Shown here piece after piece: positions 1 through 52,356 of a stretch of 52,356 nucleotides of DNA. Position numbers and translations under genes: made by a program. The notes under the pieces were generated by a model that searched no databases, was not told the origin of the DNA, and saw nothing but the letters and a program-made list of their open reading frames with translations. Origin of the DNA: a virus; IMG/VR virus record IMGVR_UViG_3300046794_000144, positions 1-52,356 of that record. The stretch is one strand, 5' to 3'. How positions within the stretch are numbered: position 1 is the stretch's first letter; each line of letters begins with the position of its first letter.

Positions 1-105
1 TCACACCTTGCTTAAATTTTGCTTTAGCAAAGTATTGGCATGTCCTATGGCTATGAAATATAAAGAGTTTTTATTTCAGTAGCTCCGATCCATCATGGGC
101 GCAAC
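1..105. repeat. attL: left copy of 105-bp direct repeat
   Basis: Identical to 51814-51918 except for one C/T difference at position 100; similarity stops right after GCAAC in both copies. The repeat contains an imperfect palindrome (TTTGCT-TT-AGCAAA, about 18-31). It brackets a complete phage genome with the integrase directly inside, so it marks the attachment site. No tRNA or tmRNA end is recognisable, so the target looks intergenic or 3' of a gene. The repeat could extend further left than the window. Confidence 0.9.
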
Positions 106-153
106 AGAAAACCTCCTAAGTGCTGTAGTTGCTGGGTGAGGCAGGTTTTCTGT
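104..153. other. Inverted repeat next to attL core
   Basis: Perfect 11-bp arms ACAGAAAACCT (104-114) and AGGTTTTCTGT (143-153) enclose a 28-nt loop, starting exactly where attL/attR identity ends. There is no T-tract, so it is a poor terminator. It may be an arm-type integrase or RDF binding region of attP, or a structured leader of the integrase mRNA. The rest of 154-265 shows no gene I can support. Confidence 0.4.
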
Positions 154-265
154 GGGTTTCGTCTGCATTTCTGAATATCTCATTTACCGCTATTCACTAC
201 CTTTTTTGCTTATTGTTGCTATGGTGTTGCTGAAATTCAGCAAGAGCCAACAGGAATTCAGCAAA

Positions 266-1408
266 ATGGGATCTATCACCGTCCGCAAGCGCAAAGATGG
301 ATCTGTCGCTTACAACGCGCAGGTCCGCATCATGCAGAAGGGCGTCACAGTTTATCAGGAAAGTCAGACGTTCGATCGCAAGGCTACGGCGCAGGCTTGG
401 ATCAAGCGAATCGAAACTGAAATGTCCGTTGCTGGCGCAATCGAAAAGTCAAAACGGACAGGCGTCACCGTCAAGGAGATGATTGATCTCTACCTTGATG
501 AGTACGAGAAGCTTCGCCCGTTAGGGAAAACCAAGCGGGCCACACTATTGGCGATAAGCAAGACGTGGCTGGGTAGCGTGGAAGATAAGGACCTGACGAG
601 TCAGAAGATCGTCGAGTGGGCCAACTGGCGAATGCAGGAAGACGGGGTTCAGGCTCAGACCGTCGGTAACGACCTGGCCCATATTGGAGCCGTGCTATCC
701 GTTGCGCGCCCTGCGTGGGGTTATGAAATCGATCCAATGGCTATGCCGGATGCGCGCAAGGTTCTGCGAAAGATGGGCGCCGTCACACGAAGCAAGGAGC
801 GAGATCGACGTCCGACCCTGGCCGAGCTGGACACTCTCCTCGAGTACTTCTGTGCTATGCGGGATAGACGAAAGCAAGAAATCGACATGGTTCGAGTAAC
901 AGTGTTTGCGTTGTTCTCGACGCGACGTCAGGAGGAGATAACCCGTATTCGCTGGGACGCCATGGACGAGGCCGGCCAGCGGGTGCTGATTACGGACATG
1001 AAGAACCCCGGCCAGAAATACGGCAATGACGTCTGGTGCCATGTGCCCGACGAGGCGTGGCGGGTGCTTCAGTCGATGCCAAAAGTGGCTGATGAGGTAT
1101 TCCCGTATAACTCCCGATCGATATCGGCGTCATTCACGCGGGCCTGTCTGTTTCTTGAGATTGATGACCTGCACTTTCACGACTTGCGACATGATGGCGT
1201 CAGCCGGCTTTTTGAAATGGGGTGGGATATCCCGAAAGTGGCCTCCGTGTCCGGACACCGGGATTGGAATTCGATGAGGCGCTATACGCACCTGCGGGGG
1301 AATGGAGATCCCTATAAAGGGTGGCCATGGCTGGAGAGTGTGATATCGGGCCCCGTGATCGAGGCCCAGAAGAGGATCAAGAAACGCGCCGAAGACCGCC
1401 GCGCATAA
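266..1408 (+). CDS. int: Tyrosine-type site-specific integrase
   Basis: Integrates and excises the prophage by recombining attP with attB. The 380-aa product starts at an ATG preceded by CAGGA about 10 nt upstream; upstream in-frame starts would add an unlikely hydrophobic extension. The N-terminal arm-binding-like domain (VRKRKDGS, residues 5-12) precedes a core-binding and catalytic domain. Visible catalytic residues are R220 or R221 (STRRQEE), H305-x-x-R308 (HDLRH), H331 (GHRDW) and the nucleophile Y340 (RRYTHL). It lies immediately inside attL and converges on the PrtN-like gene, overlapping it by 32 bp. A decayed homologue sits beside attR. Confidence 0.95.
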   Translation: MGSITVRKRKDGSVAYNAQVRIMQKGVTVYQESQTFDRKATAQAWIKRIETEMSVAGAIEKSKRTGVTVKEMIDLYLDEYEKLRPLGKTKRATLLAISKTWLGSVEDKDLTSQKIVEWANWRMQEDGVQAQTVGNDLAHIGAVLSVARPAWGYEIDPMAMPDARKVLRKMGAVTRSKERDRRPTLAELDTLLEYFCAMRDRRKQEIDMVRVTVFALFSTRRQEEITRIRWDAMDEAGQRVLITDMKNPGQKYGNDVWCHVPDEAWRVLQSMPKVADEVFPYNSRSISASFTRACLFLEIDDLHFHDLRHDGVSRLFEMGWDIPKVASVSGHRDWNSMRRYTHLRGNGDPYKGWPWLESVISGPVIEAQKRIKKRAEDRRA

Positions 1409-1658
1409 GTTTTTCGTGCTCAGTCTTTGCTTTGGAGTGCTGTGCGTCCAGGTAGGCGGCAAGATCGTTAAGGTGTACGCCTCTTGCCGATTTCTGGCTG
1501 CCCTCCATGCGGATCAATGGCAGGTCGATATCGCCGGAAGCCACCTTAAGCTTCATTTTTTCTGGTGTCAGGTGGCTGAAGTAATCGGCGCATACCCGCT
1601 CAAGAGGGATGATTGCCTGGCCGCCGTACTGCGCCATTAGTAGAAATTGTGTGTTCAT
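1377..1658 (-). CDS. PrtN-family (pyocin activator-like) protein
   Basis: A 93-aa protein that I recognise as the pyocin activator PrtN family: N-terminal NTQFLLMAQY, then IPLERVCADYFSHLTPEK and RMEGSQKSARGVHLNDLAAYLD. In P. aeruginosa PrtN activates pyocin genes after DNA damage. Prophage copies next to int are also plausible directionality factors, because the fold is a winged helix like Xis. A strong GGAGGT precedes the ATG. Its end overlaps the int 3' end on the opposite strand. It is the last gene of the leftward block, so it would be made after induction, which fits an excision or activation role. The exact role is inferred. Confidence 0.8.
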   Translation of the reverse strand: MNTQFLLMAQYGGQAIIPLERVCADYFSHLTPEKMKLKVASGDIDLPLIRMEGSQKSARGVHLNDLAAYLDAQHSKAKTEHEKLMRGGLRRVS

Positions 1659-1660
1659 AG

Positions 1661-1882
1661 CTACCTCCCGCCGCCCGCACTGGGCCGGGCTTTCTTGATG
1701 ACGTGGATGATGAAACCGAAGGTGATCAGCACCCAGGTGATGAAACCGGCAAAGGCGGCAATAATTTCTTGTGTGCCACCCGACTCGAACAGGGCGGGTA
1801 TGCCCACGACGAACCCGACGGCGGTTCCGATCAGGTACAGCACGACCCCCAGGAGGATCAGGGTGAGTTTCGTTGCGTACAT
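1661..1882 (-). CDS. Small two-helix membrane protein
   Basis: 73 aa. Two hydrophobic segments are visible (about residues 5-30, LTLILLGVVLYLIGTAVGF, and about 40-62, IIAAFAGFITWVLITFGFII), followed by a basic tail. I recognise no family. It ends 2 nt before the PrtN-like start, so the two are co-transcribed. The start is supported by GGCAAGGA just upstream. It could be a superinfection-exclusion or envelope protein, but nothing in the sequence shows this. Confidence 0.6.
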   Translation of the reverse strand: MYATKLTLILLGVVLYLIGTAVGFVVGIPALFESGGTQEIIAAFAGFITWVLITFGFIIHVIKKARPSAGGGR

Positions 1883-1894
1883 GGGGTGTCCTTG

Positions 1895-1909
1895 CCGCGC
1901 TGGGCGGCA
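1895..1909 (-). promoter_or_regulatory. Stem-loop abutting a GGCAAGGA ribosome binding site
   Basis: GCCGC/GCGGC arms with a 5-nt loop lie directly 5' of the Shine-Dalgarno of the 1882 start. The same arrangement recurs at 3107-3120 and 4484-4498 and more weakly near 13476-13490. About 220 bp upstream (1910-2109) hold no gene I can support. Confidence 0.4.
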
Positions 1910-2109
1910 GAAGGTGGTGTGTGAATTGTTCAGAAAGTGGACTGGGACGTAGCCATCAAAGGTGGGTAGCCTTCTATCGTTCGCCTAGCCAGATGCTTCA
2001 GAGCAAACGCTGAGTGGCCGCAGCTGGCTGGGTGAACTCTTATTTGCGCGCTTCGTTTTCCGCCGCTTACCGACAGGCATGTAGGGGGATTGGGGTTACT
2101 GCTGAGGTC

Positions 2110-2445
2110 TCATGGTTTCCAGCTTCTACCAACGCGGAAAACCATCATCAGATTGTGATGGAGAGGGACCTTGAGAATGTGGTCGAAAAACTCGCCCTTT
2201 CCAGAGATGAATCCCGTAGGCACTTTGCTTCCTGCGATCCCGAATTCTCGCCAGCATTCTTCGCCGCCGTTCTCGTCCCAGTAGACGCGTTCGCATTTCG
2301 GAATCTCGTCGTAGGTTTTCATGAACACGGAGTGATCCGGGATATCACAGATCCGGCGCCATGCGGGATGACGCTTGCACCAGTCGGCGGCATGCTGAGA
2401 AGCTTGCTCGGTAGAGTAAAATTCTTTGGTGTTTTGTTCGGTCAT
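2110..2445 (-). CDS. Hypothetical phage protein
   Basis: 111 aa, acidic and aromatic-rich, with three Trp in the first 30 residues and three cysteines (CKRHP, CDIP, KCERVYW). I do not recognise the family. Its ATG overlaps the TGA of the small upstream membrane peptide (ATGA), so translation is probably coupled to it. It belongs to the leftward accessory block. Confidence 0.6.
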   Translation of the reverse strand: MTEQNTKEFYSTEQASQHAADWCKRHPAWRRICDIPDHSVFMKTYDEIPKCERVYWDENGGEECWREFGIAGSKVPTGFISGKGEFFDHILKVPLHHNLMMVFRVGRSWKP

Positions 2446-2513
2446 GGCCTTGGCCCCTTATGGATGTTCCAGGCCATGAATAGGAGGGCGGGGAATAGGC
2501 CGATGATGATCAT
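2442..2513 (-). CDS. 23-aa membrane peptide
   Basis: The peptide starts MIIIGLFPALLFMAWNI and ends HKGPRP: one hydrophobic helix with a basic tail. Its ATG overlaps the stop of the 194-aa gene (ATGA), and its own stop overlaps the ATG of the 111-aa gene (ATGA). This double start/stop overlap is the main evidence that it is real. Function unknown. Confidence 0.5.
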   Translation of the reverse strand: MIIIGLFPALLFMAWNIHKGPRP

Positions 2514-3094
2514 GGCGTCACCCTTTCGGCTTCAATTGTGTCCAAAAAAGCCTGGGGCAGATCTACAGCTTCCTTGCCAGGCGACCAGGACAGTGGACCG
2601 CTCTTGCTGATCATCTCGTTGAGCAGGTCAAACGCTGCGAGCAATTGGCTGTCATTGATCTCGCCATCTTCTGGCAGGTCGTCACTAAAGTAGTCTGTTG
2701 GATCGATCTCTCTGGGCATGTTCGGCGTGCAGAAGACAAGCTTTAGATCCACCACGTCGATGTCGTACTCAAGGATGTAGTCGCGCAGCTGCTCTTCATT
2801 GAAGAAATACTGGTCGCCGTCGTGATCAGTGATCGGTTCGCCTGCCCATATCCGGCGAGGCATGGCTGCAAATTTTGCCGCCCGACTCTCATCGTCACAT
2901 GTGCGGCAGTAGCTATTCTTGGCGTAAATCGAGTGCTCAGGGTTCTTAGGGCACTTGCGGTGTGTGGACCCGCAGAATCTGGCCATGTGTTCGTCGCCAC
3001 CCCAGAAACGGCCGTCGGCGCCGACCCAGCCGGTGACGGTTTGAATGCTGGCTGCTTCAGGGGATTCGTACATCACAACTATTTCTTCAGGCAT
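2510..3094 (-). CDS. Hypothetical protein with cysteine cluster
   Basis: 194 aa. An N-terminal region carries a possible zinc-binding cluster (C41, C48 in FCGSTHRKCP, then CRTC around 63-66). It is followed by a strongly acidic C-terminal half (DYFSDDLPEDGEIND). AAGGA precedes the start. Family not recognised. Start/stop overlap couples it to the downstream 23-aa peptide. Confidence 0.6.
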   Translation of the reverse strand: MPEEIVVMYESPEAASIQTVTGWVGADGRFWGGDEHMARFCGSTHRKCPKNPEHSIYAKNSYCRTCDDESRAAKFAAMPRRIWAGEPITDHDGDQYFFNEEQLRDYILEYDIDVVDLKLVFCTPNMPREIDPTDYFSDDLPEDGEINDSQLLAAFDLLNEMISKSGPLSWSPGKEAVDLPQAFLDTIEAERVTP

Positions 3095-3106
3095 GACTTC
3101 GTCCTT

Positions 3107-3120
3107 GCCGCTATAGCGGC
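3107..3120. promoter_or_regulatory. Perfect 14-bp palindrome at a ribosome binding site
   Basis: GCCGCTATAGCGGC is self-complementary and abuts the AAGGA Shine-Dalgarno of the gene starting at 3094. As RNA it would form a hairpin just 5' of the RBS; as DNA it could be a dimer-protein site. Confidence 0.45.
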
Positions 3121-3174
3121 TGACTTTGAAGGGGGAGGGGTTACAGGTTTTGCGGTTGGAGTACGGATGTGCTC

Positions 3175-3729
3175 CTATCGGGATTTGGCGCTACGCTTGC
3201 GGAACTCGTAAACCATGCCGCGCAGATCTACGAGAGCTTCCTGCAGGTCGCCGCGGGCGGAGTCGATCGCTTCGAGTAGCTCGCCTTCGCCGTCGTCGCC
3301 GCCCTCATCTACGGCCAACAGAGCCAGGCCGTATGCCTGGAATTTCGCCAGCACGTCATCGGCTGACTGGGCCATGTACTCGGCATGCTCGATGGCGTAG
3401 TCCTTGTTGGATCGCTCACTGGAGGTAGGCGCTGCATCGCAAAGCCCAAGCACCCAATCAATCCATTCCTTACGCTGCCTGTACTGCGGTTGGTCGTCGT
3501 CAATCGCTTTGACCATGTAGTGCGGGCTTCGGTTGATTGAACGTACCGCACTGACCAACTCGTCCCAGCGCTCATCCGCTGCGGTCAGCAGGGCTTGCAG
3601 GGCGTCACGCTCGGCGCTTACCCGGTCGAAGTCTTCGGACATCACGACCGTAGGCTGGAAAACTGCTTTGCACTCGCCTTCAACGCCAGGTAGAAAGCCT
3701 TTCAACTTCCAGAGCTTTACTTCCTTCAT
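3175..3729 (-). CDS. Hypothetical coiled-coil phage protein
   Basis: 184 aa. A heptad-like stretch (about 30-65, FDRVSAERDALQALLTAADERW) is followed by an acidic loop (DEGGDDGEGE) and a basic C-terminus. Not recognised. Its ATG overlaps the TGA of the DUF4406 gene (3726-3729), which indicates translational coupling. Confidence 0.55.
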   Translation of the reverse strand: MKEVKLWKLKGFLPGVEGECKAVFQPTVVMSEDFDRVSAERDALQALLTAADERWDELVSAVRSINRSPHYMVKAIDDDQPQYRQRKEWIDWVLGLCDAAPTSSERSNKDYAIEHAEYMAQSADDVLAKFQAYGLALLAVDEGGDDGEGELLEAIDSARGDLQEALVDLRGMVYEFRKRSAKSR

Positions 3730-4037
3730 ACAGCCTCCCTCGTTACCAGATCATGGGCATTCACAACTCGCATGCCGAGGTGTTCCGCGATCATCACTTC
3801 CAGGCGGGCACCCTTTGAATGCTCCCAGCCGGGCAGGGTGGCCACGGTGTCGCAGTCCATCAGGGCGGCAATGTCGCGGCGCATGCAGTCGTTCCAGGTG
3901 CCACCATCGGGATTGATCTCGGCGGGGTTGGTGACGGTATGGCCGCCGGCGCGCAGGTTGGTGGTCATGGCGTGGAAGGCGGCGAAGTTGAGGCCGGGCA
4001 AGCCGGTCATGGGGCCGCTAAGGTAGATGCGCCTCAT
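3726..4037 (-). CDS. DUF4406 protein (deoxyribosyltransferase-like fold)
   Basis: 103 aa. The N-terminal RIYLSGPMTGLPGLN is the hallmark of DUF4406, a family with the nucleoside 2-deoxyribosyltransferase fold. It is followed by NPAEINPDGGTWNDCMRRDIAALMDCDTVATLPGWE, with the acidic and W/GWE elements typical of the family. Such proteins are common in phage accessory regions, and a nucleotide-salvage role is inferred only from the fold. It overlaps both neighbours by 4 nt. Confidence 0.8.
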   Translation of the reverse strand: MRRIYLSGPMTGLPGLNFAAFHAMTTNLRAGGHTVTNPAEINPDGGTWNDCMRRDIAALMDCDTVATLPGWEHSKGARLEVMIAEHLGMRVVNAHDLVTREAV

Positions 4038-4471
4038 GCGGCCACCTGCTGCTCTGCCGGATTGCGGATCAAGCCTAGGCGAACCCCTTCATCGCGAACA
4101 ATCAGAATGTCGTCGCCATAGCCCCAAGGATTCTCGAATCCGTTATCCATCGTTGGCTGGAAATACCCGTAGCGCATCGTCGACCCGTTGAGTACGAACG
4201 CGCCGATAGACCCGGCCAGGCTCTTCAGGGTGCCGCCGTGCGAGAAACCATCCCACCGGCCTTCCTTCGCAACGTTAATGCGGGCGCCGGTGTAGTCATC
4301 GAACAGCCAGACGATGTTGCGGCGTTCGTTAAGGGCAAGGTAGGCGTCGTGGCCAGCGCCTTTGTTACGAAAGAAGCGCCGACCACAATTGGCAATCACC
4401 ATGATGAATTCGTTCGCTGTGATGATTCGGTCTAACCGTTGCTGGCCGATGGTTTTGTTTTCTGTAGGCAT
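4034..4471 (-). CDS. Hypothetical phage protein
   Basis: 145 aa from the ATG with AAGGA upstream; an in-frame ATG at 4492 lies inside the upstream hairpin and is less likely. Aromatic and glycine-rich centre (WDGFSHGGTLKSLAG, NGFENPWGYGDD). Family not recognised. A GC-rich stem-loop (4484-4498) sits just 5' of the RBS. Confidence 0.6.
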   Translation of the reverse strand: MPTENKTIGQQRLDRIITANEFIMVIANCGRRFFRNKGAGHDAYLALNERRNIVWLFDDYTGARINVAKEGRWDGFSHGGTLKSLAGSIGAFVLNGSTMRYGYFQPTMDNGFENPWGYGDDILIVRDEGVRLGLIRNPAEQQVAA

Positions 4472-4483
4472 GGGAAGTCCTTG

Positions 4484-4498
4484 CCGGGCCATGCCCGG
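4484..4498 (-). promoter_or_regulatory. Stem-loop abutting a GGCAAGGA ribosome binding site
   Basis: CCGGGC and GCCCGG arms with a 3-nt loop lie immediately 5' of the RBS of the 4471 start. The architecture is the same as at 1895 and 3107. Confidence 0.4.
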
Positions 4499-4534
4499 GC
4501 GGCGGAGTTGGGCGGTGAAATAGATGACTACGAG

Positions 4535-4789
4535 TCAGGCTGCAGCGGTCGATTCCGGCGAATAGTCCATCCACGAAAGTTTCGTCGGCGACTTTCGCTT
4601 TGAGTCGTTCTGCGGCAGCTTGATCTTTGCCCTAATGATTACGTCTCGGCACCGACCTAGCTTTCGAATTCTATCGGCGTAGTCGGCGGCATACTGAGGG
4701 GCATCGAACATGCTACTGAGCTGAGCGACGCGCTTACCGTCCATGATCTTGATGACGCGATCTTCTACGGCTTGCAGCCACTGGCTCAT
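4535..4789 (-). CDS. Small hypothetical protein
   Basis: 84 aa, basic in the middle (RDVIIRAKIKLPQNDSKRKSP), starting MSQWLQAVEDRVIKIMDGKRV. Not recognised. It begins 7 nt after the 33-aa gene and follows it in the same leftward transcript. Confidence 0.5.
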   Translation of the reverse strand: MSQWLQAVEDRVIKIMDGKRVAQLSSMFDAPQYAADYADRIRKLGRCRDVIIRAKIKLPQNDSKRKSPTKLSWMDYSPESTAAA

Positions 4790-4795
4790 TGAGAG

Positions 4796-4897
4796 TTAGA
4801 TTCTTTGACCTTTCTCGATCTTGAAGTCTCGAACCTTGCGTTTCGCCTCTTCTCGGGCGAAGTGTTCATTCATCCCGAAAACCGCAAATGTGCTCAT
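4796..4897 (-). CDS. 33-aa basic peptide
   Basis: Sequence starts MSTFAVFGMNEHFAREEAKR and ends in a Lys/Arg-rich helix. A GGAG lies upstream, and the ORF fills the gap between two leftward genes with spacings of 4 and 7 nt. This packing is the evidence; function unknown. Confidence 0.45.
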   Translation of the reverse strand: MSTFAVFGMNEHFAREEAKRKVRDFKIEKGQRI

Positions 4898-4901
4898 GGC
4901 T

Positions 4902-5213
4902 TCACTCCAGACAGTCGAGGGCTTTTTGAAGAAGCTCGCTCACTGGCAGCTCTTCATCCTCATCGTGATTCATCGCGCGCTTGATGTAGGTGCAAGCCTC
5001 TTCAGCTCCGCCTCGCAACTGATCCAGCTCTTCATCGGAGTCGTCAGCCTGGCTTTCGAGCATGCGGATGTCTTCGCGCAGGCCCTCAAGCTCGGCGCTA
5101 GGATCAATGCATTGCGCGGTAAGACGCCGGGTCAGTTCGGCGGCGGCGGACGGCTCAAGCGCCGCGTAGTGCAGGCACTCTTCGTCGCTCAACGCACTTG
5201 CAGGAATGCTCAT
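4902..5213 (-). CDS. Hypothetical acidic protein
   Basis: 103 aa from an ATG preceded by GGAGA; an upstream in-frame ATG at 5294 lacks an RBS. Strongly acidic, helical and probably coiled-coil in the middle (ELEGLREDIRMLESQADDSDEELDQL). Not recognised; a leftward accessory gene directly downstream of the DGR. Confidence 0.55.
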   Translation of the reverse strand: MSIPASALSDEECLHYAALEPSAAAELTRRLTAQCIDPSAELEGLREDIRMLESQADDSDEELDQLRGGAEEACTYIKRAMNHDEDEELPVSELLQKALDCLE

Positions 5214-5306
5214 GGGGTATCTCCAGGTGTGCGCCTGCCTCACCCGGCTGGCGTGATTCGTGAAATGGGTTGATGATTTGCGCTCAACAATCAAAGGGTG
5301 GCTGCG

Positions 5307-5504
5307 ATGAGCGCGAAAACCGATGTTGAGGCGATACGGCTGATAGGCGATGAGGTTGTGCGGCTACTCATGCTTCCCGAGGAAAGGCTTGAGGTTGAGG
5401 TCCGCCATGGGCTCAAGCTGATTGCTGACCTGGCTCGATGGCGTGACCTTGCTTATGGGGTAGAACCTCGCGCCTCTGGTAGGTCTTTGTCAGGTCCGCG
5501 TTAA
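5307..5504 (+). CDS. Possible small rightward protein antisense to RT end
   Basis: 65 aa, beginning MSAKTDVEAIRLIGDEVV and helical throughout (LMLPEERLEVEVRHGLKLIADLARW). It fills the only sizeable gap in the leftward block (5214-5412), then overlaps the last 92 bp of the reverse transcriptase on the other strand. AAAGGG lies about 11 nt upstream. It may be a real small gene, or the 5' remnant of a gene truncated when the DGR entered. Confidence 0.35.
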   Translation: MSAKTDVEAIRLIGDEVVRLLMLPEERLEVEVRHGLKLIADLARWRDLAYGVEPRASGRSLSGPR

Positions 5505-6624
5505 CTGTGTTGCCGCGCTTGAGCACAACATTCGCCAGGGTGGCGCGGTCCTTTTGACTGTGGCTGGCCTGACTGAGCAGGCCGAAGTAGCTGTTGGCGG
5601 TCTCGCGCAGATCCTCGGTCGGCGCCGCGGTGGTACGCTTCAGCGCTTGGGCAAGTGACCGCTTGCGGGTGGTGCGCCGCCAGGGCTTGATGACGTGCCC
5701 AACGAAGTCGACGCCCCGGTCCACGGGCTGCAGGATCGTCTTCGTGGGGTTCAGCTTGGCGCCGAGCCTTGGCAGGAACGCTTCGACCTCGGCCAGCCAC
5801 TGGTTGAGCTGCTGCGGCGACTCATGCAGGAGCACGAAGTCATCGACGTACCGGATGTAGTGCTTGGCCCGCAGTGTGTGCTTGGCGAACTGGTCCAGGG
5901 CATCGAGGTAGACGTTGGCGAAGAACTGCGACGACAGGTTGCCGATTGGCAGGCCGAGGTGAGCAGGCTGCGCAACCAGGCGCTTGTGCTGCGGTACCCG
6001 GTTGAACAAGTGCGCCGGGCTTCTGGTCTCGTAATCCTCTCGGGGGTCGTGCATGAGTATCTGCGTGGCCAGGGCCAGCCACCAAGGTTCGGTTATCTTC
6101 GCGGCCAGTTGCTTGCGGAGCACTGCCTTGTCGATAGCGACGAAGAAGTTGGCCAAATCGAGCTTGAGATACCAGCAAGGCTTTGACCAGTTCTGCGAGG
6201 CGCTGCGGATCTTCGATTCAAGGCGCTTGGCGGCGTACAGCGTGCCGCGCCCTGGGATGCACGCGCAACTGTCCGCTATGAAGCTGGCGTAGAAGCGCGG
6301 TGCCACATGGTTGTACAGCAGGTGGTGGACGACGCGGTCCCGAAAGGCTGCTGCCCATACTTCCCGGGCTTTCGGTCGGGTGACTACGAAGCAGATAGAT
6401 CGGCCTGGCCGGTAATTGCCGGCGGTCAGGTCGTTGTACAGCTCGAAGAGATTCAGTTCCAGTTCCTGCTCGAACCGCCGGGCGCTCGCCGTGTTGCGCT
6501 TGCGTCGTCGGCAGTCGTAATACGCTTGAACCAGATCCTCGAACTGTAAGGGTGCAACACTGGAATCTGCGGACAGGGCGCACGCTGCGCTCGTTGTTCT
6601 TGTTGTCGTTGTTCTGGTTGCCAT
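5413..6624 (-). CDS. DGR reverse transcriptase
   Basis: Reverse-transcribes the TR RNA with errors at adenines, producing cDNA that replaces VR sequence. 403 aa. Palm motifs: YLKLD with the first catalytic Asp at 156, YVDD at 259-262, and IGNLSSQ at 227-233. The last matches the IGxxxSQ signature separating DGR RTs from retron and group II RTs (QGxxxSP). No integrase or maturase domain is seen. The only usable ATG I find lies inside the TR, in a different frame from the VR reading frame, so the first about 20 residues are TR-encoded. It is the last gene of the DGR, after avd and TR, as in the Bordetella BPP-1 DGR. Confidence 0.95.
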   Translation of the reverse strand: MATRTTTTRTTSAACALSADSSVAPLQFEDLVQAYYDCRRRKRNTASARRFEQELELNLFELYNDLTAGNYRPGRSICFVVTRPKAREVWAAAFRDRVVHHLLYNHVAPRFYASFIADSCACIPGRGTLYAAKRLESKIRSASQNWSKPCWYLKLDLANFFVAIDKAVLRKQLAAKITEPWWLALATQILMHDPREDYETRSPAHLFNRVPQHKRLVAQPAHLGLPIGNLSSQFFANVYLDALDQFAKHTLRAKHYIRYVDDFVLLHESPQQLNQWLAEVEAFLPRLGAKLNPTKTILQPVDRGVDFVGHVIKPWRRTTRKRSLAQALKRTTAAPTEDLRETANSYFGLLSQASHSQKDRATLANVVLKRGNTVNADLTKTYQRREVLPHKQGHAIEPGQQSA

Positions 6625-6666
6625 CGCTAAAGTCCATGTTGTAGGCGTTGTTGGCTGAGAACTGCG
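6566..6666 (-). repeat. DGR template repeat (TR)
   Basis: 101 nt between avd and the RT. Read on the minus strand, it is packed with AAC/AAY codons in the VR frame (SANNAYNMDFSDGNQNNDNK), which maximises diversity when A is randomised. It aligns without gaps to VR1 (7259-7359) and VR2 (7953-8053). VR1 differs at 13 and VR2 at 12 sites, all at the 33 coding-strand adenines and none at the other 68 positions. The right-hand identical stretch ending GTCCGCAGA is the likely IMH. Confidence 0.95.
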
Positions 6667-6836
6667 ACCTGCCGTGCTATCTACATCGCCCCGCCGAAGG
6701 AGCTCCGATCAGCGGGGAAACTGCGCCGGACCTTCGCGGACGCTTTAGACCGTAGGTATCCGTGGGTGCGCCTGGCGGTGGCCTTTTGGCCAGCGGCACG
6801 ACCAGATTCAGCGCACAGAAGAGAGGGCCTTGACCC

Positions 6837-7193
6837 TCAAGTAGCGGGCGCGGTTGCGGAGCTTCTTTTCCAGGCATTGGCCTGTTTGCCCACCGATGCA
6901 GTGAGCTTCATAACCTTTGCGTGCTGCGGGATGCTCATGAACTGCATGTCCACCATCGTTCGCAGCAACTGATTGATGACCTGAATACTTTCCAGCAGCG
7001 TATTCAGATGAGGGCGCTTATCGCGGGCCATGTTTGCTCGGCCGATCATCCTCAGAACCTCAAGGCACTCGTCCAGAATCTTGACGCCTACCAACTGCTT
7101 CAAATCGCGCGGAATGTTCCGCACTAACTGAATCGCGACGCCAAGTAGTCCCTCGGCTGATTTGTGGATATCCAGATCCATGTGCATGGCCAT
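6837..7193 (-). CDS. avd: DGR accessory variability determinant (Avd)
   Basis: 118 aa, all-helical and moderately basic (NIPRDLKQLVGVKILDECLEVLRMIGRANMARDKRPHLNTLLESIQVINQLLRTMVD). This fits the four-helix-bundle Avd family, which forms a pentamer that binds the RT and the TR RNA and is needed for adenine mutagenesis in BPP-1. It sits between VR1 and TR, the canonical place. AAGGGA precedes the first of three clustered ATGs. About 170 bp between it and the TR hold no gene; this segment is probably part of the structured DGR RNA. Confidence 0.85.
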   Translation of the reverse strand: MAMHMDLDIHKSAEGLLGVAIQLVRNIPRDLKQLVGVKILDECLEVLRMIGRANMARDKRPHLNTLLESIQVINQLLRTMVDMQFMSIPQHAKVMKLTASVGKQANAWKRSSATAPAT

Positions 7194-7211
7194 GCGAAGT
7201 CCCTTAAAGCG

Positions 7212-7227
7212 AGTCGCTGCCGCGACT
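7212..7227 (-). other. Hairpin downstream of VR1
   Basis: AGTCGC and GCGACT arms with a 4-nt loop (GGCA on the coding strand), 31 nt past the VR1 end. In BPP-1 a short GC-rich hairpin or cruciform with a 4-nt loop just downstream of VR promotes target recognition. A weaker GGCC-GTCA-GGCC hairpin (7911-7922) lies 30 nt past VR2. Confidence 0.5.
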
Positions 7228-7243
7228 TAAATGAATGATTGAA

Positions 7244-7852
7244 TTACTGAATAAGTTCTCTGCGGACAGGGCGCACGCCGCGCTCGAGGCCCTTGTAGTC
7301 GCTGTCCTGGCTGCCATCGCTAAAGTCCATGAAGTAGGCGTAGTCGGCTGAGAACTGCGTACTCGACACATACCAACCGGTACCAAATGCCTCCGATCCG
7401 CCCTCTTGAAATTCCGTCAAGGCGGTCTGAGCGGGATAGGTGTCGGTGTATGGGTAGCCGACCGGTACGCTGGATGGGTTGTCCCCGTCGCGCCACGAGC
7501 AATAGTTTTCCTGCTTGGTCGGTTTGAGGTGTCGGTATTGCAACTCTTGTACGTCACGCGCCGGGACACCCCAGTCGGCATGCCCATCAATGACCATGGC
7601 TACCACCTGTTGTGCGAGCTCGCTGCCGGCCGCTGCGAAAGCCTCAGTGTTCGAGCGACTGTCGGTGTAGCTGCGGGCGCCGGCAACATCGACGCCGTAG
7701 CAGCCGATGACACCGCGAAGCTCGAAAGCCTTTGGCGCTTGGATATTTCGGTACAGCTTGCCATCTTCCTGGGTAATACCTATGAAGTGTCCACCGCCAT
7801 AGACCTGACCAATTACGAGATCGAGTTGCGAAGTAGCTGCCAATGCGTTCAT
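7244..7852 (-). CDS. DGR target protein 1 (C-type lectin-like, VR1)
   Basis: 202 aa. The last about 38 residues (from SSTQFSADYAYFMDFSDG to VRPVRRELIQ) are the VR1-encoded variable region. The layout, with a C-terminal variable segment that starts after a Trp/Tyr-rich stretch (GTGWYVSSTQFS) and ends VRPVRR, matches CLec-fold DGR targets. Variable positions relative to TR include Asn to Asp, Tyr, Phe, Ser, Gly and Leu. I see no signal peptide, lipobox or membrane segment. RBS AGGAAG. It lies after a terminator-like hairpin that separates it from target gene 2. Binding partner unknown. Confidence 0.9.
   Translation of the reverse strand: MNALAATSQLDLVIGQVYGGGHFIGITQEDGKLYRNIQAPKAFELRGVIGCYGVDVAGARSYTDSRSNTEAFAAAGSELAQQVVAMVIDGHADWGVPARDVQELQYRHLKPTKQENYCSWRDGDNPSSVPVGYPYTDTYPAQTALTEFQEGGSEAFGTGWYVSSTQFSADYAYFMDFSDGSQDSDYKGLERGVRPVRRELIQ
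7259..7359 (-). repeat. DGR variable repeat 1 (VR1)
   Basis: Gap-free 101-nt match to the TR (offset 693) with 13 substitutions, all at TR adenines of the coding strand. The most 3' substitution (A to G, Ser to Gly in ERGV) bounds the IMH to about the last 20 nt. Confidence 0.95.
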
Positions 7853-7876
7853 GGGTGCTTCCTATTTTTCGGGCAA

Positions 7877-7898
7877 CAAAAAAGGCGCTGGTGCGCCT
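7877..7898 (-). terminator. Intrinsic terminator between the two DGR targets
   Basis: On the minus strand AGGCGC-ACCA-GCGCCT is followed by a T6 run. It lies between the stop of target gene 2 (7941) and the start of target gene 1 (7852), so leftward transcripts may be attenuated before VR1, avd, TR and RT unless antiterminated. Confidence 0.7.
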
Positions 7899-7940
7899 GG
7901 TGTCGTTGATGGCCTGACGGCCTGATTGAAGGAATGAGGA

Positions 7941-8543
7941 TTAAATAAATCGTCTGCGGACAGGGCGCACGCTGCGCTCGCTGGTCTTGTAGGCGTAGTG
8001 CTGGGTGCCAACGCTAAAGCCCATGTGGTAGGCGAGGTTGGCTGAGAACTGCGAGCTCGTGTAGTAATAAACGTCCTGGTCGAACTTGACCGGGCAGTTG
8101 AGCCAGCCCTGATGCATCTCGGCGGCGGCGCCAAGGTAGAAGTCAGTGTGACCGTCGGCGGTGTATTCGGAAGCGGCGATAGCTGCAGGGTGGCTGCCTT
8201 CTTCCAGCAGGATCTTGGTGTTGGCCAGGCCGTCGCGCTTGTCGGTGGCCTTGGATGTTTCGCCGTGGCGACCCCATACGTAGCGCCCAGCATCCTTCGC
8301 GGCGAAGATCAGGTAGTGCTCTGGCACGTTGCCGTGGGCTGCGACGTAGCCGCCGTTGATACCGCCTTCACCGGGCCAGTACTCGCCATATGCAGGGGCG
8401 TCGGCCGATGTCAGCGGCTGAACATTCGTCGCCGGTGGTAGAGTCTGGGTGAGCATGCCGAGCGCGAACAGCTGCACCATGCGCTCTGCGGGGCCTTTGA
8501 TCTTGAAGTCATCAATTTCCACTGAAATCATTTTGGCTTTCAT
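7941..8543 (-). CDS. DGR target protein 2 (C-type lectin-like, VR2)
   Basis: 200 aa. The C-terminal about 38 residues, from SSQFSANLAYHMGFSVG to VRPVRRRFI, are VR2-encoded; the rest shares little obvious sequence with target 1. Centre: YGEYWPGEGGINGGYVA and YVWGRHGE, aromatic and glycine-rich as in CLec-type targets. The N-terminus (MKAKMISVEIDDFKIKG) is not a signal peptide. GAGGTAAACGAA precedes the ATG, 20 nt after the ndpA stop, so it shares the early leftward transcript. It is separated from the tail genes by about 36 kb, so a tail-fibre role cannot be read from position. Confidence 0.9.
   Translation of the reverse strand: MKAKMISVEIDDFKIKGPAERMVQLFALGMLTQTLPPATNVQPLTSADAPAYGEYWPGEGGINGGYVAAHGNVPEHYLIFAAKDAGRYVWGRHGETSKATDKRDGLANTKILLEEGSHPAAIAASEYTADGHTDFYLGAAAEMHQGWLNCPVKFDQDVYYYTSSQFSANLAYHMGFSVGTQHYAYKTSERSVRPVRRRFI
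7953..8053 (-). repeat. DGR variable repeat 2 (VR2)
   Basis: Gap-free 101-nt match to the TR (offset 1387) with 12 substitutions, all at TR adenines. Most substituted sites or bases differ from those in VR1, so the two repeats were diversified independently from one template. Confidence 0.95.
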
Positions 8544-8562
8544 TTCGTTTACCTCGGGCTGG

Positions 8563-9570
8563 TCAGGCGGCGGCGCGCTTGAGTTGTTCAGTGAGTTGCG
8601 TTGGCAGGCCTCGCAGTGTCAGGGTCCCGCCTTCCTGGTCAAACTTGATCTTGTCGCCCAGCAGGTGCTGCTCGAAGCTGATTGACAGCCCTTCGGCCCG
8701 GCCGGTGAAGCGCCGGAATTTGTTGATGGTCTTTTTGTCCGGCGGCAGGGTCTCAGAAAGCCCGTAGTCCTTAGCCTTGATGAAGTCGTAGAAACTGCGC
8801 GGCTGCTCTTCGTCGATCAGTCCTGATAGCTCATCGAGGGTGATCGGCTCGCCCAGCTTTGCCTGGGCCATGGAGTAGCTGACCAGTGCGTGTGTCTTCT
8901 CGCGGGCCGATTCTTCTGGCAGATCCTCGCTTTCAACAAAATCGCTGAACGCCTTGAGCAAGGTCCGGGTTTCGCTTGGGCCGTCGATCCCTTCCTGGCA
9001 GCCGATGAAGTCGCGAAAGTACTCGCTGACCTTGCGGCCTTGCTTGCCCTTGATATACGAGATGTACTGCTTCGACTGCGGATTACTCTTCCATTCGCTG
9101 AGGTTGATACGTGAAGCCAGGCGGATATGATCAAGGTCCAGGCGCTTGACCGTCATCAGGTTCAGCTCTTCGGTCATGGTCACCGCTTCAGTTTCCTGCA
9201 CTAGGGCAATGACCAAGTATTCGGTCAGGCCTTGCTGGTAATGGCAGAAGAGGGCGTGCCCACCGGTGGTTAGGTTCGACTCTTCCATAAGCTTGGTCAG
9301 GTGATCGGCGGCGGTGACGCTGAAGTTGAAGAAGTCGAAGCTGCCGGCCAGGTATTTGCCAAGCCACCCGCTAAGTGGGTGAGCGCCTGACTCTGCATGA
9401 AAGAAGCCCCAGGCTTTGCCGGTGGCGGCGTTATAGCTTTCGTTGAACTGGCTCATCAGGTCATCGCGGGCCTGGCTTTCGACCTGCTCCGCACCGCCGA
9501 GGTGAAGAATGGCCGGGCTGCCGTCGGGCTTCTTGTCGATCTTGTGGATTACGCTGTGGAGTACAGGCAT
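8563..9570 (-). CDS. Nucleoid-associated protein (YejK/NdpA family)
   Basis: 335 aa, full length for the 37-kDa nucleoid-associated family. Typical elements: N-terminal [18 protein letters not shown], the middle [17 protein letters not shown], then [17 protein letters not shown] and [24 protein letters not shown]. The host homologue binds DNA and associates with the nucleoid. A phage copy in the early recombination block could protect or organise phage DNA or interfere with host chromatin; this is inference. RBS GAGGTAAACGCA. It is directly upstream of DGR target 2. Confidence 0.85.
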
Positions 9571-9627
9571 TGCGTTTACCTCAGATAGGCGCCGCCCTCC
9601 GTTACCGGATGCAGCGAGTAGGGTGGG

Positions 9628-9993
9628 TTATGCAGGTCTTTCGATTTCGTCGTCAGGCTCAGGCGGATCGTTGGCGAGCGACTTCAGGCCAGCTTCCCGA
9701 ATGATCCGCGACACCTTTTCGGTAACAACAAAAGGTGTCGTGACACACTTGAGCATCAGCGCCGCCGTTTCGAAGTCGGCGGCGATCACGTTGCGCAGCA
9801 GGTTCTGAAACACTTCCTGCTGATTGTTGAAGCCGTGCTGCTTCATCAGGCGCTTGAGGTCTTTCTTGAATACCCCGGCGACCTCAACCGTAAATTTCTC
9901 GACGCCCAATGCAGCGTCCTTCGCTGCTGCCTTCTCGCGCTTGCGGCGCTGCTTCAGGGCTTCCGCCGTTGGCTGTTGATCTTCCTCGGCCAT
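9628..9993 (-). CDS. Hypothetical basic protein
   Basis: 121 aa. A Lys/Arg-rich N-terminus (ALKQRRKREKAAAKDAALG) precedes VFKKDLKRLMKQHGFNNQQEVFQNLLRNVI, which could be a ribbon-helix-helix or small helical DNA-binding unit. The tail is acidic. GAGGTAGGCC precedes the ATG. Family not recognised; it lies between ndpA and the HTH gene of the recombination block. Confidence 0.6.
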   Translation of the reverse strand: MAEEDQQPTAEALKQRRKREKAAAKDAALGVEKFTVEVAGVFKKDLKRLMKQHGFNNQQEVFQNLLRNVIAADFETAALMLKCVTTPFVVTEKVSRIIREAGLKSLANDPPEPDDEIERPA

Positions 9994-10074
9994 GGCCTAC
10001 CTCTTCTATTCCACTGGCCGGCAGTGCGAGCCAGGTTTGACGTTTGCGTTGCTGGGGTCTGGATACACGACGCA

Positions 10075-10428
10075 TCAGCCAGCCTTCGGGAAGTCGAGCG
10101 AGTGCTTAGCGATCAGGCGTCTACATAGTGTCTCGCTGATCCCGACGTGCTTGCTGGCCTTGTACCGGCTCATGCCAGCTTTCTTGCACTCCATGAGCTG
10201 GGCGCAGATCACCACTTCGTCATCGGGTGTAATGATCCGGCCGCGCTTCGTCTTCGGAGCAATTCGCGCGTAGCCGTATGGCTTTTTCGGCTCGTGCGAT
10301 ATCCCTGGGCTGTCCCTGCCGACACCTGGCCGGATGAACTGGGCCGTTCCGCCAGAAGCGAAGAAGGCAGCCTTCGCCGCCTCCAGATTCGCCTGTTCCT
10401 GGTTGTGTACTTCAAGTGTCGGATGCAT
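10075..10428 (-). CDS. Putative HTH protein
   Basis: 117 aa from the ATG one nucleotide after the SSB stop. The C-terminal part (GRIITPDDEVVICAQLMECKKAG, then MSRYKASKHVGISETLCRRLI) reads as a helix-turn-helix: recognition helix around SETLCRRLIAKH. Basic PKKPYGYARIAPKTKRGR precedes it. It could be a regulator of the early operon or a DNA-binding helper of the recombination genes; not further recognised. Confidence 0.6.
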   Translation of the reverse strand: MHPTLEVHNQEQANLEAAKAAFFASGGTAQFIRPGVGRDSPGISHEPKKPYGYARIAPKTKRGRIITPDDEVVICAQLMECKKAGMSRYKASKHVGISETLCRRLIAKHSLDFPKAG

Positions 10429-10429
10429 G

Positions 10430-10903
10430 TCAGGCACCGCTGAGGTGGTGGTGAGGGGCAAAGGGGATGTCGTCGAAGTTATCGTAGTCAGGGCCAGACG
10501 TACCTTGCTGATTCTGTTGTGGCGCCGACTTTTGTTGGCGTGGCTGCTGGCGCTGCTGCGACTGTGGTGCGCTCTCGGCCTGGGGCGGCGGCCCTGCGAA
10601 CTTGATCACGATGATCCGTCCAGTCAGCTTGAAGCCTTCTCCGCCAGCGGTCTTGGTGAAGGTCTCGACGTGCGCGTCGTCGATGGTGAAGTGGACCTGC
10701 TGGCCTTTGACCAGGTACGGCGCCAAAGCTTCGGCCTGTTTGCCCCAAAGTGTTGCATCGACCCACTGCGTAGGTTTTTTGTTATCCGTCCCTTTGCGAC
10801 CGTACTCGCAAGCGATGGCCAGGTTGATGACAGCAGTACTGTCCGGGGTGTAGCGAAGTTCAGCGTCACGACCAATGCGGCCGACGTCGGTAAGTGTTGG
10901 CAT
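10430..10903 (-). CDS. ssb: Single-stranded DNA-binding protein
   Basis: 157 aa. OB-fold pattern of SSB: GRIGRDAELRYTPD, VINLAIACEY, PTQWVDATLWGKQAEALAPYLVKGQQV, FTKTAGGEGFKLTGRII. A Gln/Pro-rich linker and the acidic tip DNFDDIPF follow. The tip is not terminal: nine more residues (APHHHLSGA) follow, whereas it is normally the extreme C-terminus that contacts partner proteins. It is placed with an exonuclease and an annealing protein, the standard phage recombination set. Confidence 0.9.
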   Translation of the reverse strand: MPTLTDVGRIGRDAELRYTPDSTAVINLAIACEYGRKGTDNKKPTQWVDATLWGKQAEALAPYLVKGQQVHFTIDDAHVETFTKTAGGEGFKLTGRIIVIKFAGPPPQAESAPQSQQRQQPRQQKSAPQQNQQGTSGPDYDNFDDIPFAPHHHLSGA

Positions 10904-10912
10904 GAGATGTCC

Positions 10913-11530
10913 TTAAGCGGCAATGCCGAGCACGCGATTCATGCGCTCGTCGAGGATTTCGTAGAAGGTTTTGACGCGCTCGGCGAGCTTCCTGATAAGC
11001 GCTTCGTCGCGGTAGGCCCGCTTGACGAAAAGAGGCATGCCCGGCCAGTAGCTCACGAAGTCGATCCACTCGCGCTCCGAGACCCACAGGCCACCCTGGC
11101 ATTGGGCGATATGGTCTTTGGGGATCTCGTCGGAGAGGATCACTCCGACCTGGAACTTCGGCAGTTTCGTTTTGATCTCGCACAGGCCGTTGTCGTCGAT
11201 CAGTGAGTCTGGCGAATAGCCGACGCCGTGGTTCAGGATGATTCCGACCTGGCTGGTGGTCACTCCCGTCTGAGATTCGAAGAGCTGGCGACCAATGCCT
11301 TCCAGTTCGTGGCCGCGCTCGGTATGGCGATTGCCCTGGAAGGGGTCGGCGGCTTCGCCAGTGATGCGCTCGCCGATGAGTGTGTCCATGTAGGTGAATG
11401 CACCCACGCCGAAACCTGCCTCGCCCTTGCCGTTGACCAGCAGGCTGTCCAACTCGGAGCAGGTCACGATACCCAGGCGAAGATCCAGCCACTCCTGAGT
11501 GCCTTGCTCGACGTTACTGATGATCTTCAT
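10913..11530 (-). CDS. YqaJ-type (lambda Exo-like) exonuclease
   Basis: 205 aa from MKIISNVEQGTQEWLDLRLG; upstream in-frame residues are out-of-frame ERF sequence. Motifs: QGTQEWLDLRLGIVTCSELD at the N-terminus, ERGHELEGIGRQLFE, and the metal-binding EIKTK preceded by the acidic SLIDDNGLCE of the PD-(D/E)XK core. It digests 5' ends of dsDNA to give 3' overhangs for the annealing protein. It overlaps the ERF gene by 17 bp. Confidence 0.9.
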   Translation of the reverse strand: MKIISNVEQGTQEWLDLRLGIVTCSELDSLLVNGKGEAGFGVGAFTYMDTLIGERITGEAADPFQGNRHTERGHELEGIGRQLFESQTGVTTSQVGIILNHGVGYSPDSLIDDNGLCEIKTKLPKFQVGVILSDEIPKDHIAQCQGGLWVSEREWIDFVSYWPGMPLFVKRAYRDEALIRKLAERVKTFYEILDERMNRVLGIAA

Positions 11531-12296
11531 TGGCTTGGTCCCCGGCAGGTTTGCTGTTTTGGGTGGCGGACTTCGTGAGCATTGCCAGAACTTGGTCAAA
11601 CAACGATTTTTCAACCGATGCCGGGGTTCCGTGCAGTTTCTTGAATGCTTCTTTTGCTTTGTCGCTGCACTTCTCCAGCAGCATGGCCAGTTGAGCAGCC
11701 TGGGCTGAGGTGACACGGGGCGTTACTTGGGCGGCCGGGCCGTTGCCGTCGTCGTCTTCGCCGGTAGTGGTAAAGTTCAGCAGCAGGCCGGCGGTGTACC
11801 GCTTGCCGTAGCTGACGCTGGAAGCCACCGCTTGGACGCCGTTCTTGCTGCCAGATGCATCTACCGGCAGTACGATCGATGTAACCTCGCGATGTCCGCC
11901 CCGGTGACTGAGGACACCCTCAACCTCGATGCCTTTCTCATTGCGCGGCGTACGGAAGGTGATGGCGAAACCGTACTTGGCCATCGCTGGCTTGATCATC
12001 TCGTTCACGTCCTCCCAGAGCGCATAAGTGCTTTGGATGCGGCCGTTTTTGTCTTTGATGCCGCCACGCTCGCCGATCACAGGCAATTCTTCCTGCATTC
12101 GGGCCAAGGCTTCGTCGTATTGCTGCTTGGCCTGTTGAGCCTGAAAGCGCTCGTGCATGAGCATCAGGCGCTCCATCTTGTCGATATCAGCATCAGGACT
12201 CATTGCCACTTGCTGGATGATCGACATGATCGTGGTGGAATCGGCTTGAATGGTCGGCAAGCGCTCGACCTCATCTGTCACTGCAAGACTACTCAT
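11514..12296 (-). CDS. ERF-family single-strand annealing protein
   Basis: 260 aa. ERF signature: KQQYDEALARMQEELPVI, STYALWEDVNEMIKPAMAKYGFAITFRTP, GVLSHRGGHREVTSIVLPVD, QAVASSVSYGKRYTAGLLLNF. It is followed by an acidic linker and a helical tail. It anneals complementary strands in phage recombination, acting with the overlapping exonuclease and SSB. Confidence 0.92.
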   Translation of the reverse strand: MSSLAVTDEVERLPTIQADSTTIMSIIQQVAMSPDADIDKMERLMLMHERFQAQQAKQQYDEALARMQEELPVIGERGGIKDKNGRIQSTYALWEDVNEMIKPAMAKYGFAITFRTPRNEKGIEVEGVLSHRGGHREVTSIVLPVDASGSKNGVQAVASSVSYGKRYTAGLLLNFTTTGEDDDGNGPAAQVTPRVTSAQAAQLAMLLEKCSDKAKEAFKKLHGTPASVEKSLFDQVLAMLTKSATQNSKPAGDQANEDHQ

Positions 12297-12303
12297 GGCG
12301 ACC

Positions 12304-13467
12304 TCAGTATTGAATGGACATAGCGGGGATCAGATTGCTTGCGACCAGCTTTACGGCTAGTCGCGCACACTCTTCGGTCATGCCGTGTTGGATGAATGCT
12401 TCTTTGGCGGCCTTGTAGATCGCGCCTTTGTGAGCCTTGTCTTTCTCCCGCAGCTTTTCCTGGCGCAGGATTTCGTCAGCGGCTGCGTTCGCCCTGGCTA
12501 CTTCCGCCAGTCGAGCCTGCTCTACAGCTTCTTCCTGCCTGCGAATGGCTGTAAGCCGGTCCTGCTCAGCACGCTGCTCGATAGCGATACGGTTGGCTTC
12601 CGCCTGAGCAGCAGCATTGCGGGCTTGCTCGGCCTGTAGCTCCAGTTGCAGGCGCTGGCGTTCGGCGGCGGCCTCGGCGTCGAGTGCAGCCTGTGTAGCG
12701 GCTCGCTGAGTTGCTGCGGCCTGATCCAGCAGTTCCTGCTCACGCCTTGCCGCGGCGGCACGTTCGGCTTGGGCGCGTTCTTCTGCTTGGCGCTGCGCCT
12801 GCTCGGCTGCGCCCCGGGCAATTTCTGCATCACGGTCGCGCTGGGCCTGGGCTTCTGCCTCGGCGCGCAGCCGGGCCAGTTCTTCCTGCTCAGCCTCGTA
12901 CTGGGTGCGCTCGGCGTGCAGGGTGCGCAACTTCGCCAGCACCTGGTCCTTCGCCTGTGCGGCTTCGGCCAGGAACTCTTCCCAGGCGCCGTCGATTGCA
13001 ATGGCTTCCAGATCGGCGATCACGCGGGCAACCACCGATGCCGGCGGCGCTTCACCGAACAGCGCCATATCCTTCATGTTGTCGATACCATCGGCGTGCC
13101 TGTCTTTGCGCGCCTGCTCTGCCTCCTCCCAGTCTGTCAGCGGCTTTCTGACCTCCTCTTGCCATGCGCTCAGCAGCTCACGAACGCGCTTACGCTCGGC
13201 GTCGATCTTCTTCGGTACATCCTTCAGTTCGGCGACAAGCTCTTTGCCCAAGTTATCCAGCTTCGTTTTCGAGCCAGCCAGGTCGTAAGCAATGGATCGA
13301 TATGCAGCCTGGCCCTTCTTGGTTTTAACGTCGGGCGCCGAGGCGTTGAACTTGTCGATTTCTTCTCGGACGCTTTGCAGGTATGGGTCAAGGCCGTTAG
13401 GGGCGCTGAACACTGCCAGGGCTACTTCTTTAGCTGGCAGGATCGCCAGTTGCTGTTCTGCGGACAT
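12304..13467 (-). CDS. Long Ala/Glu/Arg-rich coiled-coil phage protein
   Basis: 387 aa from the ATG preceded by GGCAAGGA. The N-terminal about 120 residues look globular (EIDKFNASAPDVKTKKGQAA). Residues about 190-340 are a near-continuous coiled coil rich in A, E, Q and R (AEAEAQAQRDRDAEIARGA), then a short C-terminal domain (GAIYKAAKEAFIQHGMTEEC). Similar proteins often sit next to exonuclease and annealing genes in phages; the function is unclear, perhaps a recombination accessory or scaffold. Confidence 0.7.
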   Translation of the reverse strand: MSAEQQLAILPAKEVALAVFSAPNGLDPYLQSVREEIDKFNASAPDVKTKKGQAAYRSIAYDLAGSKTKLDNLGKELVAELKDVPKKIDAERKRVRELLSAWQEEVRKPLTDWEEAEQARKDRHADGIDNMKDMALFGEAPPASVVARVIADLEAIAIDGAWEEFLAEAAQAKDQVLAKLRTLHAERTQYEAEQEELARLRAEAEAQAQRDRDAEIARGAAEQAQRQAEERAQAERAAAARREQELLDQAAATQRAATQAALDAEAAAERQRLQLELQAEQARNAAAQAEANRIAIEQRAEQDRLTAIRRQEEAVEQARLAEVARANAAADEILRQEKLREKDKAHKGAIYKAAKEAFIQHGMTEECARLAVKLVASNLIPAMSIQY

Positions 13468-13510
13468 GGGGATTCCTTGCCGCGATGCTCGCAGCGATTG
13501 AAGGTATTGG

Positions 13511-13627
13511 TTATTGAGAGGTGGGCGCGGAGAGCGCGCTGTACAACATGAGGGCCGTGCAGGTCGAGAGAACGAAGAAGGAGCTGCGCCAGAAAACAAT
13601 GCGCCGGACGCGCTGGCTGTGTGTCAT
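13511..13627 (-). CDS. 38-aa membrane peptide
   Basis: Starts MTHSQRVRRIVFWRSSFFVL, followed by a short hydrophobic run and a polar end (SAPTSQ): a basic N-terminus and one transmembrane helix. The ATG overlaps the stop of the 148-aa gene (ATGA), which supports translation by coupling. Function unknown. Confidence 0.5.
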   Translation of the reverse strand: MTHSQRVRRIVFWRSSFFVLSTCTALMLYSALSAPTSQ

Positions 13628-14070
13628 GCCGCGTCAGCCTTGCGTTGTTCGGCAAGGTCAGCAGCGTGGTCAGCTGCAAGCTCTTCAGCGCGGGCCCGGC
13701 CGTACTCGTTGGCGTGCGGCCTGATCAGCGCTTCAGCTACATCGTGCAGCGCCGTAGGGTGGACACCTTTAGGCTGGCCGATTGCCTCAATCGCAAGATC
13801 GTAGATGGTGCCGTGTAATCGCCGGCCATCAGCGATAGCTCCGCAGATCATTCGCTCAATCGGATATTCGCGATTATCGGTGAGCAGCGGTGCGATGTGT
13901 TCCTGGGCTCCCAGATGCTCGGCAAGCGCTTCCCACAACGACTGCGGAGTGACTAGGGCGACCGACTTGCCGTGCGCACGGGGCGCCGTGACGTTGTCGC
14001 CGCAGATCAGCGAGTTGATCGCATCGTGGAGCCAGTCGGGCCCCTCTGGCGTATCGAGGAAGTTGTTCAT
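13624..14070 (-). CDS. Hypothetical phage protein
   Basis: 148 aa, beginning MNNFLDTPEGPDWLHDAIN and ending in an Ala-rich helix (EELAADHAADLAEQRKADAA). Family not recognised. GGGAGTAAATC precedes the ATG. It is coupled to the 38-aa peptide downstream. Confidence 0.6.
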   Translation of the reverse strand: MNNFLDTPEGPDWLHDAINSLICGDNVTAPRAHGKSVALVTPQSLWEALAEHLGAQEHIAPLLTDNREYPIERMICGAIADGRRLHGTIYDLAIEAIGQPKGVHPTALHDVAEALIRPHANEYGRARAEELAADHAADLAEQRKADAA

Positions 14071-14073
14071 GAT

Positions 14074-14319
14074 TTACTCCCGCTCCAGGCGCCGAGCAAG
14101 GGCGCAGGCTTCGTTATGGTCTTGGCGGTACCCTCTGACCTTGCCGGTCCGGCTATCCACCACATGGAAGAAGTCTCGGCCCGCTGGCTTGACCATCATC
14201 CGGAAGGTGACCACTGGCGCCTGTAGGCCTGTCAGCCTGTAGAACTCGGCGGTGGCGAGTAGTGAGCGCTGATGCAAGCCGTCGACGATGTCGCGGCGTG
14301 ATTGAATGCTGTGATGCAT
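14074..14319 (-). CDS. Small hypothetical protein
   Basis: 81 aa, basic. RDIVDGLHQRSLLATAEFYRLTG is followed by DFFHVVDSRTGKVRGYRQDHNEACALARRLE, which reads as a small beta-hairpin plus helix, as in DNA or RNA-binding small phage proteins. It ends 3 nt before the next gene. Not recognised. Confidence 0.55.
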   Translation of the reverse strand: MHHSIQSRRDIVDGLHQRSLLATAEFYRLTGLQAPVVTFRMMVKPAGRDFFHVVDSRTGKVRGYRQDHNEACALARRLERE

Positions 14320-14343
14320 GGTCGCCTCCAGGGTGGCGAATGG

Positions 14344-14523
14344 TTAATGCTCGTAAGCGTCTGGGCTAGAGTGGCTGTGGTTTTCTTCGCCACATACCCG
14401 GCACTCCAGGTAGCTGTAATAGGCGGTTCCGTTTACGGCTCCCGGATCGCCACGCCAGCAACTGACGCGCTTCCAGTCATGAACGACTTCACCGTCTATG
14501 ACTTCGCATTGTTTGTCGCTCAT
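14344..14523 (-). CDS. 59-aa putative zinc-binding protein
   Basis: Starts MSDKQCEVIDGEVVHDW; the C-terminal half carries CRVCGEENH, preceded by earlier cysteines at 6 and 22, so a small zinc ribbon is plausible. A good GGAGGTCGCC precedes the ATG. It fills the gap between two leftward genes. Function unknown. Confidence 0.6.
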   Translation of the reverse strand: MSDKQCEVIDGEVVHDWKRVSCWRGDPGAVNGTAYYSYLECRVCGEENHSHSSPDAYEH

Positions 14524-14544
14524 GGCGACCTCCAGTGTTTGGGG

Positions 14545-14808
14545 TTAGGCGGTCAATGGGCGGTTGAGGAAGTCAGATACTTCACCGGCTTGCGTTTCTT
14601 TCGAGTCAAGAAACCGGATGTTTTCCGGCATAACCGTGCCGATCGAGCCGTCCGCATATTCAACAACCGCGACGGTGTAGTTTCCGGGGCCGGATTCAAA
14701 CTCTTCGTACTCACAACCCCACTGATGAAAGCGGGCTTCGCGTAGGTCTTTATTGCCGACCTTTTTGTTGGTTTCCCAGATTGGGGCCATCGTCATTACT
14801 GGGCGCAT
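14545..14808 (-). CDS. Hypothetical phage protein
   Basis: 87 aa from the ATG with GAGGAATCAG upstream; a longer form from 14850 is possible. Beta-rich-looking core (GPGNYTVAVVEYADGSIGTV, ENIRFLDS), resembling small SH3-like phage proteins. Not recognised. Confidence 0.6.
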   Translation of the reverse strand: MRPVMTMAPIWETNKKVGNKDLREARFHQWGCEYEEFESGPGNYTVAVVEYADGSIGTVMPENIRFLDSKETQAGEVSDFLNRPLTA

Positions 14809-14956
14809 TTCTGATTCCTCAGTGGTTGACTCACATGTACTCGTCAACACTCATGCCTCCCGCTGGTTGCCGATGGGCGCGGGGTGAGTGCTGACGGGTA
14901 CCCGATGCGCTCTCATAGAGAGGATCGGGCAGTTTTCGACAGGCTGTCGTGGAGAT

Positions 14957-15160
14957 TCACGAGCGGATCATTTCCTCAGGGTCAAACCCGAACTCACGGC
15001 AAAGCGCGCTGGCAACGCCTGAACCCACACCAAAAGCGTCACGCACCAGCGCCCATCGGACCTGCCCGTGCTTGGAGCGATATTTGCTCGGGCCCTGAAG
15101 GTTGCGAATAGCGCTTCGTATAAGGTCGCGCTCATCGATGTCGCATCCGCTTAATTTCAT
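14957..15160 (-). CDS. Small hypothetical protein, possible HTH
   Basis: 67 aa, basic. RDLIRSAIRNLQGPSKYRSKHGQVRWALVRDAFGVGSGVASALCREF suggests a helix-turn-helix around VRDAFGVGSGVASALC. The ATG is preceded by GAGGAAATC. It lies just downstream of a 19-aa peptide that shares its beginning with the upstream gene. Confidence 0.55.
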   Translation of the reverse strand: MKLSGCDIDERDLIRSAIRNLQGPSKYRSKHGQVRWALVRDAFGVGSGVASALCREFGFDPEEMIRS

Positions 15161-15173
15161 CACTTCGATTTCC

Positions 15174-15233
15174 TCACGGTTGTTTTCCCGCTGCCCACCG
15201 CTCTGGATGGGCATCAGTGAAAAGGTCCGTCAT
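15174..15233 (-). CDS. 19-aa peptide sharing the MTDLFTDA start
   Basis: Reads MTDLFTDAHPERWAAGKQP. Its ATG overlaps the TGA of the upstream gene (ATGA), and it ends just before the next RBS. The same 22-nt start sequence recurs at 15528-15549, where it begins the 106-aa frame by a GTGA overlap. It is probably a coupling or leader peptide, or a duplication remnant. Confidence 0.4.
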   Translation of the reverse strand: MTDLFTDAHPERWAAGKQP

Positions 15234-15550
15234 GCGGCGAACAGTTCTTGCTGACCCTGTTGCGGGGTGCAGCGCTGGAGACCTGCACGAATCGCCGACT
15301 CCAATAGATCGGCGTCTCGCTCCAGTTCGGGGTAGAGACCTTCAAGCCCGATCAACGCACCTCGAAGCTCTGTGGCTTCACGCTGAAGGCAGGGAATTAC
15401 GATGTGGAGCATGTTGCCGATCGTGCGCAGATCAAGGCTGCACTCTCGGCAAAGCCAGATGTAGTCGAGCATGTACTTGGGCATTTCCGTTTCTCCGGTT
15501 GTTTTCCCAATGCGCCCGTCACCAGGTGCATCAGTGAAAAGGTCCGTCAC
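15230..15550 (-). CDS. Hypothetical phage protein
   Basis: 106 aa if read from the GTG that overlaps the upstream stop (GTGA); an ATG at 15484 with GAGAAACGGA upstream gives an 84-aa form that may be the main product. It contains LCRECS and a helical core (EATELRGALIGLEGLYPELERDADLLESAI). Not recognised. The MTDLFTDA start recurs in the next coding unit downstream. Confidence 0.55.
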   Translation of the reverse strand: MTDLFTDAPGDGRIGKTTGETEMPKYMLDYIWLCRECSLDLRTIGNMLHIVIPCLQREATELRGALIGLEGLYPELERDADLLESAIRAGLQRCTPQQGQQELFAA

Positions 15551-15786
15551 ACCAAAACGTTGTTGTCGTACTGCCTGGCACCTGTGTCGCAGTGGCTATG
15601 CCCTTGGGCAGCGGCGTCATAGTGGTAGAACAGCGAACCAGTAGCGCGGCACTCTCCACTGTCTTCGTCGGCGATCACGACAGCCGTGATCCGAGTGTTG
15701 CGAGCGCTGCTAGTAAAGTGAGCGGTGTATTCGCCCAGGCGTGCGATGGTCTTTCCGTTTTCTTGGGTGCTGGTGAAATTGAACAT
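15547..15786 (-). CDS. Hypothetical protein, first gene of the leftward early block
   Basis: 79 aa from an ATG preceded by GGAGGG; an in-frame ATG at 15885 is less likely. Beta-rich-looking (KTIARLGEYTAHFTSSARNTRITAVVIADED, then GSLFYHYD). Not recognised. It is the first leftward gene I can support downstream of the operator-bound promoter at 16400-16441, about 600 nt away. Confidence 0.55.
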   Translation of the reverse strand: MFNFTSTQENGKTIARLGEYTAHFTSSARNTRITAVVIADEDSGECRATGSLFYHYDAAAQGHSHCDTGARQYDNNVLV

Positions 15787-15995
15787 TGCGTCGCCCTCCG
15801 GGGCTCGGTCGTCATCCCAAGCAGCCCTCGCGAGAAGGCTGCTCAGTGATGCTTTCCGCCGTGACCCGCTACTGGCGTCGGTCACAGGCTTGAATCAAAT
15901 GTCTGTACTGACCGCTACGACGGCATGCCGGGCGCAGCAGTGATGCTTTCGGCGAACCTTGCTACAGTCCGCTTTCAACTGAATCGGTGAATCAA

Positions 15996-16211
15996 ATGTC
16001 GTCAAAGCAAAAAATCGCCAACATCCAGAAGCAGATAGAAGACGCTCATGCCTTGTTTGAAACCTTGAAGCCAGGGCGCGGCGCAAAACTTCTTGCCCAC
16101 ATTCGAAGGCTTGAAACTCAACTCAAGGTCGAGCAGGGCCATGTGGTTTCGAAGTTTCATCGCCAGCGCCTTGTCATCGTCTCCGGTGGGTTTTCGCCGA
16201 AGAACTCGTAA
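15996..16211 (+). CDS. Possible small rightward coiled-coil protein
   Basis: 71 aa beginning MSSKQKIANIQKQIEDAHAL, helical and basic (GRGAKLLAHIRRLETQLKVEQ). It stands alone on the plus strand inside the leader of the leftward early transcript, so it would be opposed by antisense transcription on induction. That position could allow lysogenic expression. The ribosome binding site is weak. Could be spurious. Confidence 0.4.
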   Translation: MSSKQKIANIQKQIEDAHALFETLKPGRGAKLLAHIRRLETQLKVEQGHVVSKFHRQRLVIVSGGFSPKNS

Positions 16212-16336
16212 ATCTCTTGCTCAGCAAACCTTGCGCGCCGAATCACCGGACACGGAAGCAGGCCGTATTGCGTTATCTCCCCCAGGCTTATTGCCGGGCT
16301 TCTGCCGAGGCGTAGGGCGGAGTGTTGCTTAGCGGA

Positions 16337-16347
16337 TTTAAAGAGCG
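16337..16347 (-). promoter_or_regulatory. BoxA-like antitermination sequence
   Basis: CGCTCTTTAAA on the minus strand, about 50 nt downstream of the predicted leftward start, resembles rRNA and lambda boxA (YGCTCTTTA). No convincing boxB follows. It would help leftward transcripts read the about 600-nt leader and internal terminators. Confidence 0.4.
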
Positions 16348-16399
16348 GCGGGTCTTGTGAGGCCCTGGCGAGTCCCTGTTGGGTGACTCGACGTAGTGA

Positions 16400-16441
16400 A
16401 CAATACCTGTAGGTAAAACATAAGGTCAATACCTTTAGGTA
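16400..16441 (-). promoter_or_regulatory. Leftward early promoter PL with two operators
   Basis: Minus strand -35 TTGACC (16429-16424), 18-bp spacer, -10 TATTGT (16405-16400). Operators TACCTGTAGGTA (16404-16415) and TACCTTTAGGTA (16430-16441), centres 26 bp apart, overlap the -10 and abut the -35. Related sites flank the cI-cro intergenic region, so the CI-type repressor should shut this promoter. Confidence 0.8.
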
Positions 16442-16461
16442 AGATATTTTCGCGCGCCCAC

Positions 16462-16498
16462 AAAAAAGCCCGCACTCGGCGGGCTTTATCATTTTTTT
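16462..16498. terminator. Bidirectional intrinsic terminator
   Basis: AAAGCCCGC and GCGGGCTTT (16465-16473, 16479-16487) with T-tracts on both sides. It stops leftward transcripts from the DUF1654 gene before they enter PL, and rightward ones from the small + gene. Confidence 0.85.
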
Positions 16499-16503
16499 TG
16501 CGA

Positions 16504-16755
16504 TCAGTCTTCTTTCGGCACAATCCACGACACCAGCACGCCACCATCGTCGCGATGTTCCAAGGTCACGATATCAGCCTCGTCGATATCCATCAGGAGC
16601 TGGTCCCAGTCCTCGGCCAGCTCATCTGAGGCCTTATAGATAACCGTACGCTTGGCGGTCTGGGTTGTAGTCGCATTGATCGTGCGCTGAATCCGCATAG
16701 CCAGAAGCTCATACGAAGATGGTTCGGGTTTAGCCAGGGGCTTAGCTTTTGCCAT
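16504..16755 (-). CDS. DUF1654-family protein
   Basis: 83 aa. SSYELLAMRIQRTINATTTQTAKRTVIYKASDELAEDWDQLLMDIDEADIVTLEHRDDGGVLVSW matches the DUF1654 family of Pseudomonas and its phages. AAAGGAG precedes the ATG. A LexA-type box lies 17 bp upstream of the start, so it is probably SOS-induced independently of PL. Role unknown; regulator of the induction response is an inference from the LexA site. Confidence 0.75.
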   Translation of the reverse strand: MAKAKPLAKPEPSSYELLAMRIQRTINATTTQTAKRTVIYKASDELAEDWDQLLMDIDEADIVTLEHRDDGGVLVSWIVPKED

Positions 16756-16771
16756 GGTTGGTACTCCTTTG

Positions 16772-16787
16772 CTGGTTATCCATACAG
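16772..16787 (-). promoter_or_regulatory. LexA-type operator
   Basis: CTGTATGGATAACCAG fits CTG-N10-CAG. A second half-site CTGTAT lies at 16815-16820, and the two form an inverted ATACAGTAT/ATACTGTAT pair. It overlaps the expected promoter of the DUF1654 gene. Confidence 0.65.
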
Positions 16788-16854
16788 TATTTTACCGTTT
16801 GATAAATGGCAATACTGTATAGAGAACATTTGTACTCTTTTGGGTGGCAAACAC

Positions 16855-16879
16855 AAAAAAGCCCGCTCGGTGGCGGGCT
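16855..16879 (-). terminator. Terminator of the repressor gene
   Basis: On the minus strand AGCCCGC/GCGGGCT arms (16860-16866, 16873-16879) followed by six T. It lies 27 nt past the cI stop. Confidence 0.8.
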
Positions 16880-16905
16880 ACGGATTCAGATTGGGAGGGG
16901 CACGG

Positions 16906-17640
16906 CTAGAAGCTCCGTCCGGTCCACCAGTAAATGATTTGTGCTAGAACTTGGATGTCGCTTTCGCGGTCGCCGGGTACGTCAATCTCTCGGTATTGGC
17001 CGTTATCCGAAATAATTGTCAGGCCGTCGAGGTTTCGCTGTATTCGTTTAACGTGGTGCTGGCCGCGCATCAAGAAAAAGTAGATTGCATCTGACTCGAC
17101 AGACGTGACGCCGGAATCTACGAGCAGGGCATCACCGTTACGGATAGTGGGCGCCATGCTGTCTCCGCGACCCGAGATCAGCCTTAGGTTGTCAGTAGAC
17201 GTGTAGACGAGGTTCTGGCGCACCCAATTGGCATCGAGGCGCATGTGCTCAACAACCATGTTCATTTCTGGTGGCTCCGTGCCAGGGCCCATAGAGGCAG
17301 CGATATCTAAGCGCTCAACCGAAATCGTCGGGCGATAGCTTTTTATTTTTTGTGCAAGCGCTTCGGGCAACCCTTCTACATCAATGACATCTGAGCCGCC
17401 TAGGCCTGGCCTGTCGAATGCGTATTCATCCAGCCTGAATTCCTTCTCCACTGCTCTAGCGAAAACCTCGCCTACGTTCTTTGCCCCAGGCTTATCTGGC
17501 GGATACAGGCACCGGGAAATGTAGTCAGGCTGCTTGCCCATACGACGAGCGAATTCAGCTTTCGCGCCATGCTTACCGATGCCGTACTGTCGGTCGATAA
17601 GTAGTTGAAGATTTGCCTTTCTGATCAATTTTATATCCAT
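16906..17640 (-). CDS. cI: CI-type prophage repressor (HTH + S24 peptidase)
   Basis: 244 aa. An N-terminal HTH (AEFARRMGKQPDYISRCLYPP, about 28-48) binds operators; the C-terminal S24 domain has S161 (GDSMAPT) and K198 (HVKRI) as the catalytic dyad. The self-cleavage site would be A115-S116 (AAS-MGPG) rather than the usual Ala-Gly. DNA damage should trigger RecA-stimulated autocleavage. Its promoter region shares operators with cro (17662-17713), giving autoregulation; it must also act 1.2 kb away at PL. It is the only clear lysogeny repressor here. Confidence 0.92.
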   Translation of the reverse strand: MDIKLIRKANLQLLIDRQYGIGKHGAKAEFARRMGKQPDYISRCLYPPDKPGAKNVGEVFARAVEKEFRLDEYAFDRPGLGGSDVIDVEGLPEALAQKIKSYRPTISVERLDIAASMGPGTEPPEMNMVVEHMRLDANWVRQNLVYTSTDNLRLISGRGDSMAPTIRNGDALLVDSGVTSVESDAIYFFLMRGQHHVKRIQRNLDGLTIISDNGQYREIDVPGDRESDIQVLAQIIYWWTGRSF

Positions 17641-17661
17641 GACGCAAATATGCTTTCCGAT

Positions 17662-17713
17662 TACTTATAGGTAAATGGCCTGCGGGTATTGCTTTAATGC
17701 TTACCTATGGGTA
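17662..17713. promoter_or_regulatory. cI-cro operators and divergent promoters
   Basis: Two operators, TACTTATAGGTA (17662-17673) and TACCTATGGGTA (17702-17713), centres 40 bp apart, share the TACCTNTAGGTA pattern of the PL sites. A rightward promoter is likely: -35 TTGCTT (17689-17694), -10 AAGAAT (17713-17718), overlapped by the second operator. The first operator overlaps a TATAAG -10 for cI. Confidence 0.75.
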
Positions 17714-17744
17714 AGAATTGGCGCATCACTTAGGAGAATCCGTG

Positions 17745-17978
17745 ATGCGAACCAAAAACACACAGTTATTGGAGTGGCTCAAAACAGCCTCGGACGAGGT
17801 TGTAGAAAGAACCGGGACCACTCGCGGCTACCTGAAACAGATTGCCTATGGCAACAAGCAAGCGTCCGCCAGCGTGGCTTCGTCTCTTGAGCGGGAAACC
17901 TGCGGTCTGCTGACTCGCAAATCCCTGCGCCCAAATGACTGGACCGTGATTTGGCCTGAACTCTCGTCGGCGGCCTAA
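17745..17978 (+). CDS. Cro-like HTH protein (YdaS/Cro type)
   Basis: 77 aa starting MRTKNTQLLEWLKTASDE, from an ATG with TAGGAGAATC upstream. HTH: VVERTGTTRGYLKQIAYGNKQASASVASSLERE, then a short tail ending DWTVIWPEL as in the YdaS antitoxin-like Cro group. Divergent from cI and first gene of the rightward transcript, so it should repress cI and favour lytic growth. Confidence 0.85.
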   Translation: MRTKNTQLLEWLKTASDEVVERTGTTRGYLKQIAYGNKQASASVASSLERETCGLLTRKSLRPNDWTVIWPELSSAA

Positions 17979-17980
17979 TC

Positions 17981-18289
17981 ATGTCGACCCATCAATTAAG
18001 CCCTAAGCAGGTCGCAATGGCCCGCAAGAGTCTTCACTTCATCTTGCAGGGGGTTACGTCGGTCGGCAACGGGCCGATTTCGATTGCAGTCGGTTGCGAC
18101 GAAGCAACGATTTGCCGGATGCGCCCAGAGAAGTTTGAGCAGTTTGCTCAGATCCTGGCGTTTCTCGGCCTGAAGATTGTTCCTTCTGAAATGCGCTGCT
18201 TTAACGAGAAGGACGTGGCCGCTTACATGCACATGGCCAGTCGGTATATGGAATTCATCAACGGTGTTGATCAGTTGGTGGAGGAATAA
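17981..18289 (+). CDS. CII-like transcription regulator
   Basis: 102 aa. GPISIAVGCDEATICRMRPEKFEQFAQILAFLGLKIV resembles lambda CII-type HTH regulators (CDEATICR corresponds to the recognition helix), and it lies right after cro with a 2-nt gap. CII proteins activate repressor and integrase promoters to establish lysogeny; no CII target repeats were identified. Confidence 0.75.
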   Translation: MSTHQLSPKQVAMARKSLHFILQGVTSVGNGPISIAVGCDEATICRMRPEKFEQFAQILAFLGLKIVPSEMRCFNEKDVAAYMHMASRYMEFINGVDQLVEE

Positions 18290-18291
18290 CC

Positions 18292-18564
18292 ATGGCCAGC
18301 AGATCGGCGCATCCAGCGGAAAGCGTGAACAAGGTCATTGACCGGGTTTTGTTGACCCTGGGCGAATCAGGTCCGGTGCTGGCAGGAACCAAAGAATTCC
18401 ATATGCAGGAAGCAATGCAGGCGGCGGCAATGATCCGTGGCCTCTACAGCGACGTAGCCAAAAGAAAAGCCCGCAAGGACTGTGTAAGTCATTTGCGGGC
18501 TTCTTTGTCTCGTCCGGTTGCAGCCGGGTCGAGTGATATGTACTTCAGGACGGATTCAGTATGA
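18292..18564 (+). CDS. Hypothetical early protein
   Basis: 90 aa, starting ASRSAHPAESVNKVIDRVLL after a strong GGAGGAATAACC. Not recognised. Its stop overlaps the ATG of the O-like gene (ATGA). A strong hairpin lies inside its coding region. Confidence 0.6.
   Translation: MASRSAHPAESVNKVIDRVLLTLGESGPVLAGTKEFHMQEAMQAAAMIRGLYSDVAKRKARKDCVSHLRASLSRPVAAGSSDMYFRTDSV
18467..18502 (+). terminator. tR1-like hairpin inside an early gene
   Basis: AAGCCCGCAA and TTGCGGGCTT pair perfectly (10 bp) around a 16-nt loop, followed by CTTTGTC. The position between cII and O corresponds to lambda tR1, where early transcripts are partly stopped. The T-tract is weak. Confidence 0.45.
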
Positions 18565-19385
18565 GCAATGTCATCCCACTTCGCAATACCGGGGGATTTA
18601 CCCGGATGGACAACAACCTGCAAGAAGCCCTCATAGGGGCTGAACTGTCTGCTCGCGAGCTACGTGTCGCTCTGGCTATCCATAGGCTTACGGCTGGCTA
18701 CAACAAAGAATCCGTGAAGGTGGCAGCGCTCTACATCGCCAAGATGCTGTATGGCGACACAGCGAAGGCTGTGACGGAGCGTGCCAACGTATCCCGGGCG
18801 ATCAACTCTCTTATCCGTCAGCGGGTTCTGTTCCGTGATGGTGGAAGCCGTGATCCGGTCACTTTCCTGCCTGTAAATGAATGGAAAATCGACCACAAAT
18901 CCACTGTGTTGAAATCTACACACTGTGTAGAAAAGATACATGCAACCGTGTCGAAAATTACACACATAAAAGACATAAATACAAATCTAACTGCTAACGC
19001 AGTTGTCGCCGCTGACGCTTCGACCGGCGAGGTTCTGGAATCTGAACCGGAACAACAGGGCGCCCCGAAGCCTGATCAACCAGCCCCAGCCAAAGCCGAC
19101 CGCATCCCGTACGGCAAAATTCAGGAGATCTACAACACCGTCTGCGGCGAAGCGCTGCCGAAGTGCCTGAAGCTCTCGACCAAACGCAAGAATTTGATCA
19201 AGGGCTGCTGGAACCTGGAGATCAACGGTGTTCACCCGTTCCGCAAGGGCGATTTCTGGACCGCGTACTTCACTGACTGCCTGGCCAACAGGCACTGGAC
19301 CGGCGACAACGACCGGGGCTGGACTGCCGACATCGAGTTTCTGACCCGCCAGGACAAGGTCCTGAAAGTGTTGGAGGCCCTATGA
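18561..19385 (+). CDS. Replication initiator (lambda O-like)
   Basis: 274 aa. An N-terminal winged-helix region (NLQEALIGAELSARELRVALAIHRLTAGYNK, ITRANVSRAI-like RANVSRAINSL) is typical of phage O proteins that bind iterons. A variable linker with Pro/Ala follows (EQQGAPKPDQPAPAKAD), then a C-terminal helicase-contact domain (GDFWTAYFTDCLANRHWTG). Three iterons lie inside the gene. The stop overlaps the helicase start. Confidence 0.85.
   Translation: MSNVIPLRNTGGFTRMDNNLQEALIGAELSARELRVALAIHRLTAGYNKESVKVAALYIAKMLYGDTAKAVTERANVSRAINSLIRQRVLFRDGGSRDPVTFLPVNEWKIDHKSTVLKSTHCVEKIHATVSKITHIKDINTNLTANAVVAADASTGEVLESEPEQQGAPKPDQPAPAKADRIPYGKIQEIYNTVCGEALPKCLKLSTKRKNLIKGCWNLEINGVHPFRKGDFWTAYFTDCLANRHWTGDNDRGWTADIEFLTRQDKVLKVLEAL
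18903..18956 (+). other. Putative phage replication origin (iterons)
   Basis: Three copies of ACYGTGTNGAAA (18903-18914, 18922-18933, 18945-18956), spaced 19 and 23 bp, followed by an A+T-rich stretch (18954-18992). A near-perfect palindrome CTACACACTGTGTAG overlaps copy 2. The location within the O-like gene is where lambdoid origins lie. Confidence 0.7.
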
Positions 19386-20782
19386 TCGCTGACCGCCCAC
19401 TGGTATCCCCAGAAGCTGAACTCGGCGTAATCGGCGCCCTGATGCACAAGCCTGAACTGATCGAGTCCATCGGTGCGCTGGTTTCTCCGGCTGACTTCTT
19501 CGACACCGACGCCTCTGACTTGTACGCCATGATCCTGGCCGCCCGATCAGCTGGCCGCCCAGTTGACTCGGTATCCCTGTCTGATATCCGTACCGAGCTG
19601 TCGAGCGGCGAACTGACCATCGTTCGTGCCTCTGAAATCATGCGTGACGTACCCAGCGCATCGAACGGGAAGGAGTACGCCCGCATCGTCGTGGAGCGCT
19701 CTAAGGCTCGCAAGATCGCCGCCATCGGCCAATCAATCATCGACATGGCGAGTCACGCACGCCCGCTGCCAGGGATCATTGCCGACGCTCAAGAGGCCGT
19801 CTTGGCTTTGAACAGCGAAGACGATGAGCCGGATGTGATCACCCTGCGCGAAGCGCTCGGCCCAGTTGTCGACGAAATGGATGCTCGCTTCAATGGTGAA
19901 GGCATCAACGGACACGCCACGGGCCTGAAGGATCTTGACGAGATTGTCCAGGGTCTCCGCGGTTCGCACGTCATCATCATCGCTGGCCGCCCAGGTACTG
20001 GGAAAACGACCCTGGGTCTGGGTATTGCGGAACAACTCACCATTCGCGAAAGCAAGTCCGCACTGGTGTTCTCGCTCGAAATGTCGGCCAAGGAGCTTTC
20101 CAAGCGCAGCCTGGCAGCCTCGTCAGCAGTGACACTCGGGAGTATCGACACCGGTCAGGCCATGGGCAACGACGAGTCGATCACCCGCATCACCGGCGCC
20201 GTGAGCCGCATGCACTCGGCGGATCTGCGCATTTGCCAGAAGGGCAGTCTGCCACTGAGTCGGATTCGCAACATCGCCAGGTTCCAGCACCGTGGCAAGC
20301 CGCTTGACCTGATTGTCATCGACTACATCGGCCTCATTGCGCCTGAGGCTGGCTCCCGCCAGCAGAACCGGAACCTTGAGTTGGGCGCCATCAGCCGGGG
20401 CATCAAGGCAATGGCCAAGGAGCTGAACCTCCCGGTCATCGTGCTGGCCCAGCTCAATCGCAGCATCGAAACCCGCTCGACCAAGAAGCCGCAAATGTCC
20501 GACCTGCGTGACTCCGGTGAGATTGAGCAAGACGCCGACATCATCATGATTGCCCACCGTGACGCTGATTCGGACCTTGGGCGCAGCGGCGTAACCGAGA
20601 TCGATGTGGTGAAGCACCGACACGCCTCGGTTGGCCACTGCCTTCTTCAGCACCAGGGCGAGTTCGCACGGTTCGTCAACTACGCCGGGAGTCGAGAGCA
20701 GCAGCAAGAGGCTTCAGTACCGCCGCCGCGCCGTAGCTCGAAGTCACTTCTCAACCAATTCAACCCTGCAGGTGGCTTCTAA
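19382..20782 (+). CDS. DnaB-type replicative helicase
   Basis: 466 aa. The N-terminal DnaB domain (VSPEAELGVIGALMHKPELI) is followed by the RecA-like core: Walker A GRPGTGKTT with K208, SLEMSAKEL, LIVIDYIGLI (Walker B), QLNRSIETR and DLRDSGEIEQDADIIM. It unwinds the phage origin with the O-like initiator as loader partner. Confidence 0.95.
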   Translation: MIADRPLVSPEAELGVIGALMHKPELIESIGALVSPADFFDTDASDLYAMILAARSAGRPVDSVSLSDIRTELSSGELTIVRASEIMRDVPSASNGKEYARIVVERSKARKIAAIGQSIIDMASHARPLPGIIADAQEAVLALNSEDDEPDVITLREALGPVVDEMDARFNGEGINGHATGLKDLDEIVQGLRGSHVIIIAGRPGTGKTTLGLGIAEQLTIRESKSALVFSLEMSAKELSKRSLAASSAVTLGSIDTGQAMGNDESITRITGAVSRMHSADLRICQKGSLPLSRIRNIARFQHRGKPLDLIVIDYIGLIAPEAGSRQQNRNLELGAISRGIKAMAKELNLPVIVLAQLNRSIETRSTKKPQMSDLRDSGEIEQDADIIMIAHRDADSDLGRSGVTEIDVVKHRHASVGHCLLQHQGEFARFVNYAGSREQQQEASVPPPRRSSKSLLNQFNPAGGF

Positions 20783-21288
20783 TGGCCATGAATGAATCTC
20801 GACAAGCTCAAATTCTCGCCGGCCAGTCCTCAATTGCCCAGAAGATCTTCTCCTACGTCCCGATCCAAACGAGCTGGAGCAACCACGAAATCCACGGCGC
20901 CGTATCGACAGCCAAGGCTACAGGTGCCTCGCCTTATGCCATCCGTCGCGCCCTCGGCGAACTCAAGGAAGCCGGCCTGATTCGTGAACCGATCGGCGGC
21001 AAATTTCAACGTGACGCAGCAACCCCCAAGCCAATCAAGGAGCAAGCCGTGACCCAGGTAGCCAAACAAGCCGTTGTTTCGATCAAGAAGTCCGAAGGCG
21101 CCCTGGATGTTCTGGCCAGCCTTTCCGGCGAAGTCGTGAGCCTGGCTGATGATTTCAGCAAGCGCATGAAAGCTCTGGCCGCTCGCATCGAAGAGGTTGC
21201 GCTTTCGGTAGAGGCTGAACGCGAGAGCAATGCTGAAGCGATCACCAAGGCCAAGCGCCTGCAGGAAGCGCTGCGGGAGTTCGCATGA
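20782..21288 (+). CDS. Winged-helix phage protein with C-terminal coiled coil
   Basis: 168 aa. Residues 20-70 (SYVPIQTSWSNHEIH and YAIRRALGELKEAGLIREPIGG) look like a winged helix; residues 105-168 form a probable coiled coil. The ATG overlaps the helicase stop and its stop overlaps the next ATG. Perhaps a replication or regulation accessory; not recognised as a named family. Confidence 0.6.
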   Translation: MAMNESRQAQILAGQSSIAQKIFSYVPIQTSWSNHEIHGAVSTAKATGASPYAIRRALGELKEAGLIREPIGGKFQRDAATPKPIKEQAVTQVAKQAVVSIKKSEGALDVLASLSGEVVSLADDFSKRMKALAARIEEVALSVEAERESNAEAITKAKRLQEALREFA

Positions 21289-21803
21289 TGACCGACTACA
21301 CCGAACTGAAGCGGCTGGCCGAGGCTGCTATCAAGCAACACGGCGACTGGGTTGCCGCTGGCGAACCATGGCCTGTCTGGAACAGCTTCCTGATGGAATT
21401 GTACGCTGCCGCCAACCCCGCTGCAGTCCTCGCCCTGATCGCCGAGAGCGAGCGCCTGTCGGCCGCATGCACAAGGGCTGAGCAGGTTATCAACGCCGAG
21501 AGCAAAGCCGCAGCAATCGCAACTGGGCGGGCAAACCTGATGCAAACCGAGCGCGAGCAGCTCAAGGCCGAGAACGAAACTCTGGTCGCGGCAGCCAAGG
21601 CCCTGCGTGATGAATGGCGCAAGGATCAGGTTGACGCAAAACGCCACCGATTCGCTCGTGATTGCGCCTATGGGGCGCTGACACTGATGGAAGGCAAAAG
21701 AGTTTTTGTCGAACTGGATTACCCAGAAGGCGAATTCTCGGGGTGTGGCCAGGCATACGAGATCGCCATCGACGCCGCCATGGGCAAGGGAGAGCAGTCA
21801 TGA
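21285..21803 (+). CDS. Ead/Ea22-like protein
   Basis: 172 aa. TELKRLAEAAIKQHGDW and NPAAVLALIAESERLSA are signatures of the Ead/Ea22 family. A coiled-coil middle (REQLKAENETLVAAAKAL) and a C-terminal EFSGCGQAYEIAIDAAM follow. These proteins are common in early regions; role unknown. Confidence 0.75.
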   Translation: MMTDYTELKRLAEAAIKQHGDWVAAGEPWPVWNSFLMELYAAANPAAVLALIAESERLSAACTRAEQVINAESKAAAIATGRANLMQTEREQLKAENETLVAAAKALRDEWRKDQVDAKRHRFARDCAYGALTLMEGKRVFVELDYPEGEFSGCGQAYEIAIDAAMGKGEQS

Positions 21804-21925
21804 GCAATCTGATCGCCTTTCTTGCAGTCGCAGTTGTTGCCGGGTTTGGGGCGACCTACCGATCTGGGCTTACTGTCGGTATCTGCATTGGCCTTGCATA
21901 CATGCTGGGGGTGAGCCATGGCTAA
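21800..21925 (+). CDS. 41-aa membrane protein
   Basis: Starts MSNLIAFLAVAVVAGFGATY and has a second hydrophobic segment (GICIGLAYMLGV). The ATG overlaps the previous stop (ATGA) and its end overlaps the next gene by 8 bp. Function unknown. Confidence 0.6.
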   Translation: MSNLIAFLAVAVVAGFGATYRSGLTVGICIGLAYMLGVSHG

Positions 21926-22433
21926 GCCCGCCAAACCTCGCCCAATGCCCGTCTACCTGGTACTGCGTCGCCTGGTCGATCCTGCCACCGGCAAGGAGGT
22001 CGCCGCTTTCGTGCCGTCCTCCGATGCCGACCGGTCGATCCTTCGCGAGCGTGATTTCCGGATCAACACCAAGATCCGCGCGGACCTCAAGCAGCCGCGC
22101 AACCCGCGGTTCAATGGCTTGGTCCACGGCCTGGGCCGGGTGCTGAGCCAGAACATCGACAGGTTTTCCGGGAAACAGTCCCACGACGCGATCAAGGCCT
22201 TGCAGCTGGAGTCAGGCGTGTACTGCGACGAGGAGCTGTTCGACATCCCTGGCTTGGGCCAGCTCACCCGTAAGACGCCCCGCAGCCTTTCCTACGACTC
22301 GATGGGGGAGGAGACATTCCAAGACTTCTGGCGCCAGTGCTGCGCGTACCTGGTGCTGCATGACTGGCCGACGCTCACGGAAGAGCGACTGACCGAAATG
22401 GCGGAATTTGAAGCATTCAAGGAGGCCGCATGA
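21918..22433 (+). CDS. DUF1367-like phage protein
   Basis: 171 aa. FVPSSDADRSILRERDF and KQPRNPRFNGLVHGLGRVLSQ resemble the DUF1367 pattern (xRQPRNxxF). SHDAIKALQLESGVYCDEE and DFWRQCCAYLV follow, with many conserved-looking aromatic residues. These proteins occur near NinB/NinG genes in lambdoid phages; function unknown. Confidence 0.6.
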   Translation: MAKPAKPRPMPVYLVLRRLVDPATGKEVAAFVPSSDADRSILRERDFRINTKIRADLKQPRNPRFNGLVHGLGRVLSQNIDRFSGKQSHDAIKALQLESGVYCDEELFDIPGLGQLTRKTPRSLSYDSMGEETFQDFWRQCCAYLVLHDWPTLTEERLTEMAEFEAFKEAA

Positions 22434-22699
22434 GCCATAACTTCAAGCCGGGCGATCTGGCACTGGTGATTTCAGGTGGGTACCTGGGCGAGACCGCGGA
22501 ACTTGTGCGTTTTGTAATGCCTGGGGACCTGATCGTCTCACCCACCACGGGCAAGGTTTACGAATTCAGGCCGGCCGCCAGAGTAGGTGGATGGTTGTGC
22601 AAATTCAGATGCAGTCATGCGGTAAAGCACGAAAAGAACCTGATGCCCCTGCGCGGTCAATTCACCCCAGAGCAGCAGAAAGCCAAGGAGGCTGTATGA
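22430..22699 (+). CDS. Hypothetical protein
   Basis: 89 aa. SHNFKPGDLALVISGGYLGETAELVRFVMPGDL suggests an SH3-like small barrel. The ATG overlaps the upstream stop and the stop overlaps ninG. Not recognised. Confidence 0.55.
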   Translation: MSHNFKPGDLALVISGGYLGETAELVRFVMPGDLIVSPTTGKVYEFRPAARVGGWLCKFRCSHAVKHEKNLMPLRGQFTPEQQKAKEAV

Positions 22700-23310
22700 A
22701 GCGCACCCCGCTGCAACGCAAGACTCCGCTCGCGTCCGGCAGGCCACGCCGCCGGCGCTGCCCAGAGTGCCGGGGGATGTTCGTGCCATTGCGCGATTCG
22801 CAGGCTGTGTGCGGTGAGATCGACTGCGCGATCGCACACGGCAAGTCCGAGAAGGGCCGGGCGATCGCCGGCAAGGCCCTGGCCGAAGTAGGGCGCCGCG
22901 ACATCAAGGTTCGCAAGGAGAAGCTGAAGAGTAGGGCGGATCACCTCAAGGACACACAGCAGGCTTTCAACGCCTGGGTCCGCGCCCGCGACGCAGCGCT
23001 GCCATGCGTCAGCTGCGGCCGGCACCACCAGGGCAAGTATGACGCTGGCCATTACCGGACGGTGGGAAGTAATCCAGCGCTGCGCTTCGAGCCGATGAAC
23101 TGCCACCGCCAGTGCTCGCCGTGCAATACCCGGCTTTCCGGGAACATCGTCAATTACCGGATTGAGTTGGTGAAGCGCATCGGCGCCGAGGCTGTCGAGT
23201 GGCTGGAAGGCCCTCATGAGGCCAAGAAGTACACCGTGGACGAGTTGAAGGCGATGACCGCCGACTACCGGGCAAAGACCAGAGAACTGAAGAAGGAGCA
23301 AGCCGCATGA
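22696..23310 (+). CDS. ninG: NinG (Rap) recombination nuclease
   Basis: 204 aa starting MKRTPLQRKTPLASGRPRRR. An N-terminal zinc-finger-like cysteine set (CPECRGMF, VCGEIDC), then QAFNAWVRARDAALPCVSCGRHHQGKYDAGHYRTVGSN and NCHRQCSPCNTRLSGN. This Cys/His HNH-like arrangement is typical of NinG. The lambda homologue cuts recombination intermediates. The ATG overlaps the upstream stop. Confidence 0.92.
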   Translation: MKRTPLQRKTPLASGRPRRRRCPECRGMFVPLRDSQAVCGEIDCAIAHGKSEKGRAIAGKALAEVGRRDIKVRKEKLKSRADHLKDTQQAFNAWVRARDAALPCVSCGRHHQGKYDAGHYRTVGSNPALRFEPMNCHRQCSPCNTRLSGNIVNYRIELVKRIGAEAVEWLEGPHEAKKYTVDELKAMTADYRAKTRELKKEQAA

Positions 23311-23993
23311 AACTGATCAACGCAAGGCAGGTATGGACAGAGGCGCAGCATGAGTCGAACGCGTCGATCAGCGCTGTGGCCATCGACCGAGCAGAGTCGG
23401 CTCCAGTGAAGACGGGCGGGCGTATCGGCAAGCGTGACGCCAAGTTTCCAGCCATGGGCAGCGAGAAAGGGGAGGAGGCTGGACGCTTCTCCGTGCCTGG
23501 GCAGCGCATCAGCATCAGCGAAACTCGGCGCACATCCGCCGGCAAGTCCACAGCCCGCGCCGCACACCTGGCCACCATCGGCAAAGTCCTGCGCGCTATC
23601 GGAACTCTTCCATTCCAGGAGCAACAGTTCGGGCACTACCTGTATCACCCATGCATGACGCTCGCCCACGTGCTCAACGCCGAGAAGCTGATCTGGAGCT
23701 GCGTGGACTTTTCCACCCTGACCGAAGCCAAGGAAGCAAAGGTGCATTGCCTTGTGACGATGGCCCTGCAGTCCTACAAGGTCGAGGCTCATGACGGCGC
23801 TCAGTGGGGGCCCGCTCGTATCGCCGAGGGCATGCTCAAGCTCTACGGCGTCCACATAGAGCCCAAAGTGTGGGATAGGGACTGGAAGGAGGCGTGGAAT
23901 TTCCTGCGAGACGCCATTGAAGAAGTGGATATTCGTGTACAGCAGCCGGTATGGCAGGTTATTCACGCAGAAAAAGAAGAGTTAGCGGCATAA
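23307..23993 (+). CDS. Probable late antiterminator (Q-like)
   Basis: 228 aa, basic and Ser/Arg-rich at the N-terminus, helical C-terminally (GHYLYHPCMTLAHVLNAEKLIW, EAKVHCLVTMALQSYKVEAHDGAQW). I do not see a classical Q motif. The position gives the role: it follows ninG, ends the rightward early run, and is followed directly by a promoter and a strong terminator ahead of the lysis and morphogenesis genes. Confidence 0.55.
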   Translation: MKLINARQVWTEAQHESNASISAVAIDRAESAPVKTGGRIGKRDAKFPAMGSEKGEEAGRFSVPGQRISISETRRTSAGKSTARAAHLATIGKVLRAIGTLPFQEQQFGHYLYHPCMTLAHVLNAEKLIWSCVDFSTLTEAKEAKVHCLVTMALQSYKVEAHDGAQWGPARIAEGMLKLYGVHIEPKVWDRDWKEAWNFLRDAIEEVDIRVQQPVWQVIHAEKEELAA

Positions 23994-23998
23994 AGGTG

Positions 23999-24027
23999 TT
24001 GTCATGTTGGGGTTTTTGATGTACTTT
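23999..24027 (+). promoter_or_regulatory. Late promoter candidate
   Basis: -35 TTGTCA (23999-24004), 17-bp spacer, -10 TACTTT (24022-24027), just after the Q-like stop and 43 bp before an intrinsic terminator. This is the pR'-tR' arrangement on which Q proteins act. Confidence 0.55.
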
Positions 24028-24069
24028 CCCCATAGTGCACAAGTAACGCGAAACGCACACGAAACCCTG

Positions 24070-24095
24070 AACCCGGACAAGCGCCGGGTTTTTTT
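24070..24095 (+). terminator. Terminator (tR'-like)
   Basis: AACCCGG-ACAAGCG-CCGGGTT followed by T7. It would block late transcription until antitermination. Confidence 0.85.
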
Positions 24096-24164
24096 GTGCC
24101 AAAGATTTCCACAAGCCCGCAGAGCCTCTGACTTGTCACGCTGATGAGGGACCTATTCAGGGCC

Positions 24165-24554
24165 TCAGAAATCCTTCTTTTTGAAAGTCTGGTCGCCAGC
24201 CTGGTCGTTGCTAATCGTCAGCACTCCATTAGACGTTGAGTAAGTCGTAGCGGCATCGCCGTCCGAGTATTGATTTCTCCAGCGCCCCCACTCGCGCGTG
24301 TCCTCCATGAACGCAGACCAGACCACTCGATCGCTGGTCACCTGGCATCGGTAGCGAAAAGAATCCCCGTCCGGCCGCTGATAAGAGATTTCAGGAGTGG
24401 TTTCGGCGCTTCTCGTTTTCATGGTTTTTGTGGGGCGACCCATCTCTACAGATATGGCCGCCTTGCAGATGTCTGCTGCCGAGAAGTCTGCGGCGTATGT
24501 TGCCGCTGGGATGCAGGCGGATGTCAGCAGTGCTATCGATATTATTGTTTTCAT
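24165..24554 (-). CDS. Secreted protein, minus-strand moron candidate
   Basis: 129 aa from an ATG preceded by AGGACAAGG. Residues 1-21 (KTIISIALLTSACIPAATYA) form a clear signal peptide with cleavage after AYA-like ATYA. The mature part has two cysteines (DICKAA, RYRCQV) and a Thr/Ser-rich C-terminus ending in KKKDF. It is transcribed against the late genes, between tR' and the holin, as an independent unit. This fits a lysogenic-conversion gene acting in the periplasm. Family not recognised. Confidence 0.7.
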   Translation of the reverse strand: MKTIISIALLTSACIPAATYAADFSAADICKAAISVEMGRPTKTMKTRSAETTPEISYQRPDGDSFRYRCQVTSDRVVWSAFMEDTREWGRWRNQYSDGDAATTYSTSNGVLTISNDQAGDQTFKKKDF

Positions 24555-24590
24555 ACCCTTGTCCTTGGATTGTTGACGAAGGGATTCTAC

Positions 24591-24971
24591 ATGGCCTTCG
24601 GCCAATTTCTCATGCCCCACGGAGTCGAGCGCATGGAGTATTTACAGCGCCTGCTCGACAAGATCGACAGGTTTGAATTGCTGATTGCGGGCCTCATTGG
24701 GGCCGTGATTGCCAGTTGGTGGCACAAGGACGATCTGGCTGATTGGCGTGCCTGGGTGATCTTCCTTATCACCGGAGTGGCGTGTTCTATCTACCTCACG
24801 AGCATGGTCAGCACCTACCTGGGCGTGACCGAGCCCAAGATCGTCGCCGGCATTGGTTTCCTATTGGGCGCATTCGGCGGCTCGCTCCTGGCGGCCATCA
24901 ACCGAGCCATTAAATCCGCTGACCTTTGGGCACTTATCCGCCAGAGGTTCGGAGGAGGCAATCCACCATGA
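24591..24971 (+). CDS. Holin (three-helix)
   Basis: 126 aa (112 aa if the ATG at 24633, preceded by GGAG, is used). Three hydrophobic segments: IAGLIGAVIASWW, WVIFLITGVACSIYLTSMV, and IVAGIGFLLGAFGGSLLAAI. This matches Pseudomonas-phage putative holins. It forms lesions in the inner membrane to release endolysin. Two closely spaced starts could give holin and antiholin forms. It opens the late block although the endolysin lies 26 kb away at the other end. Confidence 0.75.
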   Translation: MAFGQFLMPHGVERMEYLQRLLDKIDRFELLIAGLIGAVIASWWHKDDLADWRAWVIFLITGVACSIYLTSMVSTYLGVTEPKIVAGIGFLLGAFGGSLLAAINRAIKSADLWALIRQRFGGGNPP

Positions 24972-25303
24972 ATCTTGAACTGATCAACTCCATCGCCTGC
25001 GGCCTCATCGCCTTATGGGCGGCCTGGTGCGTACTGAGCGGAAAGGTGAGGGACGGCATCCTTGGGAAGCTGATCTATTCGGTTATCGCCATAAGCGGTT
25101 TTGTCGCCATGGCGCGCAACCAGAACATCTTCCTTGCGCCAACCACGGCGGGCACGACGCTTCTTGTGTTCTTGGCCCTGGCCGGTGCCCGCCACGTCTT
25201 CATGGTCACGTACTGGCAGCGGGTGAAGGCATGGCTGTGCCAGACGCTGAACTGCGAGCACTGCATGACCTGCACCGATGATCGCAGACGCAAGACCGAT
25301 TAA
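24968..25303 (+). CDS. Membrane protein, possible second holin or antiholin
   Basis: 111 aa. Three hydrophobic segments (IACGLIALWAAWCVL, IYSVIAISGFVAMA, TTLLVFLALAGARHVFMV) and a Cys-rich tail (CQTLNCEHCMTC). The start overlaps the holin stop. By position it may assist or regulate the holin. Confidence 0.6.
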   Translation: MNLELINSIACGLIALWAAWCVLSGKVRDGILGKLIYSVIAISGFVAMARNQNIFLAPTTAGTTLLVFLALAGARHVFMVTYWQRVKAWLCQTLNCEHCMTCTDDRRRKTD

Positions 25304-25649
25304 ACCAAAGGCGCCCGGTACTGCCGGCGCCGATCTATTGAGGGCGGTCCGAATGGATTACGTCCTGAACGGTAACCGCTACTCGGCCAGCTACCAAGAC
25401 CTACGCGAAGAACACGCCCGATTCGTCCGGATGACCGACAAGCGCTTCCTGAAGGAACTGCCTGCGGCGATGCACTTCGCGGTGTTCGTGTGCTGGTTTA
25501 AGGAGCTGCCCACGAGCCAGGTGCTCTCGGATGAGGGGATAGTTCACCAGTTGGCCCATCTGATTCATTTGAAGGGTGAGCCGCTTGTGATGGGCAGGCT
25601 TGGCGAGATCCGAGAACTGTTCGACCAGCAACTGGGACTTGCACCGTAA
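25278..25649 (+). CDS. Hypothetical protein
   Basis: 123 aa by the longest frame; an ATG at 25353 with GAGGGCGG upstream gives a 98-aa form that has the better RBS. It is helical (EEHARFVRMTDKRFLKELPAAMHFAVFVCWF, IVHQLAHLIHL). Not recognised; between holin-like genes and the packaging genes. Confidence 0.5.
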   Translation: MIADARPIKPKAPGTAGADLLRAVRMDYVLNGNRYSASYQDLREEHARFVRMTDKRFLKELPAAMHFAVFVCWFKELPTSQVLSDEGIVHQLAHLIHLKGEPLVMGRLGEIRELFDQQLGLAP

Positions 25650-25705
25650 TCCGCACCACGTTTTCGAATGCGCCAAATCGTGGCGCGTAATCATGAGGGT
25701 TGGGT

Positions 25706-26014
25706 ATGAACGACAAAACAATCGAACAGGAAATCCAAGCCAAGGGCCTGACCGCGCCGCGAGTCACCCTTGCAGAACTGCAAGCCAACATTGCCCATAC
25801 CGAGATCGTTAAGCACGTTTCTCCTTCTGGGCAGGTCTTGCGCTGGGCCGTGCTGACCACTATCAATGGGTTCGCTGTGACAGGTCGCCCATCGGCGAGC
25901 GCGTCGTCGGCGAACGACAATGCCGAGATTGGCGAGAAGATCGCCGTCGAGAACGCTACCCAGGAACTGTGGCCGCTGATGGGCTATGAGATGAAGTCTC
26001 GACTTCATGGGTAA
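25706..26014 (+). CDS. Gp49-family phage protein
   Basis: 102 aa. LRWAVLTTINGFAVTGRPSA and ANDNAEIGEKIAVENATQELWPLMGYEMKSRL match the Gp49 family found before terminase genes in many phages. The predicted start has GAGGG upstream. Function unknown. Confidence 0.75.
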   Translation: MNDKTIEQEIQAKGLTAPRVTLAELQANIAHTEIVKHVSPSGQVLRWAVLTTINGFAVTGRPSASASSANDNAEIGEKIAVENATQELWPLMGYEMKSRLHG

Positions 26015-26198
26015 CGTCACCCGCCTGCGGCACGTGCTACCGATGAGCCAGGAAATCAATGCAGCGGTAAGCGCTCTCGACAAGGCTATCGCCGAAGCCG
26101 TTGACGCTGCCAAGGCTGCCGGACTGCCTCAAGGCCTGATCGTTGGATTGCTCCACGGCCACGCCCATGCACAGACACACCAGATGGTGACCGTATGA
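26007..26198 (+). CDS. Small hypothetical protein
   Basis: 63 aa; INAAVSALDKAIAEAVDAAKAAGLPQGLIVGLLHGHAHAQT is an amphipathic helix followed by a His-rich segment. It overlaps the upstream and downstream genes by a few bases. Not recognised. Confidence 0.55.
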   Translation: MGNVTRLRHVLPMSQEINAAVSALDKAIAEAVDAAKAAGLPQGLIVGLLHGHAHAQTHQMVTV

Positions 26199-26452
26199 CC
26201 GTCAAGGTTCTGGAGTTCAAGTGGGAGGATTGGCGCGACGCCGCCAATACCCTGCGCAAGATCGCAGATGACCTCGATGCTGGTGAGCATCCCGAGTGCA
26301 CCGTAGGCGCCTTGACACTGATCGGCGCGAAGGGAGAGGTGACAGTGTTCGGCCTCGGGCCCAAGTGCGACGACTTGCAATGCCTCGGTGCGATGCGCCT
26401 GGGTGATCAGAAGCTGATTGATGTGCTGCTGGACACACCCAACGACCATTGA
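26195..26452 (+). CDS. Small hypothetical protein
   Basis: 85 aa (WEDWRDAANTLRKIADDLDAGEHPECTVGALTLI). Compact alpha/beta-looking; ATG overlaps the upstream stop. Not recognised; last gene before the packaging module. Confidence 0.55.
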   Translation: MTVKVLEFKWEDWRDAANTLRKIADDLDAGEHPECTVGALTLIGAKGEVTVFGLGPKCDDLQCLGAMRLGDQKLIDVLLDTPNDH

Positions 26453-26476
26453 ATGACGTTCGAACGACGTTGAATG
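26449..26476. other. Repeat/palindrome upstream of terminase (cos or pac candidate)
   Basis: TTGAATG occurs at 26449-26455 and 26470-26476 around a perfect 10-bp palindrome CGTTCGAACG (26457-26466). It sits in the only gap before the small terminase gene, where packaging recognition sites often lie. Confidence 0.4.
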
Positions 26477-26516
26477 TCCATCCGTTCGCGAAACACCCCA
26501 TGAATGAGGCTTAACC

Positions 26517-27074
26517 ATGGCCCTATGCGGCGCAAAGAAGCGCAGCAACGGGGAACCATGCAAGCGACACGCTGTACCGGGTTCCTCTCGCTGCAAGCTA
26601 CACGGCGGGGCGGCCACCAAGGCCAACAAAGGCAACCAGCACGCCCGCAAACACGGCATCTACTCCGACACGCTAACTGCCGACGAGCATGGCCTATGGG
26701 ATGACATCGGCATTGGAACGCTGGATGACGACATCAAGATCGCCAAGCTACAGCTGAGGCGCGCACTGATGGCCCAAGCCAAGGCAGAGGCGGGCGATGG
26801 CCTTGTTCTGGACATGGAGAGCATCCACACCCAGGCGACCGACCCGATTGAAGAGGGCGAAGAGCCGAAAGAGCCAGGCCGCCCCTCAATGACAACCCAG
26901 CGTCGACGCCAAGGCTATGAGGACATCATAAATCGTCTGCTCGGCCGTATTGGTGACCTTGAGTCGAAGCGCGCCGACATGATGAAGAAACTCGACCCTG
27001 ACGACGAAGGCCCATTGCCTCAGCGCATCGAAGTGGTGGTGACTGACGCGAGACGCCCGAATGCCGAGCCTTAA
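26517..27074 (+). CDS. terS: Terminase small subunit-like protein
   Basis: 185 aa. N-terminal CGAKKRSNGEPCKRHAV, CKLHGGAATKANKGNQHARKHGIYS is the HGG-type cysteine/histidine motif seen in small terminase-like proteins. The rest is acidic and helical (YEDIINRLLGRIGDLESKRADMMKKL). It recognises phage DNA for packaging; assigned mainly by its overlap with terL. Confidence 0.8.
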   Translation: MALCGAKKRSNGEPCKRHAVPGSSRCKLHGGAATKANKGNQHARKHGIYSDTLTADEHGLWDDIGIGTLDDDIKIAKLQLRRALMAQAKAEAGDGLVLDMESIHTQATDPIEEGEEPKEPGRPSMTTQRRRQGYEDIINRLLGRIGDLESKRADMMKKLDPDDEGPLPQRIEVVVTDARRPNAEP

Positions 27075-28362
27075 CGTACCTCAAGCCCAGTTCCTGGCAC
27101 TGCCTCACAAGTTCCGCGCCTTCGTGGCCGGGTTCGGCTCGGGCAAGACGTGGGTAGGCTGCTCCGCCCTGGGGAAGCACTTCTGGGAGTGGCCGCGCAT
27201 CAACGCCGGCTATTTCGCTCCGACATACGCCCAGATCCGCGACATCTTCTACCCGACAATGGAAGAGGTGGCGCACGACTGGGGGCTTCGCACTGAGATC
27301 AACCAGTCGAACCATGAGGTGCACGTTTACAGTGGCCGGCAATACCGCGGAACCGTGATATGCCGATCCATGGAGAAGCCGCAGACAATCGTCGGCTTCA
27401 AGATTGGTCATGCCTTGGTCGATGAGCTCGACGTAATGAGCTTGGTCAAGGCGCAGCAGGCGTGGCGCAAGATCATTGCCAGGATGCGCTACAACGCCCC
27501 AGGCTTGCGCAACGGTGTGGACGTAACGACGACACCGGAAGGCTACAAGTTCGTCTACCAGCAGTTCCTGAAGCAGGTTCGCGACAAGCCTTCGCTGGGC
27601 GATATGTACGGCCTTGTGCAGGCCAGCACGTTCGACAACGAACTGAACCTGCCGCCTGACTACATTCAGTCTCTGATGGAGTCGTACCCACCTCAGTTGA
27701 TCCTGGCCTATCTCAACGGCCAGTTCGTCAACCTGACGTCGGGCTCGATCTATCACTCGTATGATCGCAAGTTGAACAGCTGCTTCGACACCGTGCAGCC
27801 AGGCGAGCCCCTGTTTATCGGCATGGACTTCAACGTCGGCAAGATGGCGGCGATCACGCACGTAAAGCGAGGCGAAGGTCTGCCGCGTGCGGCGGATGAG
27901 CTGGTGGATGGTTACGACACGCCGGACATGATCAGGCGCATCAAGGAGCGCTACTGGCGCCACAACGGCAAGGATTACGAGAAGACCTGCGAAATCAGGA
28001 TCTACCCGGACGCCTCGGGCGGTTCGCGCAAGTCGGTCAACGCAAGCGAGACGGACATTGCCATCCTTCGGCAGGCTGGCTTCTCGGTGATCGCGCCGGT
28101 AGCCAACCCGCCTGTGAAGAACCGGATCAACGCCATGAACGCGATGTTCTGCAATGCGCAGGGCGAGCGGCGGTATCTGGTGAATCCGTTTACCTGCCCG
28201 ACCTACGCGGATGGCCTGGAGCAGCAGGTGTGGTCGCCCAATGGCGAACCAGACAAGAAATCAGGCGTGGACCATGCGAACGACGCCGGTGGCTACTTCA
28301 TCCACCACGACTACCCGATCATCAAGCCGATGACCCACATCCCTGTCACCTTCACCTTCTGA
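27061..28362 (+). CDS. terL: Terminase large subunit
   Basis: 433 aa. ATPase: Walker A GFGSGKTW with K29, Walker B ALVDELD with D121 and E122, motif VDVTTTPEGYKFV. Nuclease: GMDFNVG with D256, IYPDASGGSRKS, and VDHANDAGGY near the C-terminus. It translocates DNA into the procapsid and cuts it. Overlaps terS by 14 bp. Confidence 0.95.
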   Translation: MPSLNVPQAQFLALPHKFRAFVAGFGSGKTWVGCSALGKHFWEWPRINAGYFAPTYAQIRDIFYPTMEEVAHDWGLRTEINQSNHEVHVYSGRQYRGTVICRSMEKPQTIVGFKIGHALVDELDVMSLVKAQQAWRKIIARMRYNAPGLRNGVDVTTTPEGYKFVYQQFLKQVRDKPSLGDMYGLVQASTFDNELNLPPDYIQSLMESYPPQLILAYLNGQFVNLTSGSIYHSYDRKLNSCFDTVQPGEPLFIGMDFNVGKMAAITHVKRGEGLPRAADELVDGYDTPDMIRRIKERYWRHNGKDYEKTCEIRIYPDASGGSRKSVNASETDIAILRQAGFSVIAPVANPPVKNRINAMNAMFCNAQGERRYLVNPFTCPTYADGLEQQVWSPNGEPDKKSGVDHANDAGGYFIHHDYPIIKPMTHIPVTFTF

Positions 28363-28370
28363 GGCCATCA

Positions 28371-29771
28371 ATGCCAAATTTCATTCCACGGGCAGAGTAT
28401 GCGAAAGCCCTGGCTGGCTGGCAGCTGGTGAAGCGTTGCGTGGCCGGCGCTCGAGAGGTTCGTAAGCACGACGAATACCTGCCGATGCCTGACCCAGATA
28501 ACAAGACTCCCGAGAATCAGGCTCGGTACAAGCGCTACAAGCAACGAGCTATGTATCTGAATATCACTGGGCGTACTCGTAAAGGGCTTATGGGGGCCAT
28601 TTTTCGCAAGACTGCAGAGCTGGATCTTCCCGCAGCAGTTGATTATCTGAAAGAGAACGCTAGTGGTGACGGCACAAGCTTGGAGCAGCTTTCCAAACGC
28701 TCTGTAGGGGAGTGTCTGGATACTGGGCGCGGAGGGTTTTTGGTGGACTTTCCAAATGTGGAAGGCGTGTCATCAATGACCGACATGGAGGGGCGCCGCG
28801 CCCTGATCCATCACTACGACGCCGAGTCGATCATCGACTGGGAAGAGGAGACGAGCGATGGAGTCAAACGTCTTGTATATGTCTGCTTAAAGGAACGCGT
28901 ATCTGAGTTCAGTTCGATCAGTCTGGAGAGAACCACGGGCACTCAATACCGTGTCCTGCTTATGGTTGACGGGGCATATGTCCAGCGCGTGTATGGAGAG
29001 GGTCTTGATTCGGAGCCGGATGTCCAGCCAAAAGATAAGGCAGGCAAGCCATTTGACCATATTCCGTTCAGTTTCTACGGTGCAGAAGATAACGACCCAG
29101 ACGTGGATAAGTCGCCCTTAGAAGACTTGGCAGACGTGAATATTCTTCACTATGGCAATAGTGCCACGGTGGAAGAGAGTGGCTTTATCAGCAGTCAGCC
29201 GACCTTATTCGTAACTTCCAGCATCGATGCCGATAGCTTCGCCAGGCTTAACCCGAACGGCATGCACATCGGCTCGACCAGAGGGTACAACCTTGGCGCG
29301 ACTGGATCGGCCACCTTGATCCAGGCAACTGAAAGCCAATTGGCCCGCACGCTGATGAAGGACAAGGAAGAGCAGATGCTCATGATCGGCGCCCGTATCG
29401 TCCAGCAGGGAAGTGGCGCCGAGACGGCAGAGGCTGTTCGTATCCGCTATAGCTCCGACAACTCCGTCCTTGGCACCATTGCCGGGAACGTCTCGGAGGC
29501 CCTGAAGCGGGCGATCCTTGACGCCGAGCGCTTCATGATCGGCGAGCCGGACGAGAAGGGCACCGTGTTCTGGCTCAATCAGTCGTTCTTCGACGAGACC
29601 ATGACGGCCCAGGACATCATGGCTCAGGTCCAGTTGTGGCAGCAGGGCTTCATTGCCAAGTCGGATGTTCGCGTGAACCTGCGTCAGGGTGGTGTGCTTG
29701 AGGCGGACCGCACGGATGAAAAGATCGATGAAGAGCTGGCCAGCGCGCCACCGGTGGCGACAACCGAATAG
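28371..29771 (+). CDS. Portal protein (DUF4055 type)
   Basis: 466 aa. Typical portal elements: YKRYKQRAMYLNITGRTRKGLMGAIF at the start, then DQFGTKK-like assembly is absent; YGAEDNDPDVDKSPLEDLADVNILHY and AETAEAVRIRYSSDNSVLGTIAGNVSEALK mark the conserved core. It forms the DNA entry ring. Parts of 28540-29300 read less GC-biased than the flanks, which hints at mosaic origin. Confidence 0.88.
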   Translation: MPNFIPRAEYAKALAGWQLVKRCVAGAREVRKHDEYLPMPDPDNKTPENQARYKRYKQRAMYLNITGRTRKGLMGAIFRKTAELDLPAAVDYLKENASGDGTSLEQLSKRSVGECLDTGRGGFLVDFPNVEGVSSMTDMEGRRALIHHYDAESIIDWEEETSDGVKRLVYVCLKERVSEFSSISLERTTGTQYRVLLMVDGAYVQRVYGEGLDSEPDVQPKDKAGKPFDHIPFSFYGAEDNDPDVDKSPLEDLADVNILHYGNSATVEESGFISSQPTLFVTSSIDADSFARLNPNGMHIGSTRGYNLGATGSATLIQATESQLARTLMKDKEEQMLMIGARIVQQGSGAETAEAVRIRYSSDNSVLGTIAGNVSEALKRAILDAERFMIGEPDEKGTVFWLNQSFFDETMTAQDIMAQVQLWQQGFIAKSDVRVNLRQGGVLEADRTDEKIDEELASAPPVATTE

Positions 29772-29788
29772 TCACGAGGGAGTAGGGC

Positions 29789-30004
29789 ATGTATATCAAA
29801 CGGTTTTACCGGAACGGTGACGGGTCCTGCGGATGGCGGATCAATGACGCTGGCGACGAAGTGATACTGAAGGCAACTCGTTGCGAGGTCCTGAATGCCG
29901 ACAGCGTCGTGGTGAAGAATATTCCGTTCGATGACGCTGAGATTGTTGTTCTTGCCGACGGGTATGGGAAGACCATTCATCACGTTAAAGGCCCGCTCCA
30001 GTGA
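29789..30004 (+). CDS. Hypothetical head-module protein
   Basis: 71 aa, beta-rich (YIKRFYRNGDGSCGWRI, EIVVLADGYGKTIHHVKG). GAGGGAGTAGGGC precedes the ATG. Its stop overlaps the GTG of the MuF gene. Not recognised. Confidence 0.65.
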   Translation: MYIKRFYRNGDGSCGWRINDAGDEVILKATRCEVLNADSVVVKNIPFDDAEIVVLADGYGKTIHHVKGPLQ

Positions 30005-31044
30005 GCAACGAAGGCTTTCTTGAGGACGCCACCACACGTCACCAGATTTACGTCCAGCGGTATGCGGGCGGCAACCTAAAGCGGGTAGCATCATTCCTCA
30101 GCAAGGCGATCAAGACGGCCAAGGCGAGAGTCTCGGAAGGTCTGAGCGCCTACGGGACCAAGCGCTATACCTCGCAGATAGAAACGCTTCAGGGCGATTT
30201 GCGGGGCATCTACGACGACTTGAAGGGCCGGACACAGCTCGACCTGGGAGAGTTTGCAGCCTATGAGGCCCAGTTCAACGCGACGATGCTGGGCAAGGTG
30301 GTCCGGGCGGTTGTTCAACTCAACGTACCGTCAGCAGAGATGGTGAGCGCTGCGGCTATGGCTGATCCGTTGTTGTTGGAGGCTCGCAAGGGTGTTCAAC
30401 GCATCAGCATCAGTGGTGCCCTTGATCAGTTCGGCACCAAGAAGGCAGCCGAGATCATCGGCGAGATTCAGATTGGCTCAAGCCTGGGCGAGACCAGTCA
30501 ACAGATCAGCAGGCGCCTGACCAGTATTCACCAGTTGCAGCAGGATCAGGCTTCGTCGTTGGTTCGAACCATGACCAACCACATCGCCAGCACCGCCAGG
30601 GTTGAGACGCTCAAGGCGAATGACGACATCCTTGAAGGTATGCGTCGGATCGCTACGCTCGACTCCCATACCACACTGTACTGCATGAGCATCGACCAGA
30701 CGGTTATCCCCCTGGATGGTCCGAAGCCTCCATATCACTGGGGGTGCCGAACGTCACTGGTGCCTGTGCTCAAAGCTGAATTTGCACGGGTGATTCCAGG
30801 CTCTACCCGGCCCTCAATCGGGCCTGATGGGGTGGCGTTGGTGTCGAGCAAGACGAGCTATCAGGAATGGCTTGCGCGGCAACCTGCGTCCTTTCAGCGT
30901 GACATCCTCGGCCCAAATCGTTACGCACTGTTCAGTAAGGGCGACCTGACCCTGGACAAGTTCATCGACGACAACGGCAAGACTCTAACACTGCAGCAAT
31001 TACGAGACCTTGAGCCGCTGGCATTCGAGCGATCAGGCTTGTAA
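30001..31044 (+). CDS. Phage head morphogenesis protein (MuF-like)
   Basis: 347 aa, GTG start overlapping the previous stop (GTGA). The C-terminal part has DSHTTLYCMSIDQTVIPLDGPKPPYHWGCRTSLVP, the Mu F/SPP1 gp7 signature with CxxxD and HWGCR motifs. It is a minor head protein that acts early in capsid assembly with the portal. Confidence 0.9.
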   Translation: MSNEGFLEDATTRHQIYVQRYAGGNLKRVASFLSKAIKTAKARVSEGLSAYGTKRYTSQIETLQGDLRGIYDDLKGRTQLDLGEFAAYEAQFNATMLGKVVRAVVQLNVPSAEMVSAAAMADPLLLEARKGVQRISISGALDQFGTKKAAEIIGEIQIGSSLGETSQQISRRLTSIHQLQQDQASSLVRTMTNHIASTARVETLKANDDILEGMRRIATLDSHTTLYCMSIDQTVIPLDGPKPPYHWGCRTSLVPVLKAEFARVIPGSTRPSIGPDGVALVSSKTSYQEWLARQPASFQRDILGPNRYALFSKGDLTLDKFIDDNGKTLTLQQLRDLEPLAFERSGL

Positions 31045-31062
31045 CAAGAATCAAGATTGAAC

Positions 31063-31089
31063 AGCCCTGCCATTTGGTGGGGCTTTTTT
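31063..31089 (+). terminator. Terminator after MuF gene
   Basis: AGCCCTGCC/GGTGGGGCT 9-bp stem with a 4-nt loop and a T6 run. Confidence 0.8.
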
Positions 31090-31132
31090 ATGTCCGCAGG
31101 CAGGGCCTGCACCAAGTCTCTGGGAGACAGCA

Positions 31133-31843
31133 ATGACCTTGAAATTCCAACTGGACAGCCTCGAAGGCGTCGACGAATCCGTTCAATCCATGTACGTCGA
31201 GAAGGATGGCAAGTTCGTCCTGAATATCGAGGGGCTGCCTCAGCCTGAAGACGTTTCCGGCCTGAAGTCGAAGGTCCAGGAACTGCTGGATGAGAAGAAA
31301 TCGGCTGATAAGGCGCGCAAGGAGGCTGAAGACGCGGCCCGCCTGGAGCGTGAAGAGTCGGCCCGCAAGTCCGGCAACGTCGAAGAACTCGAAAAGTCCT
31401 GGTCCGAGAAGTACGCCCGCCGTGAAGCCGAGCTGAGCGGCCAACTGGAGCAGGAACGCGGCACGCTGAGTACGCAGATCCGTGATCTGACCGTCGGCCG
31501 TACCGCTACTGACATCGCAACCACGCTGGCTATCCCCGGCAGCGCCAAGGCATTGCTTCCTCATATCGAACGCCGCCTGAGCGTCGAACAGCGCGACGGG
31601 AAACCCGCCGTAGTAGTGCTGGACCAGGCCGGCAAGCTCTCCGCGACCACACTGGATGAGCTGAAAGCTGAATTCATGAACGACCCTGCGTTCGGTCCAT
31701 TGATCGCAGGTAGCAAGGCATCTGGCGGCGGGGCCGGCGGTGCTGGAAAGGGCGGCGGGGCCGCGAAAGGAAACATCGGCGGCACCAAAACGGAACGCAC
31801 GGCGGCAATCGCCAGCCAGTTCCCTGATCTCCCTCTCAATTAA
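31133..31843 (+). CDS. Scaffold-type protein
   Basis: 236 aa. The N-terminal half is globular (KFQLDSLEGVDESVQSMYVEKDGKFVLNI), then a coiled coil (70-125) and a Gly-rich tail (GGAGGAGKGGGAAKG). This length and layout directly before the major capsid gene fit a capsid scaffold. GGGAGACAGCA precedes the ATG. Confidence 0.75.
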   Translation: MTLKFQLDSLEGVDESVQSMYVEKDGKFVLNIEGLPQPEDVSGLKSKVQELLDEKKSADKARKEAEDAARLEREESARKSGNVEELEKSWSEKYARREAELSGQLEQERGTLSTQIRDLTVGRTATDIATTLAIPGSAKALLPHIERRLSVEQRDGKPAVVVLDQAGKLSATTLDELKAEFMNDPAFGPLIAGSKASGGGAGGAGKGGGAAKGNIGGTKTERTAAIASQFPDLPLN

Positions 31844-31854
31844 GGATTTACACT

Positions 31855-32832
31855 ATGTCTCTGACCCAAATGCAGGTCTTCAACGATTACATCATGAAGG
31901 CCACCATCGAGACCCTGGACCAATATCTGGAGGCGTTCAATGCTGCCAGTCGTGGTGCCATCGTTCTCTCTCCGGACGGTTTCACTGGCGACTTCTTGCA
32001 AGAGTCGTTCTTCCAGACTCTCGCGGCCGCCCAGCGCCGTGTTGACCGCTATGCAGCCAACGGCACCGCACCGATCACCGACTTGGCCGAGCTGAAGAAC
32101 TCGTCCGTGAAAGTAGCTGGTGGCTTTGGCCCGGTTCGTTACGAGCCATCGCAAATGACCTGGCTTGAGCGTCCAACCGCTCAAGGTGTTGAAGTTGCAA
32201 GCCGCGCGTTTGCTGAAATCCTGCTGAAGGATCAACTGAACACCGCAATCGCCGCCCTGGTAGCAGCGATCACTGCTCAGTCCGCAGCAGTGAACGACGT
32301 ATCGGCCACGCTGGGTATCAGCCAGGCCGCGCTGAACAACACTCACGCCAAGTTCGGCGATGCCAGCCAGAACCTGGTGACCCAGGTAATGCAGGGCACC
32401 ACCTATCACAAGCTGATCGGCCAAGCCCTGCAAAACCAGCAGCAGCTGTTCCAGGCTGGCAACGTGCGCGTGATCGACATCCTCGGCAAGGTCTCGGTGG
32501 TTACCGACGCCCCGGCGCTGATGCAGGCCGGCGTAGATCCTGCGCCGAACAAGGAAATCATCCTGTCGCTGGTGCAGGGTGCCGCTCTGGTGCATGACGG
32601 CCGCGATATGGTCAGCAACGTACAGACCTCGAACGGCAAGGAGCGCATCGAAACCACTATTCAGGTTGACTACACCTTCGGCCTGGGCCTGAAGGGTTAC
32701 ACCTGGGATACCACCGCCGGCGGCAAGTCGCCTACCGACGCCGAACTGGCGACCGGTACCAACTGGGACAAAACCGCCACCAGCATCAAGCACACCGCTG
32801 GTGTTGCTCTGATCGGTGATGCCTCCAAGTAA
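31855..32832 (+). CDS. Major capsid protein
   Basis: 325 aa, full length. Position right after the scaffold, high Ala/Thr content and a typical HK97-like length. Segments: FNDYIMKATIETLDQYLEAFNAAS, LLKDQLNTAIAALVAAITAQ, RVIDILGKVSVVTDAPALM, IQVDYTFGLGLKGYTW. Forms the icosahedral shell. Confidence 0.85.
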   Translation: MSLTQMQVFNDYIMKATIETLDQYLEAFNAASRGAIVLSPDGFTGDFLQESFFQTLAAAQRRVDRYAANGTAPITDLAELKNSSVKVAGGFGPVRYEPSQMTWLERPTAQGVEVASRAFAEILLKDQLNTAIAALVAAITAQSAAVNDVSATLGISQAALNNTHAKFGDASQNLVTQVMQGTTYHKLIGQALQNQQQLFQAGNVRVIDILGKVSVVTDAPALMQAGVDPAPNKEIILSLVQGAALVHDGRDMVSNVQTSNGKERIETTIQVDYTFGLGLKGYTWDTTAGGKSPTDAELATGTNWDKTATSIKHTAGVALIGDASK

Positions 32833-32840
32833 CCCTTAAT

Positions 32841-32869
32841 ACCGAGTCGAGCCAAGCGCTCGGCTCGGT
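32841..32869 (+). other. Strong hairpin after the capsid gene
   Basis: ACCGAGTCGAGC and GCTCGGCTCGGT pair over 12 bp with one wobble around CAAGC. No T-tract follows, so it may stabilise capsid mRNA or tune downstream expression instead of ending transcription. Confidence 0.6.
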
Positions 32870-32880
32870 GAGGATGCGAC

Positions 32881-33459
32881 ATGAGCAATAAGATTTGGTA
32901 TCTGCCTGGTCCGTTTCACCAGTACCAGGAAGACGTTAAGGCCCTGGCCAAGGAAGCAGGCCTGCGCATCATCGACGCAAGCGTGACGGCGAGCCGTGAC
33001 GGGGCTGCTCAGGATGTCCCGACGGTGACGATCAAGGAGCAGCCAAAGGTTTCGCTTATTGATGGCGGCGATTCCAGTGTCGATATCGACGCCTTGCGCG
33101 CCGAGCTTGAGTCTGTCGGCCTGATCGTTGAGTCATTCGCCGAACAAGAGCTTGTGCGCCCGGAAGGAGAGCTTGGCCCTGTGGCTGGCCGCCTGTTCCA
33201 GGTGTTCGAGGCAGTCAATGCTGGCGTGCAGAGCTTACGCAATGAGCGTGACAGTGAGGTCGAGAAGGCTAAAGGCCTGCAAAAGCAGATCGACGATCTT
33301 CTGGCTCAAGCAGCCAAGGACCGATTGGAGACGGAAGAATCCAAAGAGGACAAGGATGTTGCCGAGCTGAAGGCAAAGCTTGACGCCGCTCAGGTTACCT
33401 ACCGCGCCAACGCCTCGAAAGAGTCGCTGCAAAAACAGGTCGACGAGCTCGCCAAGTAA
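32881..33459 (+). CDS. Head-module protein with C-terminal HeH/LEM-like motif
   Basis: 192 aa. Globular N-terminal part (IWYLPGPFHQYQEDVKALA), coiled coil at about 120-165, and a final 35-residue unit (DVAELKAKLDAAQVTYRANA) that resembles the HeH/LEM helix-extension-helix of phage proteins. Possibly a head-completion or DNA-binding protein. Confidence 0.6.
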   Translation: MSNKIWYLPGPFHQYQEDVKALAKEAGLRIIDASVTASRDGAAQDVPTVTIKEQPKVSLIDGGDSSVDIDALRAELESVGLIVESFAEQELVRPEGELGPVAGRLFQVFEAVNAGVQSLRNERDSEVEKAKGLQKQIDDLLAQAAKDRLETEESKEDKDVAELKAKLDAAQVTYRANASKESLQKQVDELAK

Positions 33460-33464
33460 CACCC

Positions 33465-33478
33465 GGGGCTTCGGCCCC
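33465..33478 (+). other. GGGGC-TTCG-GCCCC hairpin
   Basis: A 5-bp GC stem with a UUCG tetraloop between two head genes; no T-tract. Likely an mRNA processing or stability element. Confidence 0.5.
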
Positions 33479-33499
33479 ACTCATTCAAGCGGAGGCCAG

Positions 33500-33892
33500 A
33501 TGGCTACCTACATCACTGTGGCGGATGTTGACGCCATCCTGGGCTCTTCGTGGGCGCCAGATGACAAGAAAGCCCGCGCAGTGTTGCAGGCAAACGCCTA
33601 TCTGACCTCGCTGAACCTCGTTGGCGTCGATATGAACGCCATCCCTGACGAGGTTAAGCAGGCCGGCGCCGAACTGGCGGTGGTCGCTTCGCAGGGCAAG
33701 CTGTACCAGCAGCAGACCGAAGGGTCTCTTGAGGCCAAGACGGTCAAGGCCGGTTCGGTTTCCACCAGTAGGACGTTCGCCTCGATCGACAGCAGCAAAT
33801 CCACATCGCTGCCCGACGGCGTGCAGTTCGCCTTGGGCCTGCTGCAGCCCTGGCGGTCCAGCCCGTTTTCGTTCCGCGTAGACAGGGGGTGA
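33500..33892 (+). CDS. Head-tail connector protein (DnaT-like/adaptor)
   Basis: 130 aa. YITVADVDAILGSSWAPDDKKARAVLQANAYLTSL and PDEVKQAGAELAVVASQGKLYQ match the head-completion adaptor type found after the capsid gene. GAGG precedes the ATG. Confidence 0.75.
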   Translation: MATYITVADVDAILGSSWAPDDKKARAVLQANAYLTSLNLVGVDMNAIPDEVKQAGAELAVVASQGKLYQQQTEGSLEAKTVKAGSVSTSRTFASIDSSKSTSLPDGVQFALGLLQPWRSSPFSFRVDRG

Positions 33893-33895
33893 GCC

Positions 33896-34255
33896 GTGGG
33901 CCTTCGCGAAGATATCCAGAAGGATTTGGCCGAGGCCTTCGATACCGACCTGGCTGATGCTGTGCAGCCATTCGCCGGCGGCGTGACGCTGCCTGGCACG
34001 TGGGACCCCGTTACAGAGGCTGCTGGCCCGGCAGTGGTTATTGCCTACACGGGCCGCGGCGTGTTCGACGCATTCAAGATGGACAGGGTGGACGGCGTGA
34101 ACATCCGCGCCACCGACCAACTGCTGATCGCACTGACCAACGAAACAATCGGCGGCACGCCGGACATCGGCCACAAGATCAACGGTTTCGACGTGATCAA
34201 CGTGCAGACTGACCCGGCGATCGCTCACTACGAGATCCAGCTGAGGAAAGTCTGA
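33896..34255 (+). CDS. Head-tail joining protein
   Basis: 119 aa from GTG (AGGGGGTGAGCC upstream). FAGGVTLPGTWDPVTEAAGPAV and INGFDVINVQTDPAIAHYEIQLR are typical of stopper-like proteins at this position. Its end overlaps the next ATG. Confidence 0.7.
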   Translation: MGLREDIQKDLAEAFDTDLADAVQPFAGGVTLPGTWDPVTEAAGPAVVIAYTGRGVFDAFKMDRVDGVNIRATDQLLIALTNETIGGTPDIGHKINGFDVINVQTDPAIAHYEIQLRKV

Positions 34256-34824
34256 TGGCAACGACTGGATGGAGTACCAACCTCACTGACTTCGCGGATA
34301 AAGCCTCAGAAGACATCAGCCAGATGGCTAGGGTGATTGCCCAGGCCATGCTGCAGGAAGTAGTGGTTCGGTCACCTGTAGGCAGGCCGGACCTGTGGCA
34401 GGCAAACATCCAGCGCAAGGCGAAGAATGTGTCGTTGGCAGACGCTTATGACGCCAATGTCGATGCACGCAATGCGTCAAAAGCAGGTAAAAAGTTCAAG
34501 AAGCTCACGCAGCGGGAAAGGAAGGAAAATTTCTACGTTGATGAGCGCGCCGCCGGCAAGGGCTACATTGGCGGGACATTCCGGGGTAGCCACATCGTTT
34601 CCATTGGGGCGCCAGATTTCACCGTGACGGATAGCGTCGACGCAGAGGGATCTGCAACTATTTCGGATGGAACAAGCGCTATCCAGTCGGCCGGGCTGTT
34701 CCCGGTTATCTATATCCAGACCAACCTGCCGTATGCAGAGGCGCTGGAGAATGGGCATTCAACCCAGGCCCCGAGCGGCGTCTATGGCCTTGCATTCATT
34801 GGCGTATCCGAGGCCTACAAATGA
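34255..34824 (+). CDS. HK97 gp10-like tail completion protein
   Basis: 189 aa. VVVRSPVGRPDLWQ near the start (SPVDTG-type motif) and LPYAEALENGHSTQAPSGVYGLAF at the end (YAxxxEyG-type motif) are the gp10/gpZ signature. It joins the tail to the head. Confidence 0.82.
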   Translation: MATTGWSTNLTDFADKASEDISQMARVIAQAMLQEVVVRSPVGRPDLWQANIQRKAKNVSLADAYDANVDARNASKAGKKFKKLTQRERKENFYVDERAAGKGYIGGTFRGSHIVSIGAPDFTVTDSVDAEGSATISDGTSAIQSAGLFPVIYIQTNLPYAEALENGHSTQAPSGVYGLAFIGVSEAYK

Positions 34825-35216
34825 CCTACGAGCAAATCAGGGCGGCGCTCACCGCGCGGATGGTCGCCTTCACTGGCATTGACCAAGCGCGGATTGACTA
34901 CCCTAACCAGCCGACCGTATTTACGCCACCGGCCGCCGGCCTCTGGTGCCGATTCAACGTGCAGTACGCCACGGCGTTCATGGCTGGCATGGCCGACAAG
35001 CCTTATACGCGGAAGCCGGGGCAAGTCAGCATTCAGTGCTTCGCGCGGCTGAACACCGGTACCAAGGCCATCAACGAATTTGCCGACGCGCTCGAAGCGC
35101 ACTTCGCCTACTGGATGTCCGGCGACCTCGAATGTATGGAGGCCAGCCAAGTCGTCGTCGGAGAGTTCGAAGGCTTCTACCAGATCAACGTGAACATCCG
35201 GTTCCGCGCCGGCTGA
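34821..35216 (+). CDS. Tail terminator protein
   Basis: 131 aa. IDYPNQPTVFTPPAAGLWCRFNVQYATAF and GFYQINVNIRFRAG at the C-terminus are typical of DUF4128-type tail terminators, which cap the tail tube. The ATG overlaps the upstream stop. Confidence 0.8.
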   Translation: MTYEQIRAALTARMVAFTGIDQARIDYPNQPTVFTPPAAGLWCRFNVQYATAFMAGMADKPYTRKPGQVSIQCFARLNTGTKAINEFADALEAHFAYWMSGDLECMEASQVVVGEFEGFYQINVNIRFRAG

Positions 35217-35233
35217 GCCAGGCAACACCAACC

Positions 35234-35257
35234 ACCCGCCACTGAGCGGGTTTTTTT
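35234..35257 (+). terminator. Terminator before tail tube gene
   Basis: ACCCGC-CACTGA-GCGGGT followed by T7. The CCCGCCACTGAGCGGG core recurs at 44844 and 50751. Confidence 0.85.
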
Positions 35258-35280
35258 AAGCCCAAACAAAGGTGGAAACC

Positions 35281-36444
35281 ATGTCCAGCGGCGCAAAAGT
35301 TGTAAGCCACATCATCAAGGAGGTGACGCCGGGCGTTACCCCCGGCGGTACCTGGGACACGCTGCGCCTCACCGGCAATGCATTGACCCCAACCGTCAAT
35401 ACAGCAGTCAGTGACGAAATTACTGATTCCCGTATCAGCCAGGGTTCGGTGGCCACCAGTACTGATATCGGCGGCGACCTCACGGCGGAATTCTCGTTTG
35501 GATCGTTTGATCAGCTGCTTGAGGCTGCATTCTACGGCGTCTGGACCGGCGACGTTCTGTCTGTGGGCGATACTCGAAATACCTACAGCATCGCCAAGGG
35601 GTACAGCGATGTCGGCGTGTACAGCGTGTTCAAGGGCGCCCACGTATCCACCTTTGCCCTCGACATTCCGTCCGATGGCAAGGTCACAGCAACCTTCAAC
35701 ATGGCCTGCCTGGATTATGCCGACAGCGAGATCCCGATTGTGGTATCGCCCAACGCCCCAACCACCACTCCATTCCTGTCGAACAACAACGTCGGCACGA
35801 TCTCGGTGGATGGTGAGTCGCTGGAAGGCGTGGCATGCGTCTCGGCCATGACCATCAATCTGGACAACAGCCTTCAGGCCCAGCGCTGCATCGGTAACAC
35901 GAAGCTCGGCCCTGGCGCGCAGATCGCCACCGAAGCAGCCATCACCGGCACCATCACGCTGGCCTGGTCCAAGCGCGCATGGGAGATCTGGAAGAAGACC
36001 TTCACCCGCCTGCCAATCTCGGTCGTGTTCCCGATCACCGACGCCCTGGGCAACAAGTACACATTCAACTTCCCCGCGGTGGAGGTTGATGGCGAGCTGC
36101 CAAGCGGCGGCAAGCGTGACCTGATTGAAGTGACGCTGAACTACACCGTCGCCAAGATCAGCCCGACCATCACCCGACTGGTATCGCCGACCGCCGTTAC
36201 CGGCGTGACCGTCGTTCCGGGCACTGCCTCGATTGCTGTCGCGGCCACCCGCCAACTGACGGCGACCGTCGCACCGGCTGGCGCGAATCAGGCCGTGACC
36301 TGGACCAGCGCGACCCCATCGGTTGCCACCGTTAACAGTTCTGGCCTGGTCACCGGCGTTGCCGCTGGCACCTCAGTCATCACCGCCACCAGCGTTGCAG
36401 ACGGCACTAAGACCAGCACATCGACTATCACGGTCACCGCGTAA
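35281..36444 (+). CDS. Major tail (tube) protein with C-terminal Ig-like domain
   Basis: 387 aa. N-terminal tube domain (GAKVVSHIIKEVTPGVTPG; DIGGDLTAEFSFGSFDQLLEAAF). The last about 85 residues are a BIG2-type Ig domain (TGVTVVPGTASIAVAATRQL then AVTWTSATPSVATVNSSGLV). Ig domains on tail tubes are thought to bind weakly to cell-surface sugars. GGTGGAAACC precedes the ATG. Confidence 0.9.
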   Translation: MSSGAKVVSHIIKEVTPGVTPGGTWDTLRLTGNALTPTVNTAVSDEITDSRISQGSVATSTDIGGDLTAEFSFGSFDQLLEAAFYGVWTGDVLSVGDTRNTYSIAKGYSDVGVYSVFKGAHVSTFALDIPSDGKVTATFNMACLDYADSEIPIVVSPNAPTTTPFLSNNNVGTISVDGESLEGVACVSAMTINLDNSLQAQRCIGNTKLGPGAQIATEAAITGTITLAWSKRAWEIWKKTFTRLPISVVFPITDALGNKYTFNFPAVEVDGELPSGGKRDLIEVTLNYTVAKISPTITRLVSPTAVTGVTVVPGTASIAVAATRQLTATVAPAGANQAVTWTSATPSVATVNSSGLVTGVAAGTSVITATSVADGTKTSTSTITVTA

Positions 36445-36460
36445 AACGATTCCCCCTTTT

Positions 36461-36499
36461 GGCTGCCCAGGCTCTAACGCCTGCTTGGGCGGCCTTTTT
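36461..36499 (+). terminator. Terminator after tail tube gene
   Basis: GGCTGCCCA pairs with TGGGCGGCC around an inner AGGC/GCCT arm, followed by T6. Confidence 0.75.
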
Positions 36500-36524
36500 T
36501 ATGGCGCGGCGTTGAGGATTTAGC

Positions 36525-36938
36525 ATGGCTCTCAAATTGAGCAAGAAGGCCCCTGTCACAAATTTGCGTTGGGCCAAGTTCGACAAAGACACCAAAATTC
36601 AGCTGGGCGGCATTGATAATCCTGAATACCTGATCGCGCTTGAGCGCGTGCGCCGGCGCATCCAGCGTAATGACGCGAGCTTTGCTCAAGGCGAGATTGG
36701 GGTGGTGGCTGGCGAGAAGACTGAGCACCAGAGCCATTGCGCGCTGCTGGCACAGTTCATCGTAAAGGACTGGGACGGCGTTCAGGACGATCAGGGCAAC
36801 CCGCTCAAGTTCACCGCCGGCGCGTGCACGGAGCTGCTCGAAGCCAATATCGACTTCTTCCTGTTCGTGCTCCAGGAAGGCAGCAAATCAACGATCGAGG
36901 CCGGTACAGAGCTGGCTGAAACCGTGGAAAAGCAGTAA
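36525..36938 (+). CDS. Tail assembly chaperone (gpG-like)
   Basis: 137 aa (KAPVTNLRWAKFDKDTKIQ; TAGACTELLEANIDFFLFVLQEGSKS). Located between tube and tape measure genes, as in lambda G. It binds the tape measure before tube assembly. Its end contains the only slip candidate for entry into the T frame. Confidence 0.85.
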   Translation: MALKLSKKAPVTNLRWAKFDKDTKIQLGGIDNPEYLIALERVRRRIQRNDASFAQGEIGVVAGEKTEHQSHCALLAQFIVKDWDGVQDDQGNPLKFTAGACTELLEANIDFFLFVLQEGSKSTIEAGTELAETVEKQ

Positions 36939-37249
36939 CCCGGTTCGAGTGGGAAAGGGAGTGGGGCGGCCAGGCCGATAAGCGCCGGGCCATCTATGAG
37001 CGCCTGCGCATGGAAATTCCCGAAGAGCCGCCGACCGACCCCATCACCAAGCACCTGCTCGCCACGTTCTTCGGCGTCTGCCGGGGCCGCCGCTTTATCA
37101 CAACCATGGTGGGAGCGTTCCCGCTCCCTCTGTCTGCCCGCGAGATCTCCGACTGGCTCGACGCCCACCCATCCCCCCTGGATCGCCGGGAGGTGGATGA
37201 GGTGATGTTCGCGCTGGACGTGATTTGCCTGAGCGAAGAAGAAGACTGA
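36920..37249 (+). CDS. T-domain of a frameshifted tail chaperone (gpGT)
   Basis: The reading frame -1 to G opens after a stop at 36917 and runs to 37249 without a good start of its own at the beginning: AVTRFEWEREWGGQADKRRAI then EEPPTDPITKHLLATFFGVC. A -1 slip on GGAAAAG (36926-36932) would join G to it as in lambda GT. An internal ATG (37010) could instead start a separate 79-aa protein. Confidence 0.75.
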   Translation, partial: NRGKAVTRFEWEREWGGQADKRRAIYERLRMEIPEEPPTDPITKHLLATFFGVCRGRRFITTMVGAFPLPLSAREISDWLDAHPSPLDRREVDEVMFALDVICLSEEED

Positions 37250-37284
37250 TCCGCCGCCCTGCGGCAATTATGCCCGGAGGCAAC

Positions 37285-40200
37285 ATGACTCAAACTTCAC
37301 GCCTGGTCCTTGAGATCGACAGCCGCGACGCTGAGCAGAAGGCCGAGGACGTCCGCAAGGCTCTTGGCGCTCTGGAGGCTGTAGGCCTGCGCGTGAAGCC
37401 AGCAATGGATCAGGCCGGCGCCGGTATCGATGGGGCAGGTAACAGCGCTCGCAAGGCTGCCGGCTCCATTGACGTGCTAGTCGATAGCTCTGAAAAGTCA
37501 GGCACATCTACCAAGAAAGCCGCCGAGACCTACGACCAAGCCAAGGGGCGATTGGTTGAAATGGCTAAAAGCTCGCTTCAGGCGAGCGAATACATCAAGG
37601 CCATGTCTGCCAGCACGGAAAAGGCTGGTTCTGTTTTCGACGTGGCCGGGGGCAAGGCAAGCAATCTGGCGGCCCTTGCCAAGCGCCTGCAGGCCGAGTC
37701 AGATGCAAATGCTCTGGCCAACGGCCGGCAAGCCGACTCTTCAAGGAAGGCAGCCGCTGCCAACGATGAGCAGGCGACAGCGCTGGCAAATTTGCTCGGA
37801 AAGATTGATCCGGTCACGCGAAAGCTCAATGAGCTTGACCAGATGGAAAAGGATCTGGCCAAAAACAAGAAGTTTCTCGACCCGGAAACTTTCGCCGATT
37901 ATCAGGGCAAGTTAAATACAGCGCGCGCAGAGCTTGGTCGATTCAATGCCGACATGACCAAAACGGGTATGTCTGCGAAAGCAACGGCTGCAGCGCTACG
38001 AGGCGTTCCTGCGCAGTTCACTGATATCGCTGTATCGCTCCAGGGCGGACAGGCGCCCCTTACGGTTTTCCTGCAGCAAGGCGGTCAGCTCAAGGACATG
38101 TTCGGTGGCGCAGGACCGGCGGCCAAGGCGCTGGGTGGCTATATCCTCGGACTGGTGAACCCATTCACCGTTGCAGCGGCAGCTGTCGGCGTTCTGGGCC
38201 TGGCCTACTACCAAGGATCGAAGGAGCAGACTGCGTTCCAGCTTTCACTGATCACCACAGGAAACGCCTCGGGCACCACAACCGTCGCTCTCGCCGAAAT
38301 GTCCAAGCGCATCAGCGATACGGTCGGTACCACCGGCCAGGCCGCGTCTGCTTTAGCGCAGCTGGCGGCTTCTGGAAAGATCGCCAGTTCCAGCTTCGAA
38401 GAGATCGCAATTGCTGCGATATCCTGGGAGAAGGCCACCAGCCAGGCCGTAGCAACCACCGTGGCTGAGTTCAACAAGCTGGCTGATGATCCAGTTAAGG
38501 CTATCGTCGAGCTCAACGACAAGTACAATTTTCTCACCGCCTCCGTGTATGAGCAGGTGCGCGCGGCGCAGGAGCAGGGAGACAAACAGGCCGCAGCTGC
38601 AATTGCTGAAGAGGCCTACGCCAAGGCTCTTACCGATCGCGCAGGGAAAATAAAACAGAACCTCGGCACGCTCGAGCGGGCGTGGAATGACCTTGCTAGT
38701 GCCGCGAAGTCTGGCTGGGACGCAATCTTGGATATCGGCAGGGAGTCGAACAAAGGACCTGATCTGACTGCCATTCAGCAGAAGATCAACTACCTAAAGT
38801 CGACCCTGGACACCGGGTTCGAGGATGGCAACGCCCGTCAGCGAATCGCGACACTCCAGGCTGAACTGGACGGATACACGAAAAAGGCCAAGGCGGAGCA
38901 GGACGCCGCCGCAGCGGCTGCCCATTCGGCGCAAGTGCAGCGAGATGGCCAGGTAGCCTACGAGGCATTCCAAAAGAATATTGAGCAGAATTTCACCAAG
39001 CAACAGAAGATGAATAAGGCGCTTGAGGATGACCAGAAGCGCATAAATGCCGCACGGGCTGCCGGCTATATCATCACCGAACAGCAGGCAGCCGCTTCGC
39101 AAAAGGCCATCAGGGACAATCCGTCTTATAAAGAGTCGGAGACGAAAACCCCTAAAGGCAAGGCCTACACCGAAGACGCCGGCATGAAGGCGCTGGACGC
39201 GGCGCGCCAAACCCAGGCCGTCCTGCTCCAGCAGAACGCTTCGCTTAACGCCCAGGGCATCGCCACCGAGAAGGTCGGCGCCCAGGCACAGGCATTGATC
39301 AAGTGGGAGCAGCAACTCGCCGACATCAAAGGCAAGAAGACGCTCACCGCCGATCAAAAGTCGCTGCTGGCCAGCCAGGACCTGATCACCGCCCAGCTCA
39401 AGAAAAACGTTGCGCTTGAGCGCGAAGCGGAGATCAGCAAAGGCATACAGCAGGCGCAGAAAGATCAGGTCCAGCTGCTCACGCTGACCGGGCAACTCCG
39501 CGAAGCCAATAGCCTGAAGTCATCCTTGGATGATGCTGCACAACTGGCTGAGTACGAGCGCCAAGGGAACGTAGAGGCCGCAAAGCGTCTTGAGACGATG
39601 ATCAAGATCCGCGATGTGAACCTGAAGGCGGCGCAGAAACCGGGGACCATCGAGGGCGTCACTCAGGCACCAAATGCCCCTGGCTTGGATGCCTCTGTTG
39701 GTGGCGCAGGAAGCGAGATCGATCGGCTCGACGAGGCGGCGGCGAAGCTGGAAACCTGGCGCGCCACTGAGCTTGAGCGCCAGGCGGCGTACCTGGACCT
39801 GAAAGCCATAAACGAAGAGACCTACGCCGCGCGCGTGGCGAACATCGATGAGCAGGCCACCCAGAACCGCCAGAAGATTGAAGAGGCCAAAAACCAGGCC
39901 TTGCTGGTTGGCGCGTCCGATTTCTTCGGGAATATGGCCAGCCTCAGCCAGTCAGGCAACAAGAAGCTCGCAGCAATCGGCAAGGCGGCGGCAATCATTC
40001 AGGCGACTATGGACGGCTATCTGGCCGTACAGAAGGCTCTGTCCGCATTCCCGCCCCCGTTCAACTTCGCTGCCGCCGCTGCCGTCGGCGTGGCTACCGC
40101 TGCCAACGTGGCGAATATCGCCGGTATTGGATTCTCTGGTGGCGGGTATACCGGCGCAGGCGGAGTAAATGAATATGCCGGCCCGGCGCACAAAGGCGAG

Positions 40201-40506
40201 GTTGTCTGGAGTCAGGCGGATATCCGCAAGGCTGGCGGCGTGGCCACGGTTGAGGCGCTCCGAAAAGGAAATGTTTCTCCTATACGAGCGGGTGCCAAGG
40301 GCACAGGTCCGGACGCGAGCCGTCCGCAGATGGGCGCCGCACCAGTCATCAACATCATCGAGGATGCCAGCAAGGCCGGTCAAAGCCGGTCGAGCCAGGT
40401 AGATGGTAAGTGGAACACTGACTACTTCGTCTCACAAATCCGTGAAAACGGCAAAGAGGCCAAGGCTATTCAGCAGATGCTCGGCATGGGAAGGGCAGCA
40501 CGATGA
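37285..40506 (+). CDS. Tape measure protein
   Basis: 1073 aa. TQTSRLVLEIDSRDAEQKAEDVRKALGALE is the typical N-terminus. The middle has lambda H-like elements (FTDIAVSLQGGQAPLTVFLQQGGQLKDMFG and GYILGLVNPFTVAAAAVGVL). Long coiled coils follow; near the C-terminus VQKALSAFPPPFNFAAAAAVGVATAANVANI is a hydrophobic segment and FSGGGYTGAGGVNEYAGPAHKGEVVW closes it. It sets tail length; the estimate is about 160 nm if 0.15 nm per residue. Confidence 0.93.
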   Translation: MTQTSRLVLEIDSRDAEQKAEDVRKALGALEAVGLRVKPAMDQAGAGIDGAGNSARKAAGSIDVLVDSSEKSGTSTKKAAETYDQAKGRLVEMAKSSLQASEYIKAMSASTEKAGSVFDVAGGKASNLAALAKRLQAESDANALANGRQADSSRKAAAANDEQATALANLLGKIDPVTRKLNELDQMEKDLAKNKKFLDPETFADYQGKLNTARAELGRFNADMTKTGMSAKATAAALRGVPAQFTDIAVSLQGGQAPLTVFLQQGGQLKDMFGGAGPAAKALGGYILGLVNPFTVAAAAVGVLGLAYYQGSKEQTAFQLSLITTGNASGTTTVALAEMSKRISDTVGTTGQAASALAQLAASGKIASSSFEEIAIAAISWEKATSQAVATTVAEFNKLADDPVKAIVELNDKYNFLTASVYEQVRAAQEQGDKQAAAAIAEEAYAKALTDRAGKIKQNLGTLERAWNDLASAAKSGWDAILDIGRESNKGPDLTAIQQKINYLKSTLDTGFEDGNARQRIATLQAELDGYTKKAKAEQDAAAAAAHSAQVQRDGQVAYEAFQKNIEQNFTKQQKMNKALEDDQKRINAARAAGYIITEQQAAASQKAIRDNPSYKESETKTPKGKAYTEDAGMKALDAARQTQAVLLQQNASLNAQGIATEKVGAQAQALIKWEQQLADIKGKKTLTADQKSLLASQDLITAQLKKNVALEREAEISKGIQQAQKDQVQLLTLTGQLREANSLKSSLDDAAQLAEYERQGNVEAAKRLETMIKIRDVNLKAAQKPGTIEGVTQAPNAPGLDASVGGAGSEIDRLDEAAAKLETWRATELERQAAYLDLKAINEETYAARVANIDEQATQNRQKIEEAKNQALLVGASDFFGNMASLSQSGNKKLAAIGKAAAIIQATMDGYLAVQKALSAFPPPFNFAAAAAVGVATAANVANIAGIGFSGGGYTGAGGVNEYAGPAHKGEVVWSQADIRKAGGVATVEALRKGNVSPIRAGAKGTGPDASRPQMGAAPVINIIEDASKAGQSRSSQVDGKWNTDYFVSQIRENGKEAKAIQQMLGMGRAAR

Positions 40507-40955
40507 TTCAGTACCCTAAGGAGCTCCCATATCCGTTGCGGGACGGATATGGCGCCAACTCTGTCGACCCCATGAAAGCTACTGCACTACAGACAGGGCG
40601 CACCAGATATCGGCGCAAATATTCTTCCGTGCCGACCGATCAAAAGGTCGTATGGAATATGAGCGACCTTGAGGCTCAGTACTTTGAGTCTTGGTATGAA
40701 GAGGTCCTGATTTCTGGATCGCTCTGGTTTGAATGCGAGCTTAGGACGCCTCAGGGGCTTATGCATTACAAGGCGCATTTCAAGGAGATATACAACGGTC
40801 CAGAGCTGTTCGGCGTAGACCGTTTCGTTTTCAGCGCCACGTTGCAGTTGTGGGAGCGGCCAATCCTCACCGGCGGTTGGGCGATTTACGCGCCAGAGTA
40901 TCTGCTCGGCATGAACATCCTCGACCTAGCTGTCAACAAGGACTGGCCATCATGA
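40503..40955 (+). CDS. Minor tail protein
   Basis: 150 aa (YPKELPYPLRDGYGANSVDP; VWNMSDLEAQYFESWYEEVL). Its ATG overlaps the tape measure stop (ATGA), and the length and position fit distal minor tail proteins of the lambda M type. Confidence 0.8.
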   Translation: MIQYPKELPYPLRDGYGANSVDPMKATALQTGRTRYRRKYSSVPTDQKVVWNMSDLEAQYFESWYEEVLISGSLWFECELRTPQGLMHYKAHFKEIYNGPELFGVDRFVFSATLQLWERPILTGGWAIYAPEYLLGMNILDLAVNKDWPS

Positions 40956-41434
40956 CGAGCTTTGTACTCAACCGGCTTTATTCAAGTGGTGGCACGGAGA
41001 TTCTCCATGGAACCCTAGAGATCACGGACGGCGTGGCCCACCACTTTTTGACTGATGGGTTTGAGGATCTGGAGGTTGTTCTCGAAACAGGGATTCTGGC
41101 GACGTTTAACGCTTGCGGGATATCCATTGCGCTCCCAAAGCGCGGTAACGATGGCAAGCAAGACTTGAAGTTCGCGCTGTGCAATATCGACGGCAGCGTC
41201 TCTGGCTTCCTCCGTGCAGCGCTCAAGGACCGACGGGAGATCAGCATGGTTTACAGGGAGTACATCAGCACCGATCTTGCCCACCCATCGAAGATCCTGC
41301 GCTACAAGGTGAAAAGCGGCTCGGTAACAGCAACCGAAGCTCAGATCGTGGCCGGCTACTTCAACCTGCTCGAAACCCTTTGGCTTCGCTACAACTACAC
41401 CGGCGAATTCGCCCCTGGCATGCGGTACCAATAA
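40952..41434 (+). CDS. Minor tail protein (DUF1833/gpL-like)
   Basis: 160 aa. LHGTLEITDGVAHHFLTDGFEDLEVVLETG and DLKFALCNIDGSVSGFLRAAL fit the DUF1833 minor-tail group preceding an NlpC/P60 protein. Overlaps both neighbours by a few nt. Confidence 0.78.
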   Translation: MTSFVLNRLYSSGGTEILHGTLEITDGVAHHFLTDGFEDLEVVLETGILATFNACGISIALPKRGNDGKQDLKFALCNIDGSVSGFLRAALKDRREISMVYREYISTDLAHPSKILRYKVKSGSVTATEAQIVAGYFNLLETLWLRYNYTGEFAPGMRYQ

Positions 41435-41814
41435 TGATCGATCACGACAAATACCTCGCGGGCCAGTACCTCGAGGGCGGGAGAGTGTGGCCGCTTGTTG
41501 ACTGCTACGGCCTTGTGCTGGAGGTGCGCCGCGACCTCGGCATGCCGGATTGGCCTGAGTGGGCGGACATCCGCGCCGGCGACGGCTCGATGGTCGAGGT
41601 GGCCGGTAAGTGGTTCCCCACGCTCACGCCGTGCGAGCCGGAGGAGGGCGCATTGATTGCGCTCTACCAGGGCAGTGAGATGCGTCACGTAGGCGTGGTG
41701 GTTCGCTGCGGGGCCTCGCTTGAGGCAATGGAAATCACCGAGAAGCAACGCACAATCTGCCTGCCTCTGCACAGGCTCAAGCGCCGCTTCGTGCGGGTGG
41801 AGTATTACAAGTGA
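41434..41814 (+). CDS. NlpC/P60-family tail protein (gpK-like)
   Basis: 126 aa. Catalytic Cys24 (VDCYGLVLEVRRDLG) and His85 (MRHVGVVV) match the NlpC/P60 cysteine peptidase pattern. It may cleave peptidoglycan stems or act in tail-tip assembly. The ATG overlaps the previous TAA. Confidence 0.82.
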   Translation: MIDHDKYLAGQYLEGGRVWPLVDCYGLVLEVRRDLGMPDWPEWADIRAGDGSMVEVAGKWFPTLTPCEPEEGALIALYQGSEMRHVGVVVRCGASLEAMEITEKQRTICLPLHRLKRRFVRVEYYK

Positions 41815-44800
41815 TTGAAATTTACCCATCCCGCATTGGCGTAAAAAGTGGCGACTGCGTGCCGCTGGAGTCACACCAGGTAAGTGAACCTATTTCCTTG
41901 GCTGGCTGGCTTTCAGCAAATGCCGCCGGCTTCGACCTTGATGCCATGCACCCTATCTGCATCGAGGTAGAAGGGAAGTCGGTGTCGGTTGATCAGTGGC
42001 CGGTGACCATTATCGATTGCAACACGAACGTGATGATTTTCCCCGAGGCGCGCGCTGTCGGTGCGGCCGCTGCTGCCTGGGCCGCGGTGGCATTGGCCGC
42101 CATCTCGATTGTGATGATCCTCACGATGCCAAAGGCGAAGGCCGCAAAGCAACAGCAAGGCGACGATCTGGATGCAGTTACGGCCACCGGCAACCATGCA
42201 AAGCTGAACTCGCCTATTCGTGAGGTGCTAGGCATGGCCAAGGTTTATCCAGACCTGCTGGTGCCGCCTGTAACGCGCTTCGTAAACAAGAGGGCGATGG
42301 TGACAACCCTGGCCATGTCCGTTGGTCGGGGGCGGAATTCTATTCCTCCAAGCACGCTTAAGGTTGGCGACACGCCATTCGCTGCGTTTGGTTCCGACCT
42401 GAATTACACCATCTATGAGCCAGGCGCATCGCTTCGTGGTGATTCGCGAGCGCGAAACTGGTATCCAGCCACAGAGGTAGGCGGCACGAACGCTGGCACC
42501 GCCGGCCTCGACCTATCCAGCACCGCGCCTTCGGAGTCGGCTGCACTGGCAGATTCCATGCTGATCAGCGGCAATACGGTTTCTTTGCTTGGTAACAGCC
42601 CACGATTCCCTGATGCGTGGGACGCAGGCACTGTCGTTCGACTGGTAACCCCCGACACCTTCACGGTAACGAGCTCAGGCTCGTACAGCCGAATCGCCGG
42701 CGCCTTGTCCGACCTTGCGCCGTTCGTTGGCATGAAGGTAACGCTGGGTAGTGATTCAGAGATCGATTTGACGGTGGTCAGCGTGACTCCGTATGTCGCG
42801 CCAGTCCCAGGGGTTGGTGGGTCTCCGTCTATGGTTACAGGCAGCGCGTCGCCTTCCGGCTACGACTTCACGTCAGGCGCAGTGGTGTGGTCTGTGACCT
42901 TCCAGGGCGTCACCAAGACCATATCCCTGAACACCAACTATGTGAACATGAGCGGGCTTGTATCGACGATCACTTCCCAGTTGTCGGGCACCGGTCTTGT
43001 GGCACAAGACAGTTCCGGCCGGCTTCGCCTGATTGAGCCGCTCAGCCCTTATAAAGGTGGCCCGATCTCGCAAACCAGCGCGCCGGTGCCGATCTTCGGC
43101 TCTGGGCCGACCTATACCGTCGGTACCGCCTCGGCAGGCGGCACGCCGGAACAGCTTGCGAGTGTCACGTTGAGCTTTGATAACGGCACGCCTTTCTCTG
43201 GTGTCGCTGCCGGCCAGCAACGGCTTTCCCTTGCCTACCGAGGCTACAGGTTTCAAATCGTCTCGGTTTCAGGTCTCACCGCCACAGTGAAAAGAATCAC
43301 TGATACGGGCGTGGTCGACAATGCCTGGGCTGGATTCACAGCCAGAACCTTGCTCGACTTCTCGATGTCAGGAAGCGGCGGGGCAGGCAACTGGATCGGC
43401 TCGTTCATGGGCTGCCCAGAATACGAATTGGCAACACAGGCTGAATATGATGTCTTCCTAAGCCAGGGCCTCTGCTATTACAGCAAGTCCGGCAATATAA
43501 AAATGCTCACCAAGTCGATCGAGGTGCGATGGAGGGATTCGGCCATAGGTGGAGCGTGGACAACCATCACCCATACATATACCGATGCAACCCCTGATCA
43601 GATTGGCTTCACACACGGAATCGTTTTTCCTTACCCACTACGCCCTGAGTTTCAAATGCGACGGGTTCAGCCGGTCGAGGGCGGTCAGGTGCGTGACGCG
43701 ATTCAATGGTACGGCCTGCGCACGCTGCTGCCCGATCCCGGCTCTTACGAGGGGATCACCGTCATCACCATGGATATCCGTGGCGGCGATCGCCTCAGCG
43801 CCCAGTCTGAGCGTCAGATCAACTGTGTGCCGACTCGAATCTACGACAATGCGCCGGCGCGATCCATCAAAGGGGCTGCGCTGCATGTTTGTCAGGGCCT
43901 CGGGATTGATGAGTCGCTGATCGACATGGATGCGCTGAATGCAGTGGACCAGGACTATTGGACGCCGCGTAGCGAGCTATATGACATGTCTCACGAAAAG
44001 CCAGCGGCTATCCGTGAGGTCCTACAGGGAATTTTCACTGCTGGCATGTCGCACCTGTCCAGCGGAAACGGATTGCTCAGCGTGAAGCGGGAAGGGATTC
44101 AGCCGCCGCGCGGGGTTATCACGCCGCACGAAATGACCAGCGAACTGGCGGCCAGCTTCACCGCGCCAAGCCCTGACGACTTCGACGGGGTAGACGTTGA
44201 ATACATCGACCAATATACCAACCGTAAGGAAACAAGGCCTTGCCGACTGGATGGAAGCCTTGGCCTCAAGATCGACAAAATACAGCTGGATGGGGTGTCA
44301 GACGAAACCCGCGCCTGGCGCATCGGAATGAGGCAGTTACGCAAGTATCAGTTCTCGCGCTGGGGCTACAGCGTCGATACGGAGATGGATGCTCTGGTGT
44401 TTGACGACATCGACCACATCACACTGGCCGATGACATCCCGAACACCACCAGCAGCGCGCTGATCATGGGGGTTGAGAGTGTAGGTGGGCAGTACCTATT
44501 GACGCTAAGCGAAGAAATGGACTGGTCTATGGCTTCTCCTCGGGCAGTCATACGCAGACACGATGGCACGGTAACCAGTCTGTTCGAGCCAAAGGTTGCT
44601 GGCTTTCATCAGGTGCTGGTGCCGCTCACTGCTATCGACTTCGAGATTGTTACGGACCTCAGCATTGAGCCTGCCCGCTTCCTGTTTGGACCAAGCGAGC
44701 AGGTCGGATACCCCGCAATGATCACAGAGATCACACCAAACCAAGATGGCTCCTGTGCTGTAACCGCAACCGAGTACTCGCCTGTGTTCTACGCAGACGA

Positions 44801-44828
44801 TGACAACTACCCGCCTGCATCGGCGTAG
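41811..44828 (+). CDS. Tail tip / host-specificity protein (gpJ-like)
   Basis: 1005 aa, GTG start overlapping the previous stop. The N-terminal about 90 residues carry a ubiquitin-like region and a hydrophobic helix (GAAAAAWAAVALAAISIVMIL, gpI-like), so I and J parts look fused. Further on: SPIREVLGMAKVYPDLLVPPV, then KTISLNTNYVNM and GGDRLSAQSERQINCVPTRIY, all typical of J-like proteins. It forms the tail hub to which the spike attaches. Confidence 0.88.
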   Translation: MIEIYPSRIGVKSGDCVPLESHQVSEPISLAGWLSANAAGFDLDAMHPICIEVEGKSVSVDQWPVTIIDCNTNVMIFPEARAVGAAAAAWAAVALAAISIVMILTMPKAKAAKQQQGDDLDAVTATGNHAKLNSPIREVLGMAKVYPDLLVPPVTRFVNKRAMVTTLAMSVGRGRNSIPPSTLKVGDTPFAAFGSDLNYTIYEPGASLRGDSRARNWYPATEVGGTNAGTAGLDLSSTAPSESAALADSMLISGNTVSLLGNSPRFPDAWDAGTVVRLVTPDTFTVTSSGSYSRIAGALSDLAPFVGMKVTLGSDSEIDLTVVSVTPYVAPVPGVGGSPSMVTGSASPSGYDFTSGAVVWSVTFQGVTKTISLNTNYVNMSGLVSTITSQLSGTGLVAQDSSGRLRLIEPLSPYKGGPISQTSAPVPIFGSGPTYTVGTASAGGTPEQLASVTLSFDNGTPFSGVAAGQQRLSLAYRGYRFQIVSVSGLTATVKRITDTGVVDNAWAGFTARTLLDFSMSGSGGAGNWIGSFMGCPEYELATQAEYDVFLSQGLCYYSKSGNIKMLTKSIEVRWRDSAIGGAWTTITHTYTDATPDQIGFTHGIVFPYPLRPEFQMRRVQPVEGGQVRDAIQWYGLRTLLPDPGSYEGITVITMDIRGGDRLSAQSERQINCVPTRIYDNAPARSIKGAALHVCQGLGIDESLIDMDALNAVDQDYWTPRSELYDMSHEKPAAIREVLQGIFTAGMSHLSSGNGLLSVKREGIQPPRGVITPHEMTSELAASFTAPSPDDFDGVDVEYIDQYTNRKETRPCRLDGSLGLKIDKIQLDGVSDETRAWRIGMRQLRKYQFSRWGYSVDTEMDALVFDDIDHITLADDIPNTTSSALIMGVESVGGQYLLTLSEEMDWSMASPRAVIRRHDGTVTSLFEPKVAGFHQVLVPLTAIDFEIVTDLSIEPARFLFGPSEQVGYPAMITEITPNQDGSCAVTATEYSPVFYADDDNYPPASA

Positions 44829-44843
44829 GTATCAAACCTTCCA

Positions 44844-44870
44844 CGGCCCGCCACTGAGCGGGCTTTTTTT
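44844..44870 (+). terminator. Terminator before spike gene, copy A of repeated element
   Basis: CGGCCCGCCACTGAGCGGGC plus T7 or more. The same 27-nt element is at 50751-50777, in the same orientation. Confidence 0.85.
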
Positions 44871-44887
44871 TGCCTCGGGGGAAAACC

Positions 44888-47068
44888 ATGGCCTATAACA
44901 CCGGGAACCCTGTTGAGCCAAATGGCTCGACTGATCCGCGCGACCTTCGCGACAATGCCCAAATCCTCGACAAGCTCGTGAACAGCTCTGACCTTACCTG
45001 GCTTGGGCGCCTGGGGAAGGCGCTCAAGACCTGGGCAGGCATGGAGAAAGACTTTTCCGATCTACTGCTTCGCTCAGGCTTTGAATCGATCTACATCCCA
45101 TATGCCGCTGGTGCGGTAGTGGATCGTGCCACGCAGCTGGTACAGCGCGACGGCGATCTCTACCGTGTAACGAACCAAGCTGATCTTCCCCTGACTTTGT
45201 CGGGGACGTGGGCTGCTGACGCGCCAAAGCTCACAGCTGTAGCCGATCAGGGGCTACGCTCAGCTCTCGCTGGCCCGGCCGGTACTACTATGGTCGGTCG
45301 GCCGAGTGGGACGCTCGAAGACTCTCTTCTTCAGTTCGACAAAACCCTGTTGCCTGGCTTCCTGAAGCAGCAAGGCAGCGTTCTCAGAACTCTGTCAGGT
45401 TCTACGCTTGGAGATGTCAGCCAGTTTTCCAGAGCTCTTGCGGCTGGACTAGTGAAGATCGTTATTGCTGGCGACAGTATCGCTGAAGGGAAAAGTCAGG
45501 TTAACCCTGATGATTCCTGGGTTATGGTTTTCGTGCGGGCTCTTCGTGCGGCGTATCCTGGTGTGACGTTCGTCGTCGCAAACATGAGCCTTGCTGGTCG
45601 AGGGACGGGCAACCTGGCAAGCGATGGATATGTCGGTATAGCCGGTCCTGATAATCCGGAAGTTGGGTTTTACCAAGCTCCGGGGTCTCAGTCGACTGGT
45701 CACTGGCCCGCAGGAAGTACAATTGGAAAAACTTGGAAGGAGCACATTCGAGATCAGGCGCCAGACCTGATCATTCAACCTCTTGGAATGAATGATCTTA
45801 CCGGGACAAGCAACGACAATGCTGCTGTAACGAAACTATGTCTTGATTATTACAGAACTTTCCCAAAGGTCCCATCTGTTGCCCTCATGACTCCTATGCA
45901 GCCGAGCAATCTAATCCCTCCTTTCGATGGTTTTCAGGAGAGAATTAGAGCTAACGCAGAGATTTACAGGGGGATTTGTGCACAGTTCAATCTCACGCTT
46001 CTGGATGCCAATAGACTTTGTTTCCTGTATCGGGACGCTGTGGACATCGTCAACACCAAAGGGCATCGTCGCTTAATCGATGGATTCCCGACTGGATGGA
46101 CAAAGCTTAGCGGGTCAGGATATTCCATCTCTGGCGGCGTTCTAACCGGCAGCGGTATCACGCGCCGAGATGAAGCCTGTCGTGACGTTTACATCGATGT
46201 AGCATTCACGCTTTCGAATTACACGACAATGGTTCCTGGCGTCGAGTATCGAATGGATCTGGCCACGCCCGCCAATGCTTACACCGTGCAGATTCAAAGT
46301 GGCACGACGGTGATTTTGTACTGGCAAAGCACCGTTCTTTCCTCCGACCTTATCGCCCCCCTTGTAAATGGGGCGCCGGTGAGAATTGAGGTTAAGTGCC
46401 GTGGTGCTCAGCATAGGATTTATGTAAACAGAGCGCTTGTTCTCACCTGGTACGACTACAACAAGCTTAGTGAGGGGGCTACTGCGGTTTCAATAGATGG
46501 TGGTTCTGGGGCAATTTCGAATTACACCATGGTTAAGTTTGAGCCGCTGGCGGTTGGGCGCCAGATGTTCAGCCAGGGTGATCTGCTTGGTTATGTAAAC
46601 GACTTCGATACAAATCCAGACTCGCTTGGTGGTAGCGCTGGGAACCACCCATCAGCTCTTGGGCACTCAGTAATGTATGCCGACGCATGTTTGCCGATGT
46701 TCAGGATTCCCAGGGCGTCTGGGTCATCCGTGGCGTTCGCAAAAGCTACCGGCACAGAGAACTTCTATGGGTCTTCAGCTGGGCCATCTGCGAGAACTCA
46801 AGTTGACGGGATAAACGGTCCTCTTCTTCTCGTGAGCGGCGTTACTGGTGGCGAAATTTGCTCGCTCCAGCAAGTCGAATTGGTAGCGGGAGGAAGATCT
46901 ATCAACATCAACGTCCAAAGCACGACCTCGGCAGGAACCGCCGCAATTCTCTCGACAAACCTTGTTCTGGGGTCAGGTAGCTGGGTTGTGACAGTAAGAG
47001 CAACCCTAAGTCGAAATGCTTCTGGAGTGCTGAATGCGCTTGATGCTGTGGCGATAAAGGCGGCGTAA
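44888..47068 (+). CDS. Tail spike with SGNH esterase domain
   Basis: 726 aa. Residues 1-150 are a Pseudomonas-phage spike head-binding part (YNTGNPVEPNGSTDPRDLRD; DLYRVTNQADLPLTLSGTW). An SGNH hydrolase domain follows: S197 (GDSIAEG), N302 (GMND), H587 in NHPSALGH. A beta-rich insert lies between (about 395-555). It should bind and deacylate surface polysaccharide during infection. The D of the usual DxxH block is not seen. Base use is more A+T-rich than the tail genes upstream. Confidence 0.85.
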   Translation: MAYNTGNPVEPNGSTDPRDLRDNAQILDKLVNSSDLTWLGRLGKALKTWAGMEKDFSDLLLRSGFESIYIPYAAGAVVDRATQLVQRDGDLYRVTNQADLPLTLSGTWAADAPKLTAVADQGLRSALAGPAGTTMVGRPSGTLEDSLLQFDKTLLPGFLKQQGSVLRTLSGSTLGDVSQFSRALAAGLVKIVIAGDSIAEGKSQVNPDDSWVMVFVRALRAAYPGVTFVVANMSLAGRGTGNLASDGYVGIAGPDNPEVGFYQAPGSQSTGHWPAGSTIGKTWKEHIRDQAPDLIIQPLGMNDLTGTSNDNAAVTKLCLDYYRTFPKVPSVALMTPMQPSNLIPPFDGFQERIRANAEIYRGICAQFNLTLLDANRLCFLYRDAVDIVNTKGHRRLIDGFPTGWTKLSGSGYSISGGVLTGSGITRRDEACRDVYIDVAFTLSNYTTMVPGVEYRMDLATPANAYTVQIQSGTTVILYWQSTVLSSDLIAPLVNGAPVRIEVKCRGAQHRIYVNRALVLTWYDYNKLSEGATAVSIDGGSGAISNYTMVKFEPLAVGRQMFSQGDLLGYVNDFDTNPDSLGGSAGNHPSALGHSVMYADACLPMFRIPRASGSSVAFAKATGTENFYGSSAGPSARTQVDGINGPLLLVSGVTGGEICSLQQVELVAGGRSININVQSTTSAGTAAILSTNLVLGSGSWVVTVRATLSRNASGVLNALDAVAIKAA

Positions 47069-47140
47069 TCCATAACATTATGGCGTACCTATTCAACCGT
47101 TTATGGCAAAATGCAATCCCCTTGGAATAGTGTGGATTGC

Positions 47141-48622
47141 ATGCGCCCCTTAGCCTTTTTGATCTCGTTGTTGGCGCTGCCTGCGCTTTTTTCTGTAGCT
47201 TCTGTCTCCGGCAGCCCTCCATTGGTTCTGAAAGCCGAACCTAAGGAGGTTATCGCCTACTCGGAAGCGCCAACTCCATTTTCTGCTGAGCCGTTCCGCA
47301 TGGATCTGGCCACTTACATAAAGGCGATAGCGAGCGGCAGGGTAAAGGTTGTCTATCTTGGGGATTCGATTACTGAGGGGGTTTCGCAGGTTCGCTATGA
47401 AGACTCGTGGGCTGGAAGGCTCTCTGAGTCTCTGCGGCGAGCCAGGCCGGATGTTAAATTTGAATTTTCAAACCTTAGCCTTGCTGGGCGAGGAATTGCC
47501 CAGGTAACAAATCCTAATTATCGAGCAATGCCGGGGGCTGATAGTCCAGCTGTCGGGTTCCATCGAGACCCCTCACATGGCGGAATCTCCGATCAATGGC
47601 CATTAGGAAGTAAGGAAGGGCTGTCCTGGATTGATCAGGTTCGACTGGAGAAGCCTGATCTCGTTATTTTGGCATTTGGCATGAATGATCGTGGTAGCCC
47701 TGGCGACATAGCTAGGCTCACAAAGCAGGTTCTGAAAGATATTAAGTCCTTTGAAAAAGTCCCTTCGGTTGCTCTTGTTACTTCGATACTGCCTACGCGG
47801 AAAGTAAAATATTTCAACGACATTCAAGACGCTGTTCAAATTACAGCTGATGTATATCGGTCCATGTCGAAAGAACATAGCTTGATTTTACTCGATGCAA
47901 ACTGGCGATATCATATGCTGCGCGACGGGATTGATATCAACTCTTGGAAAACCATTACTCGTGGTCTTGATGAGTACCCTGGCAATTTCAGGAAACTGTC
48001 TGGTTTCGGGTTTGATCTTCAAGGAACACTTCTGTACGGGTACGGTGCAATCGAACATAAGATATCGATAGCAAATCTTGATGTAACGTCAGCATTCATC
48101 CTTAACGATTATGCTGAGCAAACTCCGTCAGTTTGGTACCGGGTTGATAGAAAAGACATCATGAAGTCGTATCGGGTTCAGATTGCCATGGGAAACGAGG
48201 CAATTCTGTTCTACGGTATGACCCCTATCGCTTCAGGGAAGATAGAAGCCTTAACGCCTGGACAGAAAGCAACCATTCGAGTATCAGCGATCGACGGACA
48301 CCATATCGTATGGGTTAACGGGGTTCAGGTTATTGAGGTCTGGGACTACCGATCATTCTCGAAAGGCTCGGTCATCTTGCAGACCGATGACGGTCCGATG
48401 GGAGGGATTCTTGACTACTCGCTAAAAGAGTATGTTCACGTCAAAGGCTTTACCGAGACGTATACGGAAGATCAAATGCTCGGCATCAACGACTTTGGCA
48501 TTAATCCAAATTCCCTAGGTGGGAGCGCGACAAATCACCCAAGCAACCTTGGGCACTCAGCTGTCTATCTCGGTGCCGCTTGGCCATTGATCGAGACCAC
48601 AAGGGCAGTAGAGACAAGATGA
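47141..48622 (+). CDS. Secreted SGNH hydrolase, paralogue of the spike esterase
   Basis: 493 aa from an ATG giving a clear signal peptide (RPLAFLISLLALPALFSVASVSG); an ATG at 47111 would add 10 residues. The mature protein follows the spike esterase along its length: S76 (GDSITEG), SLAGRGI, N182 (GMND), H466 (NHPSNLGH), and the beta-rich insert including YRVDRKDIMKSYRVQIAMGN. It has no head-binding domain, so it is not a virion part by itself and should act in the periplasm or outside. Confidence 0.85.
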   Translation: MRPLAFLISLLALPALFSVASVSGSPPLVLKAEPKEVIAYSEAPTPFSAEPFRMDLATYIKAIASGRVKVVYLGDSITEGVSQVRYEDSWAGRLSESLRRARPDVKFEFSNLSLAGRGIAQVTNPNYRAMPGADSPAVGFHRDPSHGGISDQWPLGSKEGLSWIDQVRLEKPDLVILAFGMNDRGSPGDIARLTKQVLKDIKSFEKVPSVALVTSILPTRKVKYFNDIQDAVQITADVYRSMSKEHSLILLDANWRYHMLRDGIDINSWKTITRGLDEYPGNFRKLSGFGFDLQGTLLYGYGAIEHKISIANLDVTSAFILNDYAEQTPSVWYRVDRKDIMKSYRVQIAMGNEAILFYGMTPIASGKIEALTPGQKATIRVSAIDGHHIVWVNGVQVIEVWDYRSFSKGSVILQTDDGPMGGILDYSLKEYVHVKGFTETYTEDQMLGINDFGINPNSLGGSATNHPSNLGHSAVYLGAAWPLIETTRAVETR

Positions 48623-48626
48623 TAAG

Positions 48627-48656
48627 AGGGGCCGTAGTAGCGGCCCCTTTTTATCA
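48627..48656. terminator. Bidirectional terminator between convergent genes
   Basis: AGGGGCCG-TAGTAG-CGGCCCCT with flanking T-rich sequence between the secreted esterase and the opposing acyltransferase. Confidence 0.8.
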
Positions 48657-50660
48657 TTTTATCAATATGCCGGGTGCATTTTTTTCGGCCCACTTAGCAA
48701 ATATCTTGGCGAGTTCGATACTGCCGAACTCCGAGTAATGTCCGTACTCATCACGGTAAAGCGGCATTCCGTCCTGTATTCCTGAGCACTTATTGTCATC
48801 GCACAGCAATGTGTTTTGATCGAAGAAGCGGACGCCCGGATGTGACCTGGATATCGATTCGATGACCGGCGCGTAAGCGAGATCAATCCCGGAGCGCTGC
48901 TCGTAGCTTATAGAGCAATCATTGATAGGGGCTTTGAATGGGCGCGCGAAGCATCCCTTGGCATCATATCCAAGCATTAGATGGGGGATGAAAACGATAA
49001 CAGATACATTCATCTGCTCAAGTTGGCCAATGTAGGTTTCTAGCCTGGTGGCGTACGCCGCATCAGGAGCTGGATTAAGCCCGTCGAGGATCGCGTACTT
49101 GACTGAGCCGGACTTTGTGATGATGTCGTTTATGAGATTCTTCTGTTGCAGTGGGCGATCGCCTGAACATGGGTGCGTTGTCAGCGGTGTGCCGGCTGGT
49201 GCAGTGTCAGGATTGGCTGGATCGCAGGTCCCAATCGACAGAATTGTGTTGTGCATGGTCTCGGGATTCTGTGCAAGTCCCGCGTACAGGTGGTTTGCAA
49301 AGCTGGTACCTATTAGCATCACAGTAGGGCTGGAGTCCTTGCTCTCCATGCAGAACCACCACCCAAAGTCAGCAGACCCTGCAAGCGGGTGCTTCGCCAT
49401 GCAGCTATCGTTCTTAGTGTATTTCCACAATGGCCCGACGAACTGGGAGTTGATCTTCTCCGAAAAGCGGATCATTGCACGATCGGGTATGCCATCCAGC
49501 TTATAAGTGACATAGCCGGCTACGCCCATGATCACCATCAGCGCGGAGAGCACAGCGGTTTTCATGCCGCTCCCCACATTTTTAAGTGGAGTTTCGATCA
49601 AGCGGAAGGTGAGCCATGCCAGAAGAACCGAAAGCGCCACTGCGATCCAGCGTATTTCAGGGGATGGCGTCCCGCTCTCTATGATCCGTGCGAACGTAAG
49701 CAATGGCCAGTGCCATAGGTATAGAGGGAAACTGATCAGCCCTACAAAGACGACTGCTTTATTGGAGAGGATGATCCGGTTGAACCAAGCATGGGGGCCA
49801 GCCGCGATAATAAGTACTGACCCGACAGTAGGAAGAAGTGCCCACCAGCCGGGGAACTGGTTATTTTTCGTGACCAGGGAGAACGCCAACACCAGCATTG
49901 CCATGCCGGAAAATGATTGAGCGTTCCGAAGGAGCTGGTTTGAGCTCCCCCTCCAGGACGGGAACAGCTTGCTTTTGTTCATGGTTACGTAGGCCAAGAA
50001 CGAACCAGTAAGAAGCTCCCAAAATCGCGTTTGCGGTGAATAGAAAACAGATACTGCATCTGTTTTTATATTGCTAATATTTAGCCAGAAAGAAATGGCG
50101 GCTACTGCAATAGTTAGGAGTAATGGGTTGAATCGTATCTTCCAGGCGGTCCATAGAATCAGAGGCCAGATTAGGTAGAATTGCTCCTCGATACCAAGCG
50201 ACCAAAGATGAAGAAGTATTTTGGTCTCTGCCGAGTTGTCAAAGTATCCAGACTCATTGAGAAGTACTATGTTTGAAACAAACGCTGTACCGCCAGCGAT
50301 GTGTTTCCCGAGCTGCATGAACTCATCTGCAAACAGAGAAAACCATCCAAACGACCAGCTTGCAAATAAGACCAGCAATAGCGCTGGGAATATTCTGTTT
50401 ACTCGTCTGCTGTAGAAAACACCAAAGCTGAATTTACCTTTTTCTAATCCACCGAAAATAATACTGCTAATCAGAAAACCTGAAATAACGAAGAATACAT
50501 CTACCCCGACAAATCCCCCCTGAATATATGAGGGGAATGCATGAAAAAGAACCACAGATAGAACGGCGATTGCGCGCATCCCATCAATATCGGGCCTATA
50601 TTTTGGGTGGTCCAGGTGTGCGCTCTTGGCCAGATCAGCCGGTGTAGAGGTAGATGTCAT
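48654..50660 (-). CDS. O-acyltransferase (acyltransferase-3 + SGNH, OafA/B-like)
   Basis: 668 aa from the ATG at 50660; an ATG at 50678 is possible. Acyltransferase-3 membrane domain: YRPDIDGMRAIAVLSVVLFHAFP, GVDVFFVISGFLISSII, RVNRIFPALL, HLWSLGIEEQFYLIWPLILW, SFPLYLWHWPLL; about ten helices. A C-terminal SGNH-like domain (about 425-668) has GTSFANHLY and DEYGHYSEFGS. It should transfer acetyl from the cytoplasm to O-antigen, a conversion gene as in phage D3. It is transcribed against the late genes and A+T-richer than its surroundings. Confidence 0.9.
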   Translation of the reverse strand: MTSTSTPADLAKSAHLDHPKYRPDIDGMRAIAVLSVVLFHAFPSYIQGGFVGVDVFFVISGFLISSIIFGGLEKGKFSFGVFYSRRVNRIFPALLLVLFASWSFGWFSLFADEFMQLGKHIAGGTAFVSNIVLLNESGYFDNSAETKILLHLWSLGIEEQFYLIWPLILWTAWKIRFNPLLLTIAVAAISFWLNISNIKTDAVSVFYSPQTRFWELLTGSFLAYVTMNKSKLFPSWRGSSNQLLRNAQSFSGMAMLVLAFSLVTKNNQFPGWWALLPTVGSVLIIAAGPHAWFNRIILSNKAVVFVGLISFPLYLWHWPLLTFARIIESGTPSPEIRWIAVALSVLLAWLTFRLIETPLKNVGSGMKTAVLSALMVIMGVAGYVTYKLDGIPDRAMIRFSEKINSQFVGPLWKYTKNDSCMAKHPLAGSADFGWWFCMESKDSSPTVMLIGTSFANHLYAGLAQNPETMHNTILSIGTCDPANPDTAPAGTPLTTHPCSGDRPLQQKNLINDIITKSGSVKYAILDGLNPAPDAAYATRLETYIGQLEQMNVSVIVFIPHLMLGYDAKGCFARPFKAPINDCSISYEQRSGIDLAYAPVIESISRSHPGVRFFDQNTLLCDDNKCSGIQDGMPLYRDEYGHYSEFGSIELAKIFAKWAEKNAPGILIK

Positions 50661-50750
50661 CGGTTGCCGTAGCTCCATTGTTCTTTCGCCCCATCCCCGG
50701 GGCGGCAACATGCTACCCGACTCACGCCATTTAGCGAATTTTTGAATAAT

Positions 50751-50777
50751 CGGCCCGCCACTGAGCGGGCTTTTTTT
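50751..50777 (+). terminator. Terminator before endolysin, copy B of repeated element
   Basis: CGGCCCGCCACTGAGCGGGC plus T7, identical to 44844-44870. Downstream GCCTGGAG supplies the endolysin RBS; upstream copy A has GCCTCGGGG. Confidence 0.85.
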
Positions 50778-50792
50778 CGCCTGGAGAAAAGT

Positions 50793-51218
50793 ATGCCGAT
50801 CACCGAAACCCGTGGGGTACGCAACCGCAACCCGGGCAACATCGATTACAACCCGGCCAACCAATGGCAGGGCCAGCTCAAGCCTGATCCAGCTATTGAG
50901 AAACGCTTTGCCCGGTTCGACACGCCAGAGAATGGCATTCGTGCCTTGGGCAAGTTGCTGCTGACCTATCAGCGCAAGCATGGGCTCAAGACGGTGAAGG
51001 CGATTATCAGCCGGTGGGCACCGTCGGTGGAGAACGACACGGCGGCCTATGTGCGTGCCGTGGAGGCGAACACCGGCACTAAGCCGGGCGCTGAGATCGA
51101 TCTGACCCAGGAGCCGGTCATGCGCGGCTTCGTCAAGGCGATCATCCACCACGAGAACGCAGGGTATGCCTATCCTGATGCGGTGCTGGCAGAAGGCGTG
51201 CGCAGGGCGCTGGCATGA
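50793..51218 (+). CDS. Endolysin (P5-like muramidase/transglycosylase type)
   Basis: 141 aa. RGVRNRNPGNIDYNPANQWQ and FDTPENGIRALGKLLLTYQRKHGLKTVKAIISRW match the phage structural protein P5/lytic-transglycosylase-like group. It lacks a signal peptide, so release depends on the holin. It overlaps Rz by 4 nt. Confidence 0.82.
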   Translation: MPITETRGVRNRNPGNIDYNPANQWQGQLKPDPAIEKRFARFDTPENGIRALGKLLLTYQRKHGLKTVKAIISRWAPSVENDTAAYVRAVEANTGTKPGAEIDLTQEPVMRGFVKAIIHHENAGYAYPDAVLAEGVRRALA

Positions 51219-51712
51219 CGCCGGTGCAGAAGCTGGTCATGGTGTTGCTGGCGATGGTCATTGCTTGTTTTTCCACATGGAAAGTGGACGCCTGGCGCTA
51301 TGGAAAGCAACTGTCCGAACTCAACCTAGCTCATCAGGCCGACCTGACCACTATCAGCAATGCTGCCAACACTCAAACTCGCCAGGCGCTGGAGAAGCAA
51401 CAGGCCGCCGAGCAAGCGCGTGCCGACCTCGATGCCAAGTCGACAAAGGAGAGAATGAATGATCTCGCTGAAAATGAAAGGCTGCGGCGCGCTGCTGACG
51501 ATTCTGCTCGCCGGTTGCGCATCGCGGGCAGTTGTCGTGCCGATAGCGGCGACGTGTCCAGTTCCACCAGCACCGCCAGCCTGGGCAATGCAGGAACCGT
51601 CGAACTCGCTCCAGCTGCTGGACGAACTGTTTTCGATATCAGGGCCGGGATCATTGCCGACCAGGCAGCCTTAAGGGTGCTGCAGAAGTTTGTGAGGGAG
51701 GTGTGCCAGTAG
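51215..51712 (+). CDS. Rz-like i-spanin
   Basis: 165 aa. N-terminal membrane anchor (KLVMVLLAMVIACFSTWKV), then a coiled coil (ALEKQQAAEQARADLDAKSTKERMND). With Rz1 it links inner and outer membranes for the final lysis step. Overlaps the endolysin by 4 nt and contains Rz1 out of frame. Confidence 0.85.
   Translation: MTPVQKLVMVLLAMVIACFSTWKVDAWRYGKQLSELNLAHQADLTTISNAANTQTRQALEKQQAAEQARADLDAKSTKERMNDLAENERLRRAADDSARRLRIAGSCRADSGDVSSSTSTASLGNAGTVELAPAAGRTVFDIRAGIIADQAALRVLQKFVREVCQ
51459..51674 (+). CDS. Rz1-like outer-membrane lipoprotein
   Basis: 71 aa in the +1 frame within Rz. Lipobox LLAGC with Cys20, followed by Pro-rich CPVPPAPPAW. The classic nested Rz1. The RBS is inside Rz. Confidence 0.85.
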   Translation: MISLKMKGCGALLTILLAGCASRAVVVPIAATCPVPPAPPAWAMQEPSNSLQLLDELFSISGPGSLPTRQP

Positions 51713-51813
51713 GGATTGTGTTCGGTCGGCAGGGACGCCAGCCCGGATACGTTCGTCCTGAATTTGATTGGACCGACCGGCAACCCGCAAAGCTTCGAAA
51801 AGTACGCTAACCA

Positions 51814-51918
51814 TCACACCTTGCTTAAATTTTGCTTTAGCAAAGTATTGGCATGTCCTATGGCTATGAAATATAAAGAGTTTTTATTTCAGTAGCTCCG
51901 ATCCATCATGGGTGCAAC
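51814..51918. repeat. attR: right copy of 105-bp direct repeat
   Basis: 99 of the first 99 bases match positions 1-99, then one C/T change. After GCAAC the sequence differs from the left copy. It lies about 100 bp beyond Rz, and the strip 51713-51813 between them holds no gene I can support, so the prophage ends here. Confidence 0.9.
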
Positions 51919-52084
51919 GCTAAAGCGCCGAGACAGCGTAGGGCTTGGTTGCATTGGGTTAAAGCTATGTTTCTCTACCATTTTACTCAACGTGTTTTCG
52001 GCGTGTTTTAGGGCGTTTTCAGGCGTTTTTCAAGTCTCGGTGGTACGATGTACCACTTAAAAACGGACGCGTACCACTTCCAAT

Positions 52085-52212
52085 ATGGCGGCTGTCAGGG
52101 CAGGAAAACTGGCGGATGGGGTTGTGAGCTGCACGGCTCAGGTCCGCATCAAGCGCGACGGAGTGCAAGTCTACCAAGAGAGCTAGGCCTTCGCCTGAAA
52201 ACAGGCCGAAAA
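52085..52212 (+). pseudogene. Remnant of a second integrase N-terminus
   Basis: From the ATG: MAAVRAGKLADGVVSCTAQV, then RIKRDGVQVYQES, stop, AFA, stop, KQAEK. Aligned to this prophage's integrase (SVAYNAQVRIMQKGVTVYQES, QTFDRKATAQA) about half of the residues agree and the frame is broken by two stop codons. It lies 167 bp outside attR. The 51919-52084 strip shows no gene; it has repeated CGTTTT/GTGTTTT runs and two GTACCAC copies (52052-52058 partly, 52071-52077). Beyond 52212 I see nothing clear. Confidence 0.75.
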
Positions 52213-52356
52213 GGTTTCACACTCAGGCAGGTGATTGCATGGTTGGATATTGAATATTGTCATCTGGCCTTGATATTCCGGCGTTTGCCCTCGATTCAGA
52301 TCTGATTTATATAACAAGGCCACCTGAAAAATGAAAATATTACTCATCGCTTCGCT

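Follow-up and report, generated by a model that had tools for sequence, protein, structure and literature searches.

A cassette on the minus strand of the 52,356-nt phage window (the whole stretch of DNA that was analysed) appears from its sequence to be a complete and recently active diversity-generating retroelement (DGR) of a temperate Pseudomonas phage. Its parts follow the order target 2 with variable repeat 2 (VR2), target 1 with VR1, avd, template repeat (TR) and reverse transcriptase (RT). The DGR as a kind is already known; what is new here is the side of the TR on which its RNA lies and the siting of the targets among early genes. The element is probably a functional-type DGR whose RT belongs to a lineage of its own, one that occurs in temperate phages of both Pseudomonas and beta-proteobacteria; in it the TR is held by a 5' RNA, and the targets may act early and inside the cell. 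The initial annotation had seen a Pseudomonas prophage whose DGR comprises two targets along with Avd, TR and RT, and this was borne out by the repeats and by the RT and Avd matches.

Repeats, Adenine Specificity and Recent Activity

The TR (6567..6666, minus strand) was compared with VR1 (7260..7359, minus) and VR2 (7954..8053, minus), which differ from it at 13 and 12 positions, respectively. All 25 mismatches fall at TR adenines and none elsewhere. The three gap-free repeats described previously, two VRs served by one TR, were thus recovered, in register over 100 nt. No third VR was found in the 52-kb window, since the next-best site carries at least 31 non-adenine mismatches; among the related loci, a third VR is present in 33 of 161, located 2–8 kb upstream on the same strand. 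Adenine specificity was also upheld in the relatives: across 334 VRs from 161 loci, 4402 of the 9685 adenine sites (45.5%) differed from the TR, compared with 269 of the 22379 non-adenine sites (1.2%).

Two sets of near-identical loci (L008/L116/L121 and L131/L134/L139) show 0/300 flank differences and identical TRs, yet 12–19 VR sites differ among them, nearly all of them adenines. This divergence of VRs between loci with identical flanks and TRs indicates that the DGR family has been recently active, that is, that VR exchange took place recently in the relatives. A decayed element, inactive in the phage of the window itself, is highly improbable, given that the ORFs and the catalytic motif are intact, the RNA described below is matched at full score and there is zero non-adenine drift between the TR and the VRs.

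A hairpin with a GRNA loop (AGTCGC-GGCA-GCGACT; 7212..7227, minus) was located 3' of VR1 and is a candidate retrohoming hairpin. Published phage DGRs carry a GRNA-loop hairpin within 4–34 bp 3' of the VR (PMC3240598), and the hairpin of the window agrees with them in distance range and loop type. Hairpins were detected after VR1 in 118 of 146 loci, against 5 in shuffles, and after the TR in 4 of 161; in most relatives the post-VR1 hairpin has a loop other than GRNA. VR2 and VR3 are without GRNA hairpins, and VR2 of the window has only a more distant terminator-like stem. A terminator-like hairpin with a T-run also lies between target 2 and target 1 (7883..7898, minus), a pattern match of a type that occurs regionally near chance level.

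Reverse Transcriptase and Avd

The DGR RT (5413..6624, minus) matched phrog_1423 (4e-118), and its ORF contains both motifs that had been pointed out, YVDD and IGNLSSQ. Comparison with solved RTs upheld its grouping with DGR RTs: the closest solved relative is the BPP-1 enzyme, bRT (PDB 8ub7, 1.4e-37), versus 6e-11 for a group II RT, while the NCBIfam and PADLOC matches were sub-cutoff or general only. The avd gene (6837..7193, minus) encodes a four-helix accessory protein of 118 aa. The suspected Avd-type helical protein was confirmed by matches to PF22296 (3.5e-12) and phrog_3206, "Avd protein of DGR" (3.5e-27); a match to NF033474 (7.9e-14) was below the cutoff of that model.

The RT family was detected in 23 of the 299 sampled Pseudomonas genomes, which contradicts the initial annotation, where such elements were taken to be much rarer in Pseudomonas phages than in Bordetella phages; a 2019 survey placed Pseudomonas among the genera where DGRs are most often found (PMC6642488). 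In a tree without outgroup, midpoint-rooted for drawing, RTs associated with the RT-15 RNA and those of the spacer type formed separate groups with support of 100/100.

The TR Overlaps the RT Reading Frame

The ATG of the RT ORF (6624) falls inside the TR, and the RT frame runs into it; the conserved RT begins near 6546, and the first 20–25 codons or so are the TR read in another frame. This frame through the TR is retained in nearly all relatives. The frame offset between TR and RT is fixed in 148 of 151 loci, and the frame is open through the TR in 150 of 151, the TR being T-poor and other frames often open too. The linkers between TR and RT measure 15, 21, 24, 27, 36 or 42 nt, all multiples of three. 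A short linker without a start codon was observed in 121 of 151 loci.

That translation of the RT starts at a non-AUG codon past the TR, leaving the TR untranslated, is quite unlikely. The remaining 30 of 151 loci do have a TTG or ATG within the linker, and one locus, L081, has its own ATG beyond the TR in a different frame; against this stand the triplet linker lengths and the open frames, limited as the latter are by the T-poor TR, and, of the loci whose TR is intact, only L081 truly departs from the frame. A hidden 3' spacer within the RT coding sequence was rejected on the four-fold synonymous sites, which are frozen only in codons 1–24, those of the TR (0.90–0.92); right after codon 24 their conservation falls to the baseline of 0.46–0.58.

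A 5' RNA Paired With the TR 3' End

The gap between avd and the TR is filled by the RT-15 RNA (RF03018; 6665..6853, minus), a structured 5' leader that ends at the TR start. The window sequence is a full-length member (cmscan, 162.2 bits, E 4.9e-40), exceeding the gathering cutoff of 82 bits. Compensatory changes were found at 29 of 44 pairs in 44 sequences, and in the 299 Pseudomonas genomes all 26 of the above-cutoff RT-15 matches adjoin an RT match. A protein-coding role for this region was considered and rejected: a frame is open in some beta-proteobacteria and broken by stops in Pseudomonas, and therefore the conservation was read as that of an RNA.

One strand of RT-15, X (GAAUCUG; 6803..6809, minus), is conserved, unpaired in the Rfam model and followed by UGGUC. 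It covaries with X' (CAGAUUC; 6563..6569, minus), which straddles the TR 3' boundary. Of the X:X' cells, 93.3% were paired, and covariation reached 0.267, against 0.099 ± 0.014 after shuffling and at most 0.065 when the strands were slid. Among 62 distinct X/X' combinations, 303 of 372 were paired versus 264 ± 4.5 after shuffling, with helix position 6 mismatched in about one third of distinct sequences. RNAalifold recovered the helix unaided; for the single window sequence, MFE folding gave no advantage over shuffles (z +0.86), and the centroid alone contained X:X'. Pairing of X was good with the TR end (0.85) and poor with VR ends (0.25–0.61). The covariation of X in RT-15 with X' at the TR 3' end thus points to a looped TR whose 3' end is held by the 5' RNA, and X:X' appears to close this loop and to lock the TR 3' end against RT-15.

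A mechanism can be proposed on this basis. One leftward early transcript would carry target 2, target 1, avd, RT-15, the TR and the RT, and the RT and Avd would bind the RT-15/TR RNA. cDNA synthesis would begin at the TR 3' end held by X:X', with errors at adenines, and would be stopped by the strong 5' structure. The mutated cDNA would then replace VR1 and VR2, and the VRs, whose 3' flanks are without X', would not themselves act as templates. The full proposal, a permuted DGR template in which X in the 5' leader positions or primes cDNA at the TR 3' end, a topology nearer to that of retrons, in a lineage that hypermutates small intracellular proteins of the early operon, is tentative and stands somewhat below an even chance.

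Regulation of RT translation by X:X' and RT-15, with no template or priming role, is a somewhat unlikely alternative. The helix does enclose the RT ATG, and most loci have no start codon in the linker, as such control would have it; however, X' stays exactly at the TR 3' boundary across loci with differing linker length, and in BPP-1-type elements the TR 3' end covaries with a strand that immediately precedes, on its 5' side, the established site of priming. The translation-control and template roles are not mutually exclusive.

Target Proteins and Their Genomic Setting

Target 2 (200 aa; 7941..8543, minus; phrog_4245, 1.3e-25) carries VR2 in a C-terminus of C-type-lectin fold, and its N-terminus was modelled as a beta-hairpin plus a helix (AlphaFold2 pLDDT 90.8). 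Its best Foldseek match in the PDB was the C-terminal domain of Legionella Lcl (8q4e, E 2.9e-5); a search for relatives of the N-terminal domain returned one phage relative only. A 571-aa viral protein named nucleoid-associated is among the target 2 matches. Target 1 (202 aa; 7244..7852, minus), with VR1 at its C-terminus, is Lcl_C/DUF1566-like (PF07603, 1.5e-5, below the curated cutoff; AlphaFold2 pLDDT 83.7; Foldseek 4eps and 8q4e). Both targets are therefore predicted C-type-lectin folds with the VR at the C-terminus. The targets are small and mostly without membrane segments.

Both genes lie within a leftward early operon, distant from the tail module of the window, and the terminase is on the opposite strand in 23 of 23 phage records. 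The early recombination genes for SSB, YqaJ exonuclease and ERF (10430..12296, minus) run in the same direction as the DGR. A gene for an NA37 nucleoid-associated protein (8563..9570, minus; PF04245, 1.1e-84) is located directly upstream in the same operon; a functional link between it and the targets was rejected, since of 131 related loci just 2 have it next to the DGR. Among target homologues without a DGR, those of D3-like phages and of U7 are located in early operons, and that of phage PA5oct lies inside the terminal repeat among small uncharacterised genes; phage PMBT3 has a homologue among lysis/late genes.

The diversified small proteins may therefore act intracellularly, early in infection or induction, where, instead of forming tail fibres, they would be variable proteins that bind factors of the host or of competitors. 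A tail-tropism role had been implied by the initial annotation, and the location of the targets does not support it; their early siting and the general lack of membrane segments argue against tail or receptor-binding proteins. That this is a plain tropism-switching DGR like that of BPP-1, in which both targets bind receptors as part of the virion and the RNA differs incidentally, is unlikely. Its gene order and components are indeed those of BPP-1, proteins annotated as tail fibres are among the structural matches to target 2, the PMBT3 homologue lies near lysis/late genes, and in a 2021 survey most phage targets of DGR clades 1, 4 and 6 were annotated as tail proteins (PMC8144416). Against these stand the early-operon position opposite the terminase and far from the tail module, the DGR-less homologues of D3-like phages, U7 and PA5oct, and the absence of the BPP-1-type spacer RNA: RF03022 was not found at 4000–10000 of the window, while BPP-1 itself scores 104.7 bits. 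It was likewise matched in 0 of the 299 Pseudomonas genomes, a result that counts little because the control matched nowhere either. Early siting of the targets does not prove their absence from the virion.

Meaning and Comparison With Known Systems

Through these results, RT-15, an Rfam RNA of hitherto unassigned role, can be placed concretely as the 5' portion of a DGR template, and X:X' offers a single base-paired switch that an experiment could disrupt and restore. Should priming indeed proceed from the 5' side, DGRs would not universally need the 3' spacer of BPP-1, a point that bears on mechanism and on compact DGR tools. Targets in an early operon, retained even by a related DGR-less phage, point to hypermutation directed at intracellular conflict and not at the choice of receptor.

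The layout had been likened to that of BPP-1 (mtd, avd, TR, brt), and this holds for the gene order but not for the intergenic spacing, nor for the RNA element and its side. The two systems share Avd, a homologous RT, adenine-specific VR change and C-lectin targets, and in BPP-1 the TR 3' end likewise pairs with a conserved strand, which is followed by UGGU(C). By contrast, the structured RNA of BPP-1 (RF03022, Phage_DGR) lies 3' of the TR, whereas RT-15 lies 5' of it. The avd–TR gap is 170 nt in the window and 0 in BPP-1, and TR and RT overlap in the window but are separated by a 144-nt spacer in BPP-1 (143–186 nt in 57 of 57 BPP-1-type loci). The BPP-1 RT clade is separate from that of RT-15-type RTs, and its tail-protein target is encoded beside tail genes, whereas the RT-15 lineage has two or three early-operon targets.

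A TR overlapping the RT 5' end was reported in 2012 for structural group 3 of DiGReF (PMC3521204), a feature shared with the window, and the same survey lists Pseudomonas fluorescens WH6 with two VRs. As far as its accessible text goes, that survey describes no RNA element, frame conservation or template-closing helix. In the Rfam RT-15 model, which ends at the TR start, X has no partner; the present analysis extends the model by X:X' and ties it to the DGR template. Finally, the Burkholderia phage Magia (NC_070954) differs in that its candidate targets are shorter and one lies about 6 kb away, but its annotated DGR likewise has RT-15, RT and Avd, and its lectin-fold candidate targets belong to an early region that also encodes, next to them, RecT and an exonuclease.

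Repeats and Proteins of the Cassette

The three repeats lie in register on the minus strand of the window, and the template repeat (TR, 6567-6666) was used as the template in their comparison. VR1 (7260-7359) and VR2 (7954-8053), located at the end of target 1 and target 2, show 13 and 12 mismatches to it, respectively, all of them at template adenines. In a scan of all 52,356 bases of this viral record, no other 100-nt place had fewer than 31 non-adenine mismatches; a chance origin of the repeats is therefore excluded, and the window has no third VR.

The reverse transcriptase (RT) ORF matched phrog_1423 (4e-118), and its top match among solved structures was 8ub7 (1.4e-37), listed only as "Reverse transcriptase", which we take to be the BPP-1 DGR enzyme (bRT). 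The 118-aa protein matched bAvd and the phage Avd family. Foldseek searches with the models of targets 1 and 2 (pLDDT 83.7 and 90.8, respectively) detected the C-terminal domain of Legionella Lcl and other C-type-lectin folds. The fold of target 2 was also matched by BFVD A0A8S5QER2 from Siphoviridae sp. ctEIp38, a 571-aa protein named nucleoid-associated protein, possibly a fusion of NA37-like and C-lectin domains.

Variation in Related Loci

Relatives of the RT were drawn from 80 genome contigs and 80 viral contigs, and the scan for VRs was set up without favouring adenines. The 334 VRs obtained from 161 loci, all upstream of the RT and on its strand, differed from TR at 4402 of 9685 adenine sites vs 269 of 22379 other sites. 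Several pairs of loci with the same TR and 300 identical flanking bases have VRs that differ at 12-19 sites, nearly all adenines, a divergence that we read as the trace of recent mutagenic homing. A third VR was found in 33 of the 161 loci (L011, L015, L018, L020, L022, L027, L040, L084, L131, and L159, among others), carried by an additional small C-lectin gene that lies on the same strand, 2-8 kb upstream; a single TR therefore supplies a dispersed set of early genes.

The rarity of DGRs in Pseudomonas phages, assumed in the initial annotation, could not be maintained because the RT was present in 23 of 299 randomly drawn Pseudomonas genomes; a 2019 survey (PMC6642488) agrees that DGRs are not rare in Pseudomonas. 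Pseudomonas genome G200 has RT copies at 1485173 and 4227681 of C1, with equal scores and about 2.7 Mb apart, which suggests two near-identical prophages whose VRs would be open to comparison. In locus L087 (viral record G305, 59,532 bases) RT-15 occurs twice, at 7463 and 59256, which may reflect two DGRs, duplication of a stretch or an overlap in the assembly.

Start of the RT Within the TR

In 150 of the 151 loci no stop codon interrupts the RT frame within TR, in 148 of the 151 its offset to the target frame is identical, and the TR-RT linkers measure 15-42 nt in multiples of three. These features argue that the most likely start of RT translation is within TR, which in the window would be at the ATG at 6624. 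The one real exception is L081, the only relative with TR and RT out of frame, which has an ATG of its own directly downstream of TR. Synonymous sites are frozen within TR only, so no spacer-like RNA is concealed in the RT gene.

A Helix Between RT-15 and the End of the TR

The 170-nt gap between avd and TR is occupied by full-length Rfam RT-15 (162 bits, E 4.9e-40), which stops where TR begins. All 26 above-cutoff RT-15 matches in the 299 Pseudomonas genomes adjoin an RT match, and the only RT copy that lacks RT-15 aligns with the query from residue 46 onward only.

RT-15 has a conserved strand, X (GAAUCUG), that the Rfam model leaves unpaired. Its complement is X' (CAGAUUC), which starts with the final three bases of TR and extends into the linker. 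At helix positions 4-9, 303 of 372 were paired vs 264 ± 4.5 with shuffled partners (62 distinct combinations). In an alignment of 41 diverse loci 93.3% of the cells pair, two-sided changes occur in five of the eight pairs, and the covariation score was 0.267 vs 0.099 ± 0.014 shuffled and at most 0.065 slid. Since the helix was originally spotted by eye, the weight rests on the slid controls and on RNAalifold, which predicted it unaided from the same alignment. The pairing of X was 0.85 with the TR end vs 0.25-0.61 with the VR ends. X:X' is a predicted covarying helix closing the template. By eye, the X and X' ends of L081 (GATAAT/ATTATC) still look complementary.

Genomic Location and Retention of the Targets

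The early recombination genes of the window are on the minus strand and the head and tail genes on the plus strand; an integrase (152-1408, plus) and a CI-like S24 repressor (16906-17640, minus) are also encoded. By eye, a large ORF (48654-51152, minus) resembles an acyltransferase-3/OafA-type O-antigen modifying protein and is a possible lysogenic conversion gene. In the 23 viral records where a terminase was found, it always lay on the strand opposite RT-15, about 14-26 kb off, and GenBank annotation places the cassette with recombination genes in Cruim01, Haboob and Magia. Because of this location, their small size (170-205 aa) and the absence of hydrophobic segments from most of them, the targets are read as putative early binders acting inside the cell.

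Cruim01 (L162) and Aurca01 (L170) are related P. syringae phages isolated on one common host strain, with about 93% identity over the target genes and 99.9% beyond. Cruim01 has the DGR, whereas Aurca01 keeps both targets and lacks avd, RT-15, TR and RT, with the homology break near the VR1 3' end. The Aurca01 VRs still differ from the Cruim01 TR, at 14/14 and 17/18 adenine positions. From these comparisons the pair is interpreted as a natural loss of the DGR, and the targets are evidently worth retaining even without diversification. Homologues of target 1 also occur in PA5oct (L166) and related jumbo phages, D3, PMG1, U7 and PMBT3 (L168), and no RT annotation was seen near them in the stretches viewed, which included those of D3-like phages, U7 and PA5oct. 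The homologue lies in the terminal repeat of PA5oct and near the lysis genes of PMBT3.

Comparison With Known Systems

By all testable features except the hairpin after VR2, the window element is a DGR. The BPP-1 layout initially proposed held for gene order only, and assignment to the BPP-1 subtype failed on both spacer RNA and RT clade. In BPP-1, avd directly abuts TR, in contrast to the 170 nt of RT-15 in the window, and a different Rfam family, Phage_DGR, fills the 144 nt from TR to brt. A TR could be detected in 57 of the BPP-1-type viral loci examined, and in all 57 it stops 143-186 nt ahead of the RT, with zero overlap, whereas in the family of the window TR overlaps the RT frame. The RTs of the two types formed separate groups with full support.

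RT-15, the TR/RT overlap class and multi-target DGRs were known separately before; the overlap with the RT ORF already appears as a structural class in a 2012 study (PMC3521204). Neither the linking of these parts, nor the template-closing helix, nor the consistent early-operon placement was found in the searchable literature.

In BPP-1-type loci (L213 1500-5000, L214-L280) the TR 3' end shows weaker covariation with the spacer strand immediately before the conserved UGGUCA, and such covariation is perhaps a general DGR feature. By our own count, UGGUCA presumably contains the priming adenine Sp A56. Priming in BPP-1 is by an internal spacer adenine (PMC12875486). Similarly, UGGU(C/U) comes after the X strand in RT-15. 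Hypothetically, X itself might prime; in the simplest interpretation, the same job would be performed from opposite sides of TR in RT-15-type and BPP-1-type elements.

Follow-up and report, generated by a model that had tools for sequence, protein, structure and literature searches.

Organization of the cassette

The window, that is, the whole stretch of 52,356 nt that was analysed, represents a temperate siphophage of Pseudomonas type, and its DGR cassette sits in the early (leftward) region. On the coding (minus) strand, the order is target 2, target 1, avd, structured RNA, TR and reverse transcriptase (RT):

5413..6624, minus strand: DGR reverse transcriptase with IGNLSSQ and YVDD motifs (RVT_1 E=2e-18; phrog_1423 E=4e-118)
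6566..6666, minus strand: TR, 101 nt, with 33 adenines, of which 8 precede a G (ungapped comparison)
6665..6853, minus strand: RT-15 structured RNA (Rfam RF03018), from the last avd codons to the first TR base (162.2 bits, E=4e-39)
6837..7193, minus strand: Avd accessory protein (Pfam bAvd PF22296 E=3.5e-12; phrog_3206 'Avd protein of DGR' E=3.5e-27)
7212..7227, minus strand: stem-loop AGTCGC-GGCA-GCGACT, 31 nt downstream of VR1, conserved in the clade at about +30
7244..7852, minus strand: target gene 1, 202 aa, predicted C-type-lectin/Lcl_C (DUF1566-like) fold with VR1 C-terminal (AF2 pLDDT 86.6)
7259..7359, minus strand: VR1, 3' end of target gene 1, 13 differences from TR, all at TR adenines (ungapped comparison)
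7883..7898, minus strand: stem-loop plus T run, AGGCGC-ACCA-GCGCCT-TTTTTG, downstream of VR2, its position less regular in relatives
7941..8543, minus strand: target gene 2, 200 aa, same predicted C-type-lectin/Lcl_C fold with VR2 C-terminal (AF2 pLDDT 91.2)
7953..8053, minus strand: VR2, 3' end of target gene 2, 12 differences from TR, all at TR adenines (ungapped comparison)

The best PDB match of the RT is the reverse transcriptase of entry 8ub7, which we take to be the BPP-1 RT structure, and its IGNLSSQ conforms to the (I/V/L)GxxxSQ motif of DGR-clade RTs. The other marks of a DGR are also present: an Avd gene (the alternative being HRDC) adjoins TR, TR/VR mismatches lie at TR adenines (25/25 in the window, with 299 further pairs in relatives), and both targets have a predicted C-type-lectin fold with the VR in the 3' part of the gene. 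Judged from its sequence, the locus is a complete two-target DGR. The DGR as such is of an ordinary, known kind; what sets its lineage apart in detail is the sparing of adenines that precede a G (NAG) and the unusual placement of the RNA. A complete two-target DGR with NAG sparing and an RT-15-type RNA arrangement is the joint explanation in which we have high confidence.

Adenine-directed divergence of the two VRs

When the three repeats were compared without gaps, the recount gave the figures of the preliminary description: of 101 positions, 13 are mismatched between VR1 and TR, and 12 between VR2 and TR. The 25 mismatches all coincide with coding-strand adenines of TR (each reads T on the plus strand of TR), none is found at a coding-strand G, C or T, and the 68 non-adenine positions are identical in both VRs. 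It was also correctly noted that adenines have given way to each of the other three bases; the counts are 7 A>G, 5 A>T and 1 A>C in VR1, and 2 A>G, 4 A>T and 6 A>C in VR2. The substitutions change 10 and 11 amino acids in the two target proteins. Between VR1 and VR2 there are 17 differences, again confined to TR adenines, and as each VR has a private set of changes, both targets must have undergone at least one round of rewriting. A search of the window for further VRs of this TR gave none. The proposal of a mutagenic retrohoming footprint at both targets is supported by RT, Avd, TR and two VRs at target 3' ends.

The two targets are homologous and adjacent, and therefore arose by duplication, which lends some appeal to the view that the three repeats are paralogous copies drifted by ordinary mutation (diverged duplication or gene conversion). 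Such drift would have had to place 25 of 25 changes on a single base of one of the three copies; with 33 adenines in 101 positions, the chance is (33/101)^25 = 7e-13. Moreover, across 299 TR/VR pairs from 147 loci of the window lineage, the mismatch rate is 0.427 at A versus 0.0016 at C, 0.0027 at G and 0.0062 at T (43% against 0.2-0.6%). This base specificity, together with the comparison of two prophages described below, refutes drift, to which we attach next to no probability. Equally far-fetched is the action of another adenine-directed mutator, e.g., an adenine deaminase, directly on the targets. A>G is indeed the commonest of the 3886 adenine changes in these pairs (1804), but A>T (1410) and A>C (672) are also frequent, the changes end at the repeat boundaries, and an RT, an Avd and a template exist.

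The window sequence is a record of past DGR activity in this phage and does not imply present activity. A DGR intact in form but now inactive, leaving an old footprint, would be compatible with a single genome sequence, which by nature displays no ongoing activity. We regard it as unlikely, given that all parts are open and conserved, that the 68 non-adenine positions have been kept identical where drift would erode them, and that close relatives carry very recent changes. The latter emerged from a comparison of VRs between near-identical prophages, as had been suggested earlier; no near-identical copy of the window phage was found, and the comparison was made in relatives. Two loci of the same genome (L039 and L045) have 19 + 13 = 32 differences in their two VRs, 0 of them at non-adenine TR positions, while only 9 other positions differ in 3,366 bases, a pattern consistent with RT-dependent transfer of mutations from TR to VR. 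At the level of sequence, this demonstrates very recent VR changes and independent VR diversification in close relatives. Another locus, L092, looked like a perfect intermediate between the two and was not counted, since this 3.3-kb contig probably merges two prophages into one collapsed repeat.

Sparing of adenines that precede a G

The description of the changes as adenine-only holds for base specificity, but it is too broad for this lineage, in which adenines before G are spared. In the window, NAG adenines are changed at 1 of 16 sites (8 adenines in two VRs) versus 24 of 50 sites for the remaining 25 adenines (Fisher p = 0.003), the lone exception being TR 6586 / VR1 7279. In the lineage the figures are 15/1625 (0.9%) versus 3871/7469 (52%), with a column-stratified odds ratio of 0.04, and the NAG rate lies below that of other adenines in 147 of 147 loci. 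Adenines before G are, in these alignments, nearly immune across the window lineage.

Such a pattern might merely reflect purifying selection that keeps conserved Gln, Lys and Glu codons intact, since CAG, AAG and GAG code for conserved residues of the VR hairpin. Selection does seem to act on some of them: the first A of AAG lysine codons is rarely changed (5%) though no G follows it, and since GAAG elsewhere is mutated at 43%, this protection is read as selection on the lysine and was rejected as part of the context effect. As an account of NAG sparing as a whole, however, selection is improbable. At four-fold synonymous sites, NAG adenines are changed at 0/76 versus 35/146 for others (p = 1e-7), and non-NAG adenines near these NAG sites are changed at 45%. 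Identical alignment columns with and without a following G also differ sharply (2/23 vs 135/271; 1/18 vs 180/232). Finally, in the four non-sparing DGR sets with enough sites, NAG adenines change at 24-68%: 14/37 (38%) in the BPP-1 set, 9/20 in the nd12 set, 17/70 in the VP58.5 set and 28/41 in the L238 set. The sole other set found to spare them is the sister Bacteroides F2 group (0/24).

Sparing would then be a property of the RT complex. In the RT tree, the window and F2 clades share one branch with 100/100 support. Both have YVDD, and the clades first compared mostly have YMDD, which made the motif a tempting idea; as the cause of sparing it was rejected, since L238 and its relatives, a clade that has YVDD independently, change NAG adenines at 28/41. 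The missing spacer, the RNA position and NAG sparing are confounded with lineage, as they lie together on a single branch. No description of protection by a following G was found in the literature searched.

An RT-15 RNA on the 5' side of TR

The RNA between avd and TR belongs to RF03018, scoring well above the gathering score of 82 and covering model positions 1-192 of 192. It was recognised in 9 more relatives, likewise 5' of TR, and compensatory change is seen at 27 of 46 predicted pairs (20 sequences). TR abuts or overlaps the RT gene and the 3' spacer is absent in the window lineage. In the window, the RT frame is open from within TR, the conserved RT sequence begins 7 nt past TR, and the sole in-frame ATG/GTG/TTG 5' of the conserved part is the ATG at 6624, within TR. 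Neither a BPP-1-type Sp/Phage_DGR spacer RNA nor an RF03022 match was found between TR and RT. In BPP-1, hankyphage and one VP58.5-like relative, the recognised RNA is on the 3' side of TR. It may be postulated, by analogy, that in this lineage RT-15 takes the part of the BPP-1 3' spacer RNA, i.e., binding RT-Avd and placing the primer. Long-range pairing of the RT-15 region with the TR 3' end or the RT start was considered and dropped, as none was conserved in more than 30 of 144 loci. No published description of RT-15 was found, the original RT-15 paper lying outside the literature covered.

Target proteins and downstream stem-loops

Both targets are predicted to be small proteins with a C-type-lectin fold, and both VRs are in frame at their C-termini. 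The predicted folds match the C-terminal domain of Legionella Lcl (8q4e) with VIA Z 12.0 for target 1 and 14.0 for target 2 (Foldseek E=5e-5 for the latter). In sequence, the Lcl_C profile (PF07603) gives 25.7 and 15.0 bits against a gathering cut-off of 34.9 (target 1 E=1.5e-5, under the Pfam cut-off), which by this test places the targets outside the family though the predicted fold is the same. Judging from the fold, they might act as binders of variable surface ligands. A tail-fibre role was rejected, as no tail-type domain was found and the genes lie between the CI repressor and integrase, both in the window and in relatives. A nucleoid-associated (NA37) gene adjoins the targets in the window; a fixed link to it was discarded, since it is present in just 3 loci. 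A third VR target exists in 20 of 136 relative loci.

Downstream of VR1, a stem of at least 6 is found in 125/153 VR1 loci versus 12/297 shuffles. Beyond VR2, the stem-loop with its T run resembles an intrinsic terminator.

Comparison with known DGRs

The cassette resembles that of BPP-1 (mtd-avd-TR-brt) in the order of parts on the coding strand, the Avd, the (I/V/L)GxxxSQ RT, adenine-only changes, a VR at the 3' end of a C-type-lectin-fold target and a stem-loop downstream of VR. Whereas BPP-1 has a 144-nt TR-RT spacer with the Phage_DGR RNA (RF03022), a tail-protein target, YMDD and mutable NAG, the window has no spacer, RT-15 5' of TR, two small non-tail targets, YVDD and spared NAG.

The same lineage, layout, two targets and early-region position are found in Pseudomonas phages SC_8_H2H8_2017, Cruim01, Haboob, VB_PaD_phPA-G and LPPA56 and in Burkholderia phage Magia, whose GenBank annotation names RT, Avd and a C-type-lectin DGR target. 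Cassette DNA of these relatives is just 65-74% identical to that of the window, and some have a third VR target. One TR serving two VRs in C-type-lectin domains has been described for the nd4 and nd12 phage DGRs; unlike those of the window, the nd targets differ from each other in topology and lie among structural genes (PMC10743442). Their RT falls in a different clade, and their TR-RT spacer measures 147-255 nt. Bacteroides phage F2 shares YVDD and NAG sparing in its sister RT lineage, and its TR lies 33-34 nt from the RT gene in 3 of 4 loci (one aligned to 81). In contrast to the window, the F2 group gave no RT-15 match and the F2 target is among structural genes.

Proposed mechanism and significance

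In the proposed model, the avd-RT-15-TR RNA would be reverse transcribed by the RT-Avd complex, which would miscopy template adenines save those with a 3' neighbour G. The mutated cDNA would then replace VR1 and, independently, VR2, altering 10 and 11 amino acids of the two small C-type-lectin-fold proteins. We lean, though not strongly, towards the broader view that the window clade and the F2 group combine a rearranged RNA (structure 5' of the template) with an RT complex in which a following G shuts off adenine errors, AG-ending codons hard-wiring fixed residues.

Infidelity is commonly assumed to extend to all adenines of the template, and an earlier survey spoke against a strong bias of the enzyme (PMC3521204). 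Comparing other DGRs with a lineage whose adenines are protected by a following G offers a natural way to identify the features of the RT-Avd-RNA complex that determine infidelity. It also changes the prediction of variable residues, the window having about 25, not 33, effectively mutable adenines, and it offers a candidate role for an Rfam RNA so far listed only as 'RT-15'.

Cassette Organization and Adenine-Specific Footprint

The diversity-generating retroelement (DGR) of the window is arranged on the minus strand in the order target 2, target 1, avd, structured RNA, template repeat (TR) and reverse transcriptase (RT), the variable repeats VR1 and VR2 ending target genes 1 and 2:

8543-7941, minus strand: target 2, predicted C-type-lectin fold
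7852-7244, minus strand: target 1, predicted C-type-lectin fold
7193-6837, minus strand: avd (Pfam and PHROGs)
6853-6665, minus strand: structured RNA, RT-15 (Rfam)
6666-6566, minus strand: TR (repeat alignment)
6624-5413, minus strand: RT (Pfam and PHROGs)

In a gap-free alignment with fixed coordinates, the TR differs from VR1 at 13 positions and from VR2 at 12. Comparison of the three stretches bears out the preliminary description, according to which all 25 differences lie at coding-strand adenines of the TR (33 adenines in 101 positions; p about 7e-13 by chance), and its interpretation as mutagenic retrohoming at both targets is judged right. Between the two VRs there are 17 mismatches, every one at a TR adenine. 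Translated in the target frame, the TR reads QFSANNAYNMDFSDGNQNNDNKNNERSVRPVRR, relative to which 10 residues are altered in VR1 and 11 in VR2 with no stop codon created.

Related loci were drawn from viral contigs and bacterial genomes, and each was scanned for TR/VR pairs. Over 299 distinct pairs, the TR positions that differ amount to 42.7% of A, 0.16% of C, 0.27% of G and 0.62% of T, rates that show the scarcity of other changes rather than unbiased detection, as the pair search was lenient to adenine mismatches. Among 136 loci with long flanks, two VRs are found in 107, three in 20 and one in 5. A third VR-bearing lectin-fold gene is located several kb upstream in L010, L032, L099, L100, L101, L106, L109, L115, L122, L125, L128, L162 and other related loci, and in L003 its distance from the TR reaches 9 kb. 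The comparison of VRs between near-identical prophages, proposed earlier, was carried out in the relatives L039 and L045, which are prophages within a single genome: along 3,366 aligned bases, 32 differences fall inside the VRs, all at TR adenines, and 9 outside, 8 of them clustered within 93 bases of the RT. This is strong evidence that the DGR has recently been active in the lineage and that the two targets were rewritten independently. The pair offers a natural experiment on DGR activity, ready to use. At another locus, L085, the TR, with only about 20 adenines, is nearly identical to its VRs (1 and 2 adenine changes), possibly reflecting fresh homing or an unusual template.

Genomic Setting of the Targets

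The window, a 52,356-base virus record of IMG/VR, contains genes for an integrase, an S24-type repressor, SSB, ERF, replication O and DnaB, as well as terminase, capsid and tail genes, the latter at 37-48 kb. The cassette occupies the leftward early region, with recombination genes on one side and the integrase on the other, far from the tail genes. Cassettes are found at comparable early-region sites in the annotated relatives Haboob, Cruim01 and Magia, and homologous lectin-fold genes also lie in the early region of PAN70 and Medea1, where neither an RT nor Avd is annotated nearby. Because cassettes and homologues share this location in all these genomes, the targets are early-region proteins; a tail-fibre role is unsupported. 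Medea1 (L446) carries two target homologues side by side, and PAN70 (L445) has a homologue at the same early-region position; as these homologues have no annotated adjacent RT or Avd, target genes may outlive the DGR.

Both predicted target structures most closely resemble in fold the C-terminal domain of Lcl, a Legionella adhesin. Immediately upstream of target 2 is a gene for NA37, a nucleoid-associated protein (8563-9570), which adjoins the targets in only 3 of the related loci. The fold of a viral 'Nucleoid-associated protein' from the structure library (A0A8S5QER2, 571 aa) matches target 2, which suggests a putative natural fusion. At the tail end, the window encodes a 732-aa tail-fibre-like protein (44870-47068), a 503-aa GDSL/SGNH hydrolase whose sequence resembles that of the tail-fibre-like protein (47111-48622) and an acyltransferase-SGNH protein (48654-51152); these genes are possible candidates for cell-surface modification.

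Sparing of Adenines Followed by Guanine

Counting both VRs of the window, 1 of 16 adenines before G is changed versus 24 of 50 otherwise. The same bias extends over the window's clade (the RT lineage of the window and its relatives, 147 loci), with 15 of 1,625 adenines changed before G versus 3,871 of 7,469 others. Sparing of these NAG adenines is seen in 147/147 loci and in each identity band, including 0/39 changed below 60% RT identity. The protected codons CAG, AAG and GAG specify VR residues that are conserved (Gln, Lys and Glu). Selection acting at the protein level could also spare NAG adenines, and same-column and synonymous-site controls were therefore examined. Within one alignment column, adenines are changed in 2/23 cases with a following G versus 135/271 without, and in a second column in 1/18 versus 180/232, the G-bearing templates coming from 11 and 9 loci, respectively, and their other adenines changing at 51% and 45%. 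At four-fold synonymous third positions the values are 0/76 before G versus 35/146 otherwise (Fisher 1e-7), a contrast weakened by most sites belonging to one column near the TR 5′ end, a limitation mitigated by adenine changes further 5′ in other templates; non-G adenines at most 12 nt from those sites are changed in 156/348 cases.

NAG sparing is not general for DGRs. NAG adenines are changed at 14/37 sites in the BPP-1 set (all to G), 9/20 in the nd12 set, 17/70 in the VP58.5 set and 28/41 in the set of the compared locus L238 (all to G), while the Lagaffe and hankyphage sets, with 2 sites each, offer too few for judgement. That changes to C are nearly lacking from the BPP-1 set fits the value measured for the BPP-1 RT in E. 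coli, 0.08% misincorporation of G at NAG (PMC12875486). The catalytic YVDD as a cause of the sparing failed a test with the L238 set. Among the compared sets, only the group of the Bacteroides phage F2 DGR spares these adenines too (0/24 changed), and it is sister to the window's clade in the RT tree (support 100/100). The templates reflect this clade difference, as adenines with a following G make up 18% of those in the TRs of the window's clade versus 1.5-3% of those from the BPP-1 and nd12 sets.

An RNA on the 5′ Side of the Template

BPP-1 has a 144-nt spacer 3′ of the TR that matches Rfam Phage_DGR, and the RNAs of a hankyphage DGR (RT-3) and of a VP58.5-like relative (RT-14) are also 3′ of the TR; spacers in these and other comparison sets mostly measure 114-271 nt. 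Unlike these, the window has RT-15 directly 5′ of the TR. The RT frame of its clade is open from within the TR, with an in-frame ATG there at 128/147 loci, and in the window conserved RT sequence starts no more than about 7 nt after the TR ends, leaving no room for a non-coding spacer. RT-15 is also 5′ of the TR in 9/9 relatives tested by Rfam search, at RT identities down to the 50s, and 27 of 46 predicted pairs show compensatory changes across 20 sequences. We infer that RT-15 would be the DGR RNA of the window's lineage. The Rfam RT-15 entry, as shown, gives no DGR role, which may have been noted by others.

Spacer loss, the 5′ RNA and NAG sparing all map to a single branch of the RT tree, where they cannot be put in causal order. 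Judged by its sequence, the window cassette joins a known class, the DGRs, as a new member, and the lineage-wide features setting it apart as a variant are protection by a following G and an RNA on the 5′ side.

What the first reader, a model, noticed from the sequence alone, without database searches (positions are those of the whole stretch)
44888..50660. Spike esterase, secreted esterase paralogue and O-acyltransferase in one cassette
The spike has an SGNH esterase domain; the next gene encodes the same esterase plus insert with a signal peptide and no virion-binding domain; the third is an acyltransferase facing them. Proposed: the acyltransferase converts the lysogen surface, the spike recognises or removes the acyl group on new hosts, and the secreted copy strips the cell or free polysaccharide to release or protect progeny. 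I know of no described phage with this trio.
Basis: partly seen in the sequence, partly recalled or inferred. Interest (0 to 1): 0.85.

Follow-up and report, generated by a model that had tools for sequence, protein, structure and literature searches.

The report
Exported twin of a phage tailspike esterase
A bacterial virus carries, next to its receptor-binding tailspike enzyme, a second copy of that enzyme that has lost the part that fixes it to the virus and gained an export tag, beside a gene that chemically decorates the host surface; this may let the virus erase its own docking site.

Summary
The trio is real and at the stated coordinates. Spike 44888-47068 joins a D3-type virion anchor to an SGNH (GDSL-type) esterase domain split by a ~180-residue insert. 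The next gene, 47141-48622, has the same SGNH+insert module (37% identity over 437 aa) behind a Sec signal peptide, without the anchor or the spike's C-terminal domain. The convergent gene 48654-50660 is an AT3-SGNH O-antigen acylase (phrog_6705, 617 bits). Two of the three parts form a known pair: spike facing an O-antigen acylase occurs in PAJU2, D14O, Tr60_Ab31 and BTP1; 37 of 102 AT3 loci have a large convergent neighbour, 8 of them SGNH by Pfam. The exported twin is the new part. No homologue covering more than 25% of it was found in 50,697 phage records; pattern scans of IMG/VR and GTDB found none (close relatives only). One independent analogue exists: prophage L004 has a different SGNH spike body behind a Tat signal, in the same slot, facing a 62%-identical acylase. 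GC content suggests everything after the spike's anchor is foreign. Best reading: an exported receptor eraser working from the periplasm, probably late in infection, beside D3-like surface conversion. Anatomy is shown; substrate, timing and effect are inferred.

The parts
44844..44875 (+). Hairpin terminator before the spike gene; 97% identical 32-nt copy at 50751-50782
   Evidence: the same hairpin recurs at 35235 and 16855(-) in the window and before spike genes of D3-like loci
44888..47068 (+). Tailspike, 726 aa: D3-type anchor (~1-145), SGNH domain (~190-380, S197, G237, N302), insert (~395-575), SGNH block V (H587), C-terminal domain (612-726)
47141..48622 (+). Exported twin (est), 493 aa: signal peptide (~1-24), linker, SGNH + same insert (55-489; S76, G116, N182, H466), no anchor, no C-terminal domain
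48624..48651 (.). Terminator hairpin between est and the convergent acylase
48654..50660 (-). AT3-SGNH O-antigen acyltransferase (oac), 668 aa (a start 18 nt upstream, at 50678, is also possible)
50751..50782 (+). Second copy of the hairpin terminator, directly before the endolysin gene
45338..50660 (.). Probable foreign segment: spike after the anchor (GC 0.519), est (0.486), oac (0.496) against 0.58 outside and 0.589 in the spike's anchor
   Evidence: inference from base composition

Best explanation
The cassette is a receptor-remodelling module of a D3-like temperate Pseudomonas phage. The spike binds the host O-antigen (or another surface polysaccharide) and removes an acyl group from it, as G7C gp63.1 does. 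The convergent AT3-SGNH protein acylates O-antigen in the lysogen, as D3 Oac does, so that new phage no longer bind. The exported twin is the spike's catalytic and probable carbohydrate-contacting module with the virion anchor replaced by a signal peptide. In the periplasm it meets O-antigen units on the same face where the acylase works, and it removes the acyl groups that the spike needs. Cells making phage then stop displaying the receptor, and on lysis the enzyme cleans debris, so progeny are not lost to dead or already infected cells. Shown: domains, homology, missing anchor, signal peptide (by eye), gene order, base composition. Inferred: esterase activity, shared substrate, periplasmic action, late expression, effect on adsorption.
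For: The twin shares the whole SGNH+insert module with the spike and nothing else, and the SGNH S, G, N, H residues are kept in both. The low-GC segment begins inside the spike just after the anchor and runs through est and oac, which suggests joint acquisition. The acylase belongs to phrog_6705; D3 has spike, iap, O-antigen acetylase and wzy-beta in this slot. An independent analogue exists: L004 has a Tat-signal protein homologous to the body, not the anchor, of the phiA014S and phiA014L spikes, facing a 62%-identical acylase. SGNH prophage receptor-binding proteins are active esterases (PMC13123978, passages); deacetylation by G7C gp63.1 is essential for infection and hosts lacking O-unit acetylation resist G7C (PMC10743462, passages): removing that acyl group is enough to remove the receptor. 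AT3-SGNH enzymes work on O-antigen at the periplasmic face (PMC9558356, passages).
Against: 37% identity does not prove the same substrate. The triad Asp is replaced in both enzymes. No homologue of the twin is known to show that it is conserved by selection; the window is a single case. In L004 no spike paralogous to the exported protein lies in the same record, so 'erases its own receptor' does not follow there. No expression data and no clear promoter. The structure model failed.
Confidence: 0.42

Rival explanations
1. Acyl editing in the lysogen: est removes the host's own O-acyl groups in the periplasm so that the phage acylase can put its own at another position, giving a complete serotype switch. 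It would be expressed from the prophage.
For: est and the acylase's SGNH domain would share the compartment (PMC9558356 passages); D3 likewise combines removal of a host function (iap) with a new one (wzy-beta) in the same slot.
Against: est lies on the late strand behind the spike without a clear promoter of its own; nothing ties it to lysogenic expression.
Confidence: 0.2
2. Host-benefit or nutrient esterase: a moron that acts on an unrelated substrate (exopolysaccharide, plant polymer, another strain's polysaccharide) and whose likeness to the spike only reflects a shared SGNH+insert domain family.
For: Low GC (0.486) and own terminator fit a moron; 37% identity leaves room for a changed specificity.
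Against: The insert is conserved as well as the catalytic domain, no such secreted esterase was found outside this phage with the searches available, and it lies exactly beside its paralogue.
Confidence: 0.2
3. SGNH acyltransferase partner: est is a PatB-like soluble SGNH protein that takes acyl groups from the AT3 protein and places them on a second acceptor.
For: Soluble SGNH proteins can work with AT3 proteins (PatB with WecH, in PMC9558356 passages).
Against: The acylase has its own fused SGNH domain (PF19040), and est's nearest relative is a spike.
Confidence: 0.08
4. Passive relic: a former spike module kept by chance after recombination in the spike region, with no function of its own.
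For: Spike regions are mosaics; receptor modules are swapped behind conserved anchors.
Against: Open frame of 493 aa, SGNH residues intact, signal peptide exactly in place of the anchor, and a second case with a Tat signal (L004).
Confidence: 0.1

Closest known systems
Pseudomonas phage D3 serotype-conversion region (orf27 spike, iap, orf28 O-antigen acetylase, wzy-beta)
   Same: Spike with homologous anchor (40% over 137 aa), O-antigen acetylase in the next slot, same tail neighbourhood
   Different: D3's spike is pectate-lyase-like, its acetylase is read in the spike's direction and only 28% identical to the window's, and it has iap and wzy-beta instead of an exported esterase
PAJU2, D14O, Tr60_Ab31 and Salmonella phage BTP1: spike convergent with O-antigen acetylase
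   Same: Convergent spike/acylase pair, gap 7-46 nt
   Different: No gene between spike and acylase, hence no exported twin
L105/G019 prophage
   Same: D3-type anchor, SGNH spike, convergent AT3-SGNH acylase: closest in overall design
   Different: No exported twin; the spike's SGNH domain is not split by the insert
L004 prophage (IMG/VR 2523533507)
   Same: Exported (Tat-signal) spike-body SGNH protein between the tail fibre genes and a convergent acylase 62% identical to the window's
   Different: Different spike family (phiA014S type), Tat instead of Sec, no SGNH spike paralogue found in the record
Coliphage G7C gp63.1 deacetylase tailspike
   Same: SGNH-type esterase spike on O-antigen (PMC10743462, PMC13123978, passages)
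   Different: Virulent phage (recalled); the passages read mention no exported copy and no acylase

Membership tests
SGNH/GDSL hydrolases (spike and est) | Pfam profile match above curated cut-off | tested here: met
   PF13472 36.3 bits (spike) and 45.2 bits (est) against 32.9
SGNH/GDSL hydrolases (spike and est) | Conserved Ser, Gly, Asn, His in blocks I, II, III, V | tested here: met
   Spike S197, G237, N302, H587; est S76, G116, N182, H466
SGNH/GDSL hydrolases (spike and est) | Asp three residues before the catalytic His (recalled) | tested here: not met
   Ala in both; whether another residue replaces it needs a structure
SGNH/GDSL hydrolases (spike and est) | Esterase activity | not testable with these tools
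   needs an assay
D3-type phage tailspikes (spike) | Homologous N-terminal anchor, gene after the central tail protein J | tested here: met
   67 phage records match the spike, those listed mostly over its first ~147 residues; tail J gene directly upstream
Phage O-antigen acetylases (phrog_6705, AT3-SGNH) | Full-length profile match with AT3 and fused SGNH domain | tested here: met
   616.7 bits over residues 18-660; PF01757 103.9 and PF19040 75.9 bits
Phage O-antigen acetylases (phrog_6705, AT3-SGNH) | Acylation of O-antigen in the lysogen | not testable with these tools
   inferred from D3 Oac (PMC11436027, passage)
Virion tailspikes (est) | N-terminal virion anchor | tested here: not met
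   Homology to the spike starts at est residue 55, at the SGNH domain; a signal peptide precedes it
Receptor-erasing superinfection exclusion (est) | Loss of adsorption caused by est | not testable with these tools
   works-like claim only
AT3/MBOAT-dependent SGNH transferase partners (PatB type) | Partner acyl donor that lacks its own SGNH domain | tested here: not met
   The neighbouring AT3 protein has PF19040

The most novel reading that the evidence does not exclude
Temperate phages repeatedly turn tailspike receptor enzymes into exported enzymes by replacing the virion anchor with a Sec or Tat signal, and keep them beside the surface acylase. The phage thus acts on its own receptor from three sides (virion, periplasm, biosynthesis), like the receptor-destroying enzyme of an enveloped virus but made in the periplasm of the producing cell.
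Probability: 0.3. Interest if true: 0.78.

Novelty: new variant of a known kind. Interest (0 to 1): 0.55.

Why it matters
Phages that need a surface sugar for entry lose progeny to debris and to already infected cells. Lysogens solve part of this by masking the receptor (D3 Oac; also Sf6 Oac and P22 Gtr). An exported version of the spike's own enzyme would be a second, enzymatic solution matched to the spike by descent. It would also give a rule for finding such genes: spike catalytic modules that have lost the anchor and gained a signal peptide. It can be tested directly with two purified proteins and one deletion.

Tried and rejected
Chance likeness of spike and esterase: rejected (E 5e-94 over 437 aa). 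'The trio is wholly new': rejected for the spike+acylase pair. Terminator repeat as a special recombination site of this cassette: weakened, since the hairpin occurs four times in the window and before the spike gene of several D3-like loci; the GC break lies inside the spike instead. Fold of est: the job gave pLDDT 38, so no fold search was run. Homologues of est: none by tblastn in plasmids; in phages only two records of one Escherichia phage covering 25% of the query at 27.5%; none by pattern scans of IMG/VR and GTDB contigs (with the spike as query), nor by an A1 profile over ORFs of at least 150 aa from 116 fetched loci. Pattern scans reach close relatives only. More relatives of the L004 protein: only L004 itself in IMG/VR. 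Diversity-generating retroelement acting on the spike: no template match in the cassette. Control for the home-made signal heuristic: it flags 3 of 71 ORFs of the window (holin-like, Rz, one probably spurious ORF); with the longer start at 47111 it does not flag est, whose signal was judged from the 47141 start by eye. In L105 the heuristic flagged an internal start and was discounted, because the true start shows the D3 anchor. Among the 37 convergent neighbours a signal-like N-terminus is seen in L004 and in L028 (577 aa, no BLAST match to the window's spike or twin; not a spike as far as seen). One search's printout was cut, so for about a dozen loci in the middle of the list signals were judged only where one search printed the N-terminus. 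The PF13472 search of 29 records misses at least L106, which hmmscan finds, so its counts are lower bounds.
Full report
What is there. The window is an IMG/VR virus record of 52,356 bases with a prophage layout: integrase at 152-1408, CI-like repressor at 16906-17640, terminase, major head protein and tail genes, central tail protein J at 41811-44828 (phrog_469), then the reported cassette, then endolysin and Rz. Its best DNA matches in GenBank phages are Pseudomonas phages of the phiPSA1 type (80% over 7% of the 22 kb queried), so a Pseudomonas host is likely but inferred.

The spike (44888-47068) has three parts. Residues 1 to about 145 match the N-terminus of D3-like tail proteins (67 phage records match the spike) and a solved phage tail protein (9occ, E 1.5e-5). 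An SGNH domain follows (PF13472, 36.3 bits), interrupted by about 180 residues before its last catalytic block. A C-terminal part of about 115 residues ends the protein. The next gene (47141-48622) has the same interrupted SGNH module at 37% identity over 437 aa, but neither the anchor nor the C-terminal part. Its first residues form a Sec-type signal peptide, judged by eye. Ser, Gly, Asn and His of the SGNH blocks are present in both; the usual Asp before the His is Ala in both. A weak Pfam match of the insert in est (3-keto-disaccharide hydrolase, E 0.0012, below its cut-off) hints at a sugar-binding jelly roll. AlphaFold on the two-sequence alignment failed (pLDDT 38), so this stays a hint.

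The third gene (48654-50660, minus) is an AT3 acyltransferase with a fused SGNH domain and matches phrog_6705, O-antigen acetylase, over its full length at 616.7 bits.

Base composition. The spike anchor has GC 0.589, like the rest of the phage (0.58). The spike after the anchor has 0.519, est 0.486, oac 0.496, and the lysis gene returns to 0.61 (profile). The simplest reading is that the receptor module, twin and acylase came in as one segment joined inside the spike gene. A 32-nt hairpin terminator is repeated at both outer edges, but it is a common module-boundary hairpin in this phage group.

How common is the pair? Of 112 loci with a BLAST match to oac, 10 duplicates were dropped; of the remaining 102, 37 have a convergent ORF of at least 450 aa within 500 nt of the acylase's 3' end. 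Many of these are recognisable spikes: P22-type, T7-anchor type, beta-helix type and D3-anchor type. Eight of the 37 match PF13472, and L004 has SGNH motifs and homology to an SGNH spike without a Pfam match of its own. Related members are counted separately (for instance L106-L108), so independent cases are fewer. Named phages with the convergent pair and nothing between are D14O, PAJU2, Tr60_Ab31 and BTP1. D3 has iap between spike and acetylase, and its acetylase runs in the spike's direction. L105 has a D3-type anchor, an SGNH spike and the convergent acylase, but no exported twin. So two of the three parts of the finding are a known arrangement.

The exported twin is what is unusual. tblastn in 50,697 phage records gave only two records of one Escherichia phage covering 25% of the twin at 27.5% identity, and there was none in 72,556 plasmids. 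Pattern scans in IMG/VR and GTDB contigs found none, but these reach close relatives only. Of 29 records searched with PF13472, two (the window and L052's record) have two matches; the second in L052's record is a 591-aa protein whose first residues show no signal peptide.

An independent analogue. L004 encodes, in the same slot beside an acylase 62% identical to the window's, a protein whose N-terminus reads MDNRVSRARRKFLQILGLGVGAISVDAVARG, a Tat-type signal by eye. From residue 72 on it is homologous (29%) to the spike of Aeromonas phage phiA014S, which has a T7-type anchor before that point. Here too the virion anchor has been replaced by an export signal. Against a simple reading, no second spike of that type lies in the L004 record, and IMG/VR gave no further relative of the protein.

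Mechanism. What the literature read here supports: SGNH receptor-binding proteins of prophages can be active esterases (PMC13123978, passages); deacetylation by the G7C spike is essential for infection, and hosts lacking that acetylation resist G7C (PMC10743462, passages); D3 Oac blocks D3 binding by acetylating O-antigen (PMC11436027, passage); AT3-SGNH acylases act on O-antigen at the periplasmic face (PMC9558356, passages). Putting these together, an exported copy of an acyl-removing spike module would remove the receptor while it is being made. Expression is unknown. est follows the spike by 72 nt on the late strand with no terminator between them, and the best sigma-70-like site before it scores 8 of 12, so late co-expression with the spike is my preferred guess. 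Then the main gain would be protecting progeny rather than marking the lysogen, while the acylase, on the opposite strand to the late genes, would do the latter.

Novelty. Text searches of the open PubMed Central library (listings with starts of abstracts) and passages of five papers (PMC13123978, PMC10743462, PMC11436027, PMC7326022, PMC9558356) showed no description of a signal-peptide spike paralogue. PMC13123978 mentions SGNH proteins within two genes of Klebsiella prophage receptor-binding proteins that lack known domains (its S11 Fig, legend and passage only). Whether any of those are exported was not stated in the passages seen and would be worth checking.

Verdict. Observation confirmed; interpretation partly supported; a new variant of a known kind (prophage receptor modification), with an interesting and easily tested new component.

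Noticed in passing
5413-8543 (-): A diversity-generating retroelement: reverse transcriptase 5416-6624(-) (phrog_1423, 397 bits; PF00078) with a 105-nt repeat at 6566-6670 and two similar repeats (7259-7363, 7953-8057) at the 3' ends of ORFs 7244-7852(-) and 7941-8543(-). Against the first repeat as template, 13 of 15 and 12 of 13 differences fall on template adenines. The targets lie in the early region, not in the tail.
   Followed up: partly
24926-25303 (+) and 50785-51712 (+): Lysis genes are split: a holin (phrog_2508) lies shortly before the terminase gene, while endolysin and Rz lie at the far end behind the cassette.
   Followed up: no
16855(-), 35235, 44847, 50754: The same CCCGCCACTGAGCGGGC-type hairpin terminator occurs four times in the window and before the spike gene in several D3-like loci, apparently marking module borders.
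   Followed up: partly
L010 1526-2665(-), 3190-5280(+), 6427-7599(-): One prophage locus appears to hold three acyltransferase-3-like genes within 6 kb; only the 6427-7599 one was confirmed by Pfam besides the query match.
   Followed up: no
L052 / G014:C1:29864-30412: A 63-kb virus record with an SGNH spike beside the acylase and a second SGNH protein (591 aa) some 19 kb away, with no signal peptide seen.
   Followed up: no
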